In this document: piece after piece, positions 1 through 64,000 of the stretch
Position numbering within the stretch: position 1 is the first letter of the stretch
Layout of the letters: each line of letters opens with the position of its first letter
Source of the DNA: Protonemura montana
Taxonomy: Eukaryota; Arthropoda; Insecta; Plecoptera; Nemouridae
DNA: 64,000 nt
Direction of reading: 5' to 3'
NCBI GenBank assembly: GCA_947568835.1
Contig: OX387609.1
Coordinates: forward strand, 2,732,001 to 2,796,000
Notes under the pieces: model-generated
What the model saw: the letters and a program-made list of their open reading frames with translations, nothing else
What the model was told of the DNA's origin: nothing
Databases searched by the model: none
Program-made: the position numbers and the translations under genes

Positions 1-1267
1 AATTTTTACTTTTCAATCCTCTCTCATCCCAAAATCAACGCACTGATGAACTACACTTCAATCTCTATTTATTCTTCTCTCCATTCATCAGCTGATCACA
101 TTTTCCATTCGCTTAACAAAGCCAATCTTCAGTAGTCAATCACAAAGCTCAATCTACATAAATTAGATGCAAATAACGAACTCCGTCCAACATCTGCATA
201 TTCAAAATGAGAAAAAAAATACCTCGGGCTTAAAAAAATCTATCTGAATTAGCATGTTTAGCGCGCCTGGGGACTCGAATAACATTCTCTAAACTCTTCT
301 GTCAGTTTTTTTATCGCCTATTTTATAAACTAGGGTGTAAAATATGCTGAAACCCGTGTAGGGGCCTAAAGTTTAAATATCTTAAATAATGTATTTCCAA
401 CTCCTCGAAGCCTAACAAGCATTATTATGACTGACAGCTTTTTTTTCGTCCAATCTTATAAATCAACCGATTTTCAAACAAACGAATTTCTTGCCAGAAT
501 TTTTAAATAAAATGAATCCACTTCCTGGTACCTAACTTTTATGGCACTCAAGTTCCTGGAAAGCTTTATTATCCACTTTTAAAACGAATTAATTTCATTT
601 CTTTGCTTTTCCATCTCAACTATTCAACATATTAAAAAGTTTTATTAATCTTCTGATCTTATAGCAGTCACCTTTCAAGTCGTGCATTTCAATTTTCGGT
701 ATTTCATTCTTTTCCACAAACAGAACAAACCAATTTCACCCGCCTATATTTAATTTCAATCCTATATTTCCATGGAAGATGAATTTCTTGGCCTTCCGAA
801 ACTTCAGCCTTCTTCAGATCCCACCTTATTAGCCGTGGCAGACTCTGCGAATGTGATTTGTCAAAGATCTGCTCTCCCAGTTGGTCCCTGCCTCCTGCTA
901 GGGAAACCGGGGGGTGGGGGAAATGAGGTGCGTAACGTCGATTGATGTCGACGCATGACGGGACACGCACTTGCGTGAAGTCGTGATCTGTCACGCACAT
1001 CTGATGAGTCGCCAAGGGGTTGAAGTGGGGGACGTCACGTTGAAGGGGTGGGTGGGGTTAACGATTTGAGGTAATTTGTTGTTTACCTATGCGGTGTATC
1101 AGGGTGCCAAGATGTTTCTTGTCTCTTGCCTCTTGAATTATCAAGTAATTAAGCTTTAATTTAACACGGTATGTGATGGATAATTGCTGTTTTTAATACA
1201 GGTTAAAACTTGGTTGTAATCTAACCTTATCTTATCAAATATTTAACAATTGAGTTTATAGGTAGCT
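1..1267. other. AT-rich DNA without recognisable gene
   Basis: No coding stretch, RNA gene or repeat is recognised here. A small G-rich patch near 905-920 and a CpG-containing stretch near 930-1000 are the only compositional departures. A 103-codon minus-strand frame at 704-1015 has no family resemblance and is probably chance. Confidence 0.5.
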
Positions 1268-1563
1268 AGAGGACCAGCGTTATTGTTAAACTTTCTGCTA
1301 AGCATGCAAGCCGGCAACATGTGGTTACGGTAGGTGCCACTAGACATCGCTTGCGACCGTTCTTTTTAATAAAACTCTAAAATTAACTAACTAAGACTCG
1401 AAATATGTATATCAATTGTTGAGTTGAACATTAATAAAGATTAATTGAGTGTAAATCAGTCTCAAATGCGAGTAATCTGCGAGAAATAACAAAAATAACT
1501 TTTTTAACATTCGAAGCGACGGTGACTCCACCTGGTAGCAGCCTCCATTTTTGTCGCGGTTAA
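1268..1563 (+). mobile_element. Family A MITE-like element, single-unit copy (A1)
   Basis: This copy begins with the family's left terminal motif (AGAGGACCAGCG...GTTAAAC), then carries one diverged copy of the 60-bp unit (GCCGGCAACATGTGG...GGTGCCAC). A spacer shared with the copies at 53374 and 56557 follows, including GCGAGTAATCTGCGAGAA and a segment reading GACGGTGACTCCACCTGG. No protein is encoded. The right inverted terminus seen at 56984-57013 is not evident, so the 3' limit is approximate. It is inferred to be a non-autonomous DNA transposon because intact copies have inverted termini. Confidence 0.6.
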
Positions 1564-2699
1564 GAAGTCATTTAGCGGACATTTTTCGCCAAACTACTAA
1601 CTATTTGGTTTTAGAAACTACTTTTGGAATTAATCTAGTAAAAGAATCCAATATTTTTACTTGGTGAATGAATCGCTACTTTGAAAATTGGTCTTTTCCA
1701 ATGGTCCTATACCAGAAAATTTGGGAAAAGACCAGCGCACTTTATGGCGAACGATTTCAACGGCTAGACATACTTTGTGGATAAATCATGACACAAAGGA
1801 ATGAAAATTAACCGAAAACCTGACTCCACACGCACGGTGCTCAGATTCGTGCTTAGAAAATTAAACAATTCAAAGCCCAGCGCGTGGCAATTTTCTAATA
1901 CGACATTTCCTGTGATAAGCTTTTGAAGAATGAAATGAAAGTAATCTAGTCTTGGCGCCCCTATTTTAATATGTACGTCACAGCATTAAAGTCTGCCAGG
2001 ATATGGGGTGGGGTGGGTGGGGGTGGGGGAGGGGAGGAAGAAAATGGAGAAAGAGGGGATATTAAACAACCCTTGTTGTCAGTCAAGAATTCCCAAGACG
2101 TGGTGGAGGAGTCAACCATCAATCTCAACATAATTCCGCGAGCATGCGCGTGCCAGTGGTGCATCGTCGCGTTGTTGGATGAGCGTAGTGCAGAATTAGT
2201 TTCACTTGATGAAAAGATGAATGGATTGTGTTTTTTTTTTTTGGGTGTTCGCTTTTTGTTTGCCAAATGGTTGGAGCGATTTTGACGAATTTTGCAAGGC
2301 ACGTACAAAATCTCTGAGCTTTGAAAAAATTAGTCAAGTTGTTTTATTCTGAAATCTATTAAAATAAATACTTGATGATTGGCAAGGTATTACACAAAAA
2401 GTAAAAAAAAAATTAAATTTACTTACGAAATTAAGTTGTACTTTGTACTCACAAATCTCTGGATTTCGGTTAAATTCAAACTTTTGCAAATATTGTTGAT
2501 AAAATATTGTTTTAAATTAAATAATTCCTTAAAAATATCTTAAACGGTAATCCTTTATCAAGATAAAGACCATTGAAAAAGTCCCTACCAAAGAAAACCA
2601 ACTATCAGAACTATTTTCTTCACGTTTCCAAACAACATACATTTCCTGAACACTTGTTTTACACCTTAAATACATAAATACTTGGTAATTGTTATAATT
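1564..2699. other. Non-coding DNA with one G-rich tract
   Basis: Apart from the G-rich tract at 2005-2037, annotated separately, nothing specific is seen. Short frames on both strands across 1961-2337 overlap the low-complexity G tract and each other and are not credible genes. Confidence 0.45.
2005..2037 (+). repeat. G-rich tract able to form a G-quadruplex
   Basis: At least five runs of three or more G are separated by single T or A bases (GGGGTGGGGTGGGTGGGGG and onward). This exceeds the usual four-run rule for a potential G-quadruplex on the plus strand. No gene start is identified next to it, so any regulatory role is unknown. Confidence 0.6.
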
Positions 2700-2848
2700 G
2701 TATGTGGTTATTTTGTTATTGGAAAATTGTCAGGACTGCTCTTACCCTTGATAAAGTAACAGGTACAAGTTACGAAACGTTGGGAAATTTAGTAGCCCTT
2801 TACTTAGCATTCAAAACCCAGTTGAAATAGTTTTTGTTAAAATATCTT
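2700..2848 (+). repeat. Family D dispersed repeat with hammerhead-like hairpin (D1)
   Basis: The segment matches copies at 20700 and 50408. Its core at about 2745-2783 has a five-base stem (GTAAC 2756-2760 pairing with GTTAC 2769-2773), an eight-base loop, then GAAAC directly after the stem. It ends with a stretch containing CCCAGTTGAAATAGTTTTT. The order GA..A-stem-GAAAC resembles the stem II/GAAA part of hammerhead ribozymes known from Penelope-like and retrozyme repeats, but not all conserved core positions fit. It is non-coding. Confidence 0.55.
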
Positions 2849-2867
2849 TAATATTTTGATTGTTGCT

Positions 2868-3655
2868 TAACTTGTCCTTCATGTCCTTCATGACCATCTA
2901 GTTACATTCTCGTTAACTTGTCCTTCATGTCCTTCATGACCATCTAGTTACATTCTCGTTATCTTGTCCTTCATGTCCTTCATGACCATCTTGTTACATT
3001 CTCGTTATCTTGTCCTTCATGTCCTTCATGACCATCTAGTTACATTCTCGTTATCTTGTCCTTCATGTCCTTCATGACCATCTTGTTACATTCTCGTTAT
3101 CTTGTCCTTCATGTCCTTCATGACCATCTAGTTACATTCTCGTTATCTTGTCCTTCATGTCCTTCATGACCATCTAGTTACATTCTCGTTATCTTGTCCT
3201 TCATGTCCTTCATGACCATCTAGTTACATTCTCGTTAACTTGTCCTTCATGTCCTTCATGACCATCTAGTTACATTCTCGTTAACTTGTCCTTCATGTCC
3301 TTCATGACCATCTTGTTACATTCTCGTTATCTTGTCCTTCATGTCCTTCATGACCATCTAGTTACATTCTCGTTATCTTGTCCTTCATGTCCTTCATGAC
3401 CATCTTGTTACATTCTCGTTAACTTGTCCTTCATGTCCTTCATGACCATCTTGTTACATTCTCGTTATCTTGTCCTTCATGTCCTTCATGACCATCTAGT
3501 TACATTCTCGTTATCTTGTCCTTCATGTCCTTCATGACCATCTTGTTACATTCTCGTTAACTTGTCCTTCATGTCCTTCATGACCATCTTGTTACATTCT
3601 CGTTATCTTGTCCTTCATGTCCTTCATGACCATCTAGTTACATTCTCGTTATCCT
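2868..3655 (+). repeat. 46-bp minisatellite, about 17 units
   Basis: A tandem array has an exact 46-bp period (TGTCCTTCATGTCCTTCATG, then ACCATCT, then WGTTACATTCTCGTTAWC). Within each unit the 9-mer TGTCCTTCA is itself repeated twice. Units are nearly identical and differ mainly at two A/T positions. The array abuts repeat D1. Short frames across it arise from the repeat and are not genes. Confidence 0.9.
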
Positions 3656-5802
3656 GTCATTATTTTCCACTGACAAATATCGGGAAACAACTGAAACTAG
3701 ATAACAATCAGATGTCATTGCGTGTTGTCAGCTTCGTCATTATGTTTCAACAATAGATACCAATCTTAACACTTTGCACCGAGCTATTTTAGGAACGTTA
3801 TTCTTGGGCACAAAGAAAATAAGTAAATGTTATTTTAGCTTTAACAAGGTCCCATTCACACAAGGTACCTTCAGTATACGAATCTGCCCATGATTTCAAC
3901 TTCATCGATTCTTTGATTTTCCTATTGAACATATATATAAACATATACTTTCCATACTTTTCATACAAATATATACAAATATTAAACTTGAAATTTTCCT
4001 CTATATAAAGTTTAATGTTAAAGTCATAAAGTTTAATGAAATCAAAAAAATATAATAGAATTAGAAATATAATATTTAAAATGTATGGCTATTTATGGAA
4101 TTTATGATAAGTTGTTGCTAATTGATTGTTGAAAACGTAGCGAGAATTTTTTTATTTATTTTGATAGCAAAAATTCAGTTTTCTATCAAAAATAATTGTG
4201 TAACACCCTGACACAGAAAATAACTAAAAAAAGCCATAAAACGGTTATTTTTATCCATCGTTAACATAGAAATAAGAAGCTTGGAGTAAATTCGTATGCA
4301 TTACATTCTTGTACAGATATAACAAAGAATAAAGTCTTCTTCTATGATGTTGACCAAATGACCAGTAGGTAGGCATCTTGATAAAAGACTGATGATGACC
4401 ACCGTATCATGAATTTTAAACTAGTGATCTTTCAAAGTCCTGAACAACACATACGGCTAGAAGGTTGCTACACTTTGACTCTATAGAGATAAATCTTTCA
4501 CAGATTTGCACTGACTGTCTCCAGCATTAGACCATCTTTAACCTCACCAGCCGCCACTGCTTAGAAGACTAGCACCAGCATTAGACAATATATTACCTCA
4601 ACGACCGCCACTGATAAAACGACCAACCTAAATAAAACCCTCGGCCAACTACAAAACATCTTCATGAGGGGTGAATTTAATAATTCCTCGAATTCTTGAT
4701 TATTTCGTGATGCCTTGATGTCTAGCAAGTGAGAGAGAAGATGTGTTTGATGGCAAATTATAGAAAGGGATGTTGAAACGCGTTTGGTTGAAGCGAGATG
4801 GAACTAGAATGCGTTAGAAGTGAAAGAGAGGAGTGTTTGATGATACTAGGGGATGTTGTTAGATTCAGTTCTATGATTGACTCATTTGAGTGCACCCTTT
4901 GACTCGTACACCACCGCAAAATATGAAGCTGTGACCCGATGGTGGAAAGAATTGTTCCTGTTTATGAGGCTACCAATTGTTTGTGTTCGTTTTTTTGTAC
5001 TTTCCAAGAACTGAAATACTGCACGGTTTGTGTATTTAAAAAAAAGGGGGAGAACTATCTGGTGAATTCCGCATTAAATTATTGTTTTTTTGTGTTTTAG
5101 ATAATTTCAAAAAAACTTTGCTTAAATTACATCAAAAACACACGTTTTGATTTTGATTTTATGATTTTGCCTCACAATTTTGGAACACTCTTGCCGAATT
5201 TTGACTTCTTTCACTGTAATTAGAATTGCAACAGACAAAATGCTAAACGTTTACTGTAATTTTGTTCTTTTTTCAAACACCAACAATTCTACGTTTGCCA
5301 CGAGTTTCATTAATCTAATCCTTGGTAATTTTTTAGTTTGTTGCTGTCTGAATTTCTGTTTCCTGCTTTGATGTCGGATGTTTGCTCCAGTGATGCTTGC
5401 TACATTGGTTAGATGTCTCTGTGTATTTTCTCTGCTCTTTGGTCGCCTATAATGATGTCCAGTTTGTATGGGATGTCTCACCAAGCAACTCGTTACTACT
5501 GGACTTTCAGAGCTTACGGACACTAACTAGCTTCCTATCCTCACAAGGACACATTTTTATTTTCGTCGTTACTGAACATCAAAATCATTTTGGTCAAAGT
5601 GAAATCTCTTGCTCATTTCACGGTGTGTTTGTGAACTGATATCTGAAAATTGTGACTGAACATTGCAACAAAAACCAGTTGAAATTATATAAAGTGCAGT
5701 GCATATCATAAAGCCACTTGACAAATATAGCTGACTTCAAGGCGAATTTTTAAACTCATGTCCAGGGTTATAGCCAATCGAATACTTTTATTTTTATCTT
5801 GG
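3656..5802. other. AT-rich DNA; small 51-bp imperfect duplication
   Basis: No gene is recognised. An imperfect direct duplication (CCAGCATTAGAC...CCGCCACTG) lies near 4520 and 4571. Short frames around 5180-5639 overlap on both strands and match nothing I know. Confidence 0.45.
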
Positions 5803-5945
5803 TGCCAGTTTTTCAGTGGCACGTTAAGTAATTAACAGACCGTTAAAAAAACAAACAAAAACGTCTTCTGATTGGCTGTTGCCTAGCAAATGACAAATTA
5901 ACAGACTGTTTAGTTCTTAACGGACCACTAAAAAACGGCGCTTTA
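5803..5945. mobile_element. Family C palindromic MITE-like element (C1)
   Basis: Inverted ends are visible: the left side reads GTTAAGTAATTAACAGACCG and the right side, read in reverse complement, gives GTTAAGAACTAAACAGTCTG. The centre holds CTTCTGATTGGCTGTTGCC, shared with copies at 20150, 35573 and 47398. It is non-coding, about 140 bp, and typical in size for a TIR miniature element. The superfamily is not determined because no target-site duplication could be fixed by eye. Confidence 0.6.
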
Positions 5946-6040
5946 GCTTCCTAATGCTCATTTAATTGGATGTTGAAAAACTATCCGTCAGTTATTAAAA
6001 ATATCATAATTTACTTTTATAATGACCAGTGTTTTTCAAT

Positions 6041-6215
6041 CCTGAGCTTAACTTCTAGCTCACAGAAACATCTGAATTTCACTGCATGTGATTGGAAGTC
6101 GTCATGGCAACAGTTTCAACAAAATGTTCAACTATAAGTTGGATCTCTAGCTCACAGAAACATCTGAATTTCTCTGCATGTGATTGGATGTCGCCATCGC
6201 AATTTTGTTAACTTC
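6041..6215 (+). mobile_element. Family B element, two 92-bp units (B1)
   Basis: Two units of the 92-bp sequence (CTAGCTCACAGAAACATCTG...GTGATTGGAAGTCGTCATGG) lie in tandem, the second more diverged. The inverted ends of the full element (at 25504-26853) are not clear here, so this is an old or truncated copy. Confidence 0.65.
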
Positions 6216-9049
6216 CATTTCATCTAGTATTTGAAAATGTAGTAAAACCTAATAAGAATCAAAGTTACAAATAACGATTGCATAAAAAAAATTACAATTC
6301 ACTTTTCATAAAAAAAGACATGCACTTATCGTAAAACTCACGGTTACTAACAAACATTTCCTGGCCAATTTCTATAAAGATGGCAAATTATTATAAGCTT
6401 TCCTTCGCTTCCGAAAGCAAATTCGCGGGCGCCAGCATCGAATGACAAATGCTGACAAGAACCAGCAAATTGCCTGGCGTCGATCGAATCAGTAAACGCC
6501 CCCCCCCCCCCCCCCCAGCAAACCCGGCACACTTCATTATATTCTGTTCGATATCTGGTATTTCCACGAGGCGAGGTTCAATAATAATCACATGATAATG
6601 TCGGCGAATACTCGAGGGGCAATTGAACAAGATCTGTGCAGATTGGTAATACGGGGACTATTGCAAACCACACCCTATGTCGAAATCGTGCCCGGGTTCC
6701 GATTCCCGATTGTCAAGTTTAACTAGAAATTGGAGGGAAAAGCCGAAAGGGAGGAATTCCGTTGGGGAAATGACAGAATCCAATGCGACAGATTTTACTT
6801 TACGGTTCAATGAATTTAGTTTTTAAGTTTAAAGTTTGCCGCTTACATGTTTCCGATTATTGAATTCAGAAGAAAATATGGTTTCAATCCGTTTAAGTTT
6901 CTCAATAATATCATAGTAATAAGGTCAAGTATTTTTCTAGCGAAGCTTAAGTTTTTAAAAATATTCTTTCCAGAAATAAAAGCCTTAGCAATTTTGTGAC
7001 TATGACAAAAATGGCACTTCTTCGATATTTTAATAAAATTTTTTACATTTCACAAAATACCTGAGGCGACTTTACATTGACTGCAAACGACGCCAGGCTT
7101 CTTTAACAACATGTTAATAATTTTACCTTGAATAAAAGTGAACCGAATCAATTATTAATCTGTTTTTGTTGATAAAAATCATTTTTCCAGGAATCTTATC
7201 GTCTCATCGTTCGGTTTTTCCTTTCGGATTTCATATTTAAAAGATTTTCGCTAACGAAGGCTTCTCGATGCAAAGCTTCTTTCAACTCCTTGCTGTAGGC
7301 TTTCCAACCCTACGACAGGGAAGGGAATGATTTAGAATCATGATACAGAAATGCTTTGTCCTGGCAATTTTCAGTGAGATACACAAGCAAATTGCAACAA
7401 TTTTTTCGGTTTCTCTAAAGCTTTTTACGATTTCGGATCGGCTATTCCCAGATGAGGAAAAGTGAATGAAATATTTTTTGCTTTATATGGTATCGCCGAA
7501 GTTTCTTTTGCGTTAGCGAGGAAAAAATGTGTTTATTGTGACTTTTATAAAATATGTTATAAAAACCCGAGACCTGTGTTATGTATTTTCTTGTTTAATA
7601 AATCTTTCTGCATTTGCTCATGTGACATTTATGAATATTTTTCTTGAAACCACAAATACTTATTGAATATTGAATCGAATCATCCAATTTGTTCGAAGCT
7701 TTACAGAAAACAAACTTTCATCCGGACCAAGAATTGAACTTACAAGTTATTACTTTCTTTTTTTTTTCGATATCGAAAGAATAACTTTGAAAGAAACGCA
7801 GATTTTTCGGAAGCATGAAAGAATTATGAATAAATTAAAGTATCGATTGGGAAAAAAAAAACTTCAACGGAAATAATATTCAGTCTCTGATTCACATTAT
7901 TAAAAGCACAAGTGATTTCAAGAGATAAATAGTCCAACCGATTGCATAAACATATTTCTAGCAGCACCCAGATTAACTGCACTTAACTGCACTTAAATAT
8001 ATAGATGGGTGAATACCATGAATTTATTATCCCACGTTAAGCGTCCTTTTTTCATCCTAAAATCCAGCTGAAAATTCTCTAATAACCCAAGTTACACTGG
8101 CTTAAACTTGGTTTTTTATTGATGGGCATAACAGAAAATCAAGAATAAAGCAAGAAAGGGCATTTAATGAAATCACAAAACGTATACAACTTTGTCCACT
8201 CAATTATAAAATGCAAGTCTAATCTTTGAAGCGTACAGGGAATCTCAAAGCGATCATCTCGGGCTGATTGTATAATGGTCTCCCACCCCAAACCCAACCT
8301 CCTCCAACACTGTTCCCAACTTCGGAATGGGGAACTAACAAGGCGTCACCCGTGGCAACTAATCAGCCGCTAGTGTGTTAGCATTTAATCAGCGGTATTG
8401 GTTTTAGTTGCCGATATCTAAGATTAATTCGAAGACGTCGACATCGTCGGAATTTGGGCGACACTAGAAGGAGATTGTGTTTGTCAAGGAAAGACGGGAT
8501 GGAACTGGAAGTAGGTTTATTCTCTTGATTGGTGTGGGACGTTTTAGAGTTGGGCGACTGTCTTTGAGGAGGTGGTCAATATTGTCTTTCTGAATGTTTT
8601 TATCAAAAATGTTCAACTATAAGTTTTTCCGATAATTGTCATAATTCGGAAAATTGTCAGGAGTTTTTAACTATTTATTTTTTAGCTTGACCTAACTCAT
8701 AGAAATAAATAAATTTCACAGCACGTGATCGTCATTGCAGTAATTTTAGCTCGGCCATTTCAAGAGTTAACAAATATTTTTTAATTTATCCAAAAGTGAC
8801 CATCAATGATAATTATGAGATATATTTTTGATTGATTCATCAAAATATTAATTCGGGATTTTTATTGAATAGTATTCACACTAATAACAGGCTCCCTTTT
8901 TTGTATTTATGATATAAATGAAAATATGATTGGTATTATGATTAGGTACCAAAGGTATTACGTAGGTACAATATTTTGGTTGCAAACATTGGTTAAAGTC
9001 ATTGTACTGCGGGTAGCAACGTTAATTAGCTCTAAAATTAAATTATCTT
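6216..9049. other. AT-rich DNA with decayed repeat remnants
   Basis: A run of 18 C lies at 6499-6516. A decayed stretch resembling the family B unit (CTCATAGAAA...AATTTCACAGCACGTGATCG) lies near 8690-8750. The rest shows no recognisable gene; several 60-70-codon frames at 7462-7876 are AT-rich and without known motifs. Confidence 0.45.
6499..6516 (+). repeat. Homopolymer C18
   Basis: Eighteen consecutive C residues on the plus strand. Length is likely polymorphic and may be affected by sequencing error. Confidence 0.9.
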
Positions 9050-9118
9050 CCGCTCCTATCAGTTGTCGAGCGCTTGGTCATAAATTCAGGAGAACGAGGT
9101 TCGACTCTCCAAACCAAT
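9050..9118 (+). repeat. Degenerate tRNA-like sequence (possible SINE remnant)
   Basis: The stretch GTCGAGCGCTTGGTCATAAA is followed by GAGGTTCGACTCTCC, which resembles a Pol III B box (GGTTCGANTCC) with an insertion. No complete cloverleaf can be drawn, so this is at most a decayed tRNA-derived SINE head. Confidence 0.3.
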
Positions 9119-9251
9119 GATAACGTGATTGCCAATCAATATGCACTTGATCGAAAACTAAATTGTTGATGTTTGCTTCCATATTTTTTTAGTAAATACC
9201 AACATTCGTAATTCAAACGTTTGAATCTTTTCAGAAGCCAAAAACTTGATA

Positions 9252-9276
9252 CACTTTTCTTTGTTTTCAGGTGAGT
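9252..9276 (+). other. Candidate recursive-splicing (ratchet) site
   Basis: A pyrimidine-rich tract (CACTTTTCTTTGTTTTCAG) ends at 9270 and is followed immediately by a consensus donor, GTGAGT (9271-9276). A 3' splice site fused to a 5' splice site is the hallmark of zero-length ratchet points in long arthropod introns. The sequence after it stays open for 27 codons (VSHGHYASWYLQ...) before a stop near 9351, so a small terminal exon is the alternative. No flanking exon is recognised in the window. Confidence 0.4.
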
Positions 9277-9359
9277 CATGGTCACTACGCTTCATGGTAT
9301 CTGCAAGGAGATGAGGATGGTATCGTTGTAAAAAATTACGGAAACTGTGTATAGCAATA

Positions 9360-12084
9360 TAAAAAAAAATCGAATCTACTAGTTAATAACTTTTTACCCA
9401 TATCTTTTATCGACAATTTTATTTGTCCATCTCTATTTTCCCAGTCGCATCTCTATGACTTGGTATCTAGAAATATCACCAAAACAAATAACAAAATAGA
9501 TCTGATATAAAATACACATCGGCATGATCAAAACCAGCAAACAGTTTCAAACGTACATTTTCATCTACAAATCTACAAAAGCAAGCACACACATACACAC
9601 AAGTGCGCTCGCAAATTCGATGTACAAACACAACTTGTATTTCAGATCAATGGTAATTTAAAAAAACTGGACGCCCATGTAGTTTCCAGGATCACCAATC
9701 AAAACACATTCGGAACTTTCAGTTGAACTAACAAGCAATTAAATCGCTGTCCAGATTCGATGCTATTCTGATAGTTACACTGCTATGAAGGGACAACAAG
9801 TTTATGTTTAGGGTTTCCAGTGCTTTTTGATTGGATAAATCGGAGTACATAGAGGAAATAACGATGCATGAACATATAGGTAGAGTGCACTAATTCCTAA
9901 TGCTACTCATTAAATGCAAGCGATAATGGTGCATTTTAATGGGCGTTATTGATTTCGTGCCAGTTCAGTTGTTTGGTCAGGAGATTTTGATCGACAAAGT
10001 ACACAGGATAGTTTCGGAGGATCACCAGCGTATTAATGGCCGGATTTACTATTAGTTGTTACTCGTTTTAGTCTATTTAATGTATTTGTGTTAACGTTAA
10101 ATCGCTTGGACCATGGAGAGCTTTTAACTGCTGTAGTGAATCTGGACTAACGGTTTTAAAAACGACGTTACTACTAGAGTTTCAAATAATTACTGTGCAA
10201 ATTGTAATAGTTTCGATATTCCGAATTACAGTTAATTTGTATCAGTTTGATTTGTCTTTTTACTGATTACGAACCGTTGTCGAGTCTGAACTTTCAAAAA
10301 AATATTCGTGGATTTGAATGTTAAAAACATAGACGATAAAATATTTGTAAGAGATTTTCGCTTGATCTATAATTAAAATTGGATTCCATCACCAACCATG
10401 CTAAAAAATCATAAAATTATTTACTGAATTCACAAACGAATATATTAATAAAAGTAATGAAAAAAAAAATCTCTTTTCAACAACATCGACCGGTCGACGC
10501 TATAAAAACCACGCATCACCGACCCCAATCCAGTCGCCAACCAAACAAAAGTTCAAACCATCGAACACCTGAAAATCACAAAATCGAAGACATCACCAAT
10601 CCAATATACCAGTAACGAAAAACGAGCACAGCCCACGTTCCACTGGCACCATTGTAAGGATCCCACACCATCCTGCCACCATTGTAAAGCCTCTTCATAT
10701 CTACTTTTCGAAGCAACTGGAGGAGTAAAATGAAATCAATAGCTGATATCATATAACACCACACACTGCTACCATAGGCCCTCACGTTGTGCTATCTAGC
10801 TGGCTATAAATTACAAATCATGTCGCTGTAATTGACTAAAGCATGGGTTATAATTAACTCCTCCCTGCGCTTGTCTATAATCATAAATATCGATACCGAG
10901 CTCGCCTGGCTTATTGGTCTATTGTTAGGATGAACGTGCGCATAAATTCTTGAAATGTCGAGAGAATGTTTGTTGTTTTACGCTTCTAGAGGCTACTGAT
11001 TGGTGGTTATTTGATAGTATAGTTATTAGATTTGATGGTGGTAAAGTAACGGTGTAGTTTACCTAAACTTTCAATTAAATTGAGCTTAAGTAATTGAAGT
11101 CTTGGTGGAGTTGATTGCATTTCGCTGAATTCATGGCAAGTGTATAATTAGTTTTTGTAATCATTTAAGAAGAGGTAATTTGATAAATATCAATTACAAG
11201 GATTTTGCTGAAAGCAATTTAAAACCGAGATAACATTTTTATACCGATGAAAATGAAAAAAATCACCCACAGGAAAACGATTTTTTAATTTCGCAAGCTT
11301 AAAATATGCATTGTAAATGAATATACAAACTTATAAAACTACAAAACTTACAAAATACAAACTTAGCATCGGAAATATTTTCTATGCCTAAAGTTAATTC
11401 AGATAAAGCAATCCACTGCCCTAGTATTTCCCCAAATTGCAGAAGATTGCCTCATCAGCTTACCACATGTAAGCCACTTTGCAAATACCCATGTACACCC
11501 AAAGCAACACCACTATCAAAGTACAAACTTTGTTACCATCTCGAACAACCTCAGCTACAAGAAGACCAAGAGCCAAATAAGAAAAATATTCATTTTTCCT
11601 GCTACTCTCTCCAGAGAGATGTTTCATCGCAGCACTGTGATATAAATAATTCAGGACCCTCCTTATGGTGGTAATCCTGGCTCGTCCTGCCACCTCCAAC
11701 ATCCTTACACACTGTGCCAACAATGTGTGGTTTTAGACCATCAGGCCTCGACGACAATGCCATAGTCGACTCCACTCTATGATGCCTAAGCTGGGTTTAG
11801 CCGGCATACATTTTTCTAATGTGGAAATGTGGTCGTTCATTCACATACAATACTGGAAACAACCGTTTTTTATGAAAAATAATGTAATAAAGAATGATGT
11901 ATGGCACTCTTCCAATGCTGGGAAGCTTGGAGTGCTATGGTTCGCCCCTGTTTTTAGAATAGGGAACGATGATTGTGGATGTTAGTACGAATAAGTTTAA
12001 ACTGAACGTTACGGTGGATTCTACGTTGTCTGCTTTGCAAAGTAACTTGAGAGAGAAAGCAAGCTTTAAACGGGTTTTCTTCTT
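9360..12084. other. AT-rich DNA, nothing specific seen
   Basis: No recognisable gene or element. A TATAAAA-like string near 10500 and short frames at 10576-11985 have no supporting context. Confidence 0.45.
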
Positions 12085-12130
12085 TTTATACTCGTGTCTA
12101 CTTTATCTAACCTTACCACTAGTTTGCATC
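12085..12130 (+). repeat. Family D fragment (D2)
   Basis: Only the left part of family D (ACTCGTGTCTACTTTATCTA...CACTAGTTT) is present. It matches the start of the copy at 20700 and lacks the hairpin core. Confidence 0.45.
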
Positions 12131-12226
12131 CGTTTTGGAAACGGGTTGTTTTTCTCACCTTTTCTTTGTTTTACCTTTACAAACCATTTAAATCGTGGGG
12201 GCTTTAGACATAACCTAGTGTACCTA

Positions 12227-12735
12227 ACGGTTTGCCGTGTTGGAAACACAGGTTCTCTTCAGATCACCGAAGTAAGCAACTCTGCGCTGGGTCAGGTATT
12301 GGATGGGTGACTATCATACATATGACCAGTTCTGTTCGGGAGAGAGGTTGGAGGGATGAAAGTTAAGTAACACTGCGCTGAGTCAGGTCTTGGATGGGTG
12401 ACTATCATACACATGACCAGTTCTGTTCTGGAGAGAGGTTGGAGGGATGAAAGTTAGTACAGCAACTTCACTCGCCTTGCTTATCAACCTCTCGACAGCA
12501 TGGATTTGTGGAGGAATCCTGTTGTTCGCGTTGTACCGTCATTCGGAAGGGACGTTAAGCCGATGGTCCTCTTGGTCTTCGACAGAAGTAGACTACGTAC
12601 CATCACTGGGTATTTCTCGCCTCCCTTCTAGACTAGGTTAGGTTCATCATCATCCTCATCATCATCCACTCATTCACCGACGCCATTAGACTAGTGCCGC
12701 ATGGCCAGATGTCAAAACAGTGCATCGCTAATAAC
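12227..12735 (+). mobile_element. 5S rRNA-derived SINE, two internal units (S1)
   Basis: The head (ACGGTTTGCCGTGTTGGAAA, then GGTTCTCTTCAGATCACCGA) matches the 5S rRNA region ahead of and into the internal control region. Box C-like sequence TTGGATGGGTGAC follows. Two tandem ~91-bp units precede the body (AGTACAGCAACTTCACTCGC...TCGGAAGGGACGTTAAGCCG), a CATCATCATC stretch and the 3' end (GTCAAAACAGTGCATCG). The body includes a 64-codon frame starting MKVSTATSLALLINL that recurs in other copies. Transcription by Pol III from the 5S-type internal promoter is inferred from family knowledge. Confidence 0.85.
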
Positions 12736-12739
12736 TATA

Positions 12740-13867
12740 CATCAATAAATATTAAAAAATACTGTTAAACATTAATTTTAGTTTTAGCAAAAATCTTTTC
12801 TTTTAAAGTAAAAGAAGTGTTTTAAAAAATACACGTACAACTTTTTTGTTAGGTTTATCATTATAATTTTCCGGTTATTTCCACACGAAGAGACCCGTCT
12901 GTATTGTACTCGTGAGGGGTCCAAGTCTATAGACTTAGCAAAAGTCATTATTTTCGATGTCGACGCCGGCAACAGTTTCCTGGCGGCGTCACCCCATGCC
13001 ACGCAGGTTTTGTGTGACGTCAGATCGTTGTTTGACGTGGAATAAAATGAATGGATGCCGCCGAGCGCATTGAATCCCCGCAAGAACCAACAGATGAACC
13101 GTCTAGGAGACTTGGTTCGAATCCCCACGGAGTCCTTTGAGAAAACTGTCAAACAGATTAGAGAAGCCGTAGGAACATAGTGGCGGTGGGGAATGTTGCA
13201 ACTGACGAAACGAGAAATGTTTGGCATTTTTTTCTCTCCGGGACAGGAATGGTATTCAGTTTTGCGGTTTTTTAAATATAATTTCGAAATGATTTCAAGA
13301 TTTTTGGTAAGTTTTTAGAGATATTCAAATGTTTTTACGGTGTTTTTGCCACTTTTTTTTTTAGAGTGATCCAAGTACAATACCTTTTTTTATTTAATGA
13401 TTTAAAATTTTGAAAATATAAAACTTTGTGTTTGGACGTACTTTAAAATGCGTTGGTGTTTTTAAATAGAAAGATCATCCGTTAAAACCAACAAAAATGT
13501 CTGGAAAAAAAAAAATATGTATATATATTTTTTTTCAGCTGCAAAAGTCAAAACCTCGTTAAAACCTAAAAAATTTTCAAAACCTCGTTGGTTGCCGTAC
13601 AATTGGAAAAATCTCAATTAAAAAGTGCCTACAATTCAGCTGTCATTATTTGGTGAGGCGTTAAAGATCAGCGACCAATGTTTCTGAAAAGCATTAACAA
13701 TATGTTTGTGTTCTCATATGAAACTTTCACTGGAATAAACCTACAACATATCACATACTGAAATTCAAGCACCTTTACAAAACAAATCAAAAGTTTAACT
13801 TTTATTAAACAAGCTTGTACAATGTCAAAATATATTTGAATAGTAAACATTCATTACATGTAGCTAG
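12740..13867. other. Non-coding DNA; weak tRNA-like motif
   Basis: Near 13115-13140 the string GGTTCGAATCCCCACGGAGTC has a perfect B-box match but no cloverleaf partner arms. A 147-codon minus-strand frame at 12784-13227 spans this and has no recognisable domain. Several A/T homopolymers lie near 13500-13535. Confidence 0.4.
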
Positions 13868-14552
13868 GTCATGATATACCCGTGGTAACATAAGATAGCA
13901 GAATTGAGAAGCTCTGTCAGGCGATCTCAGCAGCTCCATGGCTACCAAACGTTGAATCTACCATTGAACCTCCTATGCTAGGCATAATATACCCGTGGTA
14001 ACATAAGATAGCAGAATTGAGAAGCTCTGTCAGGCGATCTCAGCATCTCCATGGCTACCAAACGTTGAATCTACCATTGAACCTCCTATGCTAGGCCATG
14101 ATATACCCGTGGTAACATAAGATAGCAGAATTGAGAAGCTCTGTCAGGCGATCTCAGCATCTCCATGGCTACCAAACGTTGAATCTACCATTGAACCTCC
14201 TATGCTAGGCCATGATATACCCGTGGTAACATAAGATAGCAGAATTGAGAAGCTCTGTCAGGCGATCTCAGCATCTCCATGGCTACCAAACGTTGAATCT
14301 ACCATTGAACCTCCTATGCTAGGCCATGATATACCCATGGTAACATAAGATAGCAGAATTGAGAAGCTCTGTCAGGTGATCTCAGCATCTCCATGGCTAC
14401 CAAACGTTGAATCTAACATTGAACCTCCTATGCTAGGTCATGATATTCCCGTGGTAACATAAGATAGCAGATTTGAGAAGCTCTGTCAGGTGATCTCAGC
14501 ATCTCCATGGTTACCAAACGTTGAATCTACCATTGCCTCTCTTTGTATTGCT
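13868..14552 (+). repeat. Family E 114-bp tandem array, six units
   Basis: Unit starts (CATGATATACCCGTGG) fall at about 13870, 13983, 14097, 14211, 14325 and 14439, with a period of 113-114 bp. Units are nearly identical; the first and last differ most. The flank after the array (TTTTGAAGTTAGCAACGAAA) and the last unit are matched by a diverged single copy at 32335-32465, which suggests expansion of one part of a dispersed element. Confidence 0.85.
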
Positions 14553-15640
14553 AGTTTTGAAGTTAGCAACGAAATATACCATATTAGAAACAATTCAATA
14601 AAAGCTTGTATTTGTTCTTGTGGGTATCGCCCCACCACATTCAAAAATTAAATTACAACATGAACGTGCGCCACTGCTCGACGATCTTCCCAATTTCATC
14701 GCTACCGGCTCTTCTCATTAAACCGTCAAAAAACGAGTGTTCCACACTTTTGCTTCTCTTTTAAAAAATGACGAACATTGCCGACTGGCTTCCTGCCATC
14801 ATTATTATCGTCATTCCGCCTGCTCGTGACACATATCGGCTAATTTATCGTCACGAGCACCACGAGCAGCACGAGCCACCCAAAATCTTGGCGCAATTCA
14901 CCCAATTTCCACTAATATTTCACGCACCACGCAACTCTGTCACTGCGTGTACGCTCCACTAATTGACTAGTCACTTTTATATGGTGACAACGCATTGATG
15001 ACAACGCTTACAAAATGTTACTAGACGCTAGGGAAAGACACCGTGGCGGTACTCGTTTGATCTTTATTCTTAGACTGTCTATGTGTTTTTTTGCACGGTT
15101 TTGTGACATAGCCTGGTTTGTTACTGAGTTTTATTTCTTTGATAGTATAGTGAGCTTTGTTCTGGAAGGGTTTTATTCTAGCAGTTAAGAGTTTCTGGGT
15201 AAAGGTTGAAAGAAAGGATAATATCGTTTGTGAATCTAAGACGGGAAATTCTTAATAAATTAGCTCTAGTATTGACAAAGGGCCCACAATACTTTTGTTC
15301 TTTAATTGGCTGGCACAAAGGATATTTCTCAGCGTTGGTTATCTGCAAATAAAACCCACTTCTTTACTAGATCTTAATTATTGCTAATTAGATAAATGTT
15401 TCTGTCGCCTGCCATCGCAAACACTATCAAAGTGTAATTTGTCATTATTTAAATAGGTCTTGAGTTATTTTCCGTTGTAAGCGAAACCAGTTCATAATTT
15501 GTATTGATTTAAATTGTTGGCAATTATCAGTGAATGCAAGTGGGTGATGATGAGAGTGATGATAAATCTTATAAAGTCTAGAAGGGGGTGAGGAAACACG
15601 ATGTAACAAGTAGCTAAGTCATGTTGAAAAACTCGTTAAA
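14553..15640. other. Non-coding DNA, nothing specific seen
   Basis: A small cluster of CACGAGCA-type triplet repeats lies near 14850-14880. No gene or further element is recognised. Confidence 0.4.
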
Positions 15641-16027
15641 GGCCACCGGCTTAACGTCCCTTCCGAAGGACGGTACAACGTGAACAACAGGATTCCTCCA
15701 CAAATCCATGCTGTCGAGAGGTTGATAAGCAAGGCGAGTGAAGTTGCTGAACTAACTTTCATCCCTCCAACCTCTCTCCCGAACAGAACTGGTCATGTGT
15801 ATTATGGTCACCCATCCAATACCTGACCCAGCGCAGTGTTGCTTAACTTTCATCCCTCCAACCTCTCTCCCGAAGAGAACTGGTCATGTGTATGATGGTC
15901 ACCCATCCAATACCTGCCTCAGCGCAGTGTTACTTAACTTTCATCCCTCCAACCTCTCTCCCAAACAGAACTGGTCATGTGTATTATGGTCACCCATCCA
16001 ATACCTGACTCAGCGCAGTGTTACTTA
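15641..16027 (-). mobile_element. 5S rRNA-derived SINE, three units, both ends truncated (S2)
   Basis: On the minus strand, three 91-bp units (TTCATCCCTCCAACC starts at 15758, 15849 and 15940) are followed by the SINE body as far as the GGACGTTAAGCCGGTGG motif. The 5' head upstream of box A and the 3' tail are both missing. The break at the 5' side falls at a unit boundary. Confidence 0.8.
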
Positions 16028-17579
16028 GTATTTACATACTAAAATATGACTTGATTATACATAAAACATCTTTAATTAGAGATAATTGGTGTCTTAAACT
16101 CAACTGAAATAACTGTCTTGTCAAATTACTAAGATTTACATAAGAAATCAGTCTAATGAAGACATTTGGGTGCAAGCCGGCTCGTTTACATCTAATTCAA
16201 CACCGGACACAGCTGGTAGATTTCAAGCCACGTCGAGCATAAATAATAACCAGCGAAGCTAAAAATACACAACGTAGTCCCTTTTGGCGTTTTCGTAGTT
16301 TATCGAATTCCGTGCATTCATTTGTCACGAGCAACGAACGCCGTGAAAATAGTCGGAGTCAAGTTGGGAGTCCGCAGAGGCGGCGTCTATTTGATTTGAG
16401 TCGCCAACCTCAAAGACTTCTCTCCTTGCGACATTCGCTAGAAGAGTCAACTGCTACCAAACGCGTATGGCTTTTCTAGGTTATATACTGTGAAAATGAA
16501 ATGCAGTTATTGTGCAACGTGCTGTGTGGTGACTTTATTTTATCTTATTTCGCTAGAGTGCATCGTGCATTTTGGTTTTGAAATTGGTAAAGTCGAGTTA
16601 GCCTGGTTTTTATGTGAACATGAAATACGTTTGCATAAATCTTGACTCTCTTCTACTGTCTGAAGCGTAACTCTGAAATTTTACCTCGCCTTTGAGAAGA
16701 TTTTTCTGTAAAGTTGTTTACCCAAATTTGATTAGATGGATAACTGGAGATAATAAAACTTTTAAAGCAAACACTTTTAATTAGTAAAAGAGAGAGAGGA
16801 TACATTTTTTTTTAGTTATCTTTTTTGTTAATTGGTTTCAAAGAGTGTATCAAAGACTCTGTCAATTCTTTGTAGAATCATTAATTAATTACTTGTATAA
16901 GTTAAAGCCCAGTTTAGAATAGTTTTTGTTAACACAAGGATTAAGCTTGAAGGAAAGTCTTGTGGAGTTCAAAGACACTCGTTTCTCCTGCGAAATCTTC
17001 TAAAATGCTGCACTCTCTGTGAAATTCAATCGATTTCTCGCTTCTCTAAAAACGAATCTCTGTGCGGGGAAAAAGTAAACACGAGGAAATTTATTTCTAC
17101 ACTTAGATAATTTCCCCTGACCAAACTTTGCTAAGACGTTTCACAACAGAATGGCTGGTGGACATTGTTAGATACCAAGGTTTTCAAGGTTTTCTTCAAA
17201 TAAATCTGTGGACGGATCAATTTTCTTAACAGAAATTACAGATAAAGTGCATTTCGTTTCTAGGAAATCACTTTTCTAAAGTATACATTTTACAGTTTTA
17301 TTTATACGGCAGTTGCAGCTGTCTTTCCAAGCAAAGGAAAGATACAAAAGTGTTTTTTTTTACTGTTGGATATACGTTTATTTGACGTAAAACGCTAATA
17401 AAGTACTACTTCTCATCCCTTTTCATATGATTTACTAAATCATATTACATTTTAAAAGAATAATTTTACAAACACAACTTAAAATGACAAATATTTAACG
17501 AAAGCCTAGACCGCGAGAGAAGGTACAAGCACAAAAACTGTTTCCAAATTGCTAATAACTCACAAACAAAATCACAGGT
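16028..17579. other. AT-rich DNA, nothing specific seen
   Basis: No coding or repeat signal beyond simple AT-rich sequence was recognised. Confidence 0.4.
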
Positions 17580-17830
17580 ATAATTTCAGTGACACTATTT
17601 CAAAATGCATCTTTAATTAAAATATATATCTGGAAAATTATTCTAAATATTGTTATAATTGGTGGAAAAATGTCTATAACGTCTCAAAAATCAAAATATC
17701 TTCCCACGACAAAAGCTTTAGAGCAAAAGAAAATAACAGAAATCAGTGGAGATAATTTGTATTGTTTTAAAAATGACAGTTTGCCCACATGACATCCTTA
17801 AAGCGACCATTAGCGCCTCTACTGGTCAAG
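17580..17830 (+). repeat. Family F old dispersed repeat (F1)
   Basis: This region shares AGCTTTAGAGCAAAAGAAAA, an AACAGAAATCAG stretch and an end like AAGCGACCATTAGCGCCTCT with 27890-28095 and, inverted, with 62110-62370. All three copies are strongly diverged. No TIRs or coding sequence can be fixed, so its class is unknown. Confidence 0.5.
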
Positions 17831-18129
17831 TATCTTAACTAGCTAAACAGAGACATTTTAAACCCTCCTCAAAAAGAGTCACTTCATTTCTAAAAGCCAG
17901 TGAATCATTTTGAATTCCAAGAACCGTTTGAAATCAAGAAAGACTTTTCTATTGCTTTTAATAGGTTCATGTTTCAGAGCACCGTAAGCCGGCTTCTATA
18001 CTACAAGCCATGTAAAGTTGATCATAGAAAACATCCGTTTATCCCAAACGTGGTCCTCCTATCTCTACATAGTTTCACCACAACGTCGCTAAATAACGTA
18101 GCTACAATCTAGCACAGTGCACCGAGTCG

Positions 18130-18346
18130 CATGCTCTGCTGGTCTCCACTTGACCGTAATCTAGCGCTTGGCCGGCAAGTTTCGACCCCTCGACGCCGGG
18201 CGTCGCGACGCTTGACGGCGACGCCGCGACAGCTCGTGGGTTTCACGGACAGTTTTTGGGCGTCGCGACGTGGCACGGCGCCGTGTGCATGGTCGTGGCA
18301 GACGTCGGCTGGGGCTTGCTGGTTTAGTCTAGAAACAGTAAAATAG
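18130..18346. other. CpG-rich, GC-rich island
   Basis: About 200 bp stands out from the AT-rich surroundings by its CpG density. The 13-mer GGGCGTCGCGACG occurs twice, 60 bp apart (18198 and 18258). At the first site it sits in a perfect 12-bp palindrome, GCGTCGCGACGC. A 71-codon plus-strand frame crosses it without recognisable domain. It could be an unmethylated regulatory island or a fragment of a GC-rich repeat. Confidence 0.5.
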
Positions 18347-18539
18347 TTGCCGGGAATGTTGGTAGACGGTTTATGGTGAAGCTATTTAGAAAGTTATTTT
18401 GGAGTGGACTGAGGTTTTCAAGATTCAAACAGTTAGTCTATTAATCAATGAAGCTTAAATTTTAATAATTATAAACAATAACAATTTAATTAAAATATGA
18501 TAATAACATAATTCATAATAAGTTTTTTGGTAGTCATCG

Positions 18540-18850
18540 ACAAAGTCTAACAGAACCATCGCTAAAATCTAAGGATTTGTCGAAATCCTTAGGTCGCTTG
18601 AGTGAAGCCATCTAGAGCGCCATCTTGGAATAGAATTGTCAGCCTGTTTAACTATCACAGATTTTTGCTGCAAACATATTAGCTTTTTTGATAGGCGTTG
18701 AAATCGCAAATACGAGTAATATTTTGATGTAAGCTGATTTAAATTGAAAAACGCTTGCAATGCGCGGGGTATTTTTATTTTTTTAGTGTTCTATTGTTCA
18801 TAATATCATTTTTGTCGAGTGAAGCCAACTAACACGCCATATTGGTGTTG
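18540..18850 (+). repeat. Family G old dispersed repeat (G1)
   Basis: The stretch TGATTTAAATTG...GCTTGCAATGCGCGGGGTAT around 18730-18775 matches the reverse complement of 43165-43225. The string GAGTGAAGCCA...CGCCAT..TGG occurs twice, near 18599 and 18818, which suggests inner direct repeats. It is non-coding. Confidence 0.5.
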
Positions 18851-19300
18851 ACTTGGCAGACTTTTAGAGCCTTAATGAAATCTACAGATATTTTAAACTA
18901 TGCCACGCCATTTTAAAAACCAATAATAATAATAATGTTTACTGTCTGATAAATTTTATGATATTAAGTCAGTCAATTTTCTAGTCTAATACATAGTTTC
19001 ATTTAGTATTAATATGTACATAAAATATTTACATAACGCTATAAATACAATGAGAAAGAACAGAGCTGCCATTAATTGAATTTAAAAATAACAAACTAAA
19101 TGTTTACGTACCTGTCTAGGTAATTATATTATTATGCAGTCAGCTGGAAAGATCCTTTCAACGATTCGACAAACTAACTTCGATTTTAATTAGTTGCAGT
19201 GGTCGGCTCAGTAATGGGTTTGCACTAAACAATAAATTAGTACTGCAGGCTAGTTCTTTGCACAGCAAGGCTAGCTAGCTAGCGTAGAGAAGCAGTCAGT
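18851..19300. other. AT-rich DNA, nothing specific seen
   Basis: No gene or repeat is recognised. A short GCTAGCTAGCTAGCG stretch lies at about 19270. Confidence 0.4.
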
Positions 19301-19540
19301 ATAAACCCTCAGTTGGGTTTGGTTCCTATTAGTGTCCAGTCGTTGGTGGTCCAGGAATTCAAGAGACGAGATATCGACTTGTGTGCCGAGGTCAGGATGT
19401 CAGGATCTCATGTTCAAGTTCGGAGTTTCGTGGTTGTCAGTAATTCGCGTAGAGAGAGAGTGAAGTGAGACGGGTGAAAAATAAATGAATATGAAGAGTT
19501 ACTGCAACGATTCATTGCTCACAACTTCCATGGCTGTTAT
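19301..19540 (+). promoter_or_regulatory. Candidate promoter and first exon, or solo LTR
   Basis: A TATAAA box at about 19301 is followed some 30 bp later by CCAGTCG, close to an initiator. An ATG at 19485 opens a short frame (MNMKSYCNDSLLTTSMAV) that runs into a consensus donor, GTAAGT, at 19541. This fits a Pol II promoter with a first coding exon. However, an AATAAA signal at about 19480, some 150 bp after the presumed start, also fits the layout of a retroelement long terminal repeat standing alone. No second copy is present in the window to decide between the two. Confidence 0.35.
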
Positions 19541-19545
19541 GTAAG

Positions 19546-20149
19546 TCATGTTCTTTAGGTTATGTTGTAATTGAGTTTAGTCCTAGCCAAGCTTACTCAT
19601 GTTCAAATTTAGAATAGCAATCAATGTAACGGTCATTTTATTTAAGATACATATTTTTAATATTGTTGAATGCTGTTTTTGGTAAAACTATACAGTGCTG
19701 AAAGTTGTGTTGTTGTGGGGCTAGGGTTTAATTGGTGCTGCGGTGCTAAATTAAGTTGCCACCCATCTACATTTGCTGAGATATATAGACTGGAAAAATA
19801 TTGTTTTTTGGTGTTTTGTTCCAATAACAACAGATATTACAGCCGATTTGAGAGATTCGATCTTGAAATTCAAATAATATGTAATGTTTTGGCGATGCGT
19901 TATTGACCGAGAGAAGTGGCCAAAGCTTGACGGGCGATGCACGATGATAAGCCGGCATTGATGTGCCAGTAGTGACCGGACTCAATTTAATGATGAATCT
20001 TATGTGAGTTTCATGATTTGTGTAAGTGACATTACTAAAAAATTGTTCTATTGCAATATTTTTTAGTTCAAACCTCGTATTTTGATGTTTTTTTCGTTTT
20101 TTTTTTCTACAATGCTGAAATTTCCGTTTTTTTTATTATCTGACCTAAA
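19546..20149. other. AT-rich DNA, nothing specific seen
   Basis: Short overlapping frames at 19670-19985 on both strands show no known motif. Confidence 0.4.
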
Positions 20150-20305
20150 AGTTTTAGTGCCGGGTTTTTATCAGCACGTTTAGTAATTAACAGACCGTTA
20201 TCTCGCAAAAAATGATATTCTAACTGACAGTTACCAAGCACGTCACAAACTAACGAACTGTTAAATTCTTAACGGACGACAGATAAACCGGGCCTAAGTC
20301 TTGCA
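20150..20305. mobile_element. Family C palindromic MITE-like element (C2)
   Basis: The ends GTGCCGGGTTTTTATCAGCA and, at the right in inverted form, GATAAACCGGGCC pair. The inner blocks AGTAATTAACAGACCGTTAT and AACTGTTAAATTCTTAACGG are the family hallmarks. It is non-coding. Confidence 0.6.
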
Positions 20306-20699
20306 GCAAATTTTAATGCCACTAAAATATCAGTTACAAGCAGAAGCTAACCTAACTGAAGTTTCGTCGACATCGCCTTTGATGATCTTTAGTCAAAGGA
20401 GAAAATTGGGGTGGTTAGCGCGTATATAAGGTAATTTTAAAAACGTTTTTTTTTAATCGCTTTCTGCGTAGCACATTTGGAGTCCGCACGTGAAGCGAAC
20501 GATCTGCGAAAACCACCGAATAATTTTAGCAGACTTTACTCGAGCAGCGGCTCCTTTGTGAGCAAAATGCAAAACAGACAAAAACTGAAAATAAAAAAAT
20601 ATATATATCTTCTTGATAGCATCTGTACTAGCAATCCGCCTCTCGTTTTGCACGTTATATTCGGAAACTTTTCAAAAAACATCCATAATTTTTTATAGC
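20306..20699. other. AT-rich DNA, nothing specific seen
   Basis: Overlapping short frames on both strands at 20453-20698 are not credible genes. Confidence 0.35.
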
Positions 20700-20880
20700 T
20701 TTTAGACTCATGTCTTCTTTATCTAATCTTAGCACTAGTTTTGACAAAAACTATTTAAACTATTTGGTAAGAGCTTTTACCCTCGATAAAGTAACAGGTA
20801 CAAGTTACGAAACGTTGGGAAATTCAGTTGTTCTTCACTTAGCATTCAAAACCCAGTTGAAATAGTTTTTGTTAAAATTA
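20700..20880 (+). repeat. Family D repeat with hammerhead-like hairpin (D3)
   Basis: This is the longest D copy. The left part (TTTTAGACTCATGTCTTCTT) is followed by AAAAACTATTT, then the hairpin GTAAC (20791-20795) / GTTAC (20804-20808) with the same eight-base loop as the other copies and GAAAC at 20809-20813, then the conserved right end GTTGAAATAGTTTTTGTT. The hairpin core is more conserved between copies than the flanks. Confidence 0.55.
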
Positions 20881-20956
20881 TCGCTTTTCTCTTATTTTAG
20901 TATTTTTTTTAATTTCCCATTACAAGCCACTTGGCAGTAGCTTCGAGTTCATAGAT

Positions 20957-21527
20957 AGAGTCAATGAATCAACGTCAATGTTACGCTTTCTGCTGAGCAA
21001 ACGAGGCCGGCAACACGTGGTGACAGTAGGTACCACCCGATGGCGCTTGCTGCTGAGCAAACGAGGCCGGCAACTCGTGGTGACGGTAGGTGCCACCCGG
21101 TGGCGCTTGCTGCTGAGCAAACGAGGCCGGTAACTCGTGGTGACGGTAGGTGCCACCCGATGGCGCTTGCTGCTGAGCAAACGAGGCCGGCAACACGTGG
21201 TAACGGTAGGTGCCACCCGGTGGCGCTTGCTGCTGAGCAAACGAGGCCGGCAACACGTGGTAACGGTAGGTGCCACCCGATGGCGCTTGCTGCTGAGCAA
21301 ACGAGGCCGGCAACTCGTGGTGACGGTAGGTGCCACCCGGTGGCGCTTGCTGCTGAGCAAACGAGGCCGGTAACTCGTGGTGACGGTAGGTGCCACCCGA
21401 TGGCGCTTGCTGCTGAGCAAACGAGGCCGGCAACTCGTGGTGACGGTAGGTGCCACCCGATGGTCGTCCTTTTTAACAAAGCTCCCACAATTAAATAAAT
21501 ACGATTCAAAATATCGATACATGTTTT
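20957..21527 (+). mobile_element. Family A element with eight 60-bp units (A2)
   Basis: After a left terminus like the other A copies (AGAGTCAATGAATCAACGTC), eight exact-length 60-bp units follow from about 20985 to 21465 (CTGCTGAGCAAACGAGGCCG, then GGTAGGTGCCACCCG). Units alternate A and G after CCACCCG, giving a 120-bp higher-order pattern. The downstream spacer (TTTTTAACAAAGCTCC) is shared with A1, but the copy stops at a poly-G run. Because 60 is divisible by three, frames stay open on both strands; they are repeat artefacts. Confidence 0.8.
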
Positions 21528-21593
21528 GGGGGGGGGGGGGGGGGGGGGGGGTCTCTCGCTCAAAATTTTGACAAAATTTGGGGGGGGGGGGGG
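21528..21593 (+). repeat. Two poly-G runs (G24 and G14)
   Basis: Twenty-four consecutive G at 21528-21551 and fourteen at 21580-21593 are separated by 28 bp. They mark the truncated 3' side of element A2. Assembly across such runs is unreliable, so the true lengths are uncertain. Confidence 0.85.
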
Positions 21594-22811
21594 TGAATTT
21601 TTTATTATTTTTTTTTCATCATTGCAATTTTTTCTCATGTTAGATATTATTCATATTCTAATACACTCTTAAACACCTTGTTTCCTACAACCAATTCTAT
21701 TTTTATCAATATCTTACGTGTAGAAAAGTTTGTACACTGATTTTACTTTTTTTCTTTTTTTTTCAAACTTTAATAATGTTTTTATTTCTCATATCAAACT
21801 AATCAAACTTTTTTTCCAACTACATCTATGTACGAACTAGCTTCAGTAAACATTTCATTCATTTCGGTTCATCGCAACTCTTTTTATAATTTTTACAATT
21901 TCAAAATCGTCAAAACACTTAGCCGAAATTTTCATCTTCTGGAACTTAGCCGAATTTTCTCTTTCCACGACTTAGAAAAGTTTTTAATATTATTATATTT
22001 TGTCTACGAAATTAAGTTTCTTAAAACTCAAAACGATAGTGACTTTATCTAACAGTATTTTCTATTATTATCGTGGTAATGGAGTCATTTGGCGGCCATT
22101 TTTCTAGAAGAAAGTTTAACATCTCAAAGGTAGTATCTACCTATACGGTTCAAATTGTCAATTACATCCTTTTTTTTTTCCATAAGTGATGATTACGAAA
22201 GAAATTATTCCACTATTACAACGTTATAAAATGTTAGCTTTAACCCGCATCCAAGCTGTTCGGCAATCTCAAGTTCTAAAAATGTGAAAACCAATATTCA
22301 GCCTCCACGACCATTTTCCAGCTTGGATGCTAAAATGTTTTTGCCTCGGTGCTCGAATCGCGTCGCTCTCAATCAATATCAACGTCCATCTTTCAAAGCA
22401 CTTGATAATCCAAAACAAAGCTTCACACTTAAGTTCTCAGAGCTTATGTTCAGCTTTTCTCTGGGTTTAATAGCTCATTAGCAATTGCAAATTGAATGTA
22501 CCTATGCCTAATTAAACACGGCTGACAGCTACGATAAGAACAAAACACCTGATGGACAGGTGTGAAATGTCCAAGGGTAAGATGAGAATAGAATTATTTT
22601 GATGGCTGTGACATTGAAGATGTATTTAATTAATTTAATTTACATTTATTGGTGGCTCAAAAGGCAATAAAGGAAAAGTACATATCAATAAATCTGATTA
22701 TAAAACGTTACAGATGAAAGAGAGAAAAAAAGCATGGCACAAATAAATTGTCTATTACAAAAGATGCGTCTTAAGGGGGTTGTTATCTTTGTTACATTGA
22801 TTGCTTATTGT
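21594..22811. other. AT-rich DNA, nothing specific seen
   Basis: A string TCATTTGGCGGCCATTTTTC near 22084 resembles one near 1569 (TCATTTAGCGGACATTTTTC), a possible further shared old repeat. No gene is recognised. Confidence 0.4.
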
Positions 22812-23443
22812 ATTTAACTTAGCACTGTTTTGACATCTGGCCATGTGGCACTGGTCTAATGGCGTCGGTGAAAGAGTAGATGATGATAAGGTCGATGATG
22901 AACATAACTATAACCGAACCTAACCATAACCTAACCTGACCTAGCCTTACTACCTACGCTACGCGCAATTCCTCTACAATTCCATGCTGTCGAGAGGTTG
23001 ATAAGCAAGGCGAGTGAAGTTGCTGTACTAACTTTCATCCCTCCAACCTCTCTCCCGAACAGAACTGGTCATGTGTATGATGGTCACCCATCCAATAACT
23101 GACCCAGCGCAGTGTTGCTTAACTTTCATCTCTCCAACCTCTCTACCGAACAAAACTGGTCATGTGTATGATGGTCACCCATCCAATACTTGACCCAGTG
23201 CAGTGTTGCTTAACTTTCATCCCTCCAACCTCTCTACCGAACAGAACTGGTCATGTGTATGATGATAACCCATCCAATACCTGACTCAGCGCAGTGTTGC
23301 TTAACTTTCATCCCTCCAACCTCTCTACCGAACAAAACTGGTCATGTGTATGATGGTCACCCATCCAATACCTGACCCAGCGCAGTGTTGCTTAAGTTCG
23401 GTGATCTCACGAGGACCGGCGTTCCCAAAACACCAAACCGTTC
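22812..23443 (-). mobile_element. 5S rRNA-derived SINE, four units (S3)
   Basis: Read on the minus strand, the 5S-like head (TTCTGTTTGG-type start, CGGTCCTCGTGAGATCACCG) leads into four 91-bp units, the body, the ATCATCATC region and the 3' end (GTCAAAACAGTGCTAAG). The GTTGTACCGTCCTTCGG part of the body is deleted, so the MKVSTATS frame is interrupted early. Unit starts lie near 23034, 23126, 23217 and 23308. Confidence 0.85.
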
Positions 23444-25503
23444 TGTTTATCTTTGTTGGATAACGGATAGTTATGTACCCTGACTTTATTTGACACCTTA
23501 ACCTAAAAGTATTGTCTGGAAAAAAGTGAGCTCGTACAATTTCGTCCTGAATTTCAACAATTTTATGAATATAACAATGCGCAAATTCAGTGATACCAAG
23601 TTTTACCCAACTTTCTTCGTATATTATATATATATATATTCGTCTTGAATTCTGATATTGACTAAGACTTCCTCCAATCTACCCCTTTCGACAAACAATC
23701 CGAATACCCGTTTGCCCCGCTCTATTCTCCGACGCGCTAGCGCGATATTCTAAAACTAGGAAAATTCATTTCAAACTTTCATCCCTTTCGCGTGCCACGA
23801 AATTCCAAGTCACCCTTTATCAAGGCAAACTTTCCACCCTTCTCACGCATTCTATTCACACTTTCTCATTCCTAGCCTGCAGGCCCCTGGTACCATATCA
23901 CATTTTCACCAACTCAAACAATACGTTGTCAGCTACGCACAGTTTTCCGCAGGGCTAGTTCTATAAACAGACGAAACCTGCTGATAAAATATGCCTTTGT
24001 CTAATTTATATAATCTAGGTAATGTCATTTTGTATAATAATACCTCGGCATGGTGCCATGGCTTCCTTGTGCCCGAATGCGATTCGACAACAATGGTTCA
24101 CACTATGCACGATGGTAGCTATATGTGAGGGTCGGACGAGCTTATCGGTGACATTCTCACGGTCATTCCGTTGTCCGTTGCGAGGGCGGTTTGAAAACGT
24201 TGTCCGTAAGCGAGTTCGAATGTTTGAACGGTAGTCGCCGCGTTTTAAATGTATAGGGCGACTCCAGTGAACAGCAAGAACTTTTAATGTGATGAGAAAC
24301 TTTGTCTGGGTGTGTACTAGACCTATGGATGCCGGTAGAATAAAATGAAGAATTCTACGGATTGTTGTCTGCCATTTTCTCTCTCTGTCGATAGAGAGCG
24401 AAAAAATGTCGCGAGAATCGTTTAAAAGTCGTTCAAATGTTGTGTGCATGTTTTAATTTCTTTCAAATGACAACGGCATGTGCACAGTAATTGCTGTTTC
24501 TAATTGGTTCCGGGTCATATCAAACTCTGAGCTGGTTAATATTTTGTCAATGTGTTTGCGTGCATGTTGGCGGCGTAATGCATTCTAATGCAGTTGTTAC
24601 AAAGCCAAATTAGTCGGTCTGAATTGCACGGATATGAATGTGTGGTACAAAACCGTTGTAGAATTTCAGACGCTCCGAAAATTTGAATTATTTTCCATCA
24701 TGGTTGCGTCACAGGGAAAGCTCACCATCAGAGTTCTATTAAAGTTCACATTTGAGGGACACCTTTTATGGGTACTTTCTCATATGAGAGTAGTTTTAAT
24801 TGGCTTTAGTCAGCGTTTCAACTCGATGATCGCTTCATTGGCGTCAAAAACGGTACAAAAAAGGATATTAAACTAAGTTTTTCAAGTATTTTTGCACATT
24901 TAAACGCATTTCAAACTGATTTTCACCGCTCACCAATGGTTTAAATATAATTACCGATACTTTTAACCGTTATTCTGTGATTATATCGATTTTATTTTTG
25001 AATGCCATAAATGCCATCTGAATGCCAAGCAGCTAGTACCACTTGTCACCTCTTCAGTAGCCTAGCAACGCTAAAGAAAACACCAGTCAAGAACAATTAG
25101 CGGACAGAGACTGAATACAGAGACGGGTTTCACCCTCAGGAACGGCGTTCCCCTTTTGGAAACGAATTACTCGCGATACGCTGGCGCCGCGTGACGTGTG
25201 CACACTCCGACGGAAAAGTTTCTCTTGCCATTTTGACCCAGCATTATATGTTGGTGAAATGAAATTGCGGCTGGAGAACGCCGTGACCTGAAACTCGGCG
25301 CCGACGCCATTGATAGTGATAATATTTACATCGGAGTTGCTCCGCCAGTTTTAGATTGGAATCCACGCGTGACTCACTTTTCATTTTTAACTTTCCGAAA
25401 GTCTCGACCTCTGTCATGTGTTGATCTTTGTGGGATTTCGTTTTTGACAACTACTTTAACGGCAAACCAAGCTTCTGCTGACCATGGAACTTTTAAAAAC
25501 GAC
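23444..25503. other. Non-coding DNA with unassigned 144-codon frame
   Basis: An (AT)n run lies at 23625-23640. A 144-codon minus-strand frame (24015-24449) in moderately GC-rich DNA is the longest frame here. It is basic and has no recognisable domain; a 70-codon frame opposes it. The 25090-25330 stretch is relatively CpG-rich and lies just before element B2. None of these can be assigned a function. Confidence 0.4.
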
Positions 25504-26853
25504 TTAGGTCAGATTTTACCGAAATGGTCAACTATAAGTTGGATCTCTAGCTCACAGAAACATCTGAATTTCACTGCATGTGATTGGAAGTCGTCATGGC
25601 AACAGTTTCAACAAAATGTTCAACTATAAGTTGGATCTCTAGCTCACAGAAACATCTGAATTTCACTGCATGTGATTGGAAGTCGTCATGGCAACAGTTT
25701 CAACAAAATGTTCAACTATAAGTTGGATCTCTAGCTCACAGAAACATCTGAATTTCACTGCATGTGATTGGAAGTCGTCATGGCAACAGTTTCAACAAAA
25801 TGTTCAACTATAAGTTGGATCTCTAGCTCACAGAAACATCTGAATTTCACTGCATGTGATTGGAAGTCGTCATGGCAACAGTTTCAAAAAAATGTTCAAC
25901 TATAAGTTGGATCTCTAACTCACAGAAACATCTGAATTTCACTGCATGTGATTGAAAGTCGTCATGGCAACAGTTTCAACAAAATGTTCAACTATAAGTT
26001 GGATCTCTAACTCACAGAAACATCTGAATTTCACTGCATGTGATTGGAAGTCGTCATGGCAACAGTTTCAACAAAATGTTCAACTATAAGTTGGATATCT
26101 AGCTCACAGAAACATCTGAATTTCACTGCATGTGATTGGAAGTCGTCATGGCAACAGTTTCAACAAAATGTTCAACTATAAGTTGGATCTCTAGCTCACA
26201 GAAACATCTGAATTTCACTGCATGTGATTGGAAGTCGTCATGGCAACAGTTTCAACAAAATGTTCAACTATAAGTTGGAACTCTAGCTCACAGAAACATC
26301 TGAATTTCACTGCATGTGATTGGAAGTCGTCATGGCAACAGTTTCAACAAAATGTTCAACTATAAGTTGGATCTCTAGCTCACAGAAACATCTGAATTTC
26401 ACTGCATGTGATTGGAAGTCGTCATGGCAACAGTTTCAACAAAATGTTCAACTATAAGTTGGAACTCTAGCTCACAGAAACATCTGAATTTCACTGCATG
26501 TGATTGGAAGTCGTCATGGCAACAGTTTCAACAAAATGTTCAACTATAAGTTGGATCTCTAGCTCACAGAAACATCTGAATTTCACTGCATGTGATTGGA
26601 AGTCGTCATGGCAACAGTTTCAACAAAATGTCCAACTATAAGTTGGATCTCTAGCTCACAGAAACATCTGAATTTCACTGCATGTGATTGGAAGTCGTCA
26701 TGGCAACAGTTTCAACAAAATGTTCAACTATAAGTTGGATCTCTAACTCACAGAAACATCTGAATTTCACTGCATGTGATTGGAAGTCGTCATGGCAATA
26801 GTTTCTTATAATAATCCAACTAGGAGGCGAGATTTTGGTAAAACCGGATCTTA
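25504..26853 (+). mobile_element. Family B MITE-like element with fourteen 92-bp units (B2)
   Basis: Ends are inverted: TTAGGTCAGATTTTACCGAA at the left and, in reverse complement, TTAAGATCCGGTTTTACCAA at the right. Between them fourteen units (GTTGGATCTCTAGCTCACAG at each start) repeat with an exact 92-bp period from about 25541 to 26800. The GGAGGCGAGATTTTGG segment next to the right end is also found at 44570 and 63320. It is non-coding; an 86-codon frame at its left edge is a repeat artefact. Confidence 0.85.
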
Positions 26854-28880
26854 AATTCTAAAATTTAATAATAATTTGCAGCTTTACACATGTGCAATGG
26901 ATGTTTGCGGCGACTGTTTTTGTATTAAAAGGTTACATAATTTAAGCAAAGTTATTTAAGTACGCTCTAAGTATGTAAAGAAATCACTTAAATGCATCGC
27001 AAAAAGTTTTTGTGTCAATTAAACGATTTGGCACAAATTTAAAGTGAGAATTAAATTAATTGTCATGGTAACAAGCAATAACATGCAGTGAAAATCAGCT
27101 GTTTCTGCGAGTTAAGAGCTCAACTCAAAGATAAAAAATATTGCATAAGAATAAAAGTGACCAAAGCATAAAAAAATAGAAAATTTCCGAGCGTCAATCG
27201 ACTTAAAAACTTGATTTCCCATCGAAACGCTCGCTATCGGCAGACCATTTGAAAAGCAAACCTCTATTTTCACACCCTTTGTTGGCTACCAGTGCAAATG
27301 ATCTGTGTTTTGTCAGTTTTGTTTTGTCAGTTTTGTCAGCTTTGTCAACTCTGCATTTATTTTGTGTTGCCTACCCCATGCAATCGTTAGTAGGATGTTT
27401 TTTCCACTTTACATGCTCGAGAGGATAGGAAATATGTTTTAAGTCGGTCTTGCCATTTGTTTCAAGAGACGAATGCTGCGCTCGAGTCTTTCTTTTTGCG
27501 TTCGTTTTACTTTTCAAATGTATGTCTACAGAGAGTCACTCCATTTGTGAATTTATTTGACGTTTATGTAGCGAGCTGTTTTTGCAGACGGTTGGAAATT
27601 GGAAATAAATAGTAGGTATTTGTCAATGTCACTCAAATGCATCGTTTCTGTTCAAACGTGAATGAAGTCATATGTCTTCTTGGTGTCTTTACATTTACCT
27701 TTTAAGGAATATATATAGTTTTGAATAACACATGTTCTTATAAAAAAAAATATATATTTTTGAACCTTCAATGGTTTAATATTTGTAAAATTGTCATCTC
27801 ATTCGAACACTTGTTACAGTTAAACCCACTAGAGAAGATTTAAGCCAATGGTCTCCCATAAGCACTGCTACCAACTCATTTAAAAATATACTTTGAATTA
27901 TGATTTTAATGGTGGGATTTGAAAATACTTCTTATGTATCTTTAAAAATATTCTTTTGATTACTCTAGAAATATAACGTATTTACACGAAAAAAAGCTTT
28001 AGATAAAAAGAGAAATGGTGGAAATCGCCGGCTATGGTTTTTAGTGATTTGAAAAATAACAGTTGGCACGCATGTCTCGAAACGACCAGTACCGGAAAAC
28101 CGGAAAAGTATGTTCTCTTAAGTCACAGAGTATTTCTAGTTGAGTTTTTCATTTTCTTTCCGTTTTCTAGCTCTAGACTTTTTACAAGTAAATAAAGGCA
28201 AATAGAAGATATAAAACAGCACAAGCTAAATCTAAAAAGCTTCAACGTAATTGAAATAGATACAGTTTTTTTTTACTCTTAACAGTACTCAAGAAATTAG
28301 TAATCACTTGAAAGTGTTCCCATATAAGACCACCTACAAATGCTTGGCAAGTTCATCAAACTTTACCCACTTGCCACTGAGTTAGCAAGTCTCACCCGGA
28401 GCTGAAACCCAAGCTACTTGCCGTAATGTTCAGACAAACTGCAAGACTGTATTTTAACTCAGGTTAACACGTGTTGCCAGATCTTGGTTGGTTAACTTAA
28501 CGAACACTTGTAGTTGAACTCGACTGCGATTGAAAACTATCGTTGCAAACTCGATTTAGTTTGAATCTCTATCCGTGGAGGAATAGAACTTGCAAAACTT
28601 GCTCCCTAGATGTCAAAAACTGGGCTAAGCCATTAATTATTTAACAAATTATTTTTGTAAATCTGATCACATGATTGAGTTACCCATGTTGTTCAATTTA
28701 ATTATTTAATAAATCAGTCTGATTAACGGATGATTGAAGACAAGAAACGTCAAACTAACATTATAAAGACATGTAAATTAATCTCAATTATTAATAATTT
28801 TCTAATAACAATTTACTCAAGGCAAGGTTCGATGACTTCAAATCTTATTATGTCATTCAGTCTCCTTTTAACTGCATTAA
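26854..28880. other. AT-rich DNA with decayed repeats
   Basis: A decayed, inverted family B unit lies at about 27060-27130 (TTGTCATGGTAACAAGC...ATGCAGTGAAAATCAGCTGT). A TTTTGTCAG micro-repeat occurs near 27310-27350. Family F copy F2 is listed separately. Otherwise nothing is recognised. Confidence 0.45.
27790..28095 (+). repeat. Family F old dispersed repeat (F2)
   Basis: This is the same family as 17580-17830, shown by AAAGCTTTAGATAAAAAGAG and the terminal AAACGACCAGTACCGG. The left part (TTTAATGGTGGGATTTGAAA) matches the inverted copy near 62340-62370. It is heavily diverged and non-coding. Confidence 0.5.
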
Positions 28881-29265
28881 GAACGGTTTGGCGTGTTGGA
28901 AACAACGGTTCTTGTGAGATCACTGAAGTTAAGCAACACTGCGCTGGGACAGGTATTGGATGGGTGAACATCATACACATGACCAGTTCTGTTCGGGAGA
29001 GAGGTTGAAGGGATGAAAGTTAGTACAGCAACTTCATTCGCCTTGCTTATCAACCTCTCGACAGCATGGATTTGTGGAGGAATCCTGTTGTTCGCGTTGT
29101 ACCGTCCTTCGGAAGGGACGTTAAGCCGGTGGTCCCCTTGGTCTTCGACAGGAGTAGGCTACGTGCCGGCTCCAGATAAGCTAGGTGCATCATCATCCAC
29201 TGATTCACCGACATAATCAGACCAGTACCACACGCTGTTGTCAAAACAGTGCGTCGTTAAACTCT
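28881..29265 (+). mobile_element. 5S rRNA-derived SINE, single unit (S4)
   Basis: The head (GAACGGTTTGGCGTGTTGGA) and 5S-like GATCACTGAAGTTAAGCAAC are followed by one copy of the internal unit, the body and the tail (GTCAAAACAGTGCGTCG). It is one of the simplest copies in the window, so useful as a reference for the unexpanded element. A 67-codon frame beginning MKVSTATSFALLINL is intact. Confidence 0.88.
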
Positions 29266-30780
29266 ACCAATCATCAGTATATTTTACAAAATTAACTCAT
29301 TTTGAGACAAAATATAAATTAAGCGCATGCCGTTTAATTAACCTTATTTATAAAACAACATAATTGTCTAACTTAGATTTCCTAGACTTAAAAGCTTCCC
29401 TTTACCAACTCAACCAACCTCAACTAATATCCCAAAGACACAACGCGCGAGACCCCTGCCACGCCCCTCATCGCCGTTATAAGCCCACCAACCCAAGCCA
29501 ACGCCTCTCAAAGGTAGCACACATTCACCGAGCAATCTAGATGGACAACATCCACTCATCTTTAACTCATGCAAATCTAGACAATCTATATTCATCGTCG
29601 AAGACATAGACATACACACGATGAGAACCCGAGCGCCATCTCTTGGTTGGTTTCCATAAGGAATTGTTTCATTACAGGGACTTGGATCCGATGTTTTGTC
29701 CCTATCTCGCGTGCTGCATATTGCTAGATGTCCTGGTTTCGAGGCTAGCTGCAGGGCGGGTTAATCTTGTAACTTAATAATGGTCCTCGAATCGGATAAG
29801 AGGGAGGGGGGTCCAAAATAGGGGATTCCGGGCTGGGGGGGAGGGTAAGGGATGGAGAAGGTGATCTTCGTCGTCTCGTGCCGATTCGCAGTTTAATTAA
29901 AGGGAGATTACATTGACTCGGTATAGTCGGTGGTGGTCTTAAAATGGAGCCTTGCGTTATTGGATGAAACTAGATTCAAAGATTCGCGATGAGTTATCGG
30001 GGTCGGGTATGCTCGGGACTTGGGACCGTATGCTGGCGATGGGGTTTTTGTTTAATTTTGGTTATTTATAGTGTAGAGGTGTGTGGGGTTCAATAGGGGT
30101 TGGGGTATGAAACAAATCGATGGGTTTCTGCCAAGTTGAATTCAATTAAACTCATTGGAAATGTAAATGAAAGAGAGAAAATCTCTTCATGTTGAATTTT
30201 TTTTGATTTAGTTAATCGTTCTGGTTATTTTAGTGATTAGTATTTTAAGTCGTTGCTTCTGAATGCCACCCGCAGAGCAATGGAGGTGAACTGAAAACTT
30301 GGCACCTCCACCATAATCTTTAGTGTTAGTTGAATGATGTCCGAAAAAAAAAACATGTGCCTGATACTCCAAGATCGCTTTTAACCTTTTTTATTAGATG
30401 ATCCTAAAAAATATTATGGTATATATTTTTAAAATATTTATATTTTTTGTTTTTATTCCAAGAATTATTAAAATGTTCTTAAAAGATGTCGTTTTTTTAG
30501 ATAAAATTCGAGAATTGTTCACGCAGAACTGTGGTCCTACCACCTACACATTCTTACTTTTCTTCTCAGCCATTGTCTCATACAAAAGTAATGCCAACCA
30601 ATCTCTCGAGCGAACAAGCGAAGTTACTCTCAAATTCAGAAACAAAACCCACGCATCCTGAAAGCAACATATCCGACATTGCAAAATATAAGTCACAGCA
30701 CAAGACGCAGCCAAAAAATCCTGCTAATATTTCTTTTCCCTTCTATATCTAAATCATCAACTCGGAAAGTCACATTGATG
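29266..30780. other. Non-coding DNA, nothing specific seen
   Basis: A G-rich stretch lies near 29790-29870. Short frames at 29410-29619 and 30398-30752 are unassigned. Confidence 0.4.
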
Positions 30781-30860
30781 AGGCTATTCGGGTTCGAACC
30801 ACGGACCTCAGACCACAAGCGTTCGATCACGGCAAGTTGATTCGCTATCGGAAACCCACA
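30781..30860 (-). repeat. Degenerate tRNA-like SINE head
   Basis: On the minus strand, GTGATCGAACGCTTGTGGTC is followed by TGAGGTCCGTGGTTCGAACC, which contains a perfect Pol III B box (GGTTCGAACCC). The spacing resembles the D-arm to T-arm layout of tRNA-derived SINEs, but the acceptor stem and A box do not fit well. It is probably a decayed tRNA-derived element, not a functional tRNA. Confidence 0.4.
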
Positions 30861-32334
30861 AAAACCTTTCTCTCTCTTTTTTCACCCAAGAGAAGAAAAA
30901 AAAACGACTTCATTTCCTAATAACTAGCCACTATATTAGAATCCTCCCGTCATTTCCATCTGCGTTCTCTACTAAAAATCCTAAAAAAATACTCCATCAC
31001 AAATAACAGCAACCATTTGCATTGATTTCAAATTTGTACCATCGTGCCTGCTGCATATTCTTTAGCTTGTTTATGAATATTCGTGGACGCCGATTGAATG
31101 TTAAGCAGTGAAAATGGCTGCGGAACGAAAGGAAAATTTCTTGTTTTTTCAATAAAGAAACGTCTGACGCACAGCCTTAGACTTACAATGATATACCTTT
31201 TATTGTAGAGTTAAGAACCTAAAAGGGTCTATGCCCATCTTGCCATGCACAAAATATCTAACTGATATAATGTTTTATAGATTTAAAAAAGCCAGTAGTA
31301 AAGTAGCAAAGTGACTTAATCCGAGGAATCTTTATCTTGCTGACTAGTCTGATAGGTCATGAGTGCCACACCGTAATTATGCCAGATGGTAGTCAATATT
31401 TGAAGAAATTAGAGTCAAATGAAATAAAAGTTACCAACAGGGCAATTTAAATACAAGACCAAGTCGTAGCATTTTAATTCGAAAATGCCGTTTTGTCATG
31501 TAGATATGATGATATCCATATGATATAATGAGATTGATATGGATTTATATGGAAAACCACGTCTGAAAATGATCAAATACTTTTTCATTAATCAAAATAC
31601 CTTTTTAAATTAGTAAACAGGTGCGTTTTTTAAAAGTTGTCTCCTATTTTTGCAAACTTTTAGCACTCTAGTTTCAAACGAAAGACCGTCCATCTCTGGA
31701 CCTTTGCTTTAGAGAGCAGCTAATGACAAATGATGGCCCCCGGTTTTACAAACCAACCATGGCCGGGATTATTTTGCCGATCGTGAGAAAACGCTCGCAC
31801 TTATTTCTCTGATCGAACGTGACATGGGCGTGGCTAGCGGCAAGAGGATCGCGTTGAACATTATTGGGCAGTGAGAGAAGAGAGATTTCAAGTTGTTAGC
31901 AAGCGTCCAGAGGGTCGTTGGGAAAAGGGTTGGTCTGCGCTTTTTTGCTGCGTTAGGAAACTATGTAAGCTCGGGGTGATTAGGTGTAATCAAAGTGTAA
32001 GGTCGTTGGCTTGATGGTTAGGTAGCTCATCGGTTTTGGTTTAAGTTGGTTAGGGTATCATCAGAAAATATTCTCTTTTGGAGTCAATAGTAGTGTGTTT
32101 TTAATTGCTTAGCGGCTGAAATGGACTACATATTTAGCTACTTTAGTTGATATATAGTTAGACTTAGAGATTTTTACCATTATTTTTGTGAACTATCTAA
32201 TGTTAAAATATCTTAGCATAGCAGAACCTTTAATTCCAATGCCATTCAGGCACAATTTTTCTATAAGCAACCATATTCATACAGGGGGGTTTGATCCGGA
32301 ATTTTTAATAAAATATTCACTCCATCTGTGCTAA
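30861..32334. other. AT-rich DNA, nothing specific seen
   Basis: No gene or repeat is recognised in this stretch. Confidence 0.4.
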
Positions 32335-32465
32335 CATAAAAATTCAGATTTGAAAAGTTTAGCCGATATCAGAATTTCAATGGCTACTAAGCATTGAATC
32401 TTCCATTGAACTTCATTGATTTTTTTTTTTTTATTTCAAAGTTGGCAGCGAAAATGGCTAACTCC
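32335..32465 (+). repeat. Single diverged family E copy
   Basis: CAGATTTGAAAAGTTTAGCC, then ATGGCTACTAAGCATTGAAT, then a stretch like TCAAAGTTGGCAGCGAAAAT match in order the last unit and 3' flank of the 114-bp array at 13868-14552. There is no tandem expansion here. Confidence 0.55.
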
Positions 32466-35400
32466 AGTAAAGGAGGTGATAAAATACGTTGTTTCTCAAA
32501 AAAAAAACCGTCTCAAAGACGTGTGACACTCACGCAAAAACTAAAAAAAAAAACGCATAAAAATTGCAAAATACTTGTCACATTCACGTCAAGATCGTTT
32601 TTCCCCAACAATTTAGTCGTCTCATTTCTCCAGCTCAGTTTGTATTTAAGAAAAGCTACCAAGACAAATGACACCAATAAACAAGCCATCCAACAATGCA
32701 TCAATCATATAACAAATTTGCGCCGACAATTCTTCCACTTATCACCATACAAGTCTTTTCCCTTTCTGCATGTCTCACTTTTTCTCCTTAACACGTTCTA
32801 TTATTCATCTGACAAACTTTCGCAACTCGTTTGTCGTGAAACCCAATTACCCCAACGTTTTTTACACGGTTTTTTTCACCTTCCAGCAACTTTAACATCG
32901 TCTAGCCCCAAAGATCTCACATCTGTTTGTGTATGGAATCATATACCACGTGGTCCAGCCAACTTCATCATTTATCATTTCCCAGCGAGACGGACATCGT
33001 TTTCCCCGGGCCCCGGGAAATGCCGGGAAATGCCGGAAAATGCCGGATCCGCGGGTTTAGAAGAGGCGTTCGACTATTCTAAGTGACGACCTCTAGTATG
33101 TCCGTTCAGTAACAATCAATCACCCTGCTGCAGCCTTCTAAGACGCTGTTGAACGGTAGAGTAACATCGCCTCTACCCCTTCCCCCAAGCCCCACGATCC
33201 CCTACCAACCCCATCCACAGACCGGATATGAGTTTATTCCTGCTACTCGACGCAAAACGGAAGTAGAATACAGTCGGCACGATGGGAGTTGCAGCGTGAT
33301 TTAAGTGTCCTTTTATCGTTAAGGAATGAAATGCTTCTAGATTTTGTTCGTCTGTATTTGTTACCTTACTGCTGGGCTAGTTGCCGAAAATAACTGTTAT
33401 TTGAACTTGGAAAAGAATGATTGGTCTAGATCAATTAAAATGGGAGATGAATAATTCGATGCAATTACTGTTTCCTTCTGCACGTTTTATAGATTGTCAT
33501 CTGAATGATTTGTGTTATTTTGACAGAATTGTAGACAGACTGTTCTGGTGGCTCACGAATCTAGTGAATTCGAACTCGATATTTTACAGTTCATTAACTT
33601 TTCTTCCTTAAAAATTAAATTTTATTACAAATATAGTGCCAGTAAACTTACATAAAAATGAGAAGAGTACATTTTTTAGTATTACCAACGTCTAGGACTA
33701 GTTTTTAAATGCTTTTCATATGACTAACTACTCTAAAAATATATTTCGTGCTTTAGAAATCTCCATACCTTTCAATTTAATTTTTTTATATTGATACTTA
33801 AATGGCCGATCTAAAGATTGATTTGTTTTAAATCCTAATACTAAAGAATGTTTAAGATTCATTTTCAAGCTTGCCGGTCAAGATGAACACGTTGTTTGCA
33901 TTTCTTACAAGACTTGGCAATTAGTGCTTCATGCACACGCAGACTAAACTACAGCTCCAAATGACAATACAGAAATTAGGAATCCAGGTAACAACTACTG
34001 CAGGGCACTTTTGAAACTACCAACTAAATGTTTATTGGTTCAAGTTTCTGGTAATCAGAGTAAACTACAACATAACGCAAGATACCTGGCGCCAACTAGC
34101 CACCAGGGAAAATGTAGCTGTATATGATTTCTAAACTAAACATGCGACCAGAACACATCCAGCTGGGTAATATGTTCCCAGCACCCACTCCCTTCTCTTC
34201 TCCCTTATCTTCTCTCTCTCTTGGGATGTAATCAACGAAAGTAGTGCACTCCGAGGTAAGATATTGTCTTATAAAATTGTTATTGCACAGTGATCTTTAA
34301 ACGTCTTCTAGCATCCTGTAGTTTTAGCTCTTTTGAGAAACTAAAAGCGAGCGATGAAAATTGTTCTAGTAATTTTCATTCTTATCTTGCAAGGTCTCTC
34401 TCTCTCTCTAAATATATATATACTTAGATATTTCAGCCAAGAAATTTTTCATCTTTAAAAAATACTTTGCTGATAAAAATCTAGCTCGTTTTTTTTTTAC
34501 CTTTCGTCGTTTTTCGACGAGATTGAGAGCATTTTTGAAGATTGATTTACTGTCAAAATACGTCTTGAAACGTCGCTCGTGTCGCCTGCCAATATTCGGT
34601 CCTCGTTTTAGCTCGAATCTACTCGACGTAGAGGAACGATTCTTCTTCATCCACCGAACATCTCGAAGCAGGAAGGAATCTTAATTTCTCTTTTATGAAG
34701 TCTAATCATGTTCGACTTAGAACGCCTCACGCTTCTTCGTCGTACACTACCGATGACTTGAGACTTACTTTACTTGCTTAAGTAAGCCACGCGTTCGCCG
34801 GCGCTGCTAATGCGAATTGGGATTGGAAATATTATTTGAAAAAAACAGAAAATGTCTTTGTTTTTTTGTTATCAGAAGAGGCGAGATGATGTCATCGATG
34901 CTTTTTTTTCGCGCACAAGTTTGCTGACTGTATCCCAATAGAGAACAAAAAACTCCAGAAAAAGCAACTGAAATTTTTCTGTTTTCATTTTCCGAATTGC
35001 TTTTGTATTTGTTCTTTTCTTCTTAAAAGATACGATTGCTTTCTATCGTTGATACGCCGATCTTTTCTGCAGATGACTGTTTTCTCATGGTATCAGTTAT
35101 TTTCTGAGCAAAACAATGCTCGAGTTTCTAGCGTTTCGATTCGAGGGAAAACTCAGATGTGTCGCATTTTCACCAACAGACAAGTGTTGTGATTTCTTGA
35201 CAAGTATTGACATGGCTTGGAAATCTTAACTTTTGTCAAAGTTTTCCCGGCTTTTAGACGTATCATTTCAGTAATGATAAGTGATGAGATTAGAAATTTC
35301 TCTGAACTTTTTTGATTGGCTGACACCTGAGCTAACTTCTGAGTCAATTAATAAGAGTTGTGTAATTTTATGCCCAGTATTACAATTTTAAGGTGGGAGT

Positions 35401-35572
35401 TCAGTTAAAATCAGTTGTTTCTGAGAGTTAACAGCTTAACTCAGAGTTAAAAATGATTGTTAATGCCGGGTCTTTCAAGCGTGTAATTAAGTCTGCTTGT
35501 AGCTTCATGCCATTATGTTTAATAATAAAAAGATAAAATAAATATTTTTCAAACAATAAGGGTTTATATTAC
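32466..35572. other. Non-coding DNA; unassigned frames and GC-rich patch
   Basis: A 230-codon plus-strand frame (32394-33086) starts inside the E repeat, is rich in low-complexity segments and has no known domain, so it is not annotated as a gene. Near 33001-33055 a GC-rich patch carries three GAAATGCCGG-type repeats. A pyrimidine tract lies near 34190-34230. A decayed family B-like motif (AAAATCAGTTGTTTCTGAGA) lies near 35410. Confidence 0.4.
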
Positions 35573-35712
35573 TAACGGCCGGTTTTTCTGTGGTTATGTT
35601 TGAACCTTGACGTCCGTTAATTTTTAATTTGCTTAACATCAGCCAATCAGAAGATATTTTTTTATTTTTTAACGACCTGTTAATAACTTAACAAACAGCC
35701 AAATAACTAAAT
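35573..35712. mobile_element. Family C palindromic MITE-like element (C3)
   Basis: GGCCGGTTTTTCTGTGG at the left, CATCAGCCAATCAGAAGATA in the centre and a right part with TTAATAACTTAACAAACAGCC match the reverse orientation of copies at 5803 and 47398. Confidence 0.5.
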
Positions 35713-38400
35713 AACACAAACCATTGCAAAAATTAAACACCAATTTTTTTTGGTCGCTTAAATTTGAATTTGAAAATAACTTTGATAAGCTTAACACAAC
35801 TTTAAAGTCCTTGTTTAATTTTTTTATTATTATAAACTTAACCAAATTTACAATTATTACTTTGCCAAAAATGTGAATGCATTTCTTTTAAAAAACTCCC
35901 CCTAAATCGTTGTCAAGGTGAAATCACAATGACTTTCAATTTCCCATGGCTGCAGCCAATTTGTTTCACTAACCATTGTTTAAGATTCTGTCTCTAAAAC
36001 CAGCCGACTAACAACACCGCTATCAGGATACAAACATTTTAAATTAAATTATAATTTTGAATTTATTTTGATTCCATATATTAAACATGAATACAATATT
36101 CTAACGTCTCTATTCCCAAAACACAGCCTGGCAAACAACGTCAATTTCAGTGCAATTAGATCAGCAAACAATTAGTGTCGCTTTAACACGATTTGCAATG
36201 CTGCTTTATGTGTTTTTACTTTTCCAGCGAAGCTAAATCATAAATTAAATTATCTCATAAACTTTTGCCTGAAGCGTTATTAAATTGAACCATAATGCAA
36301 CTCGAGGAATTGCTTGGTAACCTATGAAGAGTTGGGCTAAAAAATGTAGGAATGTTATTCCCATTTGTTCACATTCCGGTGCTGTTTTTTAAAGTCGAGA
36401 CTTAAGAATGCGATGCACTGGAAAAGTTCAGTGGTAAATGCATCTACAGTGCAGTTAAAGCGATGAAATGCAGATGTTTTAATGAGGAATTTAGTAATTT
36501 GGTCGGAAAATTTGCTATAAAAGTTGAACGAGTTTTCAGGTATGTACAAGATTAAAGACGTGTCTTTCTGTTTTTCTGGTTTAATTTTCGTTTAATTTGA
36601 GTAAAAACATAAACATTAACCTAGTTCGTCAGTTATTTAACATTTTTTAGAGGTGGAAATAAAATTGTTATTCTCTATAAAAATCGTGGTATGTGTTTTT
36701 ATAAAAATAAAAGAGTTTGTACACATTTTGTTCTGATTTGCGATATTTGAGCTAAATTTTTAAGAAATTTCTCGAGCACTATTTTACACTTTTCGCTTAA
36801 AGTAGGTTATTAGTTATCAGTTATAAAAATATTATTGGGCAAGCGTAGCAAGCAAAGCTTGCTACAACCGAATTTCAAAGTTTCTTACAGTTTTATTTTC
36901 GGACAGTGGTAGAAAATGTAAGCTGCTTACACATTTTTTTATATTTTTTTGAGCTAACTTTTTATTTTTTTATTTCGATGGTATTTGAATACAAACGGTG
37001 GCCCCTTTTGTTACTCAAACAAATTTTAATTTTCAAGGCTTCAACATATTTTCAGCATTTTTATCGGTTGAATTTTTGACGAGACTGGCACTCCTATAGT
37101 CGAAATCTTTTAACCTAGTGGAGCTTCGTTTTGCAAAGCAATTGGTTCGATGAGTTTGTTTTAAATCTTGATAAAAAAAAAACAATTTTCATTAAAAAAA
37201 CCCTTAAAAAATGCAGTAAATTTGTCAGGGTGAAAGTAACTGGCAAAATGTTTACTATCAGAATTTGAAAAAGTCGTTGGTAAAAGCAAAAATACTGAAA
37301 AAAGCATGAAATGGTAAATAAATAACAACAGAAAATAAGCTTTAATAGTAAAAAATAAACTCTTTCTTGGTTCCCTATCCCTTAAATCAAACCAACTCGA
37401 TCTCAAAAATTAACAATTGTTCAATCATCCGCATCACAGTCCCTATCCTCAATAACTTTATTACTTGCAAAATTTCCATCTCTCACCGTACCTATCTTCA
37501 AGTAGGTCCTCAACCAGCGCTACCCTAGCGCCCCTAGCGTCCAATCTTAGCATAGCATCAACTTAATCTCCCCCAACTCCAACTCCCCTTCTTCAACCCA
37601 ACACCGATCACAATGTTAACCCCGGTGAACCCCCGACCGCTAATAAAACATGATTAACATATGTTTTTCGCACAACGATCGTACGTCCTCTCGAATGCAC
37701 AGAGTGCTTAAACTTTCAGGAATAAATGAATATCATTATCCGTTAACTTCAGCCCTTCATAATGGCGTCTATTTAACTTTATAAGAACAGTATTTGTAGT
37801 TCGTTTAAATCCCCCTCAACTTTGTAATCTGCACACAGCGTCGGTACAAAATGGCGTCGCTTATATGAGTTGTTGCCGCTAAATTAGCATATTAATGCGT
37901 GTGCCACCCACCCACCCACTCTTTATCTATGCGTTTTGCGAAGAAGAATTATTAGCCAAAAGCTGGAGGGCTGAAGATTTTGATGAATTATAATTTTGGC
38001 AAAGAGGTGCGGTGAAAATTGAAGAGATGCGACTATGAAAAGAGGAATTTAAATTTAGTCTTGCGCTCGACTTGTTTTATTTGTAATGTACCCACCGCTT
38101 GCTTTACTTTTTTTCGGAATTTTACTCGATTCTGTTTTCCGAAGGCCGTGGCTTCGCTTGGTTTCAGTGGAGGTGCCAAGTTTGTGTTGAGGGATGCGTT
38201 CAGGGGCAACGGTGGATGAGCCAAGTTTGCTCAGGAGAAAAACTAGCGATCGCTAATTGTTTTATATTTTAAACATTCCAAAAGCTTTTCAAGTATTTTT
38301 TTGACCTATTTTGGGCCAGACTGACCTGATAACGGAACCAAGGAATGAAACCGTTCGGAAATGTATTTATTTTACTTGTTGCTAAACCAAAAAACATCAC
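35713..38400. other. AT-rich DNA; one perfect small hairpin
   Basis: A perfect 9-bp inverted repeat with a 3-nt loop (GTAGCAAGC at 36845 and GCTTGCTAC at 36857) is present. No gene is recognised. The stretch 37440-37640 is C-rich and plus-strand biased. Confidence 0.4.
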
Positions 38401-38842
38401 CGAACGGTTTGGCGTGCTGGAAACACCGGTTCTCGTTAGATCACCGAAGTTAAGCAACACTGCGCTGAGTCAGGTATTGGATGGGTGACCATTATACACA
38501 TGACCAGTTCTGTTCGGGAGAGAGGTTGGAGGGATGAAAGTTAGTACAGCAACTTCACTCGCCTTGCTTATCAACCTCTCGACAGCATGGATTTGTGGAG
38601 GAATCCTGCTGTTCGCGTTGTACCGTCCTTCGGAAGGGACGTTAAGCCGGTGGTCCCCTTGGTGCTCTTCGACAGGAGTAGGCTACGTGCCGGCACCGGG
38701 TTTCCCCTCCTCCCTTCTAGGCTAGGTTAGGTTCATCATCATCCTCATCATCATCCACTCATTCACCGACGCCATTAGACCAGTGCCGCAGGGTCAGTTG
38801 TCAAAACAGTGCGTCGTTAAACACCACAAATAATAATAATAA
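38401..38842 (+). mobile_element. 5S rRNA-derived SINE, single unit, full length (S5)
   Basis: This is the most complete unexpanded copy. The head CGAACGGTTTGGCGTGCTGG leads into ACACCGGTTCTCGTTAGATC and ACCGAAGTTAAGCAACACTG, matching 5S rRNA through box A. TTGGATGGGTGACC matches box C. One internal unit, the full body with a 63-codon MKVSTATSLALLINL frame, a CATCATCATC region and the 3' end GTCAAAACAGTGCGTCG follow, ending in an (AAT)n tail. The tail suggests mobilisation by a LINE using that 3' end, which is inference. Confidence 0.9.
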
Positions 38843-41059
38843 CCAAAAAACATTTTCAATGACGAGAAACTGAAAATAAACCATGTTATAAACATAACCC
38901 TTATTGAGTTAATTGGCAATGTACGTCAGTATTTGTTGGTATGTTGTGCATTCATCAACTACGTTTGATGAAAATATGAAAAATATGAAGAGAAAAATCA
39001 ACGATATCGTTACCAACTGCTAAAATAATGAAATGCTTTATTTAGGTAACACCTATGCGTGTTATTTATACGGAAAATGGTAAATGGATTCTGATCCTCG
39101 TGTGCTTCTGGACTTAGTGGACTTGCTATGTTTATCAATAGTCTGTTGGCCTCCCTTGTCAACCACTGGCATTGTCCAGTCGTATCCACGACCAAGTCCA
39201 GAGTCACATAACAGCTCCAGGATCTGGGACTGGGCACAAAACACTTGGGATGGTCCTCGTTGATTGGTGGAAGCTGCTTGGAAACTGTATCTTCGAGTTC
39301 AAATACACTTTGGGACATGCGTACTCGTTTTTTTTTAATTGTTTGCTAAATATTTTCTCAATAATTAGTTATTCCTTTGTGACTTTTTGTGATCCGTTCA
39401 AAGCTTATCATACAATCGTGAGCTTTGAGTTTGAATTCTTTAACGGTAGTGTACTTAAAAAATAATTGTCACCAAAATAGCATTCTCTTTTGAGAAATAT
39501 CTTTCTCGTTTCGTTGAGCTGAAAGTATAGTTCAAAGTGATTAATTTTGTTTATAGAAATCACATTGAACTTGAGCGTGTTTAAAATTGTTTCCCAGAAA
39601 TCGAACATCTAATTTGAACCGGTGCGAGACTGTTTAGTTTTATAACGCCCCGTTAGGAAGAACTGCCGATTAAAATAAAAATATTGAAAAGTTTTTAAAT
39701 GGTTGTGACCTTCAAATAGTTAATTTAACGGGCCGTTATCATTTAATCCAGACATAACTGACCCTAAATTAAACCGAACAAACAGTCGAATTTCCCACCA
39801 CAAACCTAATTCCATCTTCACAAAAGTGTTCGACAATACTTGTGTCGCCAGCCCCGCGAAACACCACCATTGCAAACATTAATCCTAAGTGCAGGGCAGG
39901 CAACATTCCCGCGTCAGAGTCAATAAACCGAAGCCGCTAAAATCCTACGCAAATTCACGCACCCTACGCGTTGAAAATAATCCAATTTCCTTGGCGCCCA
40001 TCACCGACCCCGAACCACCCTTAAACACACACTCAACCTACGTAATTGACACCCTTGCACCCCATCATTATAATCAAACACGTCGTACCATCTTCATCCC
40101 ACCCATGCACTCCTCCTATCTTCTAGCTCACTCTAACTCACCAGCTGACACTCTTAATCATGATTTATAACCGTTTCTGTCATGCGGTCTCACATTATTA
40201 TAACTTATTCATTTGCCCGAAACGTTTAGTTTTTCCCTTTTTATTATCACGCCTCATTTTTTTTCTCCCACTGAAGCTACTTACAAAATGGTTCCGACTC
40301 AGGAATGTGAACGAGCTGGCTCTTGTTTTTCCGTCTCTCTTTCTTCTTCTCTTTTCCCTTCATCATCATCCTTTTAAGAAGAAGGCAAAAAAAAAACAGT
40401 CGAAACATTCGGATCGATATCAAAAGTCTTTTTACTCTGTCTCTCTTCATGCCGACTTACCGTGCTTCTCTTTCTCTCGTATCTTATTCGGCTTTCCTTT
40501 CTCTATCTCTCCCTTTCCTGCCTACGAAGAAACATAGAAAGACTTTCCGGAAATTGCATCATGAAAAGATAAATTCTTGGCGTGTCTTCGTTGCTGTTCC
40601 TTCTAGCCGTGCAGAGCTGAGGAATATGAAGGGTTTGTGGTTAATTAAATAGCTGCATGAAAGGGGCTTGCCAGTTGCCAACTTGCTGATAAATCAACGT
40701 TTAATTGTGTCCTTAACCAGGATTAATGTATCCTTGAGGATACACCGAGGTGGTGTCTGGATGGAGGAATGAATTTTATTGTTAAGTAATTTCATAAGTA
40801 TGCCCCCTGGTAAAAACATTAATTTTCATTATTTCAACAAAGGGGGAAATTTGTTCGTCGAGTGGATGGCAGGATTTTGTGGGTAATCTTTGACCGAGCC
40901 AGGTAAAAGGTAAATTTAATATCGTACGAAGCTTTTAGAGATTGATATTGTACCTACCGTAGAAATTCACTTGGAAAGAACATAAGGATTTTTTTTCAAC
41001 TATTTCATGCTAAACGTATTGGCTTAAAACACCTTGCTGTTTCGTTGATTTATTGGTTG
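38843..41059. other. Non-coding DNA; unassigned frames
   Basis: Frames at 39010-39465 on both strands and two overlapping frames at 40160-40652 (low complexity, S/F/L-rich) lack recognisable domains. A decayed GTTAA-rich segment near 39640-39765 might be an old family C copy. Confidence 0.4.
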
Positions 41060-42047
41060 TGTTTAACGACGCACTGTTTTGATAACTGGCTCTGTAGCAG
41101 GTCCGTCAAGTTAGTCCCCCAATTTTCAAATCATGATTTTTTTTTTGCGAATCTTTTTGAGCTCTTTTTTTTTGCTGCTTTCAAAACGGTTAATGATGGA
41201 TGATGATGAACCTAACCTAGCCTAGAAGGGAGGATGGGACACCCGGTACCGGTACGTAGCCTACTTCTGTCGAAGACCAAGGGGACCGCCGGCTTAACGT
41301 TCCTTCCGAAGGACGGTACAACGCGAACAGCAGGATTCCTCCACAAATCCATGCTGTCGTGAGGTTGATATGCAAGGCGAGTGAAGTTGCTGTACTAACT
41401 TTCATCCCTCCAACCTCTCTCCCGTACAGAACTGGTCATGTGTATGATGGTCACCCATCCAATACCTGACCCAGCGCAGTGTTGCTTAACTTTCATCCCT
41501 CCAACCTCTCTCCCGAACAGAACTGGTCATGTGTATGATGGTCACCCATCCAATACCTGTCCCAGCGCAGTGTTGCTTAACTTTCATCCCTCCAACCTCT
41601 CTCCCGAACAGAACTGGTCATGTGTATGATGGTCACCCATCCAATACCTGTCCCAGCGCAGTGTTGCTTATCTTTCATCCCTCTAACCTCTCTCCCAAAC
41701 AGAACTGGTCATGTGTATGATGGTCACCCATCCAATACCTGACCCAGCGCAGTGTTGCTTAACTTTCATCCCTCCAACCTCTCTCCCGAACAGAACTGGT
41801 CATGTGTATGATGGTCACTCATCCACTACCTGACCCAGCGCAGTGTTGCTTAACTTTCATCCCTCCAACCTCTCTCCCGAACAGAACTGGTCATGTGTAT
41901 GATGGTCACTCATCCAATACCTGACCCAGCGCAGTGTTGCTTAACTTTCATCCCTCCAACCTCTCTCCCGAACAGAACTGGTCATGTGTATGATGGTCAC
42001 CCATCCAATACCTGACCTAGCGCAGTATTGCGTAAATTCGGTGATGC
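41060..42047 (-). mobile_element. 5S rRNA-derived SINE with seven 91-bp units (S6)
   Basis: This is the largest expansion in the window. Unit starts (TTCATCCC) fall at 41401, 41492, 41583, 41674, 41765, 41856 and 41947, each exactly 91 bp apart. The body retains a 62-codon MKVSTATSLALHINL frame. About 95 bp near 41100-41195 replaces the usual ATCATCATCC region and looks like an insertion or rearrangement. The 5S head is truncated at the 5' end, near 42047. Confidence 0.88.
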
Positions 42048-42235
42048 CTTAGGCTGTACTAGGAAAAGATAATGAATGTTTTAATAAAATTAATTTCTTA
42101 TGTACGATCCAATTATTCATTATTTTAGGAAATGGTTCCTCCATAAACACAAATAATTGAAAATAACGAAATAGTTGTTAAATTTTTTGCGCCATACCCA
42201 AAAATGAACCAGGACATAATTTGGCACAATATTTT

Positions 42236-42246
42236 ATTTTATTTTA

Positions 42247-42277
<31 letters not shown>

Positions 42278-42712
42278 TATTCAAGTAGAACAATATACAA
42301 TTGTTATGCGAATAGGTCAGTTAAAATAAATACAAAATATATAATACAGTGAGTTCTGGAATTTCTTACTTCTCAGGTTGTCAAAAAATCTACAGTTGAA
42401 TATAAACATTTGTCTTGAAGGTAAAATTTCAGTTCCTTTTGAAATGCTGAAGTGCCTCGAGCGTTTTTTATTTGTTTAGGCAACCTGTTGTAAAATTTGG
42501 CACCAATGTATTTAGGATTTTTGGTGAAGAGTGCTAGGTTGTGCGCCTCTAAGGTGATATCTTCTTTTTGTCGAGTATTGTAGCCGTGTATGTCACTGTT
42601 GATGGTGCGTTCTTTCAAGTTCAATTGCGTTAGTTTGATGGTATTGTACAGGTAAAGTCCAGGGACCGTAAGTATTCCCAAGCTCTTGAACAGTGGTTTG
42701 CAGCTACTAGTT
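42236..42712 (-). mobile_element. 5'-truncated LINE with reverse-transcriptase C-terminal tail
   Basis: On the minus strand a frame from about 42711 to 42373 reads KPLFKSLGILTVPGLYLYNT and onward through HGYNTRQKEDI, KFYNRLPKQIKN and FQKELKFYL to a stop. This pattern (ILTVP.LYIYN, H.YNTR, YN.LP..IK, F...LK.YL) is the usual extreme C-terminus of non-LTR retrotransposon reverse-transcriptase polyproteins (Jockey/CR1-like in general type). A 3' untranslated region of about 100 bp and a (TAAA)n tail at 42236-42272 follow. The 5' side is cut off just before the KPLFKSLG motif, as expected for incomplete reverse transcription. Confidence 0.8.
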
Positions 42713-43370
42713 ACTTAGTTTCATGGACGTGTAGGTTATGAAACTTGAAACTAGAGTACGGGTGGTCAATAGAGAAGGCCTTTCATTGGCAGCCATCTTT
42801 GACAGCCCAAGATCTGTCAGACTCGCTTCTATTCTTAAGTGCTGGTCTAGATTCTAGAGACAATGATTTGAAAATATCACTAGATAAATATTGTTAGCAA
42901 CAAAAAGACAGTAAAGTTGAATCGAGGTCCTGGAATTTTAGAAACAGTACATGAAGGTGGCGACAGATTTCCGAAATGGCGCTGTGCTGGGGTGGAATTT
43001 CAGTCGCTAGCACAGGTAGCCGATGCTAGTCATGCCATTAGGGTCCGCGGTATTTTCAAACATAATTTCTGAAATAAAAGCATATGTTTTTTTTGCTAAC
43101 CTTAGTAAATTTAAACTTGCAAACAAGATAAATCAATTTTGGAGACGTTTATAGTGTTGATAATAATAAAATACCCCGCGCAATGCAAGCGTTTGCAATT
43201 TAAATCAGATTTCATCCTAATACAGCAACGAATCCAACGTCAAATTGGAGTTACTCGAGATAGAATGGTTGGGACGTGATATAGCGTCACTAGAATCAGA
43301 GTGACTGTGAGTATTCACAACCTCATGGTTCTACTCCTTGGAGATCCGTCATTCTCATCAAATACACTAA
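42713..43370. other. Non-coding DNA with family G match
   Basis: The reverse complement of 43165-43225 matches the GCTTGCAATGCGCGGGGTAT block of the copy at 18540. No gene is recognised. Confidence 0.45.
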
Positions 43371-43481
43371 AATCGTCTCAAAAAGCCAGTGTCCAGATAG
43401 CTCAATTGGTGAGAGCAACACCCGTGACAGGTGGAGATCGGGGTTCGAGTCCCCGTTTGGGCATCAATTTTTGAGACGATT
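43371..43481. repeat. Perfect 14-bp inverted repeat enclosing tRNA-like unit
   Basis: The left arm AATCGTCTCAAAAA (43371-43384) and right arm TTTTTGAGACGATT (43468-43481) are exact reverse complements. They enclose an 83-bp segment almost filled by the tRNA-like sequence at 43391-43463. The arms could be TIRs of a tiny element, or could form a stem extending the tRNA fold. Confidence 0.75.
43391..43463 (+). tRNA. tRNA-like gene or tRNA pseudogene, apparent TGA anticodon
   Basis: A 73-nt cloverleaf folds: a 7-bp acceptor stem (GTCCAGA with TTTGGGC, including two G-T pairs), a 4-bp D stem, a 5-bp anticodon stem with one mismatch at its base (A27-G43), a 4-nt variable loop, a perfect 5-bp T stem (CGGGG/CCCCG) and TTCGAGT in the T loop. 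The A box (TAGCTCAATTGG) is near consensus and the B box (GGTTCGAGTCC) perfect. The seven-base anticodon loop CGTGACA reads TGA but lacks the universal T at position 33, and a serine tRNA would have a long variable arm. So it is probably a tRNA-derived element or pseudogene rather than a working tRNA-Ser. Confidence 0.6.
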
Positions 43482-44211
43482 ACATAGCGTTCATATTAAT
43501 AAGATAAATCCCACTCCATGCCACCAAATGTAACCTTCAAGTCTGTGCTTATAGTTTCAATAGAACATACGCAACCCTTCAAAGCAACCCCCTTCGTTGT
43601 TAGTAGCACTCGCTCTTGCCAAGCAGTGTACCAGTTCAACCTTCTGACAGGGCGAGGGCTGGGTGAGGGCAGGGCAGGGAGGTGGACGACGGAGATGGAA
43701 TATTAATGATGATGGATGGATGATAGTCGTAAGCCAGCGAGATGTAATTACTATCGAAACGTTCCCTGGCAATGCCCGTCTGGATGTGTCTTGTTCGACG
43801 TGGATGTGAGACGAAACTGGAGATGAACTAGTTGACGCCAGTGGCGTTACCTAGTTGCAGTCCAATAATTATGGCGATTTAAGAAAACAGGCGATTTTCT
43901 TATTTTGAGATTTTTTAATTTTTTTTTAAATCTCAAATCCCATTTGATGGTCGAGATGTTTGAAATTTGTTTTGGACTTCAATTACCCATAAAAAAAATG
44001 CGTTTTTCTTTGCAGAAAATAACGTTCTGCGAACAGCATTTCTTTCTAAATCTTGAAGTTTCAGTGGTAACAGTAAGAGCCGTAGGTACCTACTGAAGTA
44101 GCGCTCATTTGGATTTGTCTTTTCGATAATTGGGAAAAAAATATTCCCTTTACAGACAACGATAGAGGAGGCAACTAATTGAAATCTGCATTTATTTGTG
44201 TTTCAAGAATT
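43482..44211. other. Non-coding DNA, nothing specific seen
   Basis: Opposed short frames at 43518-43772 have no recognisable motifs. Confidence 0.4.
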
Positions 44212-44450
44212 TGCCTTTGTTATTTCTCGCAGATCACGCGCATTTAAGATTGATTTACTCTGAATTAATCTTTATCAAATCTAACCTCAAAGTTTGATAA
44301 ACATGTGTCGATATTTTGAATTGTAATCATTAAATTGTAGAGGTTTGTTAAGTATAATGGCTGCCAGCGCAATCGGGTGGCACCTACCGTTACCACGTGT
44401 TGCCGGCCTCGTTTGGTCAGCAGAATGTTTAGCGATAACCCTGGCTCTCT
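44212..44450 (-). mobile_element. Family A element, single unit (A3)
   Basis: On the minus strand the copy starts with the A left terminus (AGAGAGCCAGGGTTATCGCT), carries one unit (AACGAGGCCGGCAACACGTG, then GGTAGGTGCCACCCG), and continues through a spacer to a stretch matching ATCTGCGAGAAATAAC. The right terminus is missing. Confidence 0.6.
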
Positions 44451-44555
44451 AACTCCAAGTTACGTTCAACTTCAGATAGTTATTACAAATATCAACTGGA
44501 AAAATCGACTAAAAAATATACCTTAAAAAATGTTTGTCCTGAAAACCAAATTCCA

Positions 44556-45260
44556 CATGTCTGGTTTTACCTAAATCTCGCCTCCTAGTTGAAGTGTTAA
44601 TTGAAATTGTTGCCATGACGACTTCCAATCACATGCAGTGAAATTCAGATGTTTCTGTGAGCTAGAGATCCAACTTTTAGTTGAACATTTTGTTGAAACT
44701 GTTGCCATGACGACTTCCAATCACATGCAGTGAAATTCAGATGTCTCTGTGAGCTAGAGATCCAACTTATAGTTGAACATTTTGTTGAAACTGTTGCCAT
44801 GGCGACTTCCAATCACATGCAGTGAAATTCAGATGTTTCTGTGAGCTAGAGATCCAACTTATAGTTGAACATTTTGTTGAAACTGTTGCCATGACGACTT
44901 CCAATCACATGCAGTGAAATTCAGATGTTTCTGTGAGCTAGAGATCCAACTTATAGTTGAACATTTTGTTAAAACTGTTGCCATGACGACTTCCAATCAC
45001 ATGCAGTGAAATTCAGATGTTTCTGTGAGCTAGAGATCCAACTTATAGTTGAACATTTTGTTGAAACTGTTGCCATGACGACTTCCAATCACATGCAGTG
45101 AAATTCAGATGTTTCTGTGAGTTAGAGATCCAACTTATAGTTGAACATTTTGTTGAAACTGTTGCCATGACGACTTCCAACCACATGCAGTAAAATTCAG
45201 ATGTTTCTGTGAGCTAGAGATCCAACTTATAGTTGAACATTTTGTTGAAACCCGACCTGA
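44556..45260 (-). mobile_element. Family B element with seven 92-bp units, inverted (B3)
   Basis: This is the reverse orientation of B2. The start CTGGTTTTACCTAAATCTCG matches the right terminus of B2, and the end TTGAAACCCGACCTGA matches the left. Seven units lie between them, with GCTAGAGATCCAACTT-type starts at 44661, 44753, 44845, 44937, 45029, 45121 and 45213, a 92-bp period. Confidence 0.82.
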
Positions 45261-47397
45261 GGCCTGCACGCCAGCATTTTCATAGTGCATCGTCACCTCT
45301 CCACTACCTCCACTACCTCCACTACCCCTGGCGGCGTTTGAGTGCCCATGGCTGGAGGTGTACAGTTCATGTGACCCAGGTTTCCTTTTAAGTCTAGCCG
45401 AGAACTACTTGGTCTCTGTATGAAACGAGCTGCTTGCATGGGACGCAGTACCTACACGTCGAGTGCCTTTCGTTTGAAGGTGGGGCAAGTGCCGGTGGCT
45501 GGCAGGCAAGAAATTCACCTGGTGTTTGGGGGGAGACAACGAAGGCAATAATGTGTTTGAGCTACGCTTTAATAAAATGGTGGCCGTTTGTGTGCTGGTT
45601 TTTATTCAAATTTTGGTTTAAGTCAAAAAAATTGAAACACATTTTTAAATGTTTTCAATGGATAGAATCCGTGTATTTTTTACTATTTTATTAATTTACC
45701 TCCATCGTTGTACACAGCTCTAAGCCAACAGTGGATTACCTGACTTCAATATTTAGTGGCAGACTGGGTGCTATGCTCTATCCATTATTGAGATTTTTGA
45801 AAGACCAAAATCACAAAATAAGAGTGCATTTTTTTTTGAAAAATGTTTTGCCCTTTTTTTGAGGTAAGAATGATAACAATTGAGTGTTTTGTAGTTAAGA
45901 AATTTTATTTTCGGCCCATCTAGTGTTTTTTTTTTTTTTTTTTTTTAATAACACATTGTTCTGAACTTGGAAAACAAGTTAATTTGTGTGTTTTTCTTTT
46001 AGCTAGCGCAGAAAAAAAATTTGTTGTCCAAATATGTAATTATTTATCTAAAACATACTTAAATTCTTGCAATAAAAGCCAGAAAATCGTTGGAAAAATA
46101 GTAAAAAAAAAATACTGGTGGTCTTTCTCTAATCAGCGAAATTATTTTCAAGTTCCTTTTCAAATTTGCTCCGTTTGTTTCAATGTATGAATTATTAATT
46201 AGCGACATCTTATATTTTCTATACAACCACGAGATTACTTTTAGACAAAAACACATGCAAGCAAATAAGAGCGGTGCATATGGAAACTATCGCAGCTTTA
46301 TACCTACATAGTCTTTATACTTGGAAGTGGCAGCACAACTTTTTATTTCAATTTCAAAATGGCTCTATTCAAATTAGAACTTGCGGTTGAGAATTCTATG
46401 AAAATTACCAGGATTATTTTGTCAAGAAGTTGTGAATGATGAATTACTAGCATTCAATGCAGTTTGTGTGATTAATTTCTGCACGAGGGTTTGTTTTGCA
46501 TCTGTGGCATTCTATTCAATTGAGTGAACAGCGTTCACAAGCAAATGCAGTAATTTAAGTAACTCGAGCTCGCGATTCTTGCAACTCTTGCAACTCTTGC
46601 AAAGACTTTCAGAGTTGTGTTTTTTTTGCTGTGCCAGTCACACAATGGTTTATGATTCACCGAATGAATTAGAAAAGAAATTAAATCTGAATTTAGCACA
46701 ACATCCAGACTCTCAAGAAGCGAGTTTCCTGATTAAAAAATTCTTGAAAAAAAAACTCTAAATTATATATATATTTTTTTTTATATAATTTATTAAATAA
46801 CTTCACTTCAATCTCAGCGTTGGCTACTTGCTGTTTTTTTTTTCATCACGTTTTGCTGTGATGCGGAATGATGCGGAAAATACGTGCATTTTCTTCGCAT
46901 TTTCTTTCGGAAAAGTCTGGAGAAAAAACTCGGTAAAACATGCACAATTCTGAGCCAGTTGGTGCTGCGCGTGGAATGAAAATGTAATTAAGGAATTATT
47001 AATTTCTTTAATGGAGTTGGTCCTGTATACATATATATGTGTTTTTACAAATGATTTAGTGGCAATTTAAATGAGCTATTTCAAGATGGTGTGCGTCTAT
47101 GGAAGAGGGTGGAAGGAAAATAAAAGCATAAGGGAAATAAAATGAGAATGGAGATAAGAACCGTTTTTAATTTGAGTCATTTTTATTTCAGATAATTTTA
47201 TCTACTTCAATATATACCTACTGATGAACTTTCTATCAAATTGTTAATTTTGGATAAAGTTAATTTTAAGTTTCTGCTTGGTCGTAATATCGGTTAAGAA
47301 ATGGAAAGGAGAAACAGAATTTATGTAGCCATGGAGATAAGTCATTAACTGATAGTTAACCTTTAACCAGTAATTTTATAACTTAATACTGATTGTA
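45261..47397. other. Non-coding DNA; short simple repeats
   Basis: A 9-bp repeat (CTCCACTAC, about three copies) lies at 45296-45328 and a run of about 20 T near 45927-45946. Short frames at 45434-46761 are unassigned. Confidence 0.4.
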
Positions 47398-47775
47398 AGC
47401 GGCACGTTAAGCAATTAACATACCGTTAAAAAGCAATTTTTTTTTTTGATTGGCCGTTTCCAAGCAAATAAGACATTAACTGACTGTTAAATTCTTAACG
47501 AACGACTGAAAAACCAAGGCTAGTTTGTCAGTAGTTCGTTAAGTAATTAACAGACCGTTATCAAACAAAATACATCTTCTGATTGGCTGTCGCCAAGCAA
47601 ATAAGACATTAACGGACTGTTAAATTCTTAACGAACGACTGAAAATCCAAGGCTAGTTTGTCAGTAGTTAATTAAGTTATTAACAGACCGTTATCAAACA
47701 AAATACATCTTATTATTGGCTGTCGCTAAGCAAATAAGACATTAACGGTCTGTTAAGTTCTTAACGAACAACTTA
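47398..47775. mobile_element. Family C, three tandem copies (C4)
   Basis: Three copies with a period of about 130 bp lie head to tail. Each has a GTTAAGTAATTAACAGACCG-like left half, a CTGATTGGCTGTCGCCAAGC-like centre and a TGTTAAATTCTTAACGAACG right half, joined by CCAAGGCTAGTTTGTCAGTA. Other C loci in the window are single copies. Confidence 0.7.
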
Positions 47776-48036
47776 GACCACCGAGGAAAACTTGGTTCGA
47801 ACTAGGTTTTAAATTATTAGTAAGGTGAAGCTTTCACACTATAATGTAGCTAGTAGATAGTTAATTTGCTGAAGAAGGTAATTAGATTTCACTTAGCATT
47901 AAAACCAAGCTTGGATTTTTTTAACTAGAGCTGAGAGCTTAAAAAGTGTCTTAGAGATTCTCAAAATCAGCTTGGAAATTATTTTTTTAAAATCCACTAA
48001 CCAAATTATTAACGAATCTTAATCTTTCTATTGCAG
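47776..48036 (+). other. Intron-like sequence ending in strong 3' splice site
   Basis: CACTAACC at about 47995-48002 is a good branch-point match lying 35-40 nt before the acceptor. TCTTTCTATTGCAG follows and ends at 48036. Distances and composition match a typical arthropod 3' splice site. Confidence 0.45.
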
Positions 48037-48090
48037 GTAAGACGAGTGCAGAGCGCGGCTTGGTCTGATTTCACGAGGCAGACTGATTCG
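48037..48090 (+). other. Candidate 54-nt microexon / recursive-splicing exon
   Basis: The acceptor CAG at 48034-48036 is followed directly by GTAAGA, itself a donor match. Fifty-four nucleotides later a second donor, GTGAGC, begins at 48091. Read from the first base, the segment is open for 18 codons (VRRVQSAAWSDFTRQTDS), while both other forward frames contain a stop. It is more GC-rich than its flanks. It may be a cassette microexon, or a ratchet point whose downstream donor helps exon definition. I do not recognise the peptide. Confidence 0.4.
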
Positions 48091-50407
48091 GTGAGCAACC
48101 AATTATCCGAGTAATTACTGCGTAGAGGGACTCATTTTTCACTCCAAGAGTTTTTCCGTTTTTTTTTTTACCATTGACAATGTCTTGGCTTCCTGTCCCG
48201 TCTTCCGTCGTTGCTCTTTCTGAAAGTCAAGAATCGCAGACCTTTCCATATAACCTTTATGAATTTCCGTGAAACGGCAGAACAGGTCAAGGAGCCTCGT
48301 GATTTTCTTCCAGAAGTACGTTTTTTCCTATTTTCAAGCGACTTTGACTTCGACAGCTTACCTTAAAACACCATCATGATATTTGTAATCGGTTTTTACT
48401 CCATTTCGATGCGAGTAAAACCTTATGCGACCAAACCAACACACACTAATCAACCCAATAAACCTCAATCAATCCTCCAATCACAGCAAATTCTGCTACT
48501 TGTCAACTTTAACAAACTAACCTCACTATAATTCTAACCAAGCAAATCTGATTCAGCCAGTGAACACTTAATCATAAACTCGTGTGCAACGTGTGTACCT
48601 ATTTTCCACGGGTCAGTAATTAGTAATTACAGTCACGTATCTGAATTAAAAGCGACAGTGCGCGAGTTAATTACGATATTGAGCCGTGCACGACCCTTCA
48701 GTCTGGTAGTTATATCTAGTTAGTTTGGTACATAGGGAATAAATATACTGGCCTGCCCCACCCTATTACAGGTAATTGGCCGTACATCAAGCAATAGCCA
48801 ATGAGGGGATTCGAGGCACGTTGCCACCCTAGCTTTGAAACGTTAAAGGACACGCGCTCGGTGTTTTTTTTTTCACTTTTAATGTAAAATTAACTTTTTG
48901 ATTGGGGTTCGTTAGAAAGGATGGCATTCTGTTTTGGGGCTGGGAATTTGAATCGAGTTGAGATGGTGGCGACACGGTTGCAGTTTTTGGTGAGATGGGA
49001 TTTAGTGTTTAGGAGTTGGGTGATTTTTACTTGCCGATTATGTATATGTTTCACTATTTTTTGTATAATTTTTGATGAAACTAACAAGTGGAATATTTAA
49101 AAAAATTATTTACATAAGACTTAACTTTTATATTTTCTCTTTGATGGACCAGACTAGAAGTTTGAGTTGTTTTGAGAAAAATCAAATATTTACTCAACCT
49201 TTAACATTTCTTCGATGAAGACCTTTGTTTATGATATTTGAAAGCATACATTTAATTACATAACCAAGAAATTTGTTATTCAAATGTATCCGCTAACAAT
49301 TTTCATATGTTCATCCCCAGAAAGTTAAGCAGCTTTTCTATATGCGTTCCCTTACTTTACCATAATGCCAAGAACTCAGCGCACTCGACTTCGAATTACC
49401 TACACAATTTAACGAACTCCTAGGTGCACTACAAGACATTTAACTGCACTTGAGTTGATTGTATTCCGTCTTAGCACTGATTACTCCAAGACTTACATTG
49501 CGCTCTGTCTCAGCCCTCGTTCTCAACCCTCTCCTTCCACAATCCCACTCATTTCAGCTCGACTACGCTCACAAGAAGCACCTTCACAAATTCTTATTCA
49601 GAAAAAATAAATACCCGTTCTCCCATACACCCCAACGCCGTGGCGCTAAATCGCATTTTAATCTAGGAAAACGCACTCAACTTTGCGTAATTCTCATTCT
49701 AAACGGTACATGGCACTTGAGTTTGAAATACCTCGGGGGCTTGCTTAAAACCATACGGAATCAAGACGTCGAAAAACTACTTGAAATCTCTTGGGGCGTG
49801 GATAACGCTTTGCAAGTGCGAAGGGAGTCGTTTGATGGAACGTCGATCGTTTCGGCAGGAAACGAGATTACTGTCGCTCATTAATGAAGAGTCATGTCGA
49901 TTGATGCCTGGAGGCTAGTTCGGGACCTCGTGCCCCTGGTTCCCGACAGCACCCTTCCTACCACCCCTCCTACCACCCCTCCTACCACCCCTCCTACCAC
50001 CCAACGGTGACAAGTGATGGGTTCGATGGGATGGTCGTTGCTACTCATGGGGAGAGTGCACTGAATGCTAGTTTTTAGATTTTAGGATGGAATTGGTTGT
50101 CGTGCAAGTGCTTTTTTCTTTCAGTTTTTAGTGGGTGAGATTTTTTAAACTGTAGTTGATACCATAATTTTTAGTTATTTAATTTATTTTAAAAGATCTC
50201 TTTTGTGTGGGAATCATTTTTAACTTCAAAATATTTCTTAACTGAGTCCAGCTAAACTGAAAGTCGTTTAAGTTTAACGGCAATAGAACTAATTAAAGAT
50301 CGGTTAGGATTTTTTTTTACTTTCACAGCGTGAAAGTTTTTCATGCTGTTTGAGTTAAATTTATTATATTTGGCCTGAAAATGTTATTGCTACATGCAAT
50401 GTTTTAT
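48091..50407. other. AT-rich DNA; unassigned 141-codon frame
   Basis: A plus-strand frame at 49459-49884 has no recognisable domain. The minisatellite at 49951-50002 is listed separately. Otherwise nothing is seen. Confidence 0.4.
49951..50002 (+). repeat. 12-bp C-rich minisatellite
   Basis: The unit CCTACCACCCCT repeats about four times with one variant at the start. Confidence 0.8.
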
Positions 50408-50582
50408 GATGGTTTTAAGACTCATGTCTACTTGATTTATCCTTGGCTTTAGTTTTAACAAAAACTATTTGAGGACTGCTCTAACCCTTGAAGAAGTAAC
50501 AGGTACAAGTTACGAAACGTTGGGAAATTTAGTTGTCCTTTACTTAGCATTCAAAACCCAGTTGAAATAGTTTTTCTTATGG
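50408..50582 (+). repeat. Family D repeat with hammerhead-like hairpin (D4)
   Basis: It has the left part (AAGACTCATGTCTACTTGAT), AAAAACTATTTGAGGACTGC, the hairpin GTAAC (50497-50501) / GTTAC (50510-50514) with the conserved loop, GAAAC at 50515-50519, and the right end GTTGAAATAGTTTTTCTT. Upstream of the stem this copy reads CTTGAAGAA, where the other copies read CTTGATAAA and CTCGATAAA. Confidence 0.55.
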
Positions 50583-53042
50583 AATGTTTTATTTTGTTAC
50601 ATGGAATTCGCAAGTTATTTTCACATATTGGTGAACTTGTGCAAGACTTTTGAACCCAAAATGGGTGTTTAGCATTTTTTAAACTTTGCTCCAACCGACC
50701 AGTTAACTTAAAAACAAAAAATGTGTCCTGAACCTAAAAGCCAGGAAGTTTAAAGAAAAGGAATTATAAATTGACTTCGAGTTATCAAACAATTTGTTTT
50801 AAATATCCAATTTAAATTAAACCTAACTTTTTAAAAGCTCATTTCCGAAGTATACTTTTTTTTCCTCGATAAAAGTCAACTTTTCTTTCATATATAAATT
50901 GTAATAATTGAGTATTAGCAGTTTATAGAGAAACAACACACAGCAGTCAATCAGTCGCTCATTTGTCCAACCATACCAGTGAACGTCACCGAGTTTCTCC
51001 ACTTTCAAAGAACGTATCTTCATAGCACAACACTCTAGAATTTCACAAAGCATTCCCCTCCCTGCCCCCAACCTGGAAGCTATAAATATGTAATGAAAAG
51101 GGATAAAACGGGACGCTTTTTCCAGACAATCAAACAGGGAAAAAGCAAATAAAAAACCTTTTAACAAAAAAGCGCGCAGACTTGTCAGAAGTTGGGGGGG
51201 TATAAAAGTGCATATGTTGACTGGTTGTATTTGTGTGAACCTCGCACAATGGTCAGGTGTATTTTTATCTGATGGGGCGGTCTTTGCTTTGACAAGCGTT
51301 GTGGAAAATTTCACACCTTGTTTTGAGCGAACCTCCAGGGGGGGAGGGGGGAAGTGTTTAGTTTTTTGCTGACTCTATATTCCCACGGTGGGATCGTGAA
51401 TTTGAATCGTTTACTTGGTATAGGTCATGTTTTTGTTCTAGTAACTGGTTTTTTTATTGTATTTAAATTATTATTTTTTAATTGATTAGAAATCACGACT
51501 CCTTGTAACAAATGCGTAACATCTTTTTAAATTAGCGGGAATAAATTAATGTATTTTATATTTTTTAATTAATTCGTCCATATATCGTTGTGGTAAATAT
51601 CACAATGCCCTTCAGCAAAGATGTAATTACTCTCGGCGTTTTATCTTGTAAAGATTTTATCAATCAACTGTGATTTTCACATCTAAAACTAACGATTGCT
51701 TAAGGACTTCCAACAACCCGACGGAAAAACGTACTCGAAAAGTATAAAATTCTGAAATAATTTGAATAATTTACAAGTTAGTAATAACTTATTGCTACCA
51801 GAGAGGAATTAACTTCATTTCAATCTAGAAAATAGCTTTCAATAAACGAAGATATATTCAAACAGTTCATATTTTGTCTGCAGTGTCTTTCAAAATCTAA
51901 TCCAATTGTTAAATCGAATTCTTAGCAAGTTTCAACTGCTACTCTTAACGTTTTTCAACAAGAATATCAAGTATTTCTATTATTTCTATTATATAGTTGA
52001 ATAAAATCAAACCAAACAAGAGAAAAATGAAGCACAATATTTTATATAAAGTTCAATACCGATGAAATAAACATTTCAATTTCCTGATAACATTTCTTTT
52101 GTATTATAAGAGATTACAAAAAGTCTCATTTCCTAAAAACAAACCTAAACTCTACAATATCTACACTGATCAAAAGTCGACTACATGGAGTCATATACCG
52201 AAGCTTACTTTCGCCTCCTATTCGCAGTGCGTCCATTCAGCATCTCCATCTCAAAGTCAAGATTATTCTTGGAATCACAATGCTAAACACACAAACCGAC
52301 ATGAAAAAAAGACTATCTATACCAACCAGTTTGGTACATATTTGTTTTTCGATATACTATCTCCAACGGATACGTAGCCGTTTCAAATCAAAAAAATATG
52401 TCTTATTTTATTTAAACAACAACGATCCATGAAACAGAACTTATATTTTTCTCTGTCTATAACCGTTTCTCTCCGTCTTTGCTATCTCTTATGAACAACA
52501 CAAACTGAATTGTCTCATTTCGAATTTACAAATAAAGTTCACTGCTCGCAAAGTTCTCTGGTACTGGGACAAAGTTGAACCTTGCAAGTTCTTAGCAAAG
52601 CAAAGACTTAAGCAAAGAGGTTGCAATCCATCCTGCGCCGCCCACACCCTTCAAATACACGATGTAATTCCACAATTCCTAGTGGGTGAGTGAATTTAGC
52701 ACTCGTCGAAGTTCGCATTTGCAACCGCCATCGCCGCGACTTGCTTTTCTACCGCTAGGAGCGCTAGTGAAGGTAGTTTTTGGTTTTAGAAAGTTGGTAC
52801 CTTGTGTTCTGAAAGCGTGGTTTGCCGTAAATTGTTGGGTGGGATTTCGAGCACCTGGCCGTGAATACCTACGAGTGAGATGGAAAATTTGGTGACGCAA
52901 TTTCAGGGGAATTAACGGATGGGGAAGTGGGTTTTTTGTGGTTACGATGATTTTGAGTGATGAGAAAGTTATGCGTGACGCGTGCGTGATATTTAAGTGC
53001 GACGCGTGGACACGTCTGGGTTTAATGCGTACATTTTTATTA
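50583..53042. other. AT-rich DNA; unassigned 163-codon frame
   Basis: A minus-strand frame at 50823-51314 has no known domain. A TATAAAAG string follows a G run at 51194-51208 but no exon is visible. A G-rich patch lies near 51338-51352. Confidence 0.4.
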
Positions 53043-53072
53043 GTTAGGTTAGGTTAGGTAAGGTAAGGTTAG
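53043..53072 (+). repeat. Short TTAGG telomere-type repeat
   Basis: Six 5-bp units in register (GTTAG x3, GTAAG x2, GTTAG) correspond to the arthropod telomere motif TTAGG with two variant units. It is too short to be a telomere and is an interstitial trace or chance low-complexity sequence. Confidence 0.55.
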
Positions 53073-53373
53073 GTGTTTCGGTATTATTTTAGTTTCAGGA
53101 CTGTCTAAAGTATTTTCTACTTTTTCATAACAAATTTAAAACAAATATCAATGAACTCAAATGCTGAAATATCGTTCTTAACACATTTTATTCAAGCAAT
53201 TTTGATGGAAAACGGTTTAAGAAGCAGTTTTTATCACAAAAATAAAACGTCTTTTCTGGGATACTTTACCTTGAGTCTCTTCCTCAAGCGTAGTTTTCCC
53301 CTCAAGAAAAGTAGTTGCCATTTCACCCGCATGTGTGTCTTCCACTCTATCGACATTGGGGTTTCAACAAGCC
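53073..53373. other. AT-rich DNA, nothing specific seen
   Basis: A 93-codon frame at 53151-53432 runs into element A4 and is not credible as a gene. Confidence 0.4.
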
Positions 53374-53695
53374 AGAGGTCCAGCGTTGATGTTAAACTTT
53401 CTGCAGAGCAAACGAGGCCGGCCACACGTTGAACTGGTGGTGACCACCCGATGGCGCTTGCTGCTCACATTTCAAACAAACTTCTAAAATAAAATAGTAA
53501 CGAATACGAATGCACCTTTGATGTAGCTTTTAATTTTCTAGTGTACGTCAATCGATGACGTTGGTTTTAATCGAGATTAATTGAATGTAAACCAGTTTCA
53601 AATGCGAGTAATCTGCGAGAATTAACAAAATGCAAGTTTTTAACATTTAGAACGACGGTGTCTCCATCTCTGATCGATCACCTGGTGATTACGTA
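53374..53695 (+). mobile_element. Family A element, single unit (A4)
   Basis: The left terminus AGAGGTCCAGCGTTGATGTT is followed by one partly rearranged unit (GCAAACGAGGCCGGCCACAC...CACCCGATGGCGCTTGC) and the family spacer with TGCGAGTAATCTGCGAGAAT and ACGACGGTGTCTCCATC. The right terminus is not clear. Confidence 0.6.
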
Positions 53696-54383
53696 TTTAG
53701 TAACATATGGAAAGTCATAAAACATAAAAGATACATATACATAAAAGATGAAGATACAGATACAGAAATAAATATTTTATTATCTGTGTTTTCAAAGGAC
53801 TCGACAGAGTAAAAACAATATTCTTTGAGTGCATTCTTAAAATCCGGACCATCTTTACATTTAATTGATTCTGATAACCTGTTAAAAAATTAACATGAAC
53901 GCTGAGACTCATAAATGCATTGTTACTCAATGCTATCAACAAAGATGTCGACTAGTCTGCTTGTTGCAAACTTTGCTCGTTCTTCACAGCAGATCGATTA
54001 TTGAGAACGATATTGTAAAGACATGAATATTCCATGAAATCTTTTTTCCTGGAATCGATATTCGTGCGATACTTCCTTGTCAAACCTCTTGAAGCAACCT
54101 AAGTCTGGAAAACTGAGCCCGCATGAAATTGGTCGAACATCGCCGCCCACGTTCAGGCTTCAAACACATTTCACGTGAATTGTTTTTCCGGGAAAATCAC
54201 CGATACTGGATGCACTATACAATCATCGGAAAAATGCCGGCTGTCAATGCGATCGGGAAAATTCAGGATCGGCGCTGTGACATTTTCTGAAAACTTGTCT
54301 CACTCTTTTGGATGATAGATTCGCAGAGCGTCCTTTAGAAAAAAAACGACATATTGTGTTTATAGTTGGTAAGATTTTATTTA
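53696..54383. other. AT-rich DNA, nothing specific seen
   Basis: An AGATACATATACATAAAAGA-type micro-repeat lies near 53730. No gene is recognised. Confidence 0.4.
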
Positions 54384-54478
54384 TGATGGTTTTTAGACTC
54401 ATGTCTACTTGATTCATCCCAGAAATTTAGTAGCCCTTTACTTAGCATACAAAACCCATTTCAAATAGTTTTTCTTAA
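54384..54478 (+). repeat. Family D copy lacking its hairpin core (D5)
   Basis: The left block (GACTCATGTCTACTTGATTC) joins directly to the right block (AGAAATTTAGTAGCCCTTTA), so the middle with the hammerhead-like hairpin is absent. The rest aligns well with D4. Confidence 0.6.
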
Positions 54479-54484
54479 GATTGT

Positions 54485-55196
54485 ATTTATTTATTATTTG
54501 TTTGTGGTGTTTAGCGACGCACTATTTTGACAACGGGCCATGCGGCACTGGTCTAATGGCGTCGGTGAATGTGTGGATGATGATGAGGATGATGATAAAC
54601 CAAATCTAGCCTAGAAGGGAGGAGGGGAAACCCGGTGCTGGCACGTGGCCTACTCCTGTCAAAGAGCACCAAGGGGACCACCGGCTTAACGTCCCTTCCG
54701 GAGGACGGTACAACGCGAACAACAGGATTCCTTCACAAATCCATGCTGTCGAGAGGTTGATAAGCGAGGCGAGTGAAGTTGCTGTACTAACTTTCATCCC
54801 TCCAACCTCTCTCCTGAACAGAACTGGTCATGTGTATGATGATCATCCAATACCTGACTCAGCGCAGTGTTGCTTAACTTTCATCCCTCCAACCTCTCTC
54901 CCGAACAGAACTGGTCATGTGTATGATGGTCACCCATCCAATACCTGACTCAGCGCAGTGTTGCTTAACTTTCATCCCTCCAACCTCTCTCCCGAACAGA
55001 ACTGGTCATGTGTATGATGGTCATTCAATACCTGACCCAGCGCAGTGTTGCTTAACTTTCATCCCTCCAACCTCTCTCCCGAACAGAACTGGTCATGTGT
55101 ATGATGGTCACCCATCCAATACCTGACTCAGCGCAGTGTTGCTTAACTTCGGTGATCTAGCAAGAACCGGTGTTTCCAACACGCCAAACCGTTCGG
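54485..55196 (-). mobile_element. 5S rRNA-derived SINE, four units (S7)
   Basis: On the minus strand a full head (CGAACGGTTTGGCGTGTTGG, ACACCGGTTCTTGCTAGATC) leads into four units, two of them carrying short deletions around the box C-like segment. The body follows with a 63-codon MKVSTATSLASLINL frame, the ATCATCATCC region and the 3' end with a T-rich/A-rich tail at 54485-54505. The next element, A5, begins about 10 bp from its 5' end. Confidence 0.88.
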
Positions 55197-55206
55197 TAGT
55201 TAGTAA

Positions 55207-55572
55207 GAGGCTCAGCGATAATGATAAACTGTCATTAAGAAACTAAAATTATCGACCGATAACTACTTTACCGCGACAAAAATGGTAGTTGCCACCAGGT
55301 GGAGGCACCGTCGTTTCGAGTGTTAAACTATTTTAATTTGTTATTTCTCGCAGGTTAGTCGCATTTGAGACTGGTTTACGCTCAATTAATCTTTATTAAT
55401 GCTTAACTCAACGATTGTTATACATTTTTCGATTGTTTCGATCGTTTATTATTCAATTGAAGAGGTTTTGTTAATAATGATGGCCGCCAGTGCCATCTTG
55501 TGGCTTCTACACTTGGCGTGAGTTTATTTGCCGAGTAGATTTTTTAACATTAGCGCTGTGACTCTGATTATT
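55207..55572 (-). mobile_element. Family A element with both inverted ends (A5)
   Basis: AGAGGCTCAGCGATAATGAT at one end pairs with AGAGTCACAGCGCTAATGTT, the reverse complement of the other end. About 25 bp are alignable. The interior holds the family spacer (CACCGTCGTTTCGAG, TTATTTCTCGCAGGTTAGTC). The 60-bp unit is barely recognisable. This copy and A6 define the family as a TIR element. Confidence 0.65.
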
Positions 55573-56556
55573 GGAATAATTCCAATGGTTGTAGTTAAAA
55601 AATCACTCAAATCGCACGGTAATCCAAATAATAGTAATCAGCCCTCAAATTAACCAATCAAATGACGTTTTACTTTGCAAAATAAAATTACTCTCTTTAA
55701 ATTTGTCATGCGCTGCATATGCCATTTTTCTGTTCGCCAATGCCTAGACATTTTTCCAGGAAAACTAGAAGCAGGAAAATAGTACACGTGTAGGAAATTT
55801 GTCGAAGCATAAGAGCCTTTTGTCTCTTTGTTTATTTTAGGAGTATTCACACCTCAAGAGAATTCGTTGTATTTTTGTATGCTTTATGACAAGAACTTGA
55901 TCTCTGTTTCATTTCTTGTCTTATTTGAACGAAAAATTGAGAAGTCAGACTTTATATTGAAAATTCCAGTAGAATTGTTTAGGTGTCGATACGCTCAATA
56001 CCAGAGGTTTTGCCAGTAAGTTTGAAGTACATGTCTTGGCTGTAATAATGTCTGAAAAATGATCTCATTTAGCAAAAAAGCATCGAAATCCACACACAAA
56101 GTGTCAATCTTTAATAATAATAAATTCGATATCCAAATAACGCAATTATCAATGAAATAGTGACGATTGGTCTTCTGGTCTTGATTCTCTGTCTTCAAAC
56201 GGGGAAAAAAACATCATTCGGAACACAGGCACGAAGGGAGATTTTATGATTTTTACTTTGTTCGTGTATTTGGTAAAATAAACCAAGTGCACTGGCAGTT
56301 GGACATGACATTTAACTCTCAATTTAAAAAATAAATAACACAAATCCATGTTAATACGTTAGAAATATCAGCAGTTTCGTGTTCTTAACTAAGAATTAAA
56401 AATTAAATATGAATAACTTACAGAAAGAAACTTAATTTGAAAATGTATATTTTTTTTAATATTTAGGAAAATCATTTTAGAAAGTCTCGAGGTATTTTAA
56501 CGAGGTCCACAATTGTTTTACGAACAGAAACTCGTTGGTTGTTAATTTTATTTCAG
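55573..56556. other. AT-rich DNA, nothing specific seen
   Basis: Short frames at 55650-56349 have no recognisable domains. Confidence 0.4.
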
Positions 56557-57013
56557 GGTCACAGCATAAATGTTAAATGTTCTGTTGAGCAAACGAGGCC
56601 GGCAACACGTGGTAACGCTAGGTGCCACCCGATGGCGCTTGCTGCTGAACAAACGAGGCCGGCAACACGTGGTAACGCTAGGTGCCACCCGATAGCCATT
56701 GCTGCTGAGCAAACGAGGCCGGTAACACGTGGTAACGCTAGGTGCCACCCGATGGCGCTCGCAGCCGCCCATTTAAACAAACCACTAATAATTAAAGAAC
56801 CTAAAATAACGCCAAATGTTTATCAATCAATAATGTAAGCATAAACCAGTATTAAATGCAAGTAATCTGCGAGAAATATTTCAATTTAATTTCTTAACTC
56901 TCAAAATGACGTTGATTCCATCTAGTAACATTTACCATTTTTGTCGGTCAAGTTGTCGACCGATTGGTAATTGTTTTATAAAAACAGTTAAACATCAGCG
57001 CTGGTACTCTGAC
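56557..57013 (+). mobile_element. Family A element with three units and both ends (A6)
   Basis: The left end GGTCACAGCATAAATGTTAA leads into three 60-bp units (GCAAACGAGGCCGGCAACAC at each) up to 56760. The spacer (GCAAGTAATCTGCGAGAAAT, TTTTTGTCGGTCAAG) follows, then the right end AACATCAGCGCTGGTACTCT, which pairs with the left ends of other copies. Frames of 73-99 codons across the units on both strands are repeat artefacts. Confidence 0.72.
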
Positions 57014-60000
57014 TATGTCTACAAACCCAATGATATGATTGCCATGAAGTTCAACTGAAGTCGCTGGTCATCAGAATCGGATCCGGAACTAGCTCTTACA
57101 TAAACCACGAGCCACGTAATCCCATACCAAATTGAATGCAACGTCTTGAGAAGATTTTGTAGTGTGAATAGGCTGAGCATTGGACAGGAAATGAACGGCA
57201 AAGTTCTGAAACTTGCCTCCAGGGGTTCTCATCGCCAGGCATGAGGGAAGTTTCTAGGTTTGTGCTTAGGGAATGCTTCGAGGCGACCGGGAAGACAATG
57301 ATTGGTTTGTCAGGATTTCCCAGCTCGATCAAGGATAGAAATAACTAAGGTAGCCCGCCGGGATTGTTAACTACTTTGAGAAAAAGAAATGCTTGTCGAT
57401 AAAATGCCTTGTATTCTTCTCCAAGGTATTGGCGACGTTGACACTGTAATTTTTTTTCAGACTCGTGCTCGATCATTTTTTTGGTGACGTTTTTGCGTTG
57501 GTTTTCAAAGTGATGTTGCTTATTTCTGTTTCTCTGAATCGTGCCACTGCTTTTAGATGCTATATATAATTTTGTTCACGTGTTCGTTTTGTCGTGGATC
57601 TTATTTTCGGTGCTTCGAAAAGTTTTTTTGGAGTCTTCGTCAAATATTGTAGACTTTTCCAATAATATCTCTTTTGTGGTTGACCGTATTTTTTGAGGTT
57701 CCTGGTAATCAAAGTCAGAAAAATCTACATTCTGCTTCTTATACTTCACATTTTCTATTTATATATATATAAAAGAAATATTTTCTAAATACTTGAGTTG
57801 GGAAATGTAGAAGGTGCCTAGCCAAGGGTATTTTTAATTTTAATTGCTTTTAAAAAGCTTTTATTTAATAATGAAGTTGGTGTGTTATGGGTTTTACCAA
57901 TAACACAATTGTTAAAGCAATCTTAAGTCGACATCTTGTAATATGCTTTTAGCTGCTGGAAATACTTAAACGACGCTTTCCAATATATTCTACCAACGTG
58001 GAATGCAAGAAAGTTGTAAAGTTTGGATGGAACAAAAAGTTGAGCCATTATTGCGCTATGAAAGTCATTGGACTTAGCTGGTAACATTGCTTAACCTTAA
58101 CTTGCATCACCGAATTTTCAATTGATTTTCAAATAATGTCTCGAGTAACGGCAACGGTTGAATATCACGACAATCTCGACAGGAACTAGAATATCTTGCT
58201 TTGACACAAAAATAATCAACTCAACTCCCCAAGAGTGGTGCGGGAGGCAAACGCCAATAACAGAAAGTTTGTCGCTATCGTTGCCGAGCTCAGAATGTCT
58301 TGATTTCCTTCTGATTTTCTTTGTGAAAACCCGCCGCGTCAACGCATCGCGTTCTGAGATAAGAGAAACTTTTCCTTTCAACGAAAACTTGAGCGCGACT
58401 TTGTCTCGTCGTCGCGTGCATTTCTCTCTCGACGGTTGACTAGAGGTTTTCCGCAAAGCAAAAGGAAATTTCTCTGAGGAAAATTTCGAACTCGAAATTG
58501 TCCTGAAGTTTTTTTTAGAGCCGAAGATGAAATTAATAAAACATACGAAGTCTTGATTTTGGGAGAGAAAACTTAGCATTTCGTATAGATTTTTGAAAGA
58601 TGATAATTTTTTTTTTTTTTTATTTATCTTCTGTCAGGTGAACGGTAATGAAATGCCAGTCATTAATTGTGCCATTGAAAAAACATTGTTTCACTACCGG
58701 AAAATTGACTGGAAAATCCAATTAGGTTTGTTTACAGTGAATAGACGACTCTGTCAGCTTTGTCAAATACACGCTGTCAATTTTATGAAACTAGTTTGCA
58801 TTCTCTATTTGTTCTCGTTTCACATTTTGTTGAAACACTATTTCTACAAAGTGTTGCCCAACGGGAAATGTAGATTGACGTGCCTTTGAGAGGCTGACTG
58901 ACATGACAGAACTATTAATAGAACATTATGCAATTAGTTTTTTTTTACATTAATGAGGTTTCATAAAAACCGGACACTCCTTTGGAAATAGTTTCGCTTG
59001 AGCCGCTACATAGATGTTAAATTTTTAACATAATTTTTACATTACAATTCAACTTTAACATGTATTGAGACCGTATCAGGTGTACCAATATTTCAAGTGC
59101 GTTTCTCATGAGTTATTTACCCTCTTATTCATATTCTTTCCTGTTTGGACTCGTGAACACCTACACAGCTATTTAACGCACATTTTGTGCTAATATACGT
59201 TTGCCTAAATGTTGGCAAAATGTGTAGTATTTTGACCAGCGCTGCAACCAGAAAAGTTAGCAATGAGTAACGCCAGCTTTACAATTATTTACAAACTATA
59301 ATCTCACTTAAATAAGAATACAAAAAACATTATTTCTCACACTACATTTTTGCCAAATTAGCTACAGTATTTTTTTTTATTAATAAAAAAGTATCTACGA
59401 ATTTTGGCAATACGAATGGTAATTTTCGACATTTTTAAACATATTCTCTGCTGTAATCTCATACTCTCTGGCCCTTTCTTCATCCGAAACATCATTTAAA
59501 GCCAGATTCAATCCACAGTTTTATTATCTCACAAATAAAAACGCAATGTCTCAAATTTAAGGACTGTCTACACTGCCAGCGACTCTTTTCCACATCGCAG
59601 ACTTTACTTCCATCTACCAACCTAGCGTCGTATCCACCTCCACAATACACGTCTAATGGCCACTGCCTGTTGACCAAACCACACTTCTGTGAGAGCTAAG
59701 GGTCTAATCAAATATTATGGGCGGCCAAGCTTGCCAGAGTCCACCGGCCCAGGACGTTAAAGCTTGACGGCAATCCCAGCCGCAACTGCCGGCATTAGTG
59801 CAGGCCCCCCCTCGCGCACCGGGTGTCTTGTTTGTTTTCAGATATAGGGAAAGCTTGGCTAGGGGCAAAGAGTGGCCATTGCGAGCTTGAGTTGAAGTTT
59901 TAGGTGGTTTTACTTTATGCTAGTGTTGAACTATTTAACATTGCGATTTACTTTGTTCTTTCTTATGTCAATGTTTGTAAGCGTCGTGATCTCACCCAAT

Positions 60001-60802
60001 CGAAGCGGTGCAAGTTTAAGATTCAAGTGCACTTCGCAGGCAACTGATTTGAATTGTCAAAAATAAGTATTATTTGCTTTTAGCATTCCCGGGTGTAAGG
60101 TAAAGGGAAATATAAAAGTAACTTACAACAATCCTATAGAACTAGAACTTTATATTCTAGCCCGTTCAATTCTTTCAGAAGCGTGACTTCAAAAGAAAAC
60201 AATACATGAATTAATTTTATTCGGTTTTGTCAGATTTGTTTTAGATGAGATATCAGATCAGATTAGATCATCTTTGGTGCATTTAATTTATTCTTGTTTC
60301 AAATCACACAGCCTCCGTCTACTGTTCTACTTCAAAGTCATCTAATCTGACACAAACTAACACAAAATGGCGGCTATGTTTTTGTGCTAAATTACAAACG
60401 AACACTGAAAGAGCAGGATTGAGCAAAGTAGGTATTATAAAATATCAACAAATAAGACCACAACTGTTATTAACGGTTAAAAAAAGGAAAAATTCGCTTG
60501 AAAGTCAGCAAAAGTGACTGAGATAATTACAATTAACTTTCAAAGAGTTACCAGGAACTTGATTTCACGACAGGAATTTTCACCAATACATTGCTCCTGC
60601 TGATATTCAAACATCTACCATTACTTCAGTACCTTACAGTCAAAAGCTGGCAACTCCCACAACTTTATCACCATGGCCACCTATAAGTTAGCCGCTCCCA
60701 AACCCAACACGCTCTCGCCGTTGTTTGCTCAGCTCGGCTACCGCACAGCAGAACGAGGTGCGTGAAAATCTGCAAGAATGTGTGCGTGTTGACTTGTGCG
60801 TG
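57014..60802. other. AT-rich DNA; unassigned frames
   Basis: A minus-strand frame at 58118-58579 (153 codons) and a plus-strand frame at 58593-58889 have no recognisable domains. A long T run followed by ATCTTCTGTCAG at 58606-58636 is a good isolated acceptor, but the following GTGAAC is only a weak donor. Nothing else is seen. Confidence 0.4.
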
Positions 60803-60834
60803 CCCACACAGACACACGCACACACACACACGCA
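60803..60834 (+). repeat. (CA)n microsatellite, imperfect
   Basis: CA dinucleotides with several interruptions (CACACAGACACACGCACACA and onward). Confidence 0.8.
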
Positions 60835-62109
60835 CTTTGTTGCAGAATGCGGTTGTTTTTCCTGTGGTGATGGCCAATGTTTGTTGAGTAGATCAAAGAG
60901 AAGGCCGCGGTTGTGTTTTGACGAGCTTGGTTGATGGTCTGCTTTTGTCATTGGCTTGCATTATTTTCAAACAGTGTGACCAGAACAATTTGAACATTGG
61001 TGGCAACGTTCGTTTTGTGCCTTTTCGACGTGTTCCTGGCTAAAAACTGAGTATTTATGGGACAAAAATATATTTTTGATTGGAAATGTGTTTATTTTGT
61101 TAACACTTTTGTTGATTTGTTTGGTTATACTAGCAAGTACATGGTAATTGTCTAGGCTTTATTATAACGTAATTAAGGACTTTTAATTTACAGACTTTTT
61201 TTGGTAAATTCTCGAGAACAAGTGCGAGAAAATAATCCAAAACTATTTCCGTTATTATTATTATTATTTAATTGTCTTTATAATCAAAGATACCAAGAAA
61301 TTTCTAGGGAAATAAACAAGAACGTGAGCAAATAATATCAGTTTTATTTTTGTATCTATCTGAGACATTTTGTTTCAAATTAAGAAAAGTGCCTTAAATG
61401 TAGTTACTTCTCGGCCATTGCCTCCAGACAGGTTTCCAGTCACGAACCACAAGCTTTTGTTTGTTATTTTGACACAACCTCTACGAAAAAACCGTGAAGA
61501 CCAATTTGAAAACGCGATTTCTAGCCCATAAAAAAAAAACCCGCCAGAACTCTAATGGAGTAATCTCTCTCAACACAACGTTCAACATCGAAACATCAAA
61601 ACCCAGTCATACATCACAAATCACGTGAAGTGAGATGAAAATTAGCACTCAGCATGACGTTAAGAGATTTCAGCCCCCGAGGGCCACTTGATTCGTTCCT
61701 CCCTCCACCACGGGGAGCGCTGGCTGTCGTCTTCGCGAGGTGATTGGCTCAATCAGCTGGTTGATGAAGAGGTGAGCTGATTGGCTGGGAACTCCTATTA
61801 GATTAACTAGTTGGGGGATTTCTGTTGCTTCTTGATTGCGAAGATCGTTTACCAAGATGTGACTCATGCTGGTTCGTCTGTGACGGTGTTGGGGGAATGT
61901 TGGTAGTTACACCCCCCCGGGTATTGTAAGGTTGTCAGGTTGGTAACATGTGTTTGGCGATATCGGCTTTTCAATGACTGCCTATTGGTTGGTTTACCAT
62001 TGAACCTCACATGCCCGGGGATCGTTTACTCAGTTGGCAACACAATTCATAGTCGTCACATGAAAATGATGCTCCACCAAACAATTATAACCTTTTTTTT
62101 ATATTAAAT
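60835..62109. other. Non-coding DNA, nothing specific seen
   Basis: A short (ATT)n run lies at 61254-61268. No gene is recognised. Confidence 0.4.
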
Positions 62110-62370
62110 TCGATAAGTATACATACTTTCCCGGCAGAGGCACCACTGGTCGTTTTAGAATTACATACATATCAAATATAATTTTCAAATTTACTGCAAA
62201 TCATCTTTGCTGATTTCTGTATTTTTTCTTTTGCTCTAAAGATTTTTTCGTGCAAAAATGCTTTGTTTTTTTGAGCTTTTAAACAATTTCATCTTTAAAT
62301 TTTACTACATTAGGGATTCTTCTGCAGATATTACTGGGTTTTTTTTAAATCCCACCTCTGAAATTATAAC
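62110..62370 (-). repeat. Family F old dispersed repeat, inverted (F3)
   Basis: The reverse complement contains CTTTAGAGCAAAAGAAAAAA, TACAGAAATCAGCAAAGATG and AAAACGACCAGTGGTGCCTC, in the same order as F1 and F2. Its other end (ATAATTTCAGAGGTGGGATT) also matches both copies. Confidence 0.55.
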
Positions 62371-62735
62371 TTTAACTTCATAAATAACTTACCAAGATTG
62401 CAGTCCATGTGTTGGTATCATCATTTATGGGCAAAACTGTTTACAGCAATTACAACACAACGCTTTAAATACAATTCCGACTGAAATTGACAAGATAGAG
62501 CAGCTAGAATATACGCTTGCCTGCCATTTAGTTAAACTTAGATGGAAACCTTTTGCTTAACAGGTTGAATTGCTGCAAATGTAACTTATGAATCTCACGT
62601 CTGTCTTAAAATAAACAAGAAAACCTATGCTGTTGAACGCGTCATCAATTTCACTTCTTGCACCGTGTGAAAATGAAGTGACGCTACAATTTGTCTATTT
62701 CTACAGAATTTCACAAGTCATACGAGTAAGGAATA
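62371..62735. other. AT-rich DNA, nothing specific seen
   Basis: No gene or repeat is recognised. Confidence 0.4.
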
Positions 62736-63350
62736 TAAGGCTGGGTTTTACCAAAATGTTCAACTGTAAGTTGGATCTCTAGCTCCCAGAAACATCTGAA
62801 TTTCACTGCATGTGATTGGAAGTCGTCATGGCAACAGTTTCAACAAAATGTTCAACTTTAAGTTGGATCTCTAGCTCACAGAAACATCTGAATTTCACTG
62901 CATGTGATTGGAAGTCGTCATGGCAACAGTTTCAACAAAATGTTCAACTATAAGTTGGATCTCTAGCTCCCAGAAACATCTGAATTTCACTGCATGTGAT
63001 TGGAAGTCGTCATGGCAACAGTTTCAACAAAATGTTCAACTATAAGTTGGATCTCTAGCTCACAGAAACATCTGAATTTCACTGCATGTGATTGGAAGTT
63101 GTCATGGCAACAGTTTCAACAAAATTTTCAACTATAAGTTGGATCTCTAGCTCCCAGAAACATCTGAATTTCACTGCATGTGATTGGAAGTCGTCATGGC
63201 AACAGTTTCAACAAAATGTTCAACTATAAGTTGGATCTCTAGCTCACAGAAACATCTGAATTTCACTGCATGTGATTGGAAGTAGTCATGGCAATAGTTT
63301 TAACAAAAATTCCAACTAGGAGGCGAGATTTTGGTAGAAACTGATCTTAA
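62736..63350 (+). mobile_element. Family B element with six 92-bp units (B4)
   Basis: The ends AAGGCTGGGTTTTACCAAAA and, reverse-complemented, AAGATCAGTTTCTACCAAAA are inverted repeats. Six units with a 92-bp period start at 62773, 62865, 62957, 63049, 63141 and 63233. A substitution (CTCCCAGAAAC instead of CTCACAGAAAC) marks units 1, 3 and 5, giving a 184-bp higher-order pattern. Confidence 0.83.
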
Positions 63351-63817
63351 AAACCTTAAAAAACTGCCTTTAAACACTAGCTCGGTGAGCAAAGAAGCAT
63401 TCCTTGAATAAAGCGTTGATTCTTCTCCGTTTGCAAGCGGGCAACCTTGAGTTTCGCAACCGTTTTACAAACCGAATCGATAATAACACTCTTGGAGCTC
63501 GCGAATCGCCACAGTTTAAAATTCGTCGGCCACTCCAAGTTTCAGAGGGGTTGAAGGCTCACGAACCTTATCGAAAATCTTTGAAAGACGGAGTGGAGGG
63601 GCACGTTTTGACTACAGGGATCTCAGTGTTTTCTAATTAATTATCGACCGCCGCGCCATCTCGTGCTCATGGATGATAAACCCCGGGGTGTCAGATTTGC
63701 GTTACCACCCGGGCCCTCAGGCTACAAGACACCCTGGGGTGTTTCTGATCATAAATGTTTTTTTGGTAAGGCGTAAGAAATTGTGTGTGCTTGCTCTTTA
63801 TGGGGCATGAGTCTTAA
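63351..63817. other. Non-coding DNA with GC-rich inverted repeat
   Basis: ACCCCGGGGTGTC (63680-63692) and GACACCCTGGGGTG (63728-63741) form an imperfect inverted repeat with a GC-rich loop. A 78-codon frame at 63404-63640 shows no known motif. Confidence 0.4.
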
Positions 63818-63971
63818 TGTGTTGCTTAACTTGCATCCCTCCAACCTCTCTCCCAAACAGAACTGGTCATGTGTATGATGGTCACCCATCCAATACCTAA
63901 CCCAGCACAGTGTTGCTTAACTTCAGTGATCTCACAAGAACCGGTGTTTGCAACACACCAAACCGTTTGGT
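63818..63971 (-). mobile_element. 5S rRNA-derived SINE, 5' part only (S8)
   Basis: On the minus strand the head (CCAAACGGTTTGGTGTGTTG, ACCGGTTCTTGTGAGATCAC) and one internal unit are present, then the copy stops at the start of a second unit. The body and tail are absent, and the breakpoint lies at the unit boundary. Confidence 0.8.
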
Positions 63972-64000
63972 TTCGTTATTGACATACCTTTATTAAATAG

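What the first reader, a model, noticed from the sequence alone, without database searches (positions are those of the whole stretch)
41060..42047. 5S-derived SINE in which the Pol III promoter module is tandemly amplified
In eight SINE loci the 91-bp unit carrying the 5S-type box A (GAAGTTAAGCAAC) and box C (TTGGATGGGTGACC) is present in 1, 1, 1, 2, 3, 4, 4 and 7 copies. 5S rRNA-headed SINEs (SINE3 type) are known, but serial duplication of the internal control region inside a SINE is unusual. It could create multiple start sites, titrate TFIIIA, or seed a satellite.
Basis: partly seen in the sequence, partly recalled or inferred. Interest (0 to 1): 0.75.

Follow-up and report, generated by a model that had tools for sequence, protein, structure and literature searches.

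The report
SINE promoter arrays near chromosome ends
A mobile element whose head comes from the 5S ribosomal RNA gene carries a 91-base stretch, promoter included, that is repeated once to many times, mostly near chromosome ends, where unrelated repeats are also stretched into arrays, so it looks like a local expansion process rather than a promoter innovation.

Summary
Eight copies of a dispersed 5S-headed element in the window carry 1, 1, 1, 2, 3, 4, 4 and 7 units of a 91-bp segment with 5S box A and box C. The flagged seven-unit copy is on the minus strand with a decayed head: Rfam 5S hits 6 of 8 copies, not this one. It is no one-contig artefact: the genome has 17,521 exact unit-unit and 4,739 exact unit-tail junctions. 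Of 59 copies examined, 24 have exact flanking direct repeats of 8 bp or more (control 6%), as a SINE should. Unit number follows chromosome position: on C1, 17 of 22 copies below 2.6 Mb are multi-unit against 1 of 28 at 2.6-11.1 Mb, also among low-divergence copies; long arrays on other contigs lie near ends too. Arrays of two unrelated repeats share the zones; promoter boxes are not better conserved than the rest of the unit. Best reading: minisatellite-like expansion and exchange of SINE-internal units near chromosome ends, akin to the SINE-derived subtelomeric satellites of reptiles (PMC10702118). Promoter function is not excluded but unsupported.

The parts
41396..42031 (-). array of seven 91-bp units (41396-41486, 41487-41577, 41578-41668, 41669-41759, 41760-41850, 41851-41941, 41942-42031) of the flagged SINE; each holds 5S-type box A, IE and box C plus SINE body
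42032..42046 (-). remnant of the 5S head; the rest of the head is lost or diverged
41193..41395 (-). SINE body/tail next to the last unit
41050..41094 (-). SINE 3' end; 41095-41192 between the two tail pieces is not family sequence
12225..12731 (+). SINE copy: head, 2 units (12275-12456), tail
15753..16027 (-). SINE copy: 3 units, head lost; tail continues below 15753
22810..23443 (-). SINE copy: head, 4 units (23029-23392), part of tail; 11-bp flanking direct repeat AACAAAGATAA
28881..29274 (+). SINE copy: head, 1 unit (28932-29022), tail
38399..38840 (+). best-preserved single-unit SINE copy (unit 38453-38543), flanked by the 13-bp direct repeat AACCAAAAAACAT; ends approximate
54491..55194 (-). 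SINE copy: head, 4 units (54788-55143; some 4 bp short), tail
63827..63968 (-). SINE copy: head, 1 unit (63827-63917), no family tail

Best explanation
The finding is a 5S-headed SINE (SINE3 type) of an unnamed eukaryote. A single-unit copy is about 440 bp: a 5S-derived head with box A, IE and box C, then a body and a tail ending in AAT/AATC-like repeats. In single-unit copies the 91-bp segment from inside box A into the body is bounded at both ends by the same six bases (AAGTTA). In zones of roughly 2 to 5.5 Mb at contig ends most copies have this segment tandemly multiplied, mainly after insertion, by unequal exchange or slippage between the short direct repeats and then between whole units; units are further shuffled within a locus and, inferred, between loci by ectopic exchange among chromosome ends. 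The Pol III promoter is in the unit because the flanking microhomology happens to enclose it. Shown: unit-number variation, junctions, position dependence, flanking direct repeats, locus-specific shared variants, arrays of two other repeats in the same zones. Inferred: the recombination mechanism, the exchange between loci, the lack of function.
For: Position: C1 copies picked only by the unit-tail junction: 17 of 22 multi-unit below 2.6 Mb, 1 of 28 at 2.6-11.1 Mb, Fisher 4e-8 (cut chosen after seeing the data); with tail divergence at most 5%: 13 of 14 against 1 of 7. The 40 best matches to the seven-unit element lie a median 1.17 Mb from a contig end (max 4.0; random placement 5.3), the 40 best matches to a single-unit copy a median 4.4 Mb (random 5.35); Mann-Whitney 6e-10. 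Exact last-unit-of-array places: the first 100 of 154, all that are listed, lie within 5.54 Mb of an end. In-situ change: units within a locus differ 3.5%, between loci 4.5%, 0 of 2000 permutations as low; 18 of 26 arrays have variants shared by two or more of their own units and nearly absent elsewhere, e.g. in L056 units 3 and 7 share four and units 4 and 8 share two, as after duplication of a four-unit block. Independent insertions: exact direct repeats of at least 8 bp flank 24 of 59 elements (3 of the 24 are simple sequence) against 6.0% of 3422 mismatched flank pairs. Generality: a 92-bp and a 60-bp repeat form arrays in the window (14, 7.1, 6.1 and 8, 3 units); among the C1 loci held, only single degenerate or partial copies were met, all interior (L079, L081, L077); their listed exact arrays are distal (44 and 39 loci, medians 2.06 and 1.59 Mb). 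Other tandem repeats of period 10 or more cover 12.3% of masked distal C1 flanks against 2.8% of interior ones. A second internal junction (GGGTGACC-ACCGAACGG, 92-bp unit) occurs 930 times, so breakpoints vary. No sign of selection on the boxes: array variation 3.0% in the boxes, 2.0% outside, p 0.38.
Against: Pure expansion from one inserted unit is refuted: 23 of 26 arrays mix A and G at unit position 16, which is also split 15 to 15 among 30 single units, and G>A at position 32 is in 8 of 26 arrays but 0 of 30 single units; units came from more than one source, though a lone odd unit could be a new mutation. L041 starts inside a unit (position 47) directly after a perfect 14-bp direct repeat and has seven further full units, so at least two units were probably inserted together, or a partial unit was extended from elsewhere. 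Array units are closer to consensus (2.1%) than the tails of distal multi-unit copies (4.4%), unlike interior single copies (6.4 and 7.3%), which simple in-situ turnover does not predict. Exact single-unit copies (12 of 12) also lean distal, median 2.82 Mb against 5.75 at random, 98 of 5000 simulations as low, and differ only weakly from array copies (p 0.04). L083 is a five-unit copy 9 Mb into C1. No recombination map was available.
Confidence: 0.62

Rival explanations
1. Multi-unit elements are themselves the mobile form: a multi-unit source RNA is reverse transcribed and inserts as an array; arrays sit at chromosome ends because young insertions are kept or targeted there.
For: L041 with truncated first unit and 14-bp direct repeat; multi-unit copies with head and direct repeats, e.g. 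L047 and L059 (five units, 10 and 9 bp), L004 (seven units, 13 bp); A/G mixed inside 23 of 26 arrays; distal tails are younger (4.4% against 7.3%); exact single-unit copies lean distal; head-type junctions also occur in interiors (9 of 72 listed loci beyond 6 Mb).
Against: Interior C1 copies are single-unit even when young (1 multi of 7 with tail divergence at most 5%); the 40 best single-unit matches, 96-100% identical, are spread nearly at random; same-index units of 7- and 8-unit arrays are no more alike (4.02%) than different-index units (3.98%); arrays of two unrelated repeats lie in the same zones.
Confidence: 0.24
2. One reading: the internal control region is amplified because extra promoters help the element or the host (more transcription starts, TFIIIA titration).
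For: The amplified unit holds box A, IE and box C; neither the unit pair nor the consensus tail has a TTTT terminator; the alternative 92-bp head unit also holds the boxes; one insertion (L041) starts about 45 bp upstream of an inner AGCAAC, near where a 5S-type promoter would start by recall.
Against: Boxes not more conserved than the rest of the unit in 179 array units; repeats without these boxes form arrays in the same zones; other headless copies start at scattered unit positions (1, 2, 4, 6, 33, 56, 57, 60); amplified copies are confined to zones.
Confidence: 0.06
3. Assembly artefact.
For: Long tandem arrays are error-prone in assembly (general knowledge).
Against: 17,521 exact junctions, with listed array places on C1-C5 and C11-C15; units differ within arrays; unit numbers vary copy by copy, and some arrays have their own flanking direct repeats; single-unit copies assemble in the same zone.
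Confidence: 0.02

Closest known systems
SINE-derived satellites (sSat3 and others) of squamate reptiles, Vassetzky et al. 2023 (PMC10702118; outline and sections 6, 18 and 19 read)
   Same: Tandem units made from an inner part of a SINE including part of its Pol III promoter (snake sSat3: 67-nt unit with box B), thousands of loci in most snakes, variable unit number, subtelomeric preference more pronounced for longer loci while the parent SINE is spread randomly, locus-specific subvariants.
   Different: The snake unit carries box B; here the head is from 5S rRNA and the unit holds box A, IE and box C together; both SINE ends are often kept around the array; the longest array here is about 34 units by junction spacing, against up to about 950 there; arrays of two unrelated repeats lie in the same zones here.
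5S-headed SINEs (SINE3), e.g. lepidopteran HaSE3, PxSE4/5, CsSE2 (PMC10886601, passages read; PMC3272025 and PMC8010984, search listing only)
   Same: Non-autonomous retroposon with a 5S-derived internal promoter as head.
   Different: The passages read mention no tandem amplification of the promoter segment.
Cla-element of Chironomus (PMC12593919, passages read)
   Same: Insect dispersed element of about 120 bp present as monomers and as tandem clusters of variable length.
   Different: The whole element is the repeat unit; the passages read name no 5S promoter and report no consistent genome-wide link to recombination.
PcH-sat of the limpet Patella, attributed to a Nin-SINE (PMC11121367, abstract read)
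   Same: Tandem repeat derived from part of a SINE.
   Different: Mainly pericentromeric, 179-bp monomer.
Pol III-related satellites in a review table: Xenopus Satellite 1 and Hydromantes Hy/Pol III from SINE-like tRNA regions; mouse SINE B1-derived repeat (PMC9659126, passages read)
   Same: Tandem arrays made from SINE or SINE-like sequence.
   Different: tRNA-related or B1 sequence, not 5S.

Membership tests
5S-headed SINE (SINE3) | head derived from 5S rRNA with box A, IE, box C | tested here: met
   Rfam 5S over the gathering score at 6 of 8 window loci; alignment of head and first unit to the host 5S gene L089
5S-headed SINE (SINE3) | target-site duplications of variable length | tested here: met
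   24 of 59 elements with exact direct repeats of 8-15 bp (21 if three simple-sequence ones are left out) against 6.0% of 3422 mismatched pairs
5S-headed SINE (SINE3) | 3' end shared with a partner LINE | tested here: inconclusive
   3' regions downstream of 5 of 150 listed reverse-transcriptase matches read; none shares the SINE 3' end
5S-headed SINE (SINE3) | transcribed by Pol III | not testable with these tools
   no RNA data; no TTTT in unit pair or consensus tail
SINE-derived satellite (sSat) | tandem units made from a portion of a SINE, variable number | tested here: met
SINE-derived satellite (sSat) | subtelomeric preference, stronger for arrays than for single copies of the parent SINE | tested here: met
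   contig ends taken as chromosome ends
SINE-derived satellite (sSat) | unit homogeneity rises with array length | not tested
   only within- versus between-locus similarity was computed
5S-bearing LTR miniatures (Ajax, Cassandra) | 5S piece held in two LTRs; Ajax makes 5-bp target-site duplications (PMC10886601) | tested here: not met
   varying numbers of head-to-tail 91-bp units and flanking repeats of 8-15 bp
5S rRNA gene array | full-length 5S in each repeat | tested here: not met
   the unit holds only the middle of 5S; listed host 5S genes score 108.7-117.5 bits, SINE heads in the window 38.5-62.1 bits

The most novel reading that the evidence does not exclude
The arrays are working multi-promoter platforms: inner control regions start their own Pol III transcripts, so array copies launch 5'-shortened but still promoter-bearing SINE RNAs (as L041 could be), and arrays of TFIIIA sites near chromosome ends have a chromatin or end-protection role.
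Probability: 0.06. Interest if true: 0.8.

Novelty: new variant of a known kind. Interest (0 to 1): 0.42.

Why it matters
It gives thousands of insertions of one element whose internal repeat number depends on chromosome position, with arrays of two unrelated repeats as companions. That makes a general idea, that chromosome ends turn dispersed repeats into minisatellites, countable element by element, with each insertion's age estimated from its tail. It also extends SINE-derived subtelomeric satellites, described in reptiles, to a 5S-headed SINE in which the promoter's three boxes are multiplied together.

Tried and rejected
Selection on the promoter boxes inside arrays: unsupported. Whole-array inheritance of unit order between 7- and 8-unit copies: no signal. 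Pure in-situ growth from one unit: rejected by mixed variants. Internal starts as the source of headless copies: only L041 fits; other starts are scattered. Subfamily link between unit position 16 and tail or head variants: best p 0.007 among 11 columns tested, not taken as real. Partner LINE: not found in 5 LINE 3' regions; of 4 lone tail-end matches in held loci, two are visibly SINE remnants and none was followed to a LINE. Papers: the listings show no title or abstract start about a 5S-headed SINE with tandem promoter units; several were cut (25 of 67, 15 of 18, 15 of 28 and 10 of 20 papers shown), and the library holds open-licence papers only.

Weak points: contig ends are taken as chromosome ends (C1 starts in a tandem repeat of about 98 bp, with no TTAGG or CCTAA in its first 1,500 bases). 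The C1 sample needs an exact 21-base junction, covers C1 only, and was parsed for the first 50 of 100 listed places of 4,739. For a further part of C1 only coordinate pairs were used (25 head-tail pairs; of the 8 beyond 11 Mb, 6 are single-unit and 2 shorter than a unit; one pair of 2,040 bp joins two elements and was disregarded). Searches list only the first 100 of 930, 197 and 612 places in contig order, another the first 100 of 154; one search lists 12 of 12. score only 40 of 4,061 and 1,286 candidates, picked by similarity to queries of different unit number. The other two repeats were not counted in interiors without selection: three matches of 39-58 bp turned up in SINE-bearing loci. 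One search used 26 arrays of 3 or more units and dropped shorter ones and L001 (same element as in the window); its units include L002-L008, which the tail divergences do not. One interior array (189 bp x 7.7) makes up most of the interior tandem-repeat bases, and three distal loci share one 41-bp repeat. The box-versus-rest test includes the polymorphic position 16. One search left out elements without a nearly full tail (270 positions) or too close to a locus end; its unit number of 40 for L003 counts BLAST pieces of a nested 15-bp repeat, the copy having 7 full units plus part of an eighth in its contiguous array. Unit numbers were typed by hand, counting long partial units at L039, L049 and L056; this does not change the multi/single split.

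Full report
What is there. The window is G000:C12:2732001-2796000 of a 258-Mb genome in 34 contigs. Eight copies of one dispersed element hold 1, 1, 1, 2, 3, 4, 4 and 7 copies of a 91-bp unit. The flagged copy, about 41050-42046 on the minus strand, has seven units, a decayed head and a tail interrupted by about 98 bp of other sequence; no flanking direct repeat was found for it. Box-like matches exceed chance: 25 against 2.57 and 25 against 3.31 expected. Rfam 5S reaches its gathering score at 6 of 8 copies, not at the flagged one or at 15753-16027; the flagged one gives nothing even at E 10.

Element anatomy. A single-unit copy such as 38399-38840 reads: (ACC)GAACGG...GTTAGATCACCGAAGTTA (head), the 91-bp unit AGCAACACTG...GGGATGAAAGTTA, then a body and a tail ending CAGTGCGTCGTTAAACACCACAAAT with AAT/AATC-like repeats. 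The host 5S gene L089 matches the head from TGTTG through box A with one difference in TGTTG(G/A)AAACACC and two at GT(TA/CC)GA, and shares box C exactly; the part after box C is not 5S. The unit is bounded on both sides by AAGTTA: head CCGAAGTTA, unit end ATGAAAGTTA. No TTTT lies in a unit pair or the consensus tail. Exact flanking direct repeats of at least 8 bp are found at 24 of 59 elements (three of them simple sequence) against 6.0% of mismatched pairs, e.g. 14 bp at L043 (2 units), L061 (1 unit) and L041 (truncated first unit plus seven); among copies with a head, 7 of 18 multi-unit and 13 of 25 single-unit ones. This is a SINE with a 5S head.

Genome-wide. Exact junction counts: unit-unit 17,521, unit-tail 4,739, head-unit 3,672. 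The array next to C1:990115 spans about 34 units by junction spacing (22 exact junctions). A second junction, box C joined to the element's start (GGGTGACC-ACCGAACGG), makes a 92-bp unit of whole head plus boxes and occurs 930 times; L095 holds a run of head-type units followed by body-type units. So more than one breakpoint has been used.

Position. Fifty C1 copies, taken in order by their unit-tail junction without regard to unit number: 17 of 22 below 2.6 Mb have two or more full units, 1 of 28 between 2.6 and 11.1 Mb (L083, five units); Fisher 4e-8, the cut being chosen after seeing the data. Restricting to tail divergence at most 5% leaves 13 of 14 against 1 of 7, so age alone does not explain it. 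Beyond C1: the 40 best matches to the seven-unit element lie a median 1.17 Mb from a contig end, those to a single-unit copy 4.4 Mb, close to random. The exact last unit of an array occurs 154 times, the first 100 listed all within 5.54 Mb of an end; the exact single-unit counterpart occurs 12 times, median 2.82 Mb, maximum 7.86, itself more distal than random (98 of 5000 simulations) and only weakly different from the array set (p 0.04). So young copies of both kinds lean distal, but arrays do so far more in the larger comparisons.

Not specific to the promoter. Tandem repeats of period at least 10 outside the SINE cover 12.3% of distal C1 flanks (22 loci) and 2.8% of interior flanks (28 loci), a few arrays weighing heavily in both. 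Two other repeats form arrays in the window, a 92-bp one (25522-26805, 44601-45251, 62745-63308) and a 60-bp one (20984-21463, 56582-56759); in C1-interior loci L079, L081 and L077 partial or degenerate single copies were met (52-, 39- and 58-bp matches), the last with a right flank like that of a window array by eye. Their listed exact arrays are distal: 44 loci, median 2.06 Mb, one beyond 6 Mb; 39 loci, median 1.59 Mb, none beyond 6 Mb. In 179 array units, variation is 3.0% in the boxes and 2.0% outside (p 0.38); in 30 single units 5.0% and 6.6% (p 0.06). Nothing points to selection for promoter function in arrays.

How units multiply. Units within a locus are more alike (3.5%) than between loci (4.5%), 0 of 2000 permutations as low, and 18 of 26 arrays carry variants shared by some of their own units and nearly absent elsewhere; L056 looks like a four-unit block duplication. 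That is in-situ change. But 23 of 26 arrays mix A and G at position 16, split evenly among single units, and a position-32 variant sits in 8 arrays and in none of 30 single units, at differing places in the arrays; array units are closer to consensus than the tails of distal multi-unit copies (2.1% against 4.4%), unlike interior single copies (6.4% against 7.3%). Something also moves units between loci, or multi-unit elements have been inserted as such. L041, which begins inside a unit right after a perfect 14-bp direct repeat, shows that at least one insertion probably brought more than one unit. I favour in-situ expansion plus ectopic exchange in chromosome-end zones (0.62) over retroposition of arrays (0.24); the two can act together.

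Comparison with the known. SINE-derived satellites of squamates (PMC10702118, outline and sections 6, 18, 19 read) share the essentials: an inner SINE segment with a promoter box as tandem unit, thousands of loci, subtelomeric preference of long arrays while the parent SINE is spread randomly. The Chironomus Cla-element (PMC12593919, passages) and Xenopus and Hydromantes satellites from SINE-like tRNA regions (PMC9659126, passages) are further relatives in kind. 5S-headed SINEs are described in Lepidoptera (PMC10886601, passages). The listings showed no report of a 5S-headed SINE with tandem promoter units. So: a new variant of a known kind. The host looks like an arthropod from its 5S sequence and a TTAGG-type repeat at 53043-53074, but that reading is from recall, not from a call.

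Noticed in passing
25522-26805, 44601-45251, 62745-63308: A 92-bp repeat in arrays of 14.0, 7.1 and 6.1 units, unrelated to the SINE; partial single matches in C1-interior loci L079 and L081; the first 100 of 197 exact two-unit places are nearly all distal.
   Followed up: partly
20984-21463, 56582-56759: A 60-bp repeat in arrays of 8 and 3 units; one interior degenerate copy (L077) has a single unit with a similar right flank.
   Followed up: partly
L095 (G000:C1:1224850-1226000): Second type of internal duplication of the same SINE: 92-bp units made of the whole head plus boxes, followed by body-type units; the junction occurs 930 times, with 9 of 72 listed loci beyond 6 Mb from an end, perhaps a dimeric subfamily that moves.
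   Followed up: partly
L003, about 834-1394: Beside a seven-unit SINE array, a nested 15-bp repeat that matches part of the 91-bp unit dozens of times: a minisatellite grown inside the SINE unit.
   Followed up: no
53043-53074: (GTTAG)6.4, a TTAGG-type interstitial repeat (telomere-like by recall).
   Followed up: no
2867-3658, 13863-14535, 47405-47773: Further tandem repeats (46 bp x 17.2, 114 bp x 5.9, 133 bp x 2.8) in the same 64 kb.
   Followed up: no
G000:C11:70-105743: Host 5S genes recur over the first 50 kb with a period of about 9.5 kb and three 5S copies per period on both strands; many of the strongest reverse-transcriptase matches lie in the first 0.93 Mb of the same contig.
   Followed up: no
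43390-43465: tRNA-Ser (anticodon TGA) found by ARAGORN, and a tRNA by Rfam at 43391-43463.
   Followed up: no
L097 (G000:C1:1-1500): C1 begins inside a tandem repeat of about 98 bp; no TTAGG or CCTAA in the first 1,500 bases.
   Followed up: no
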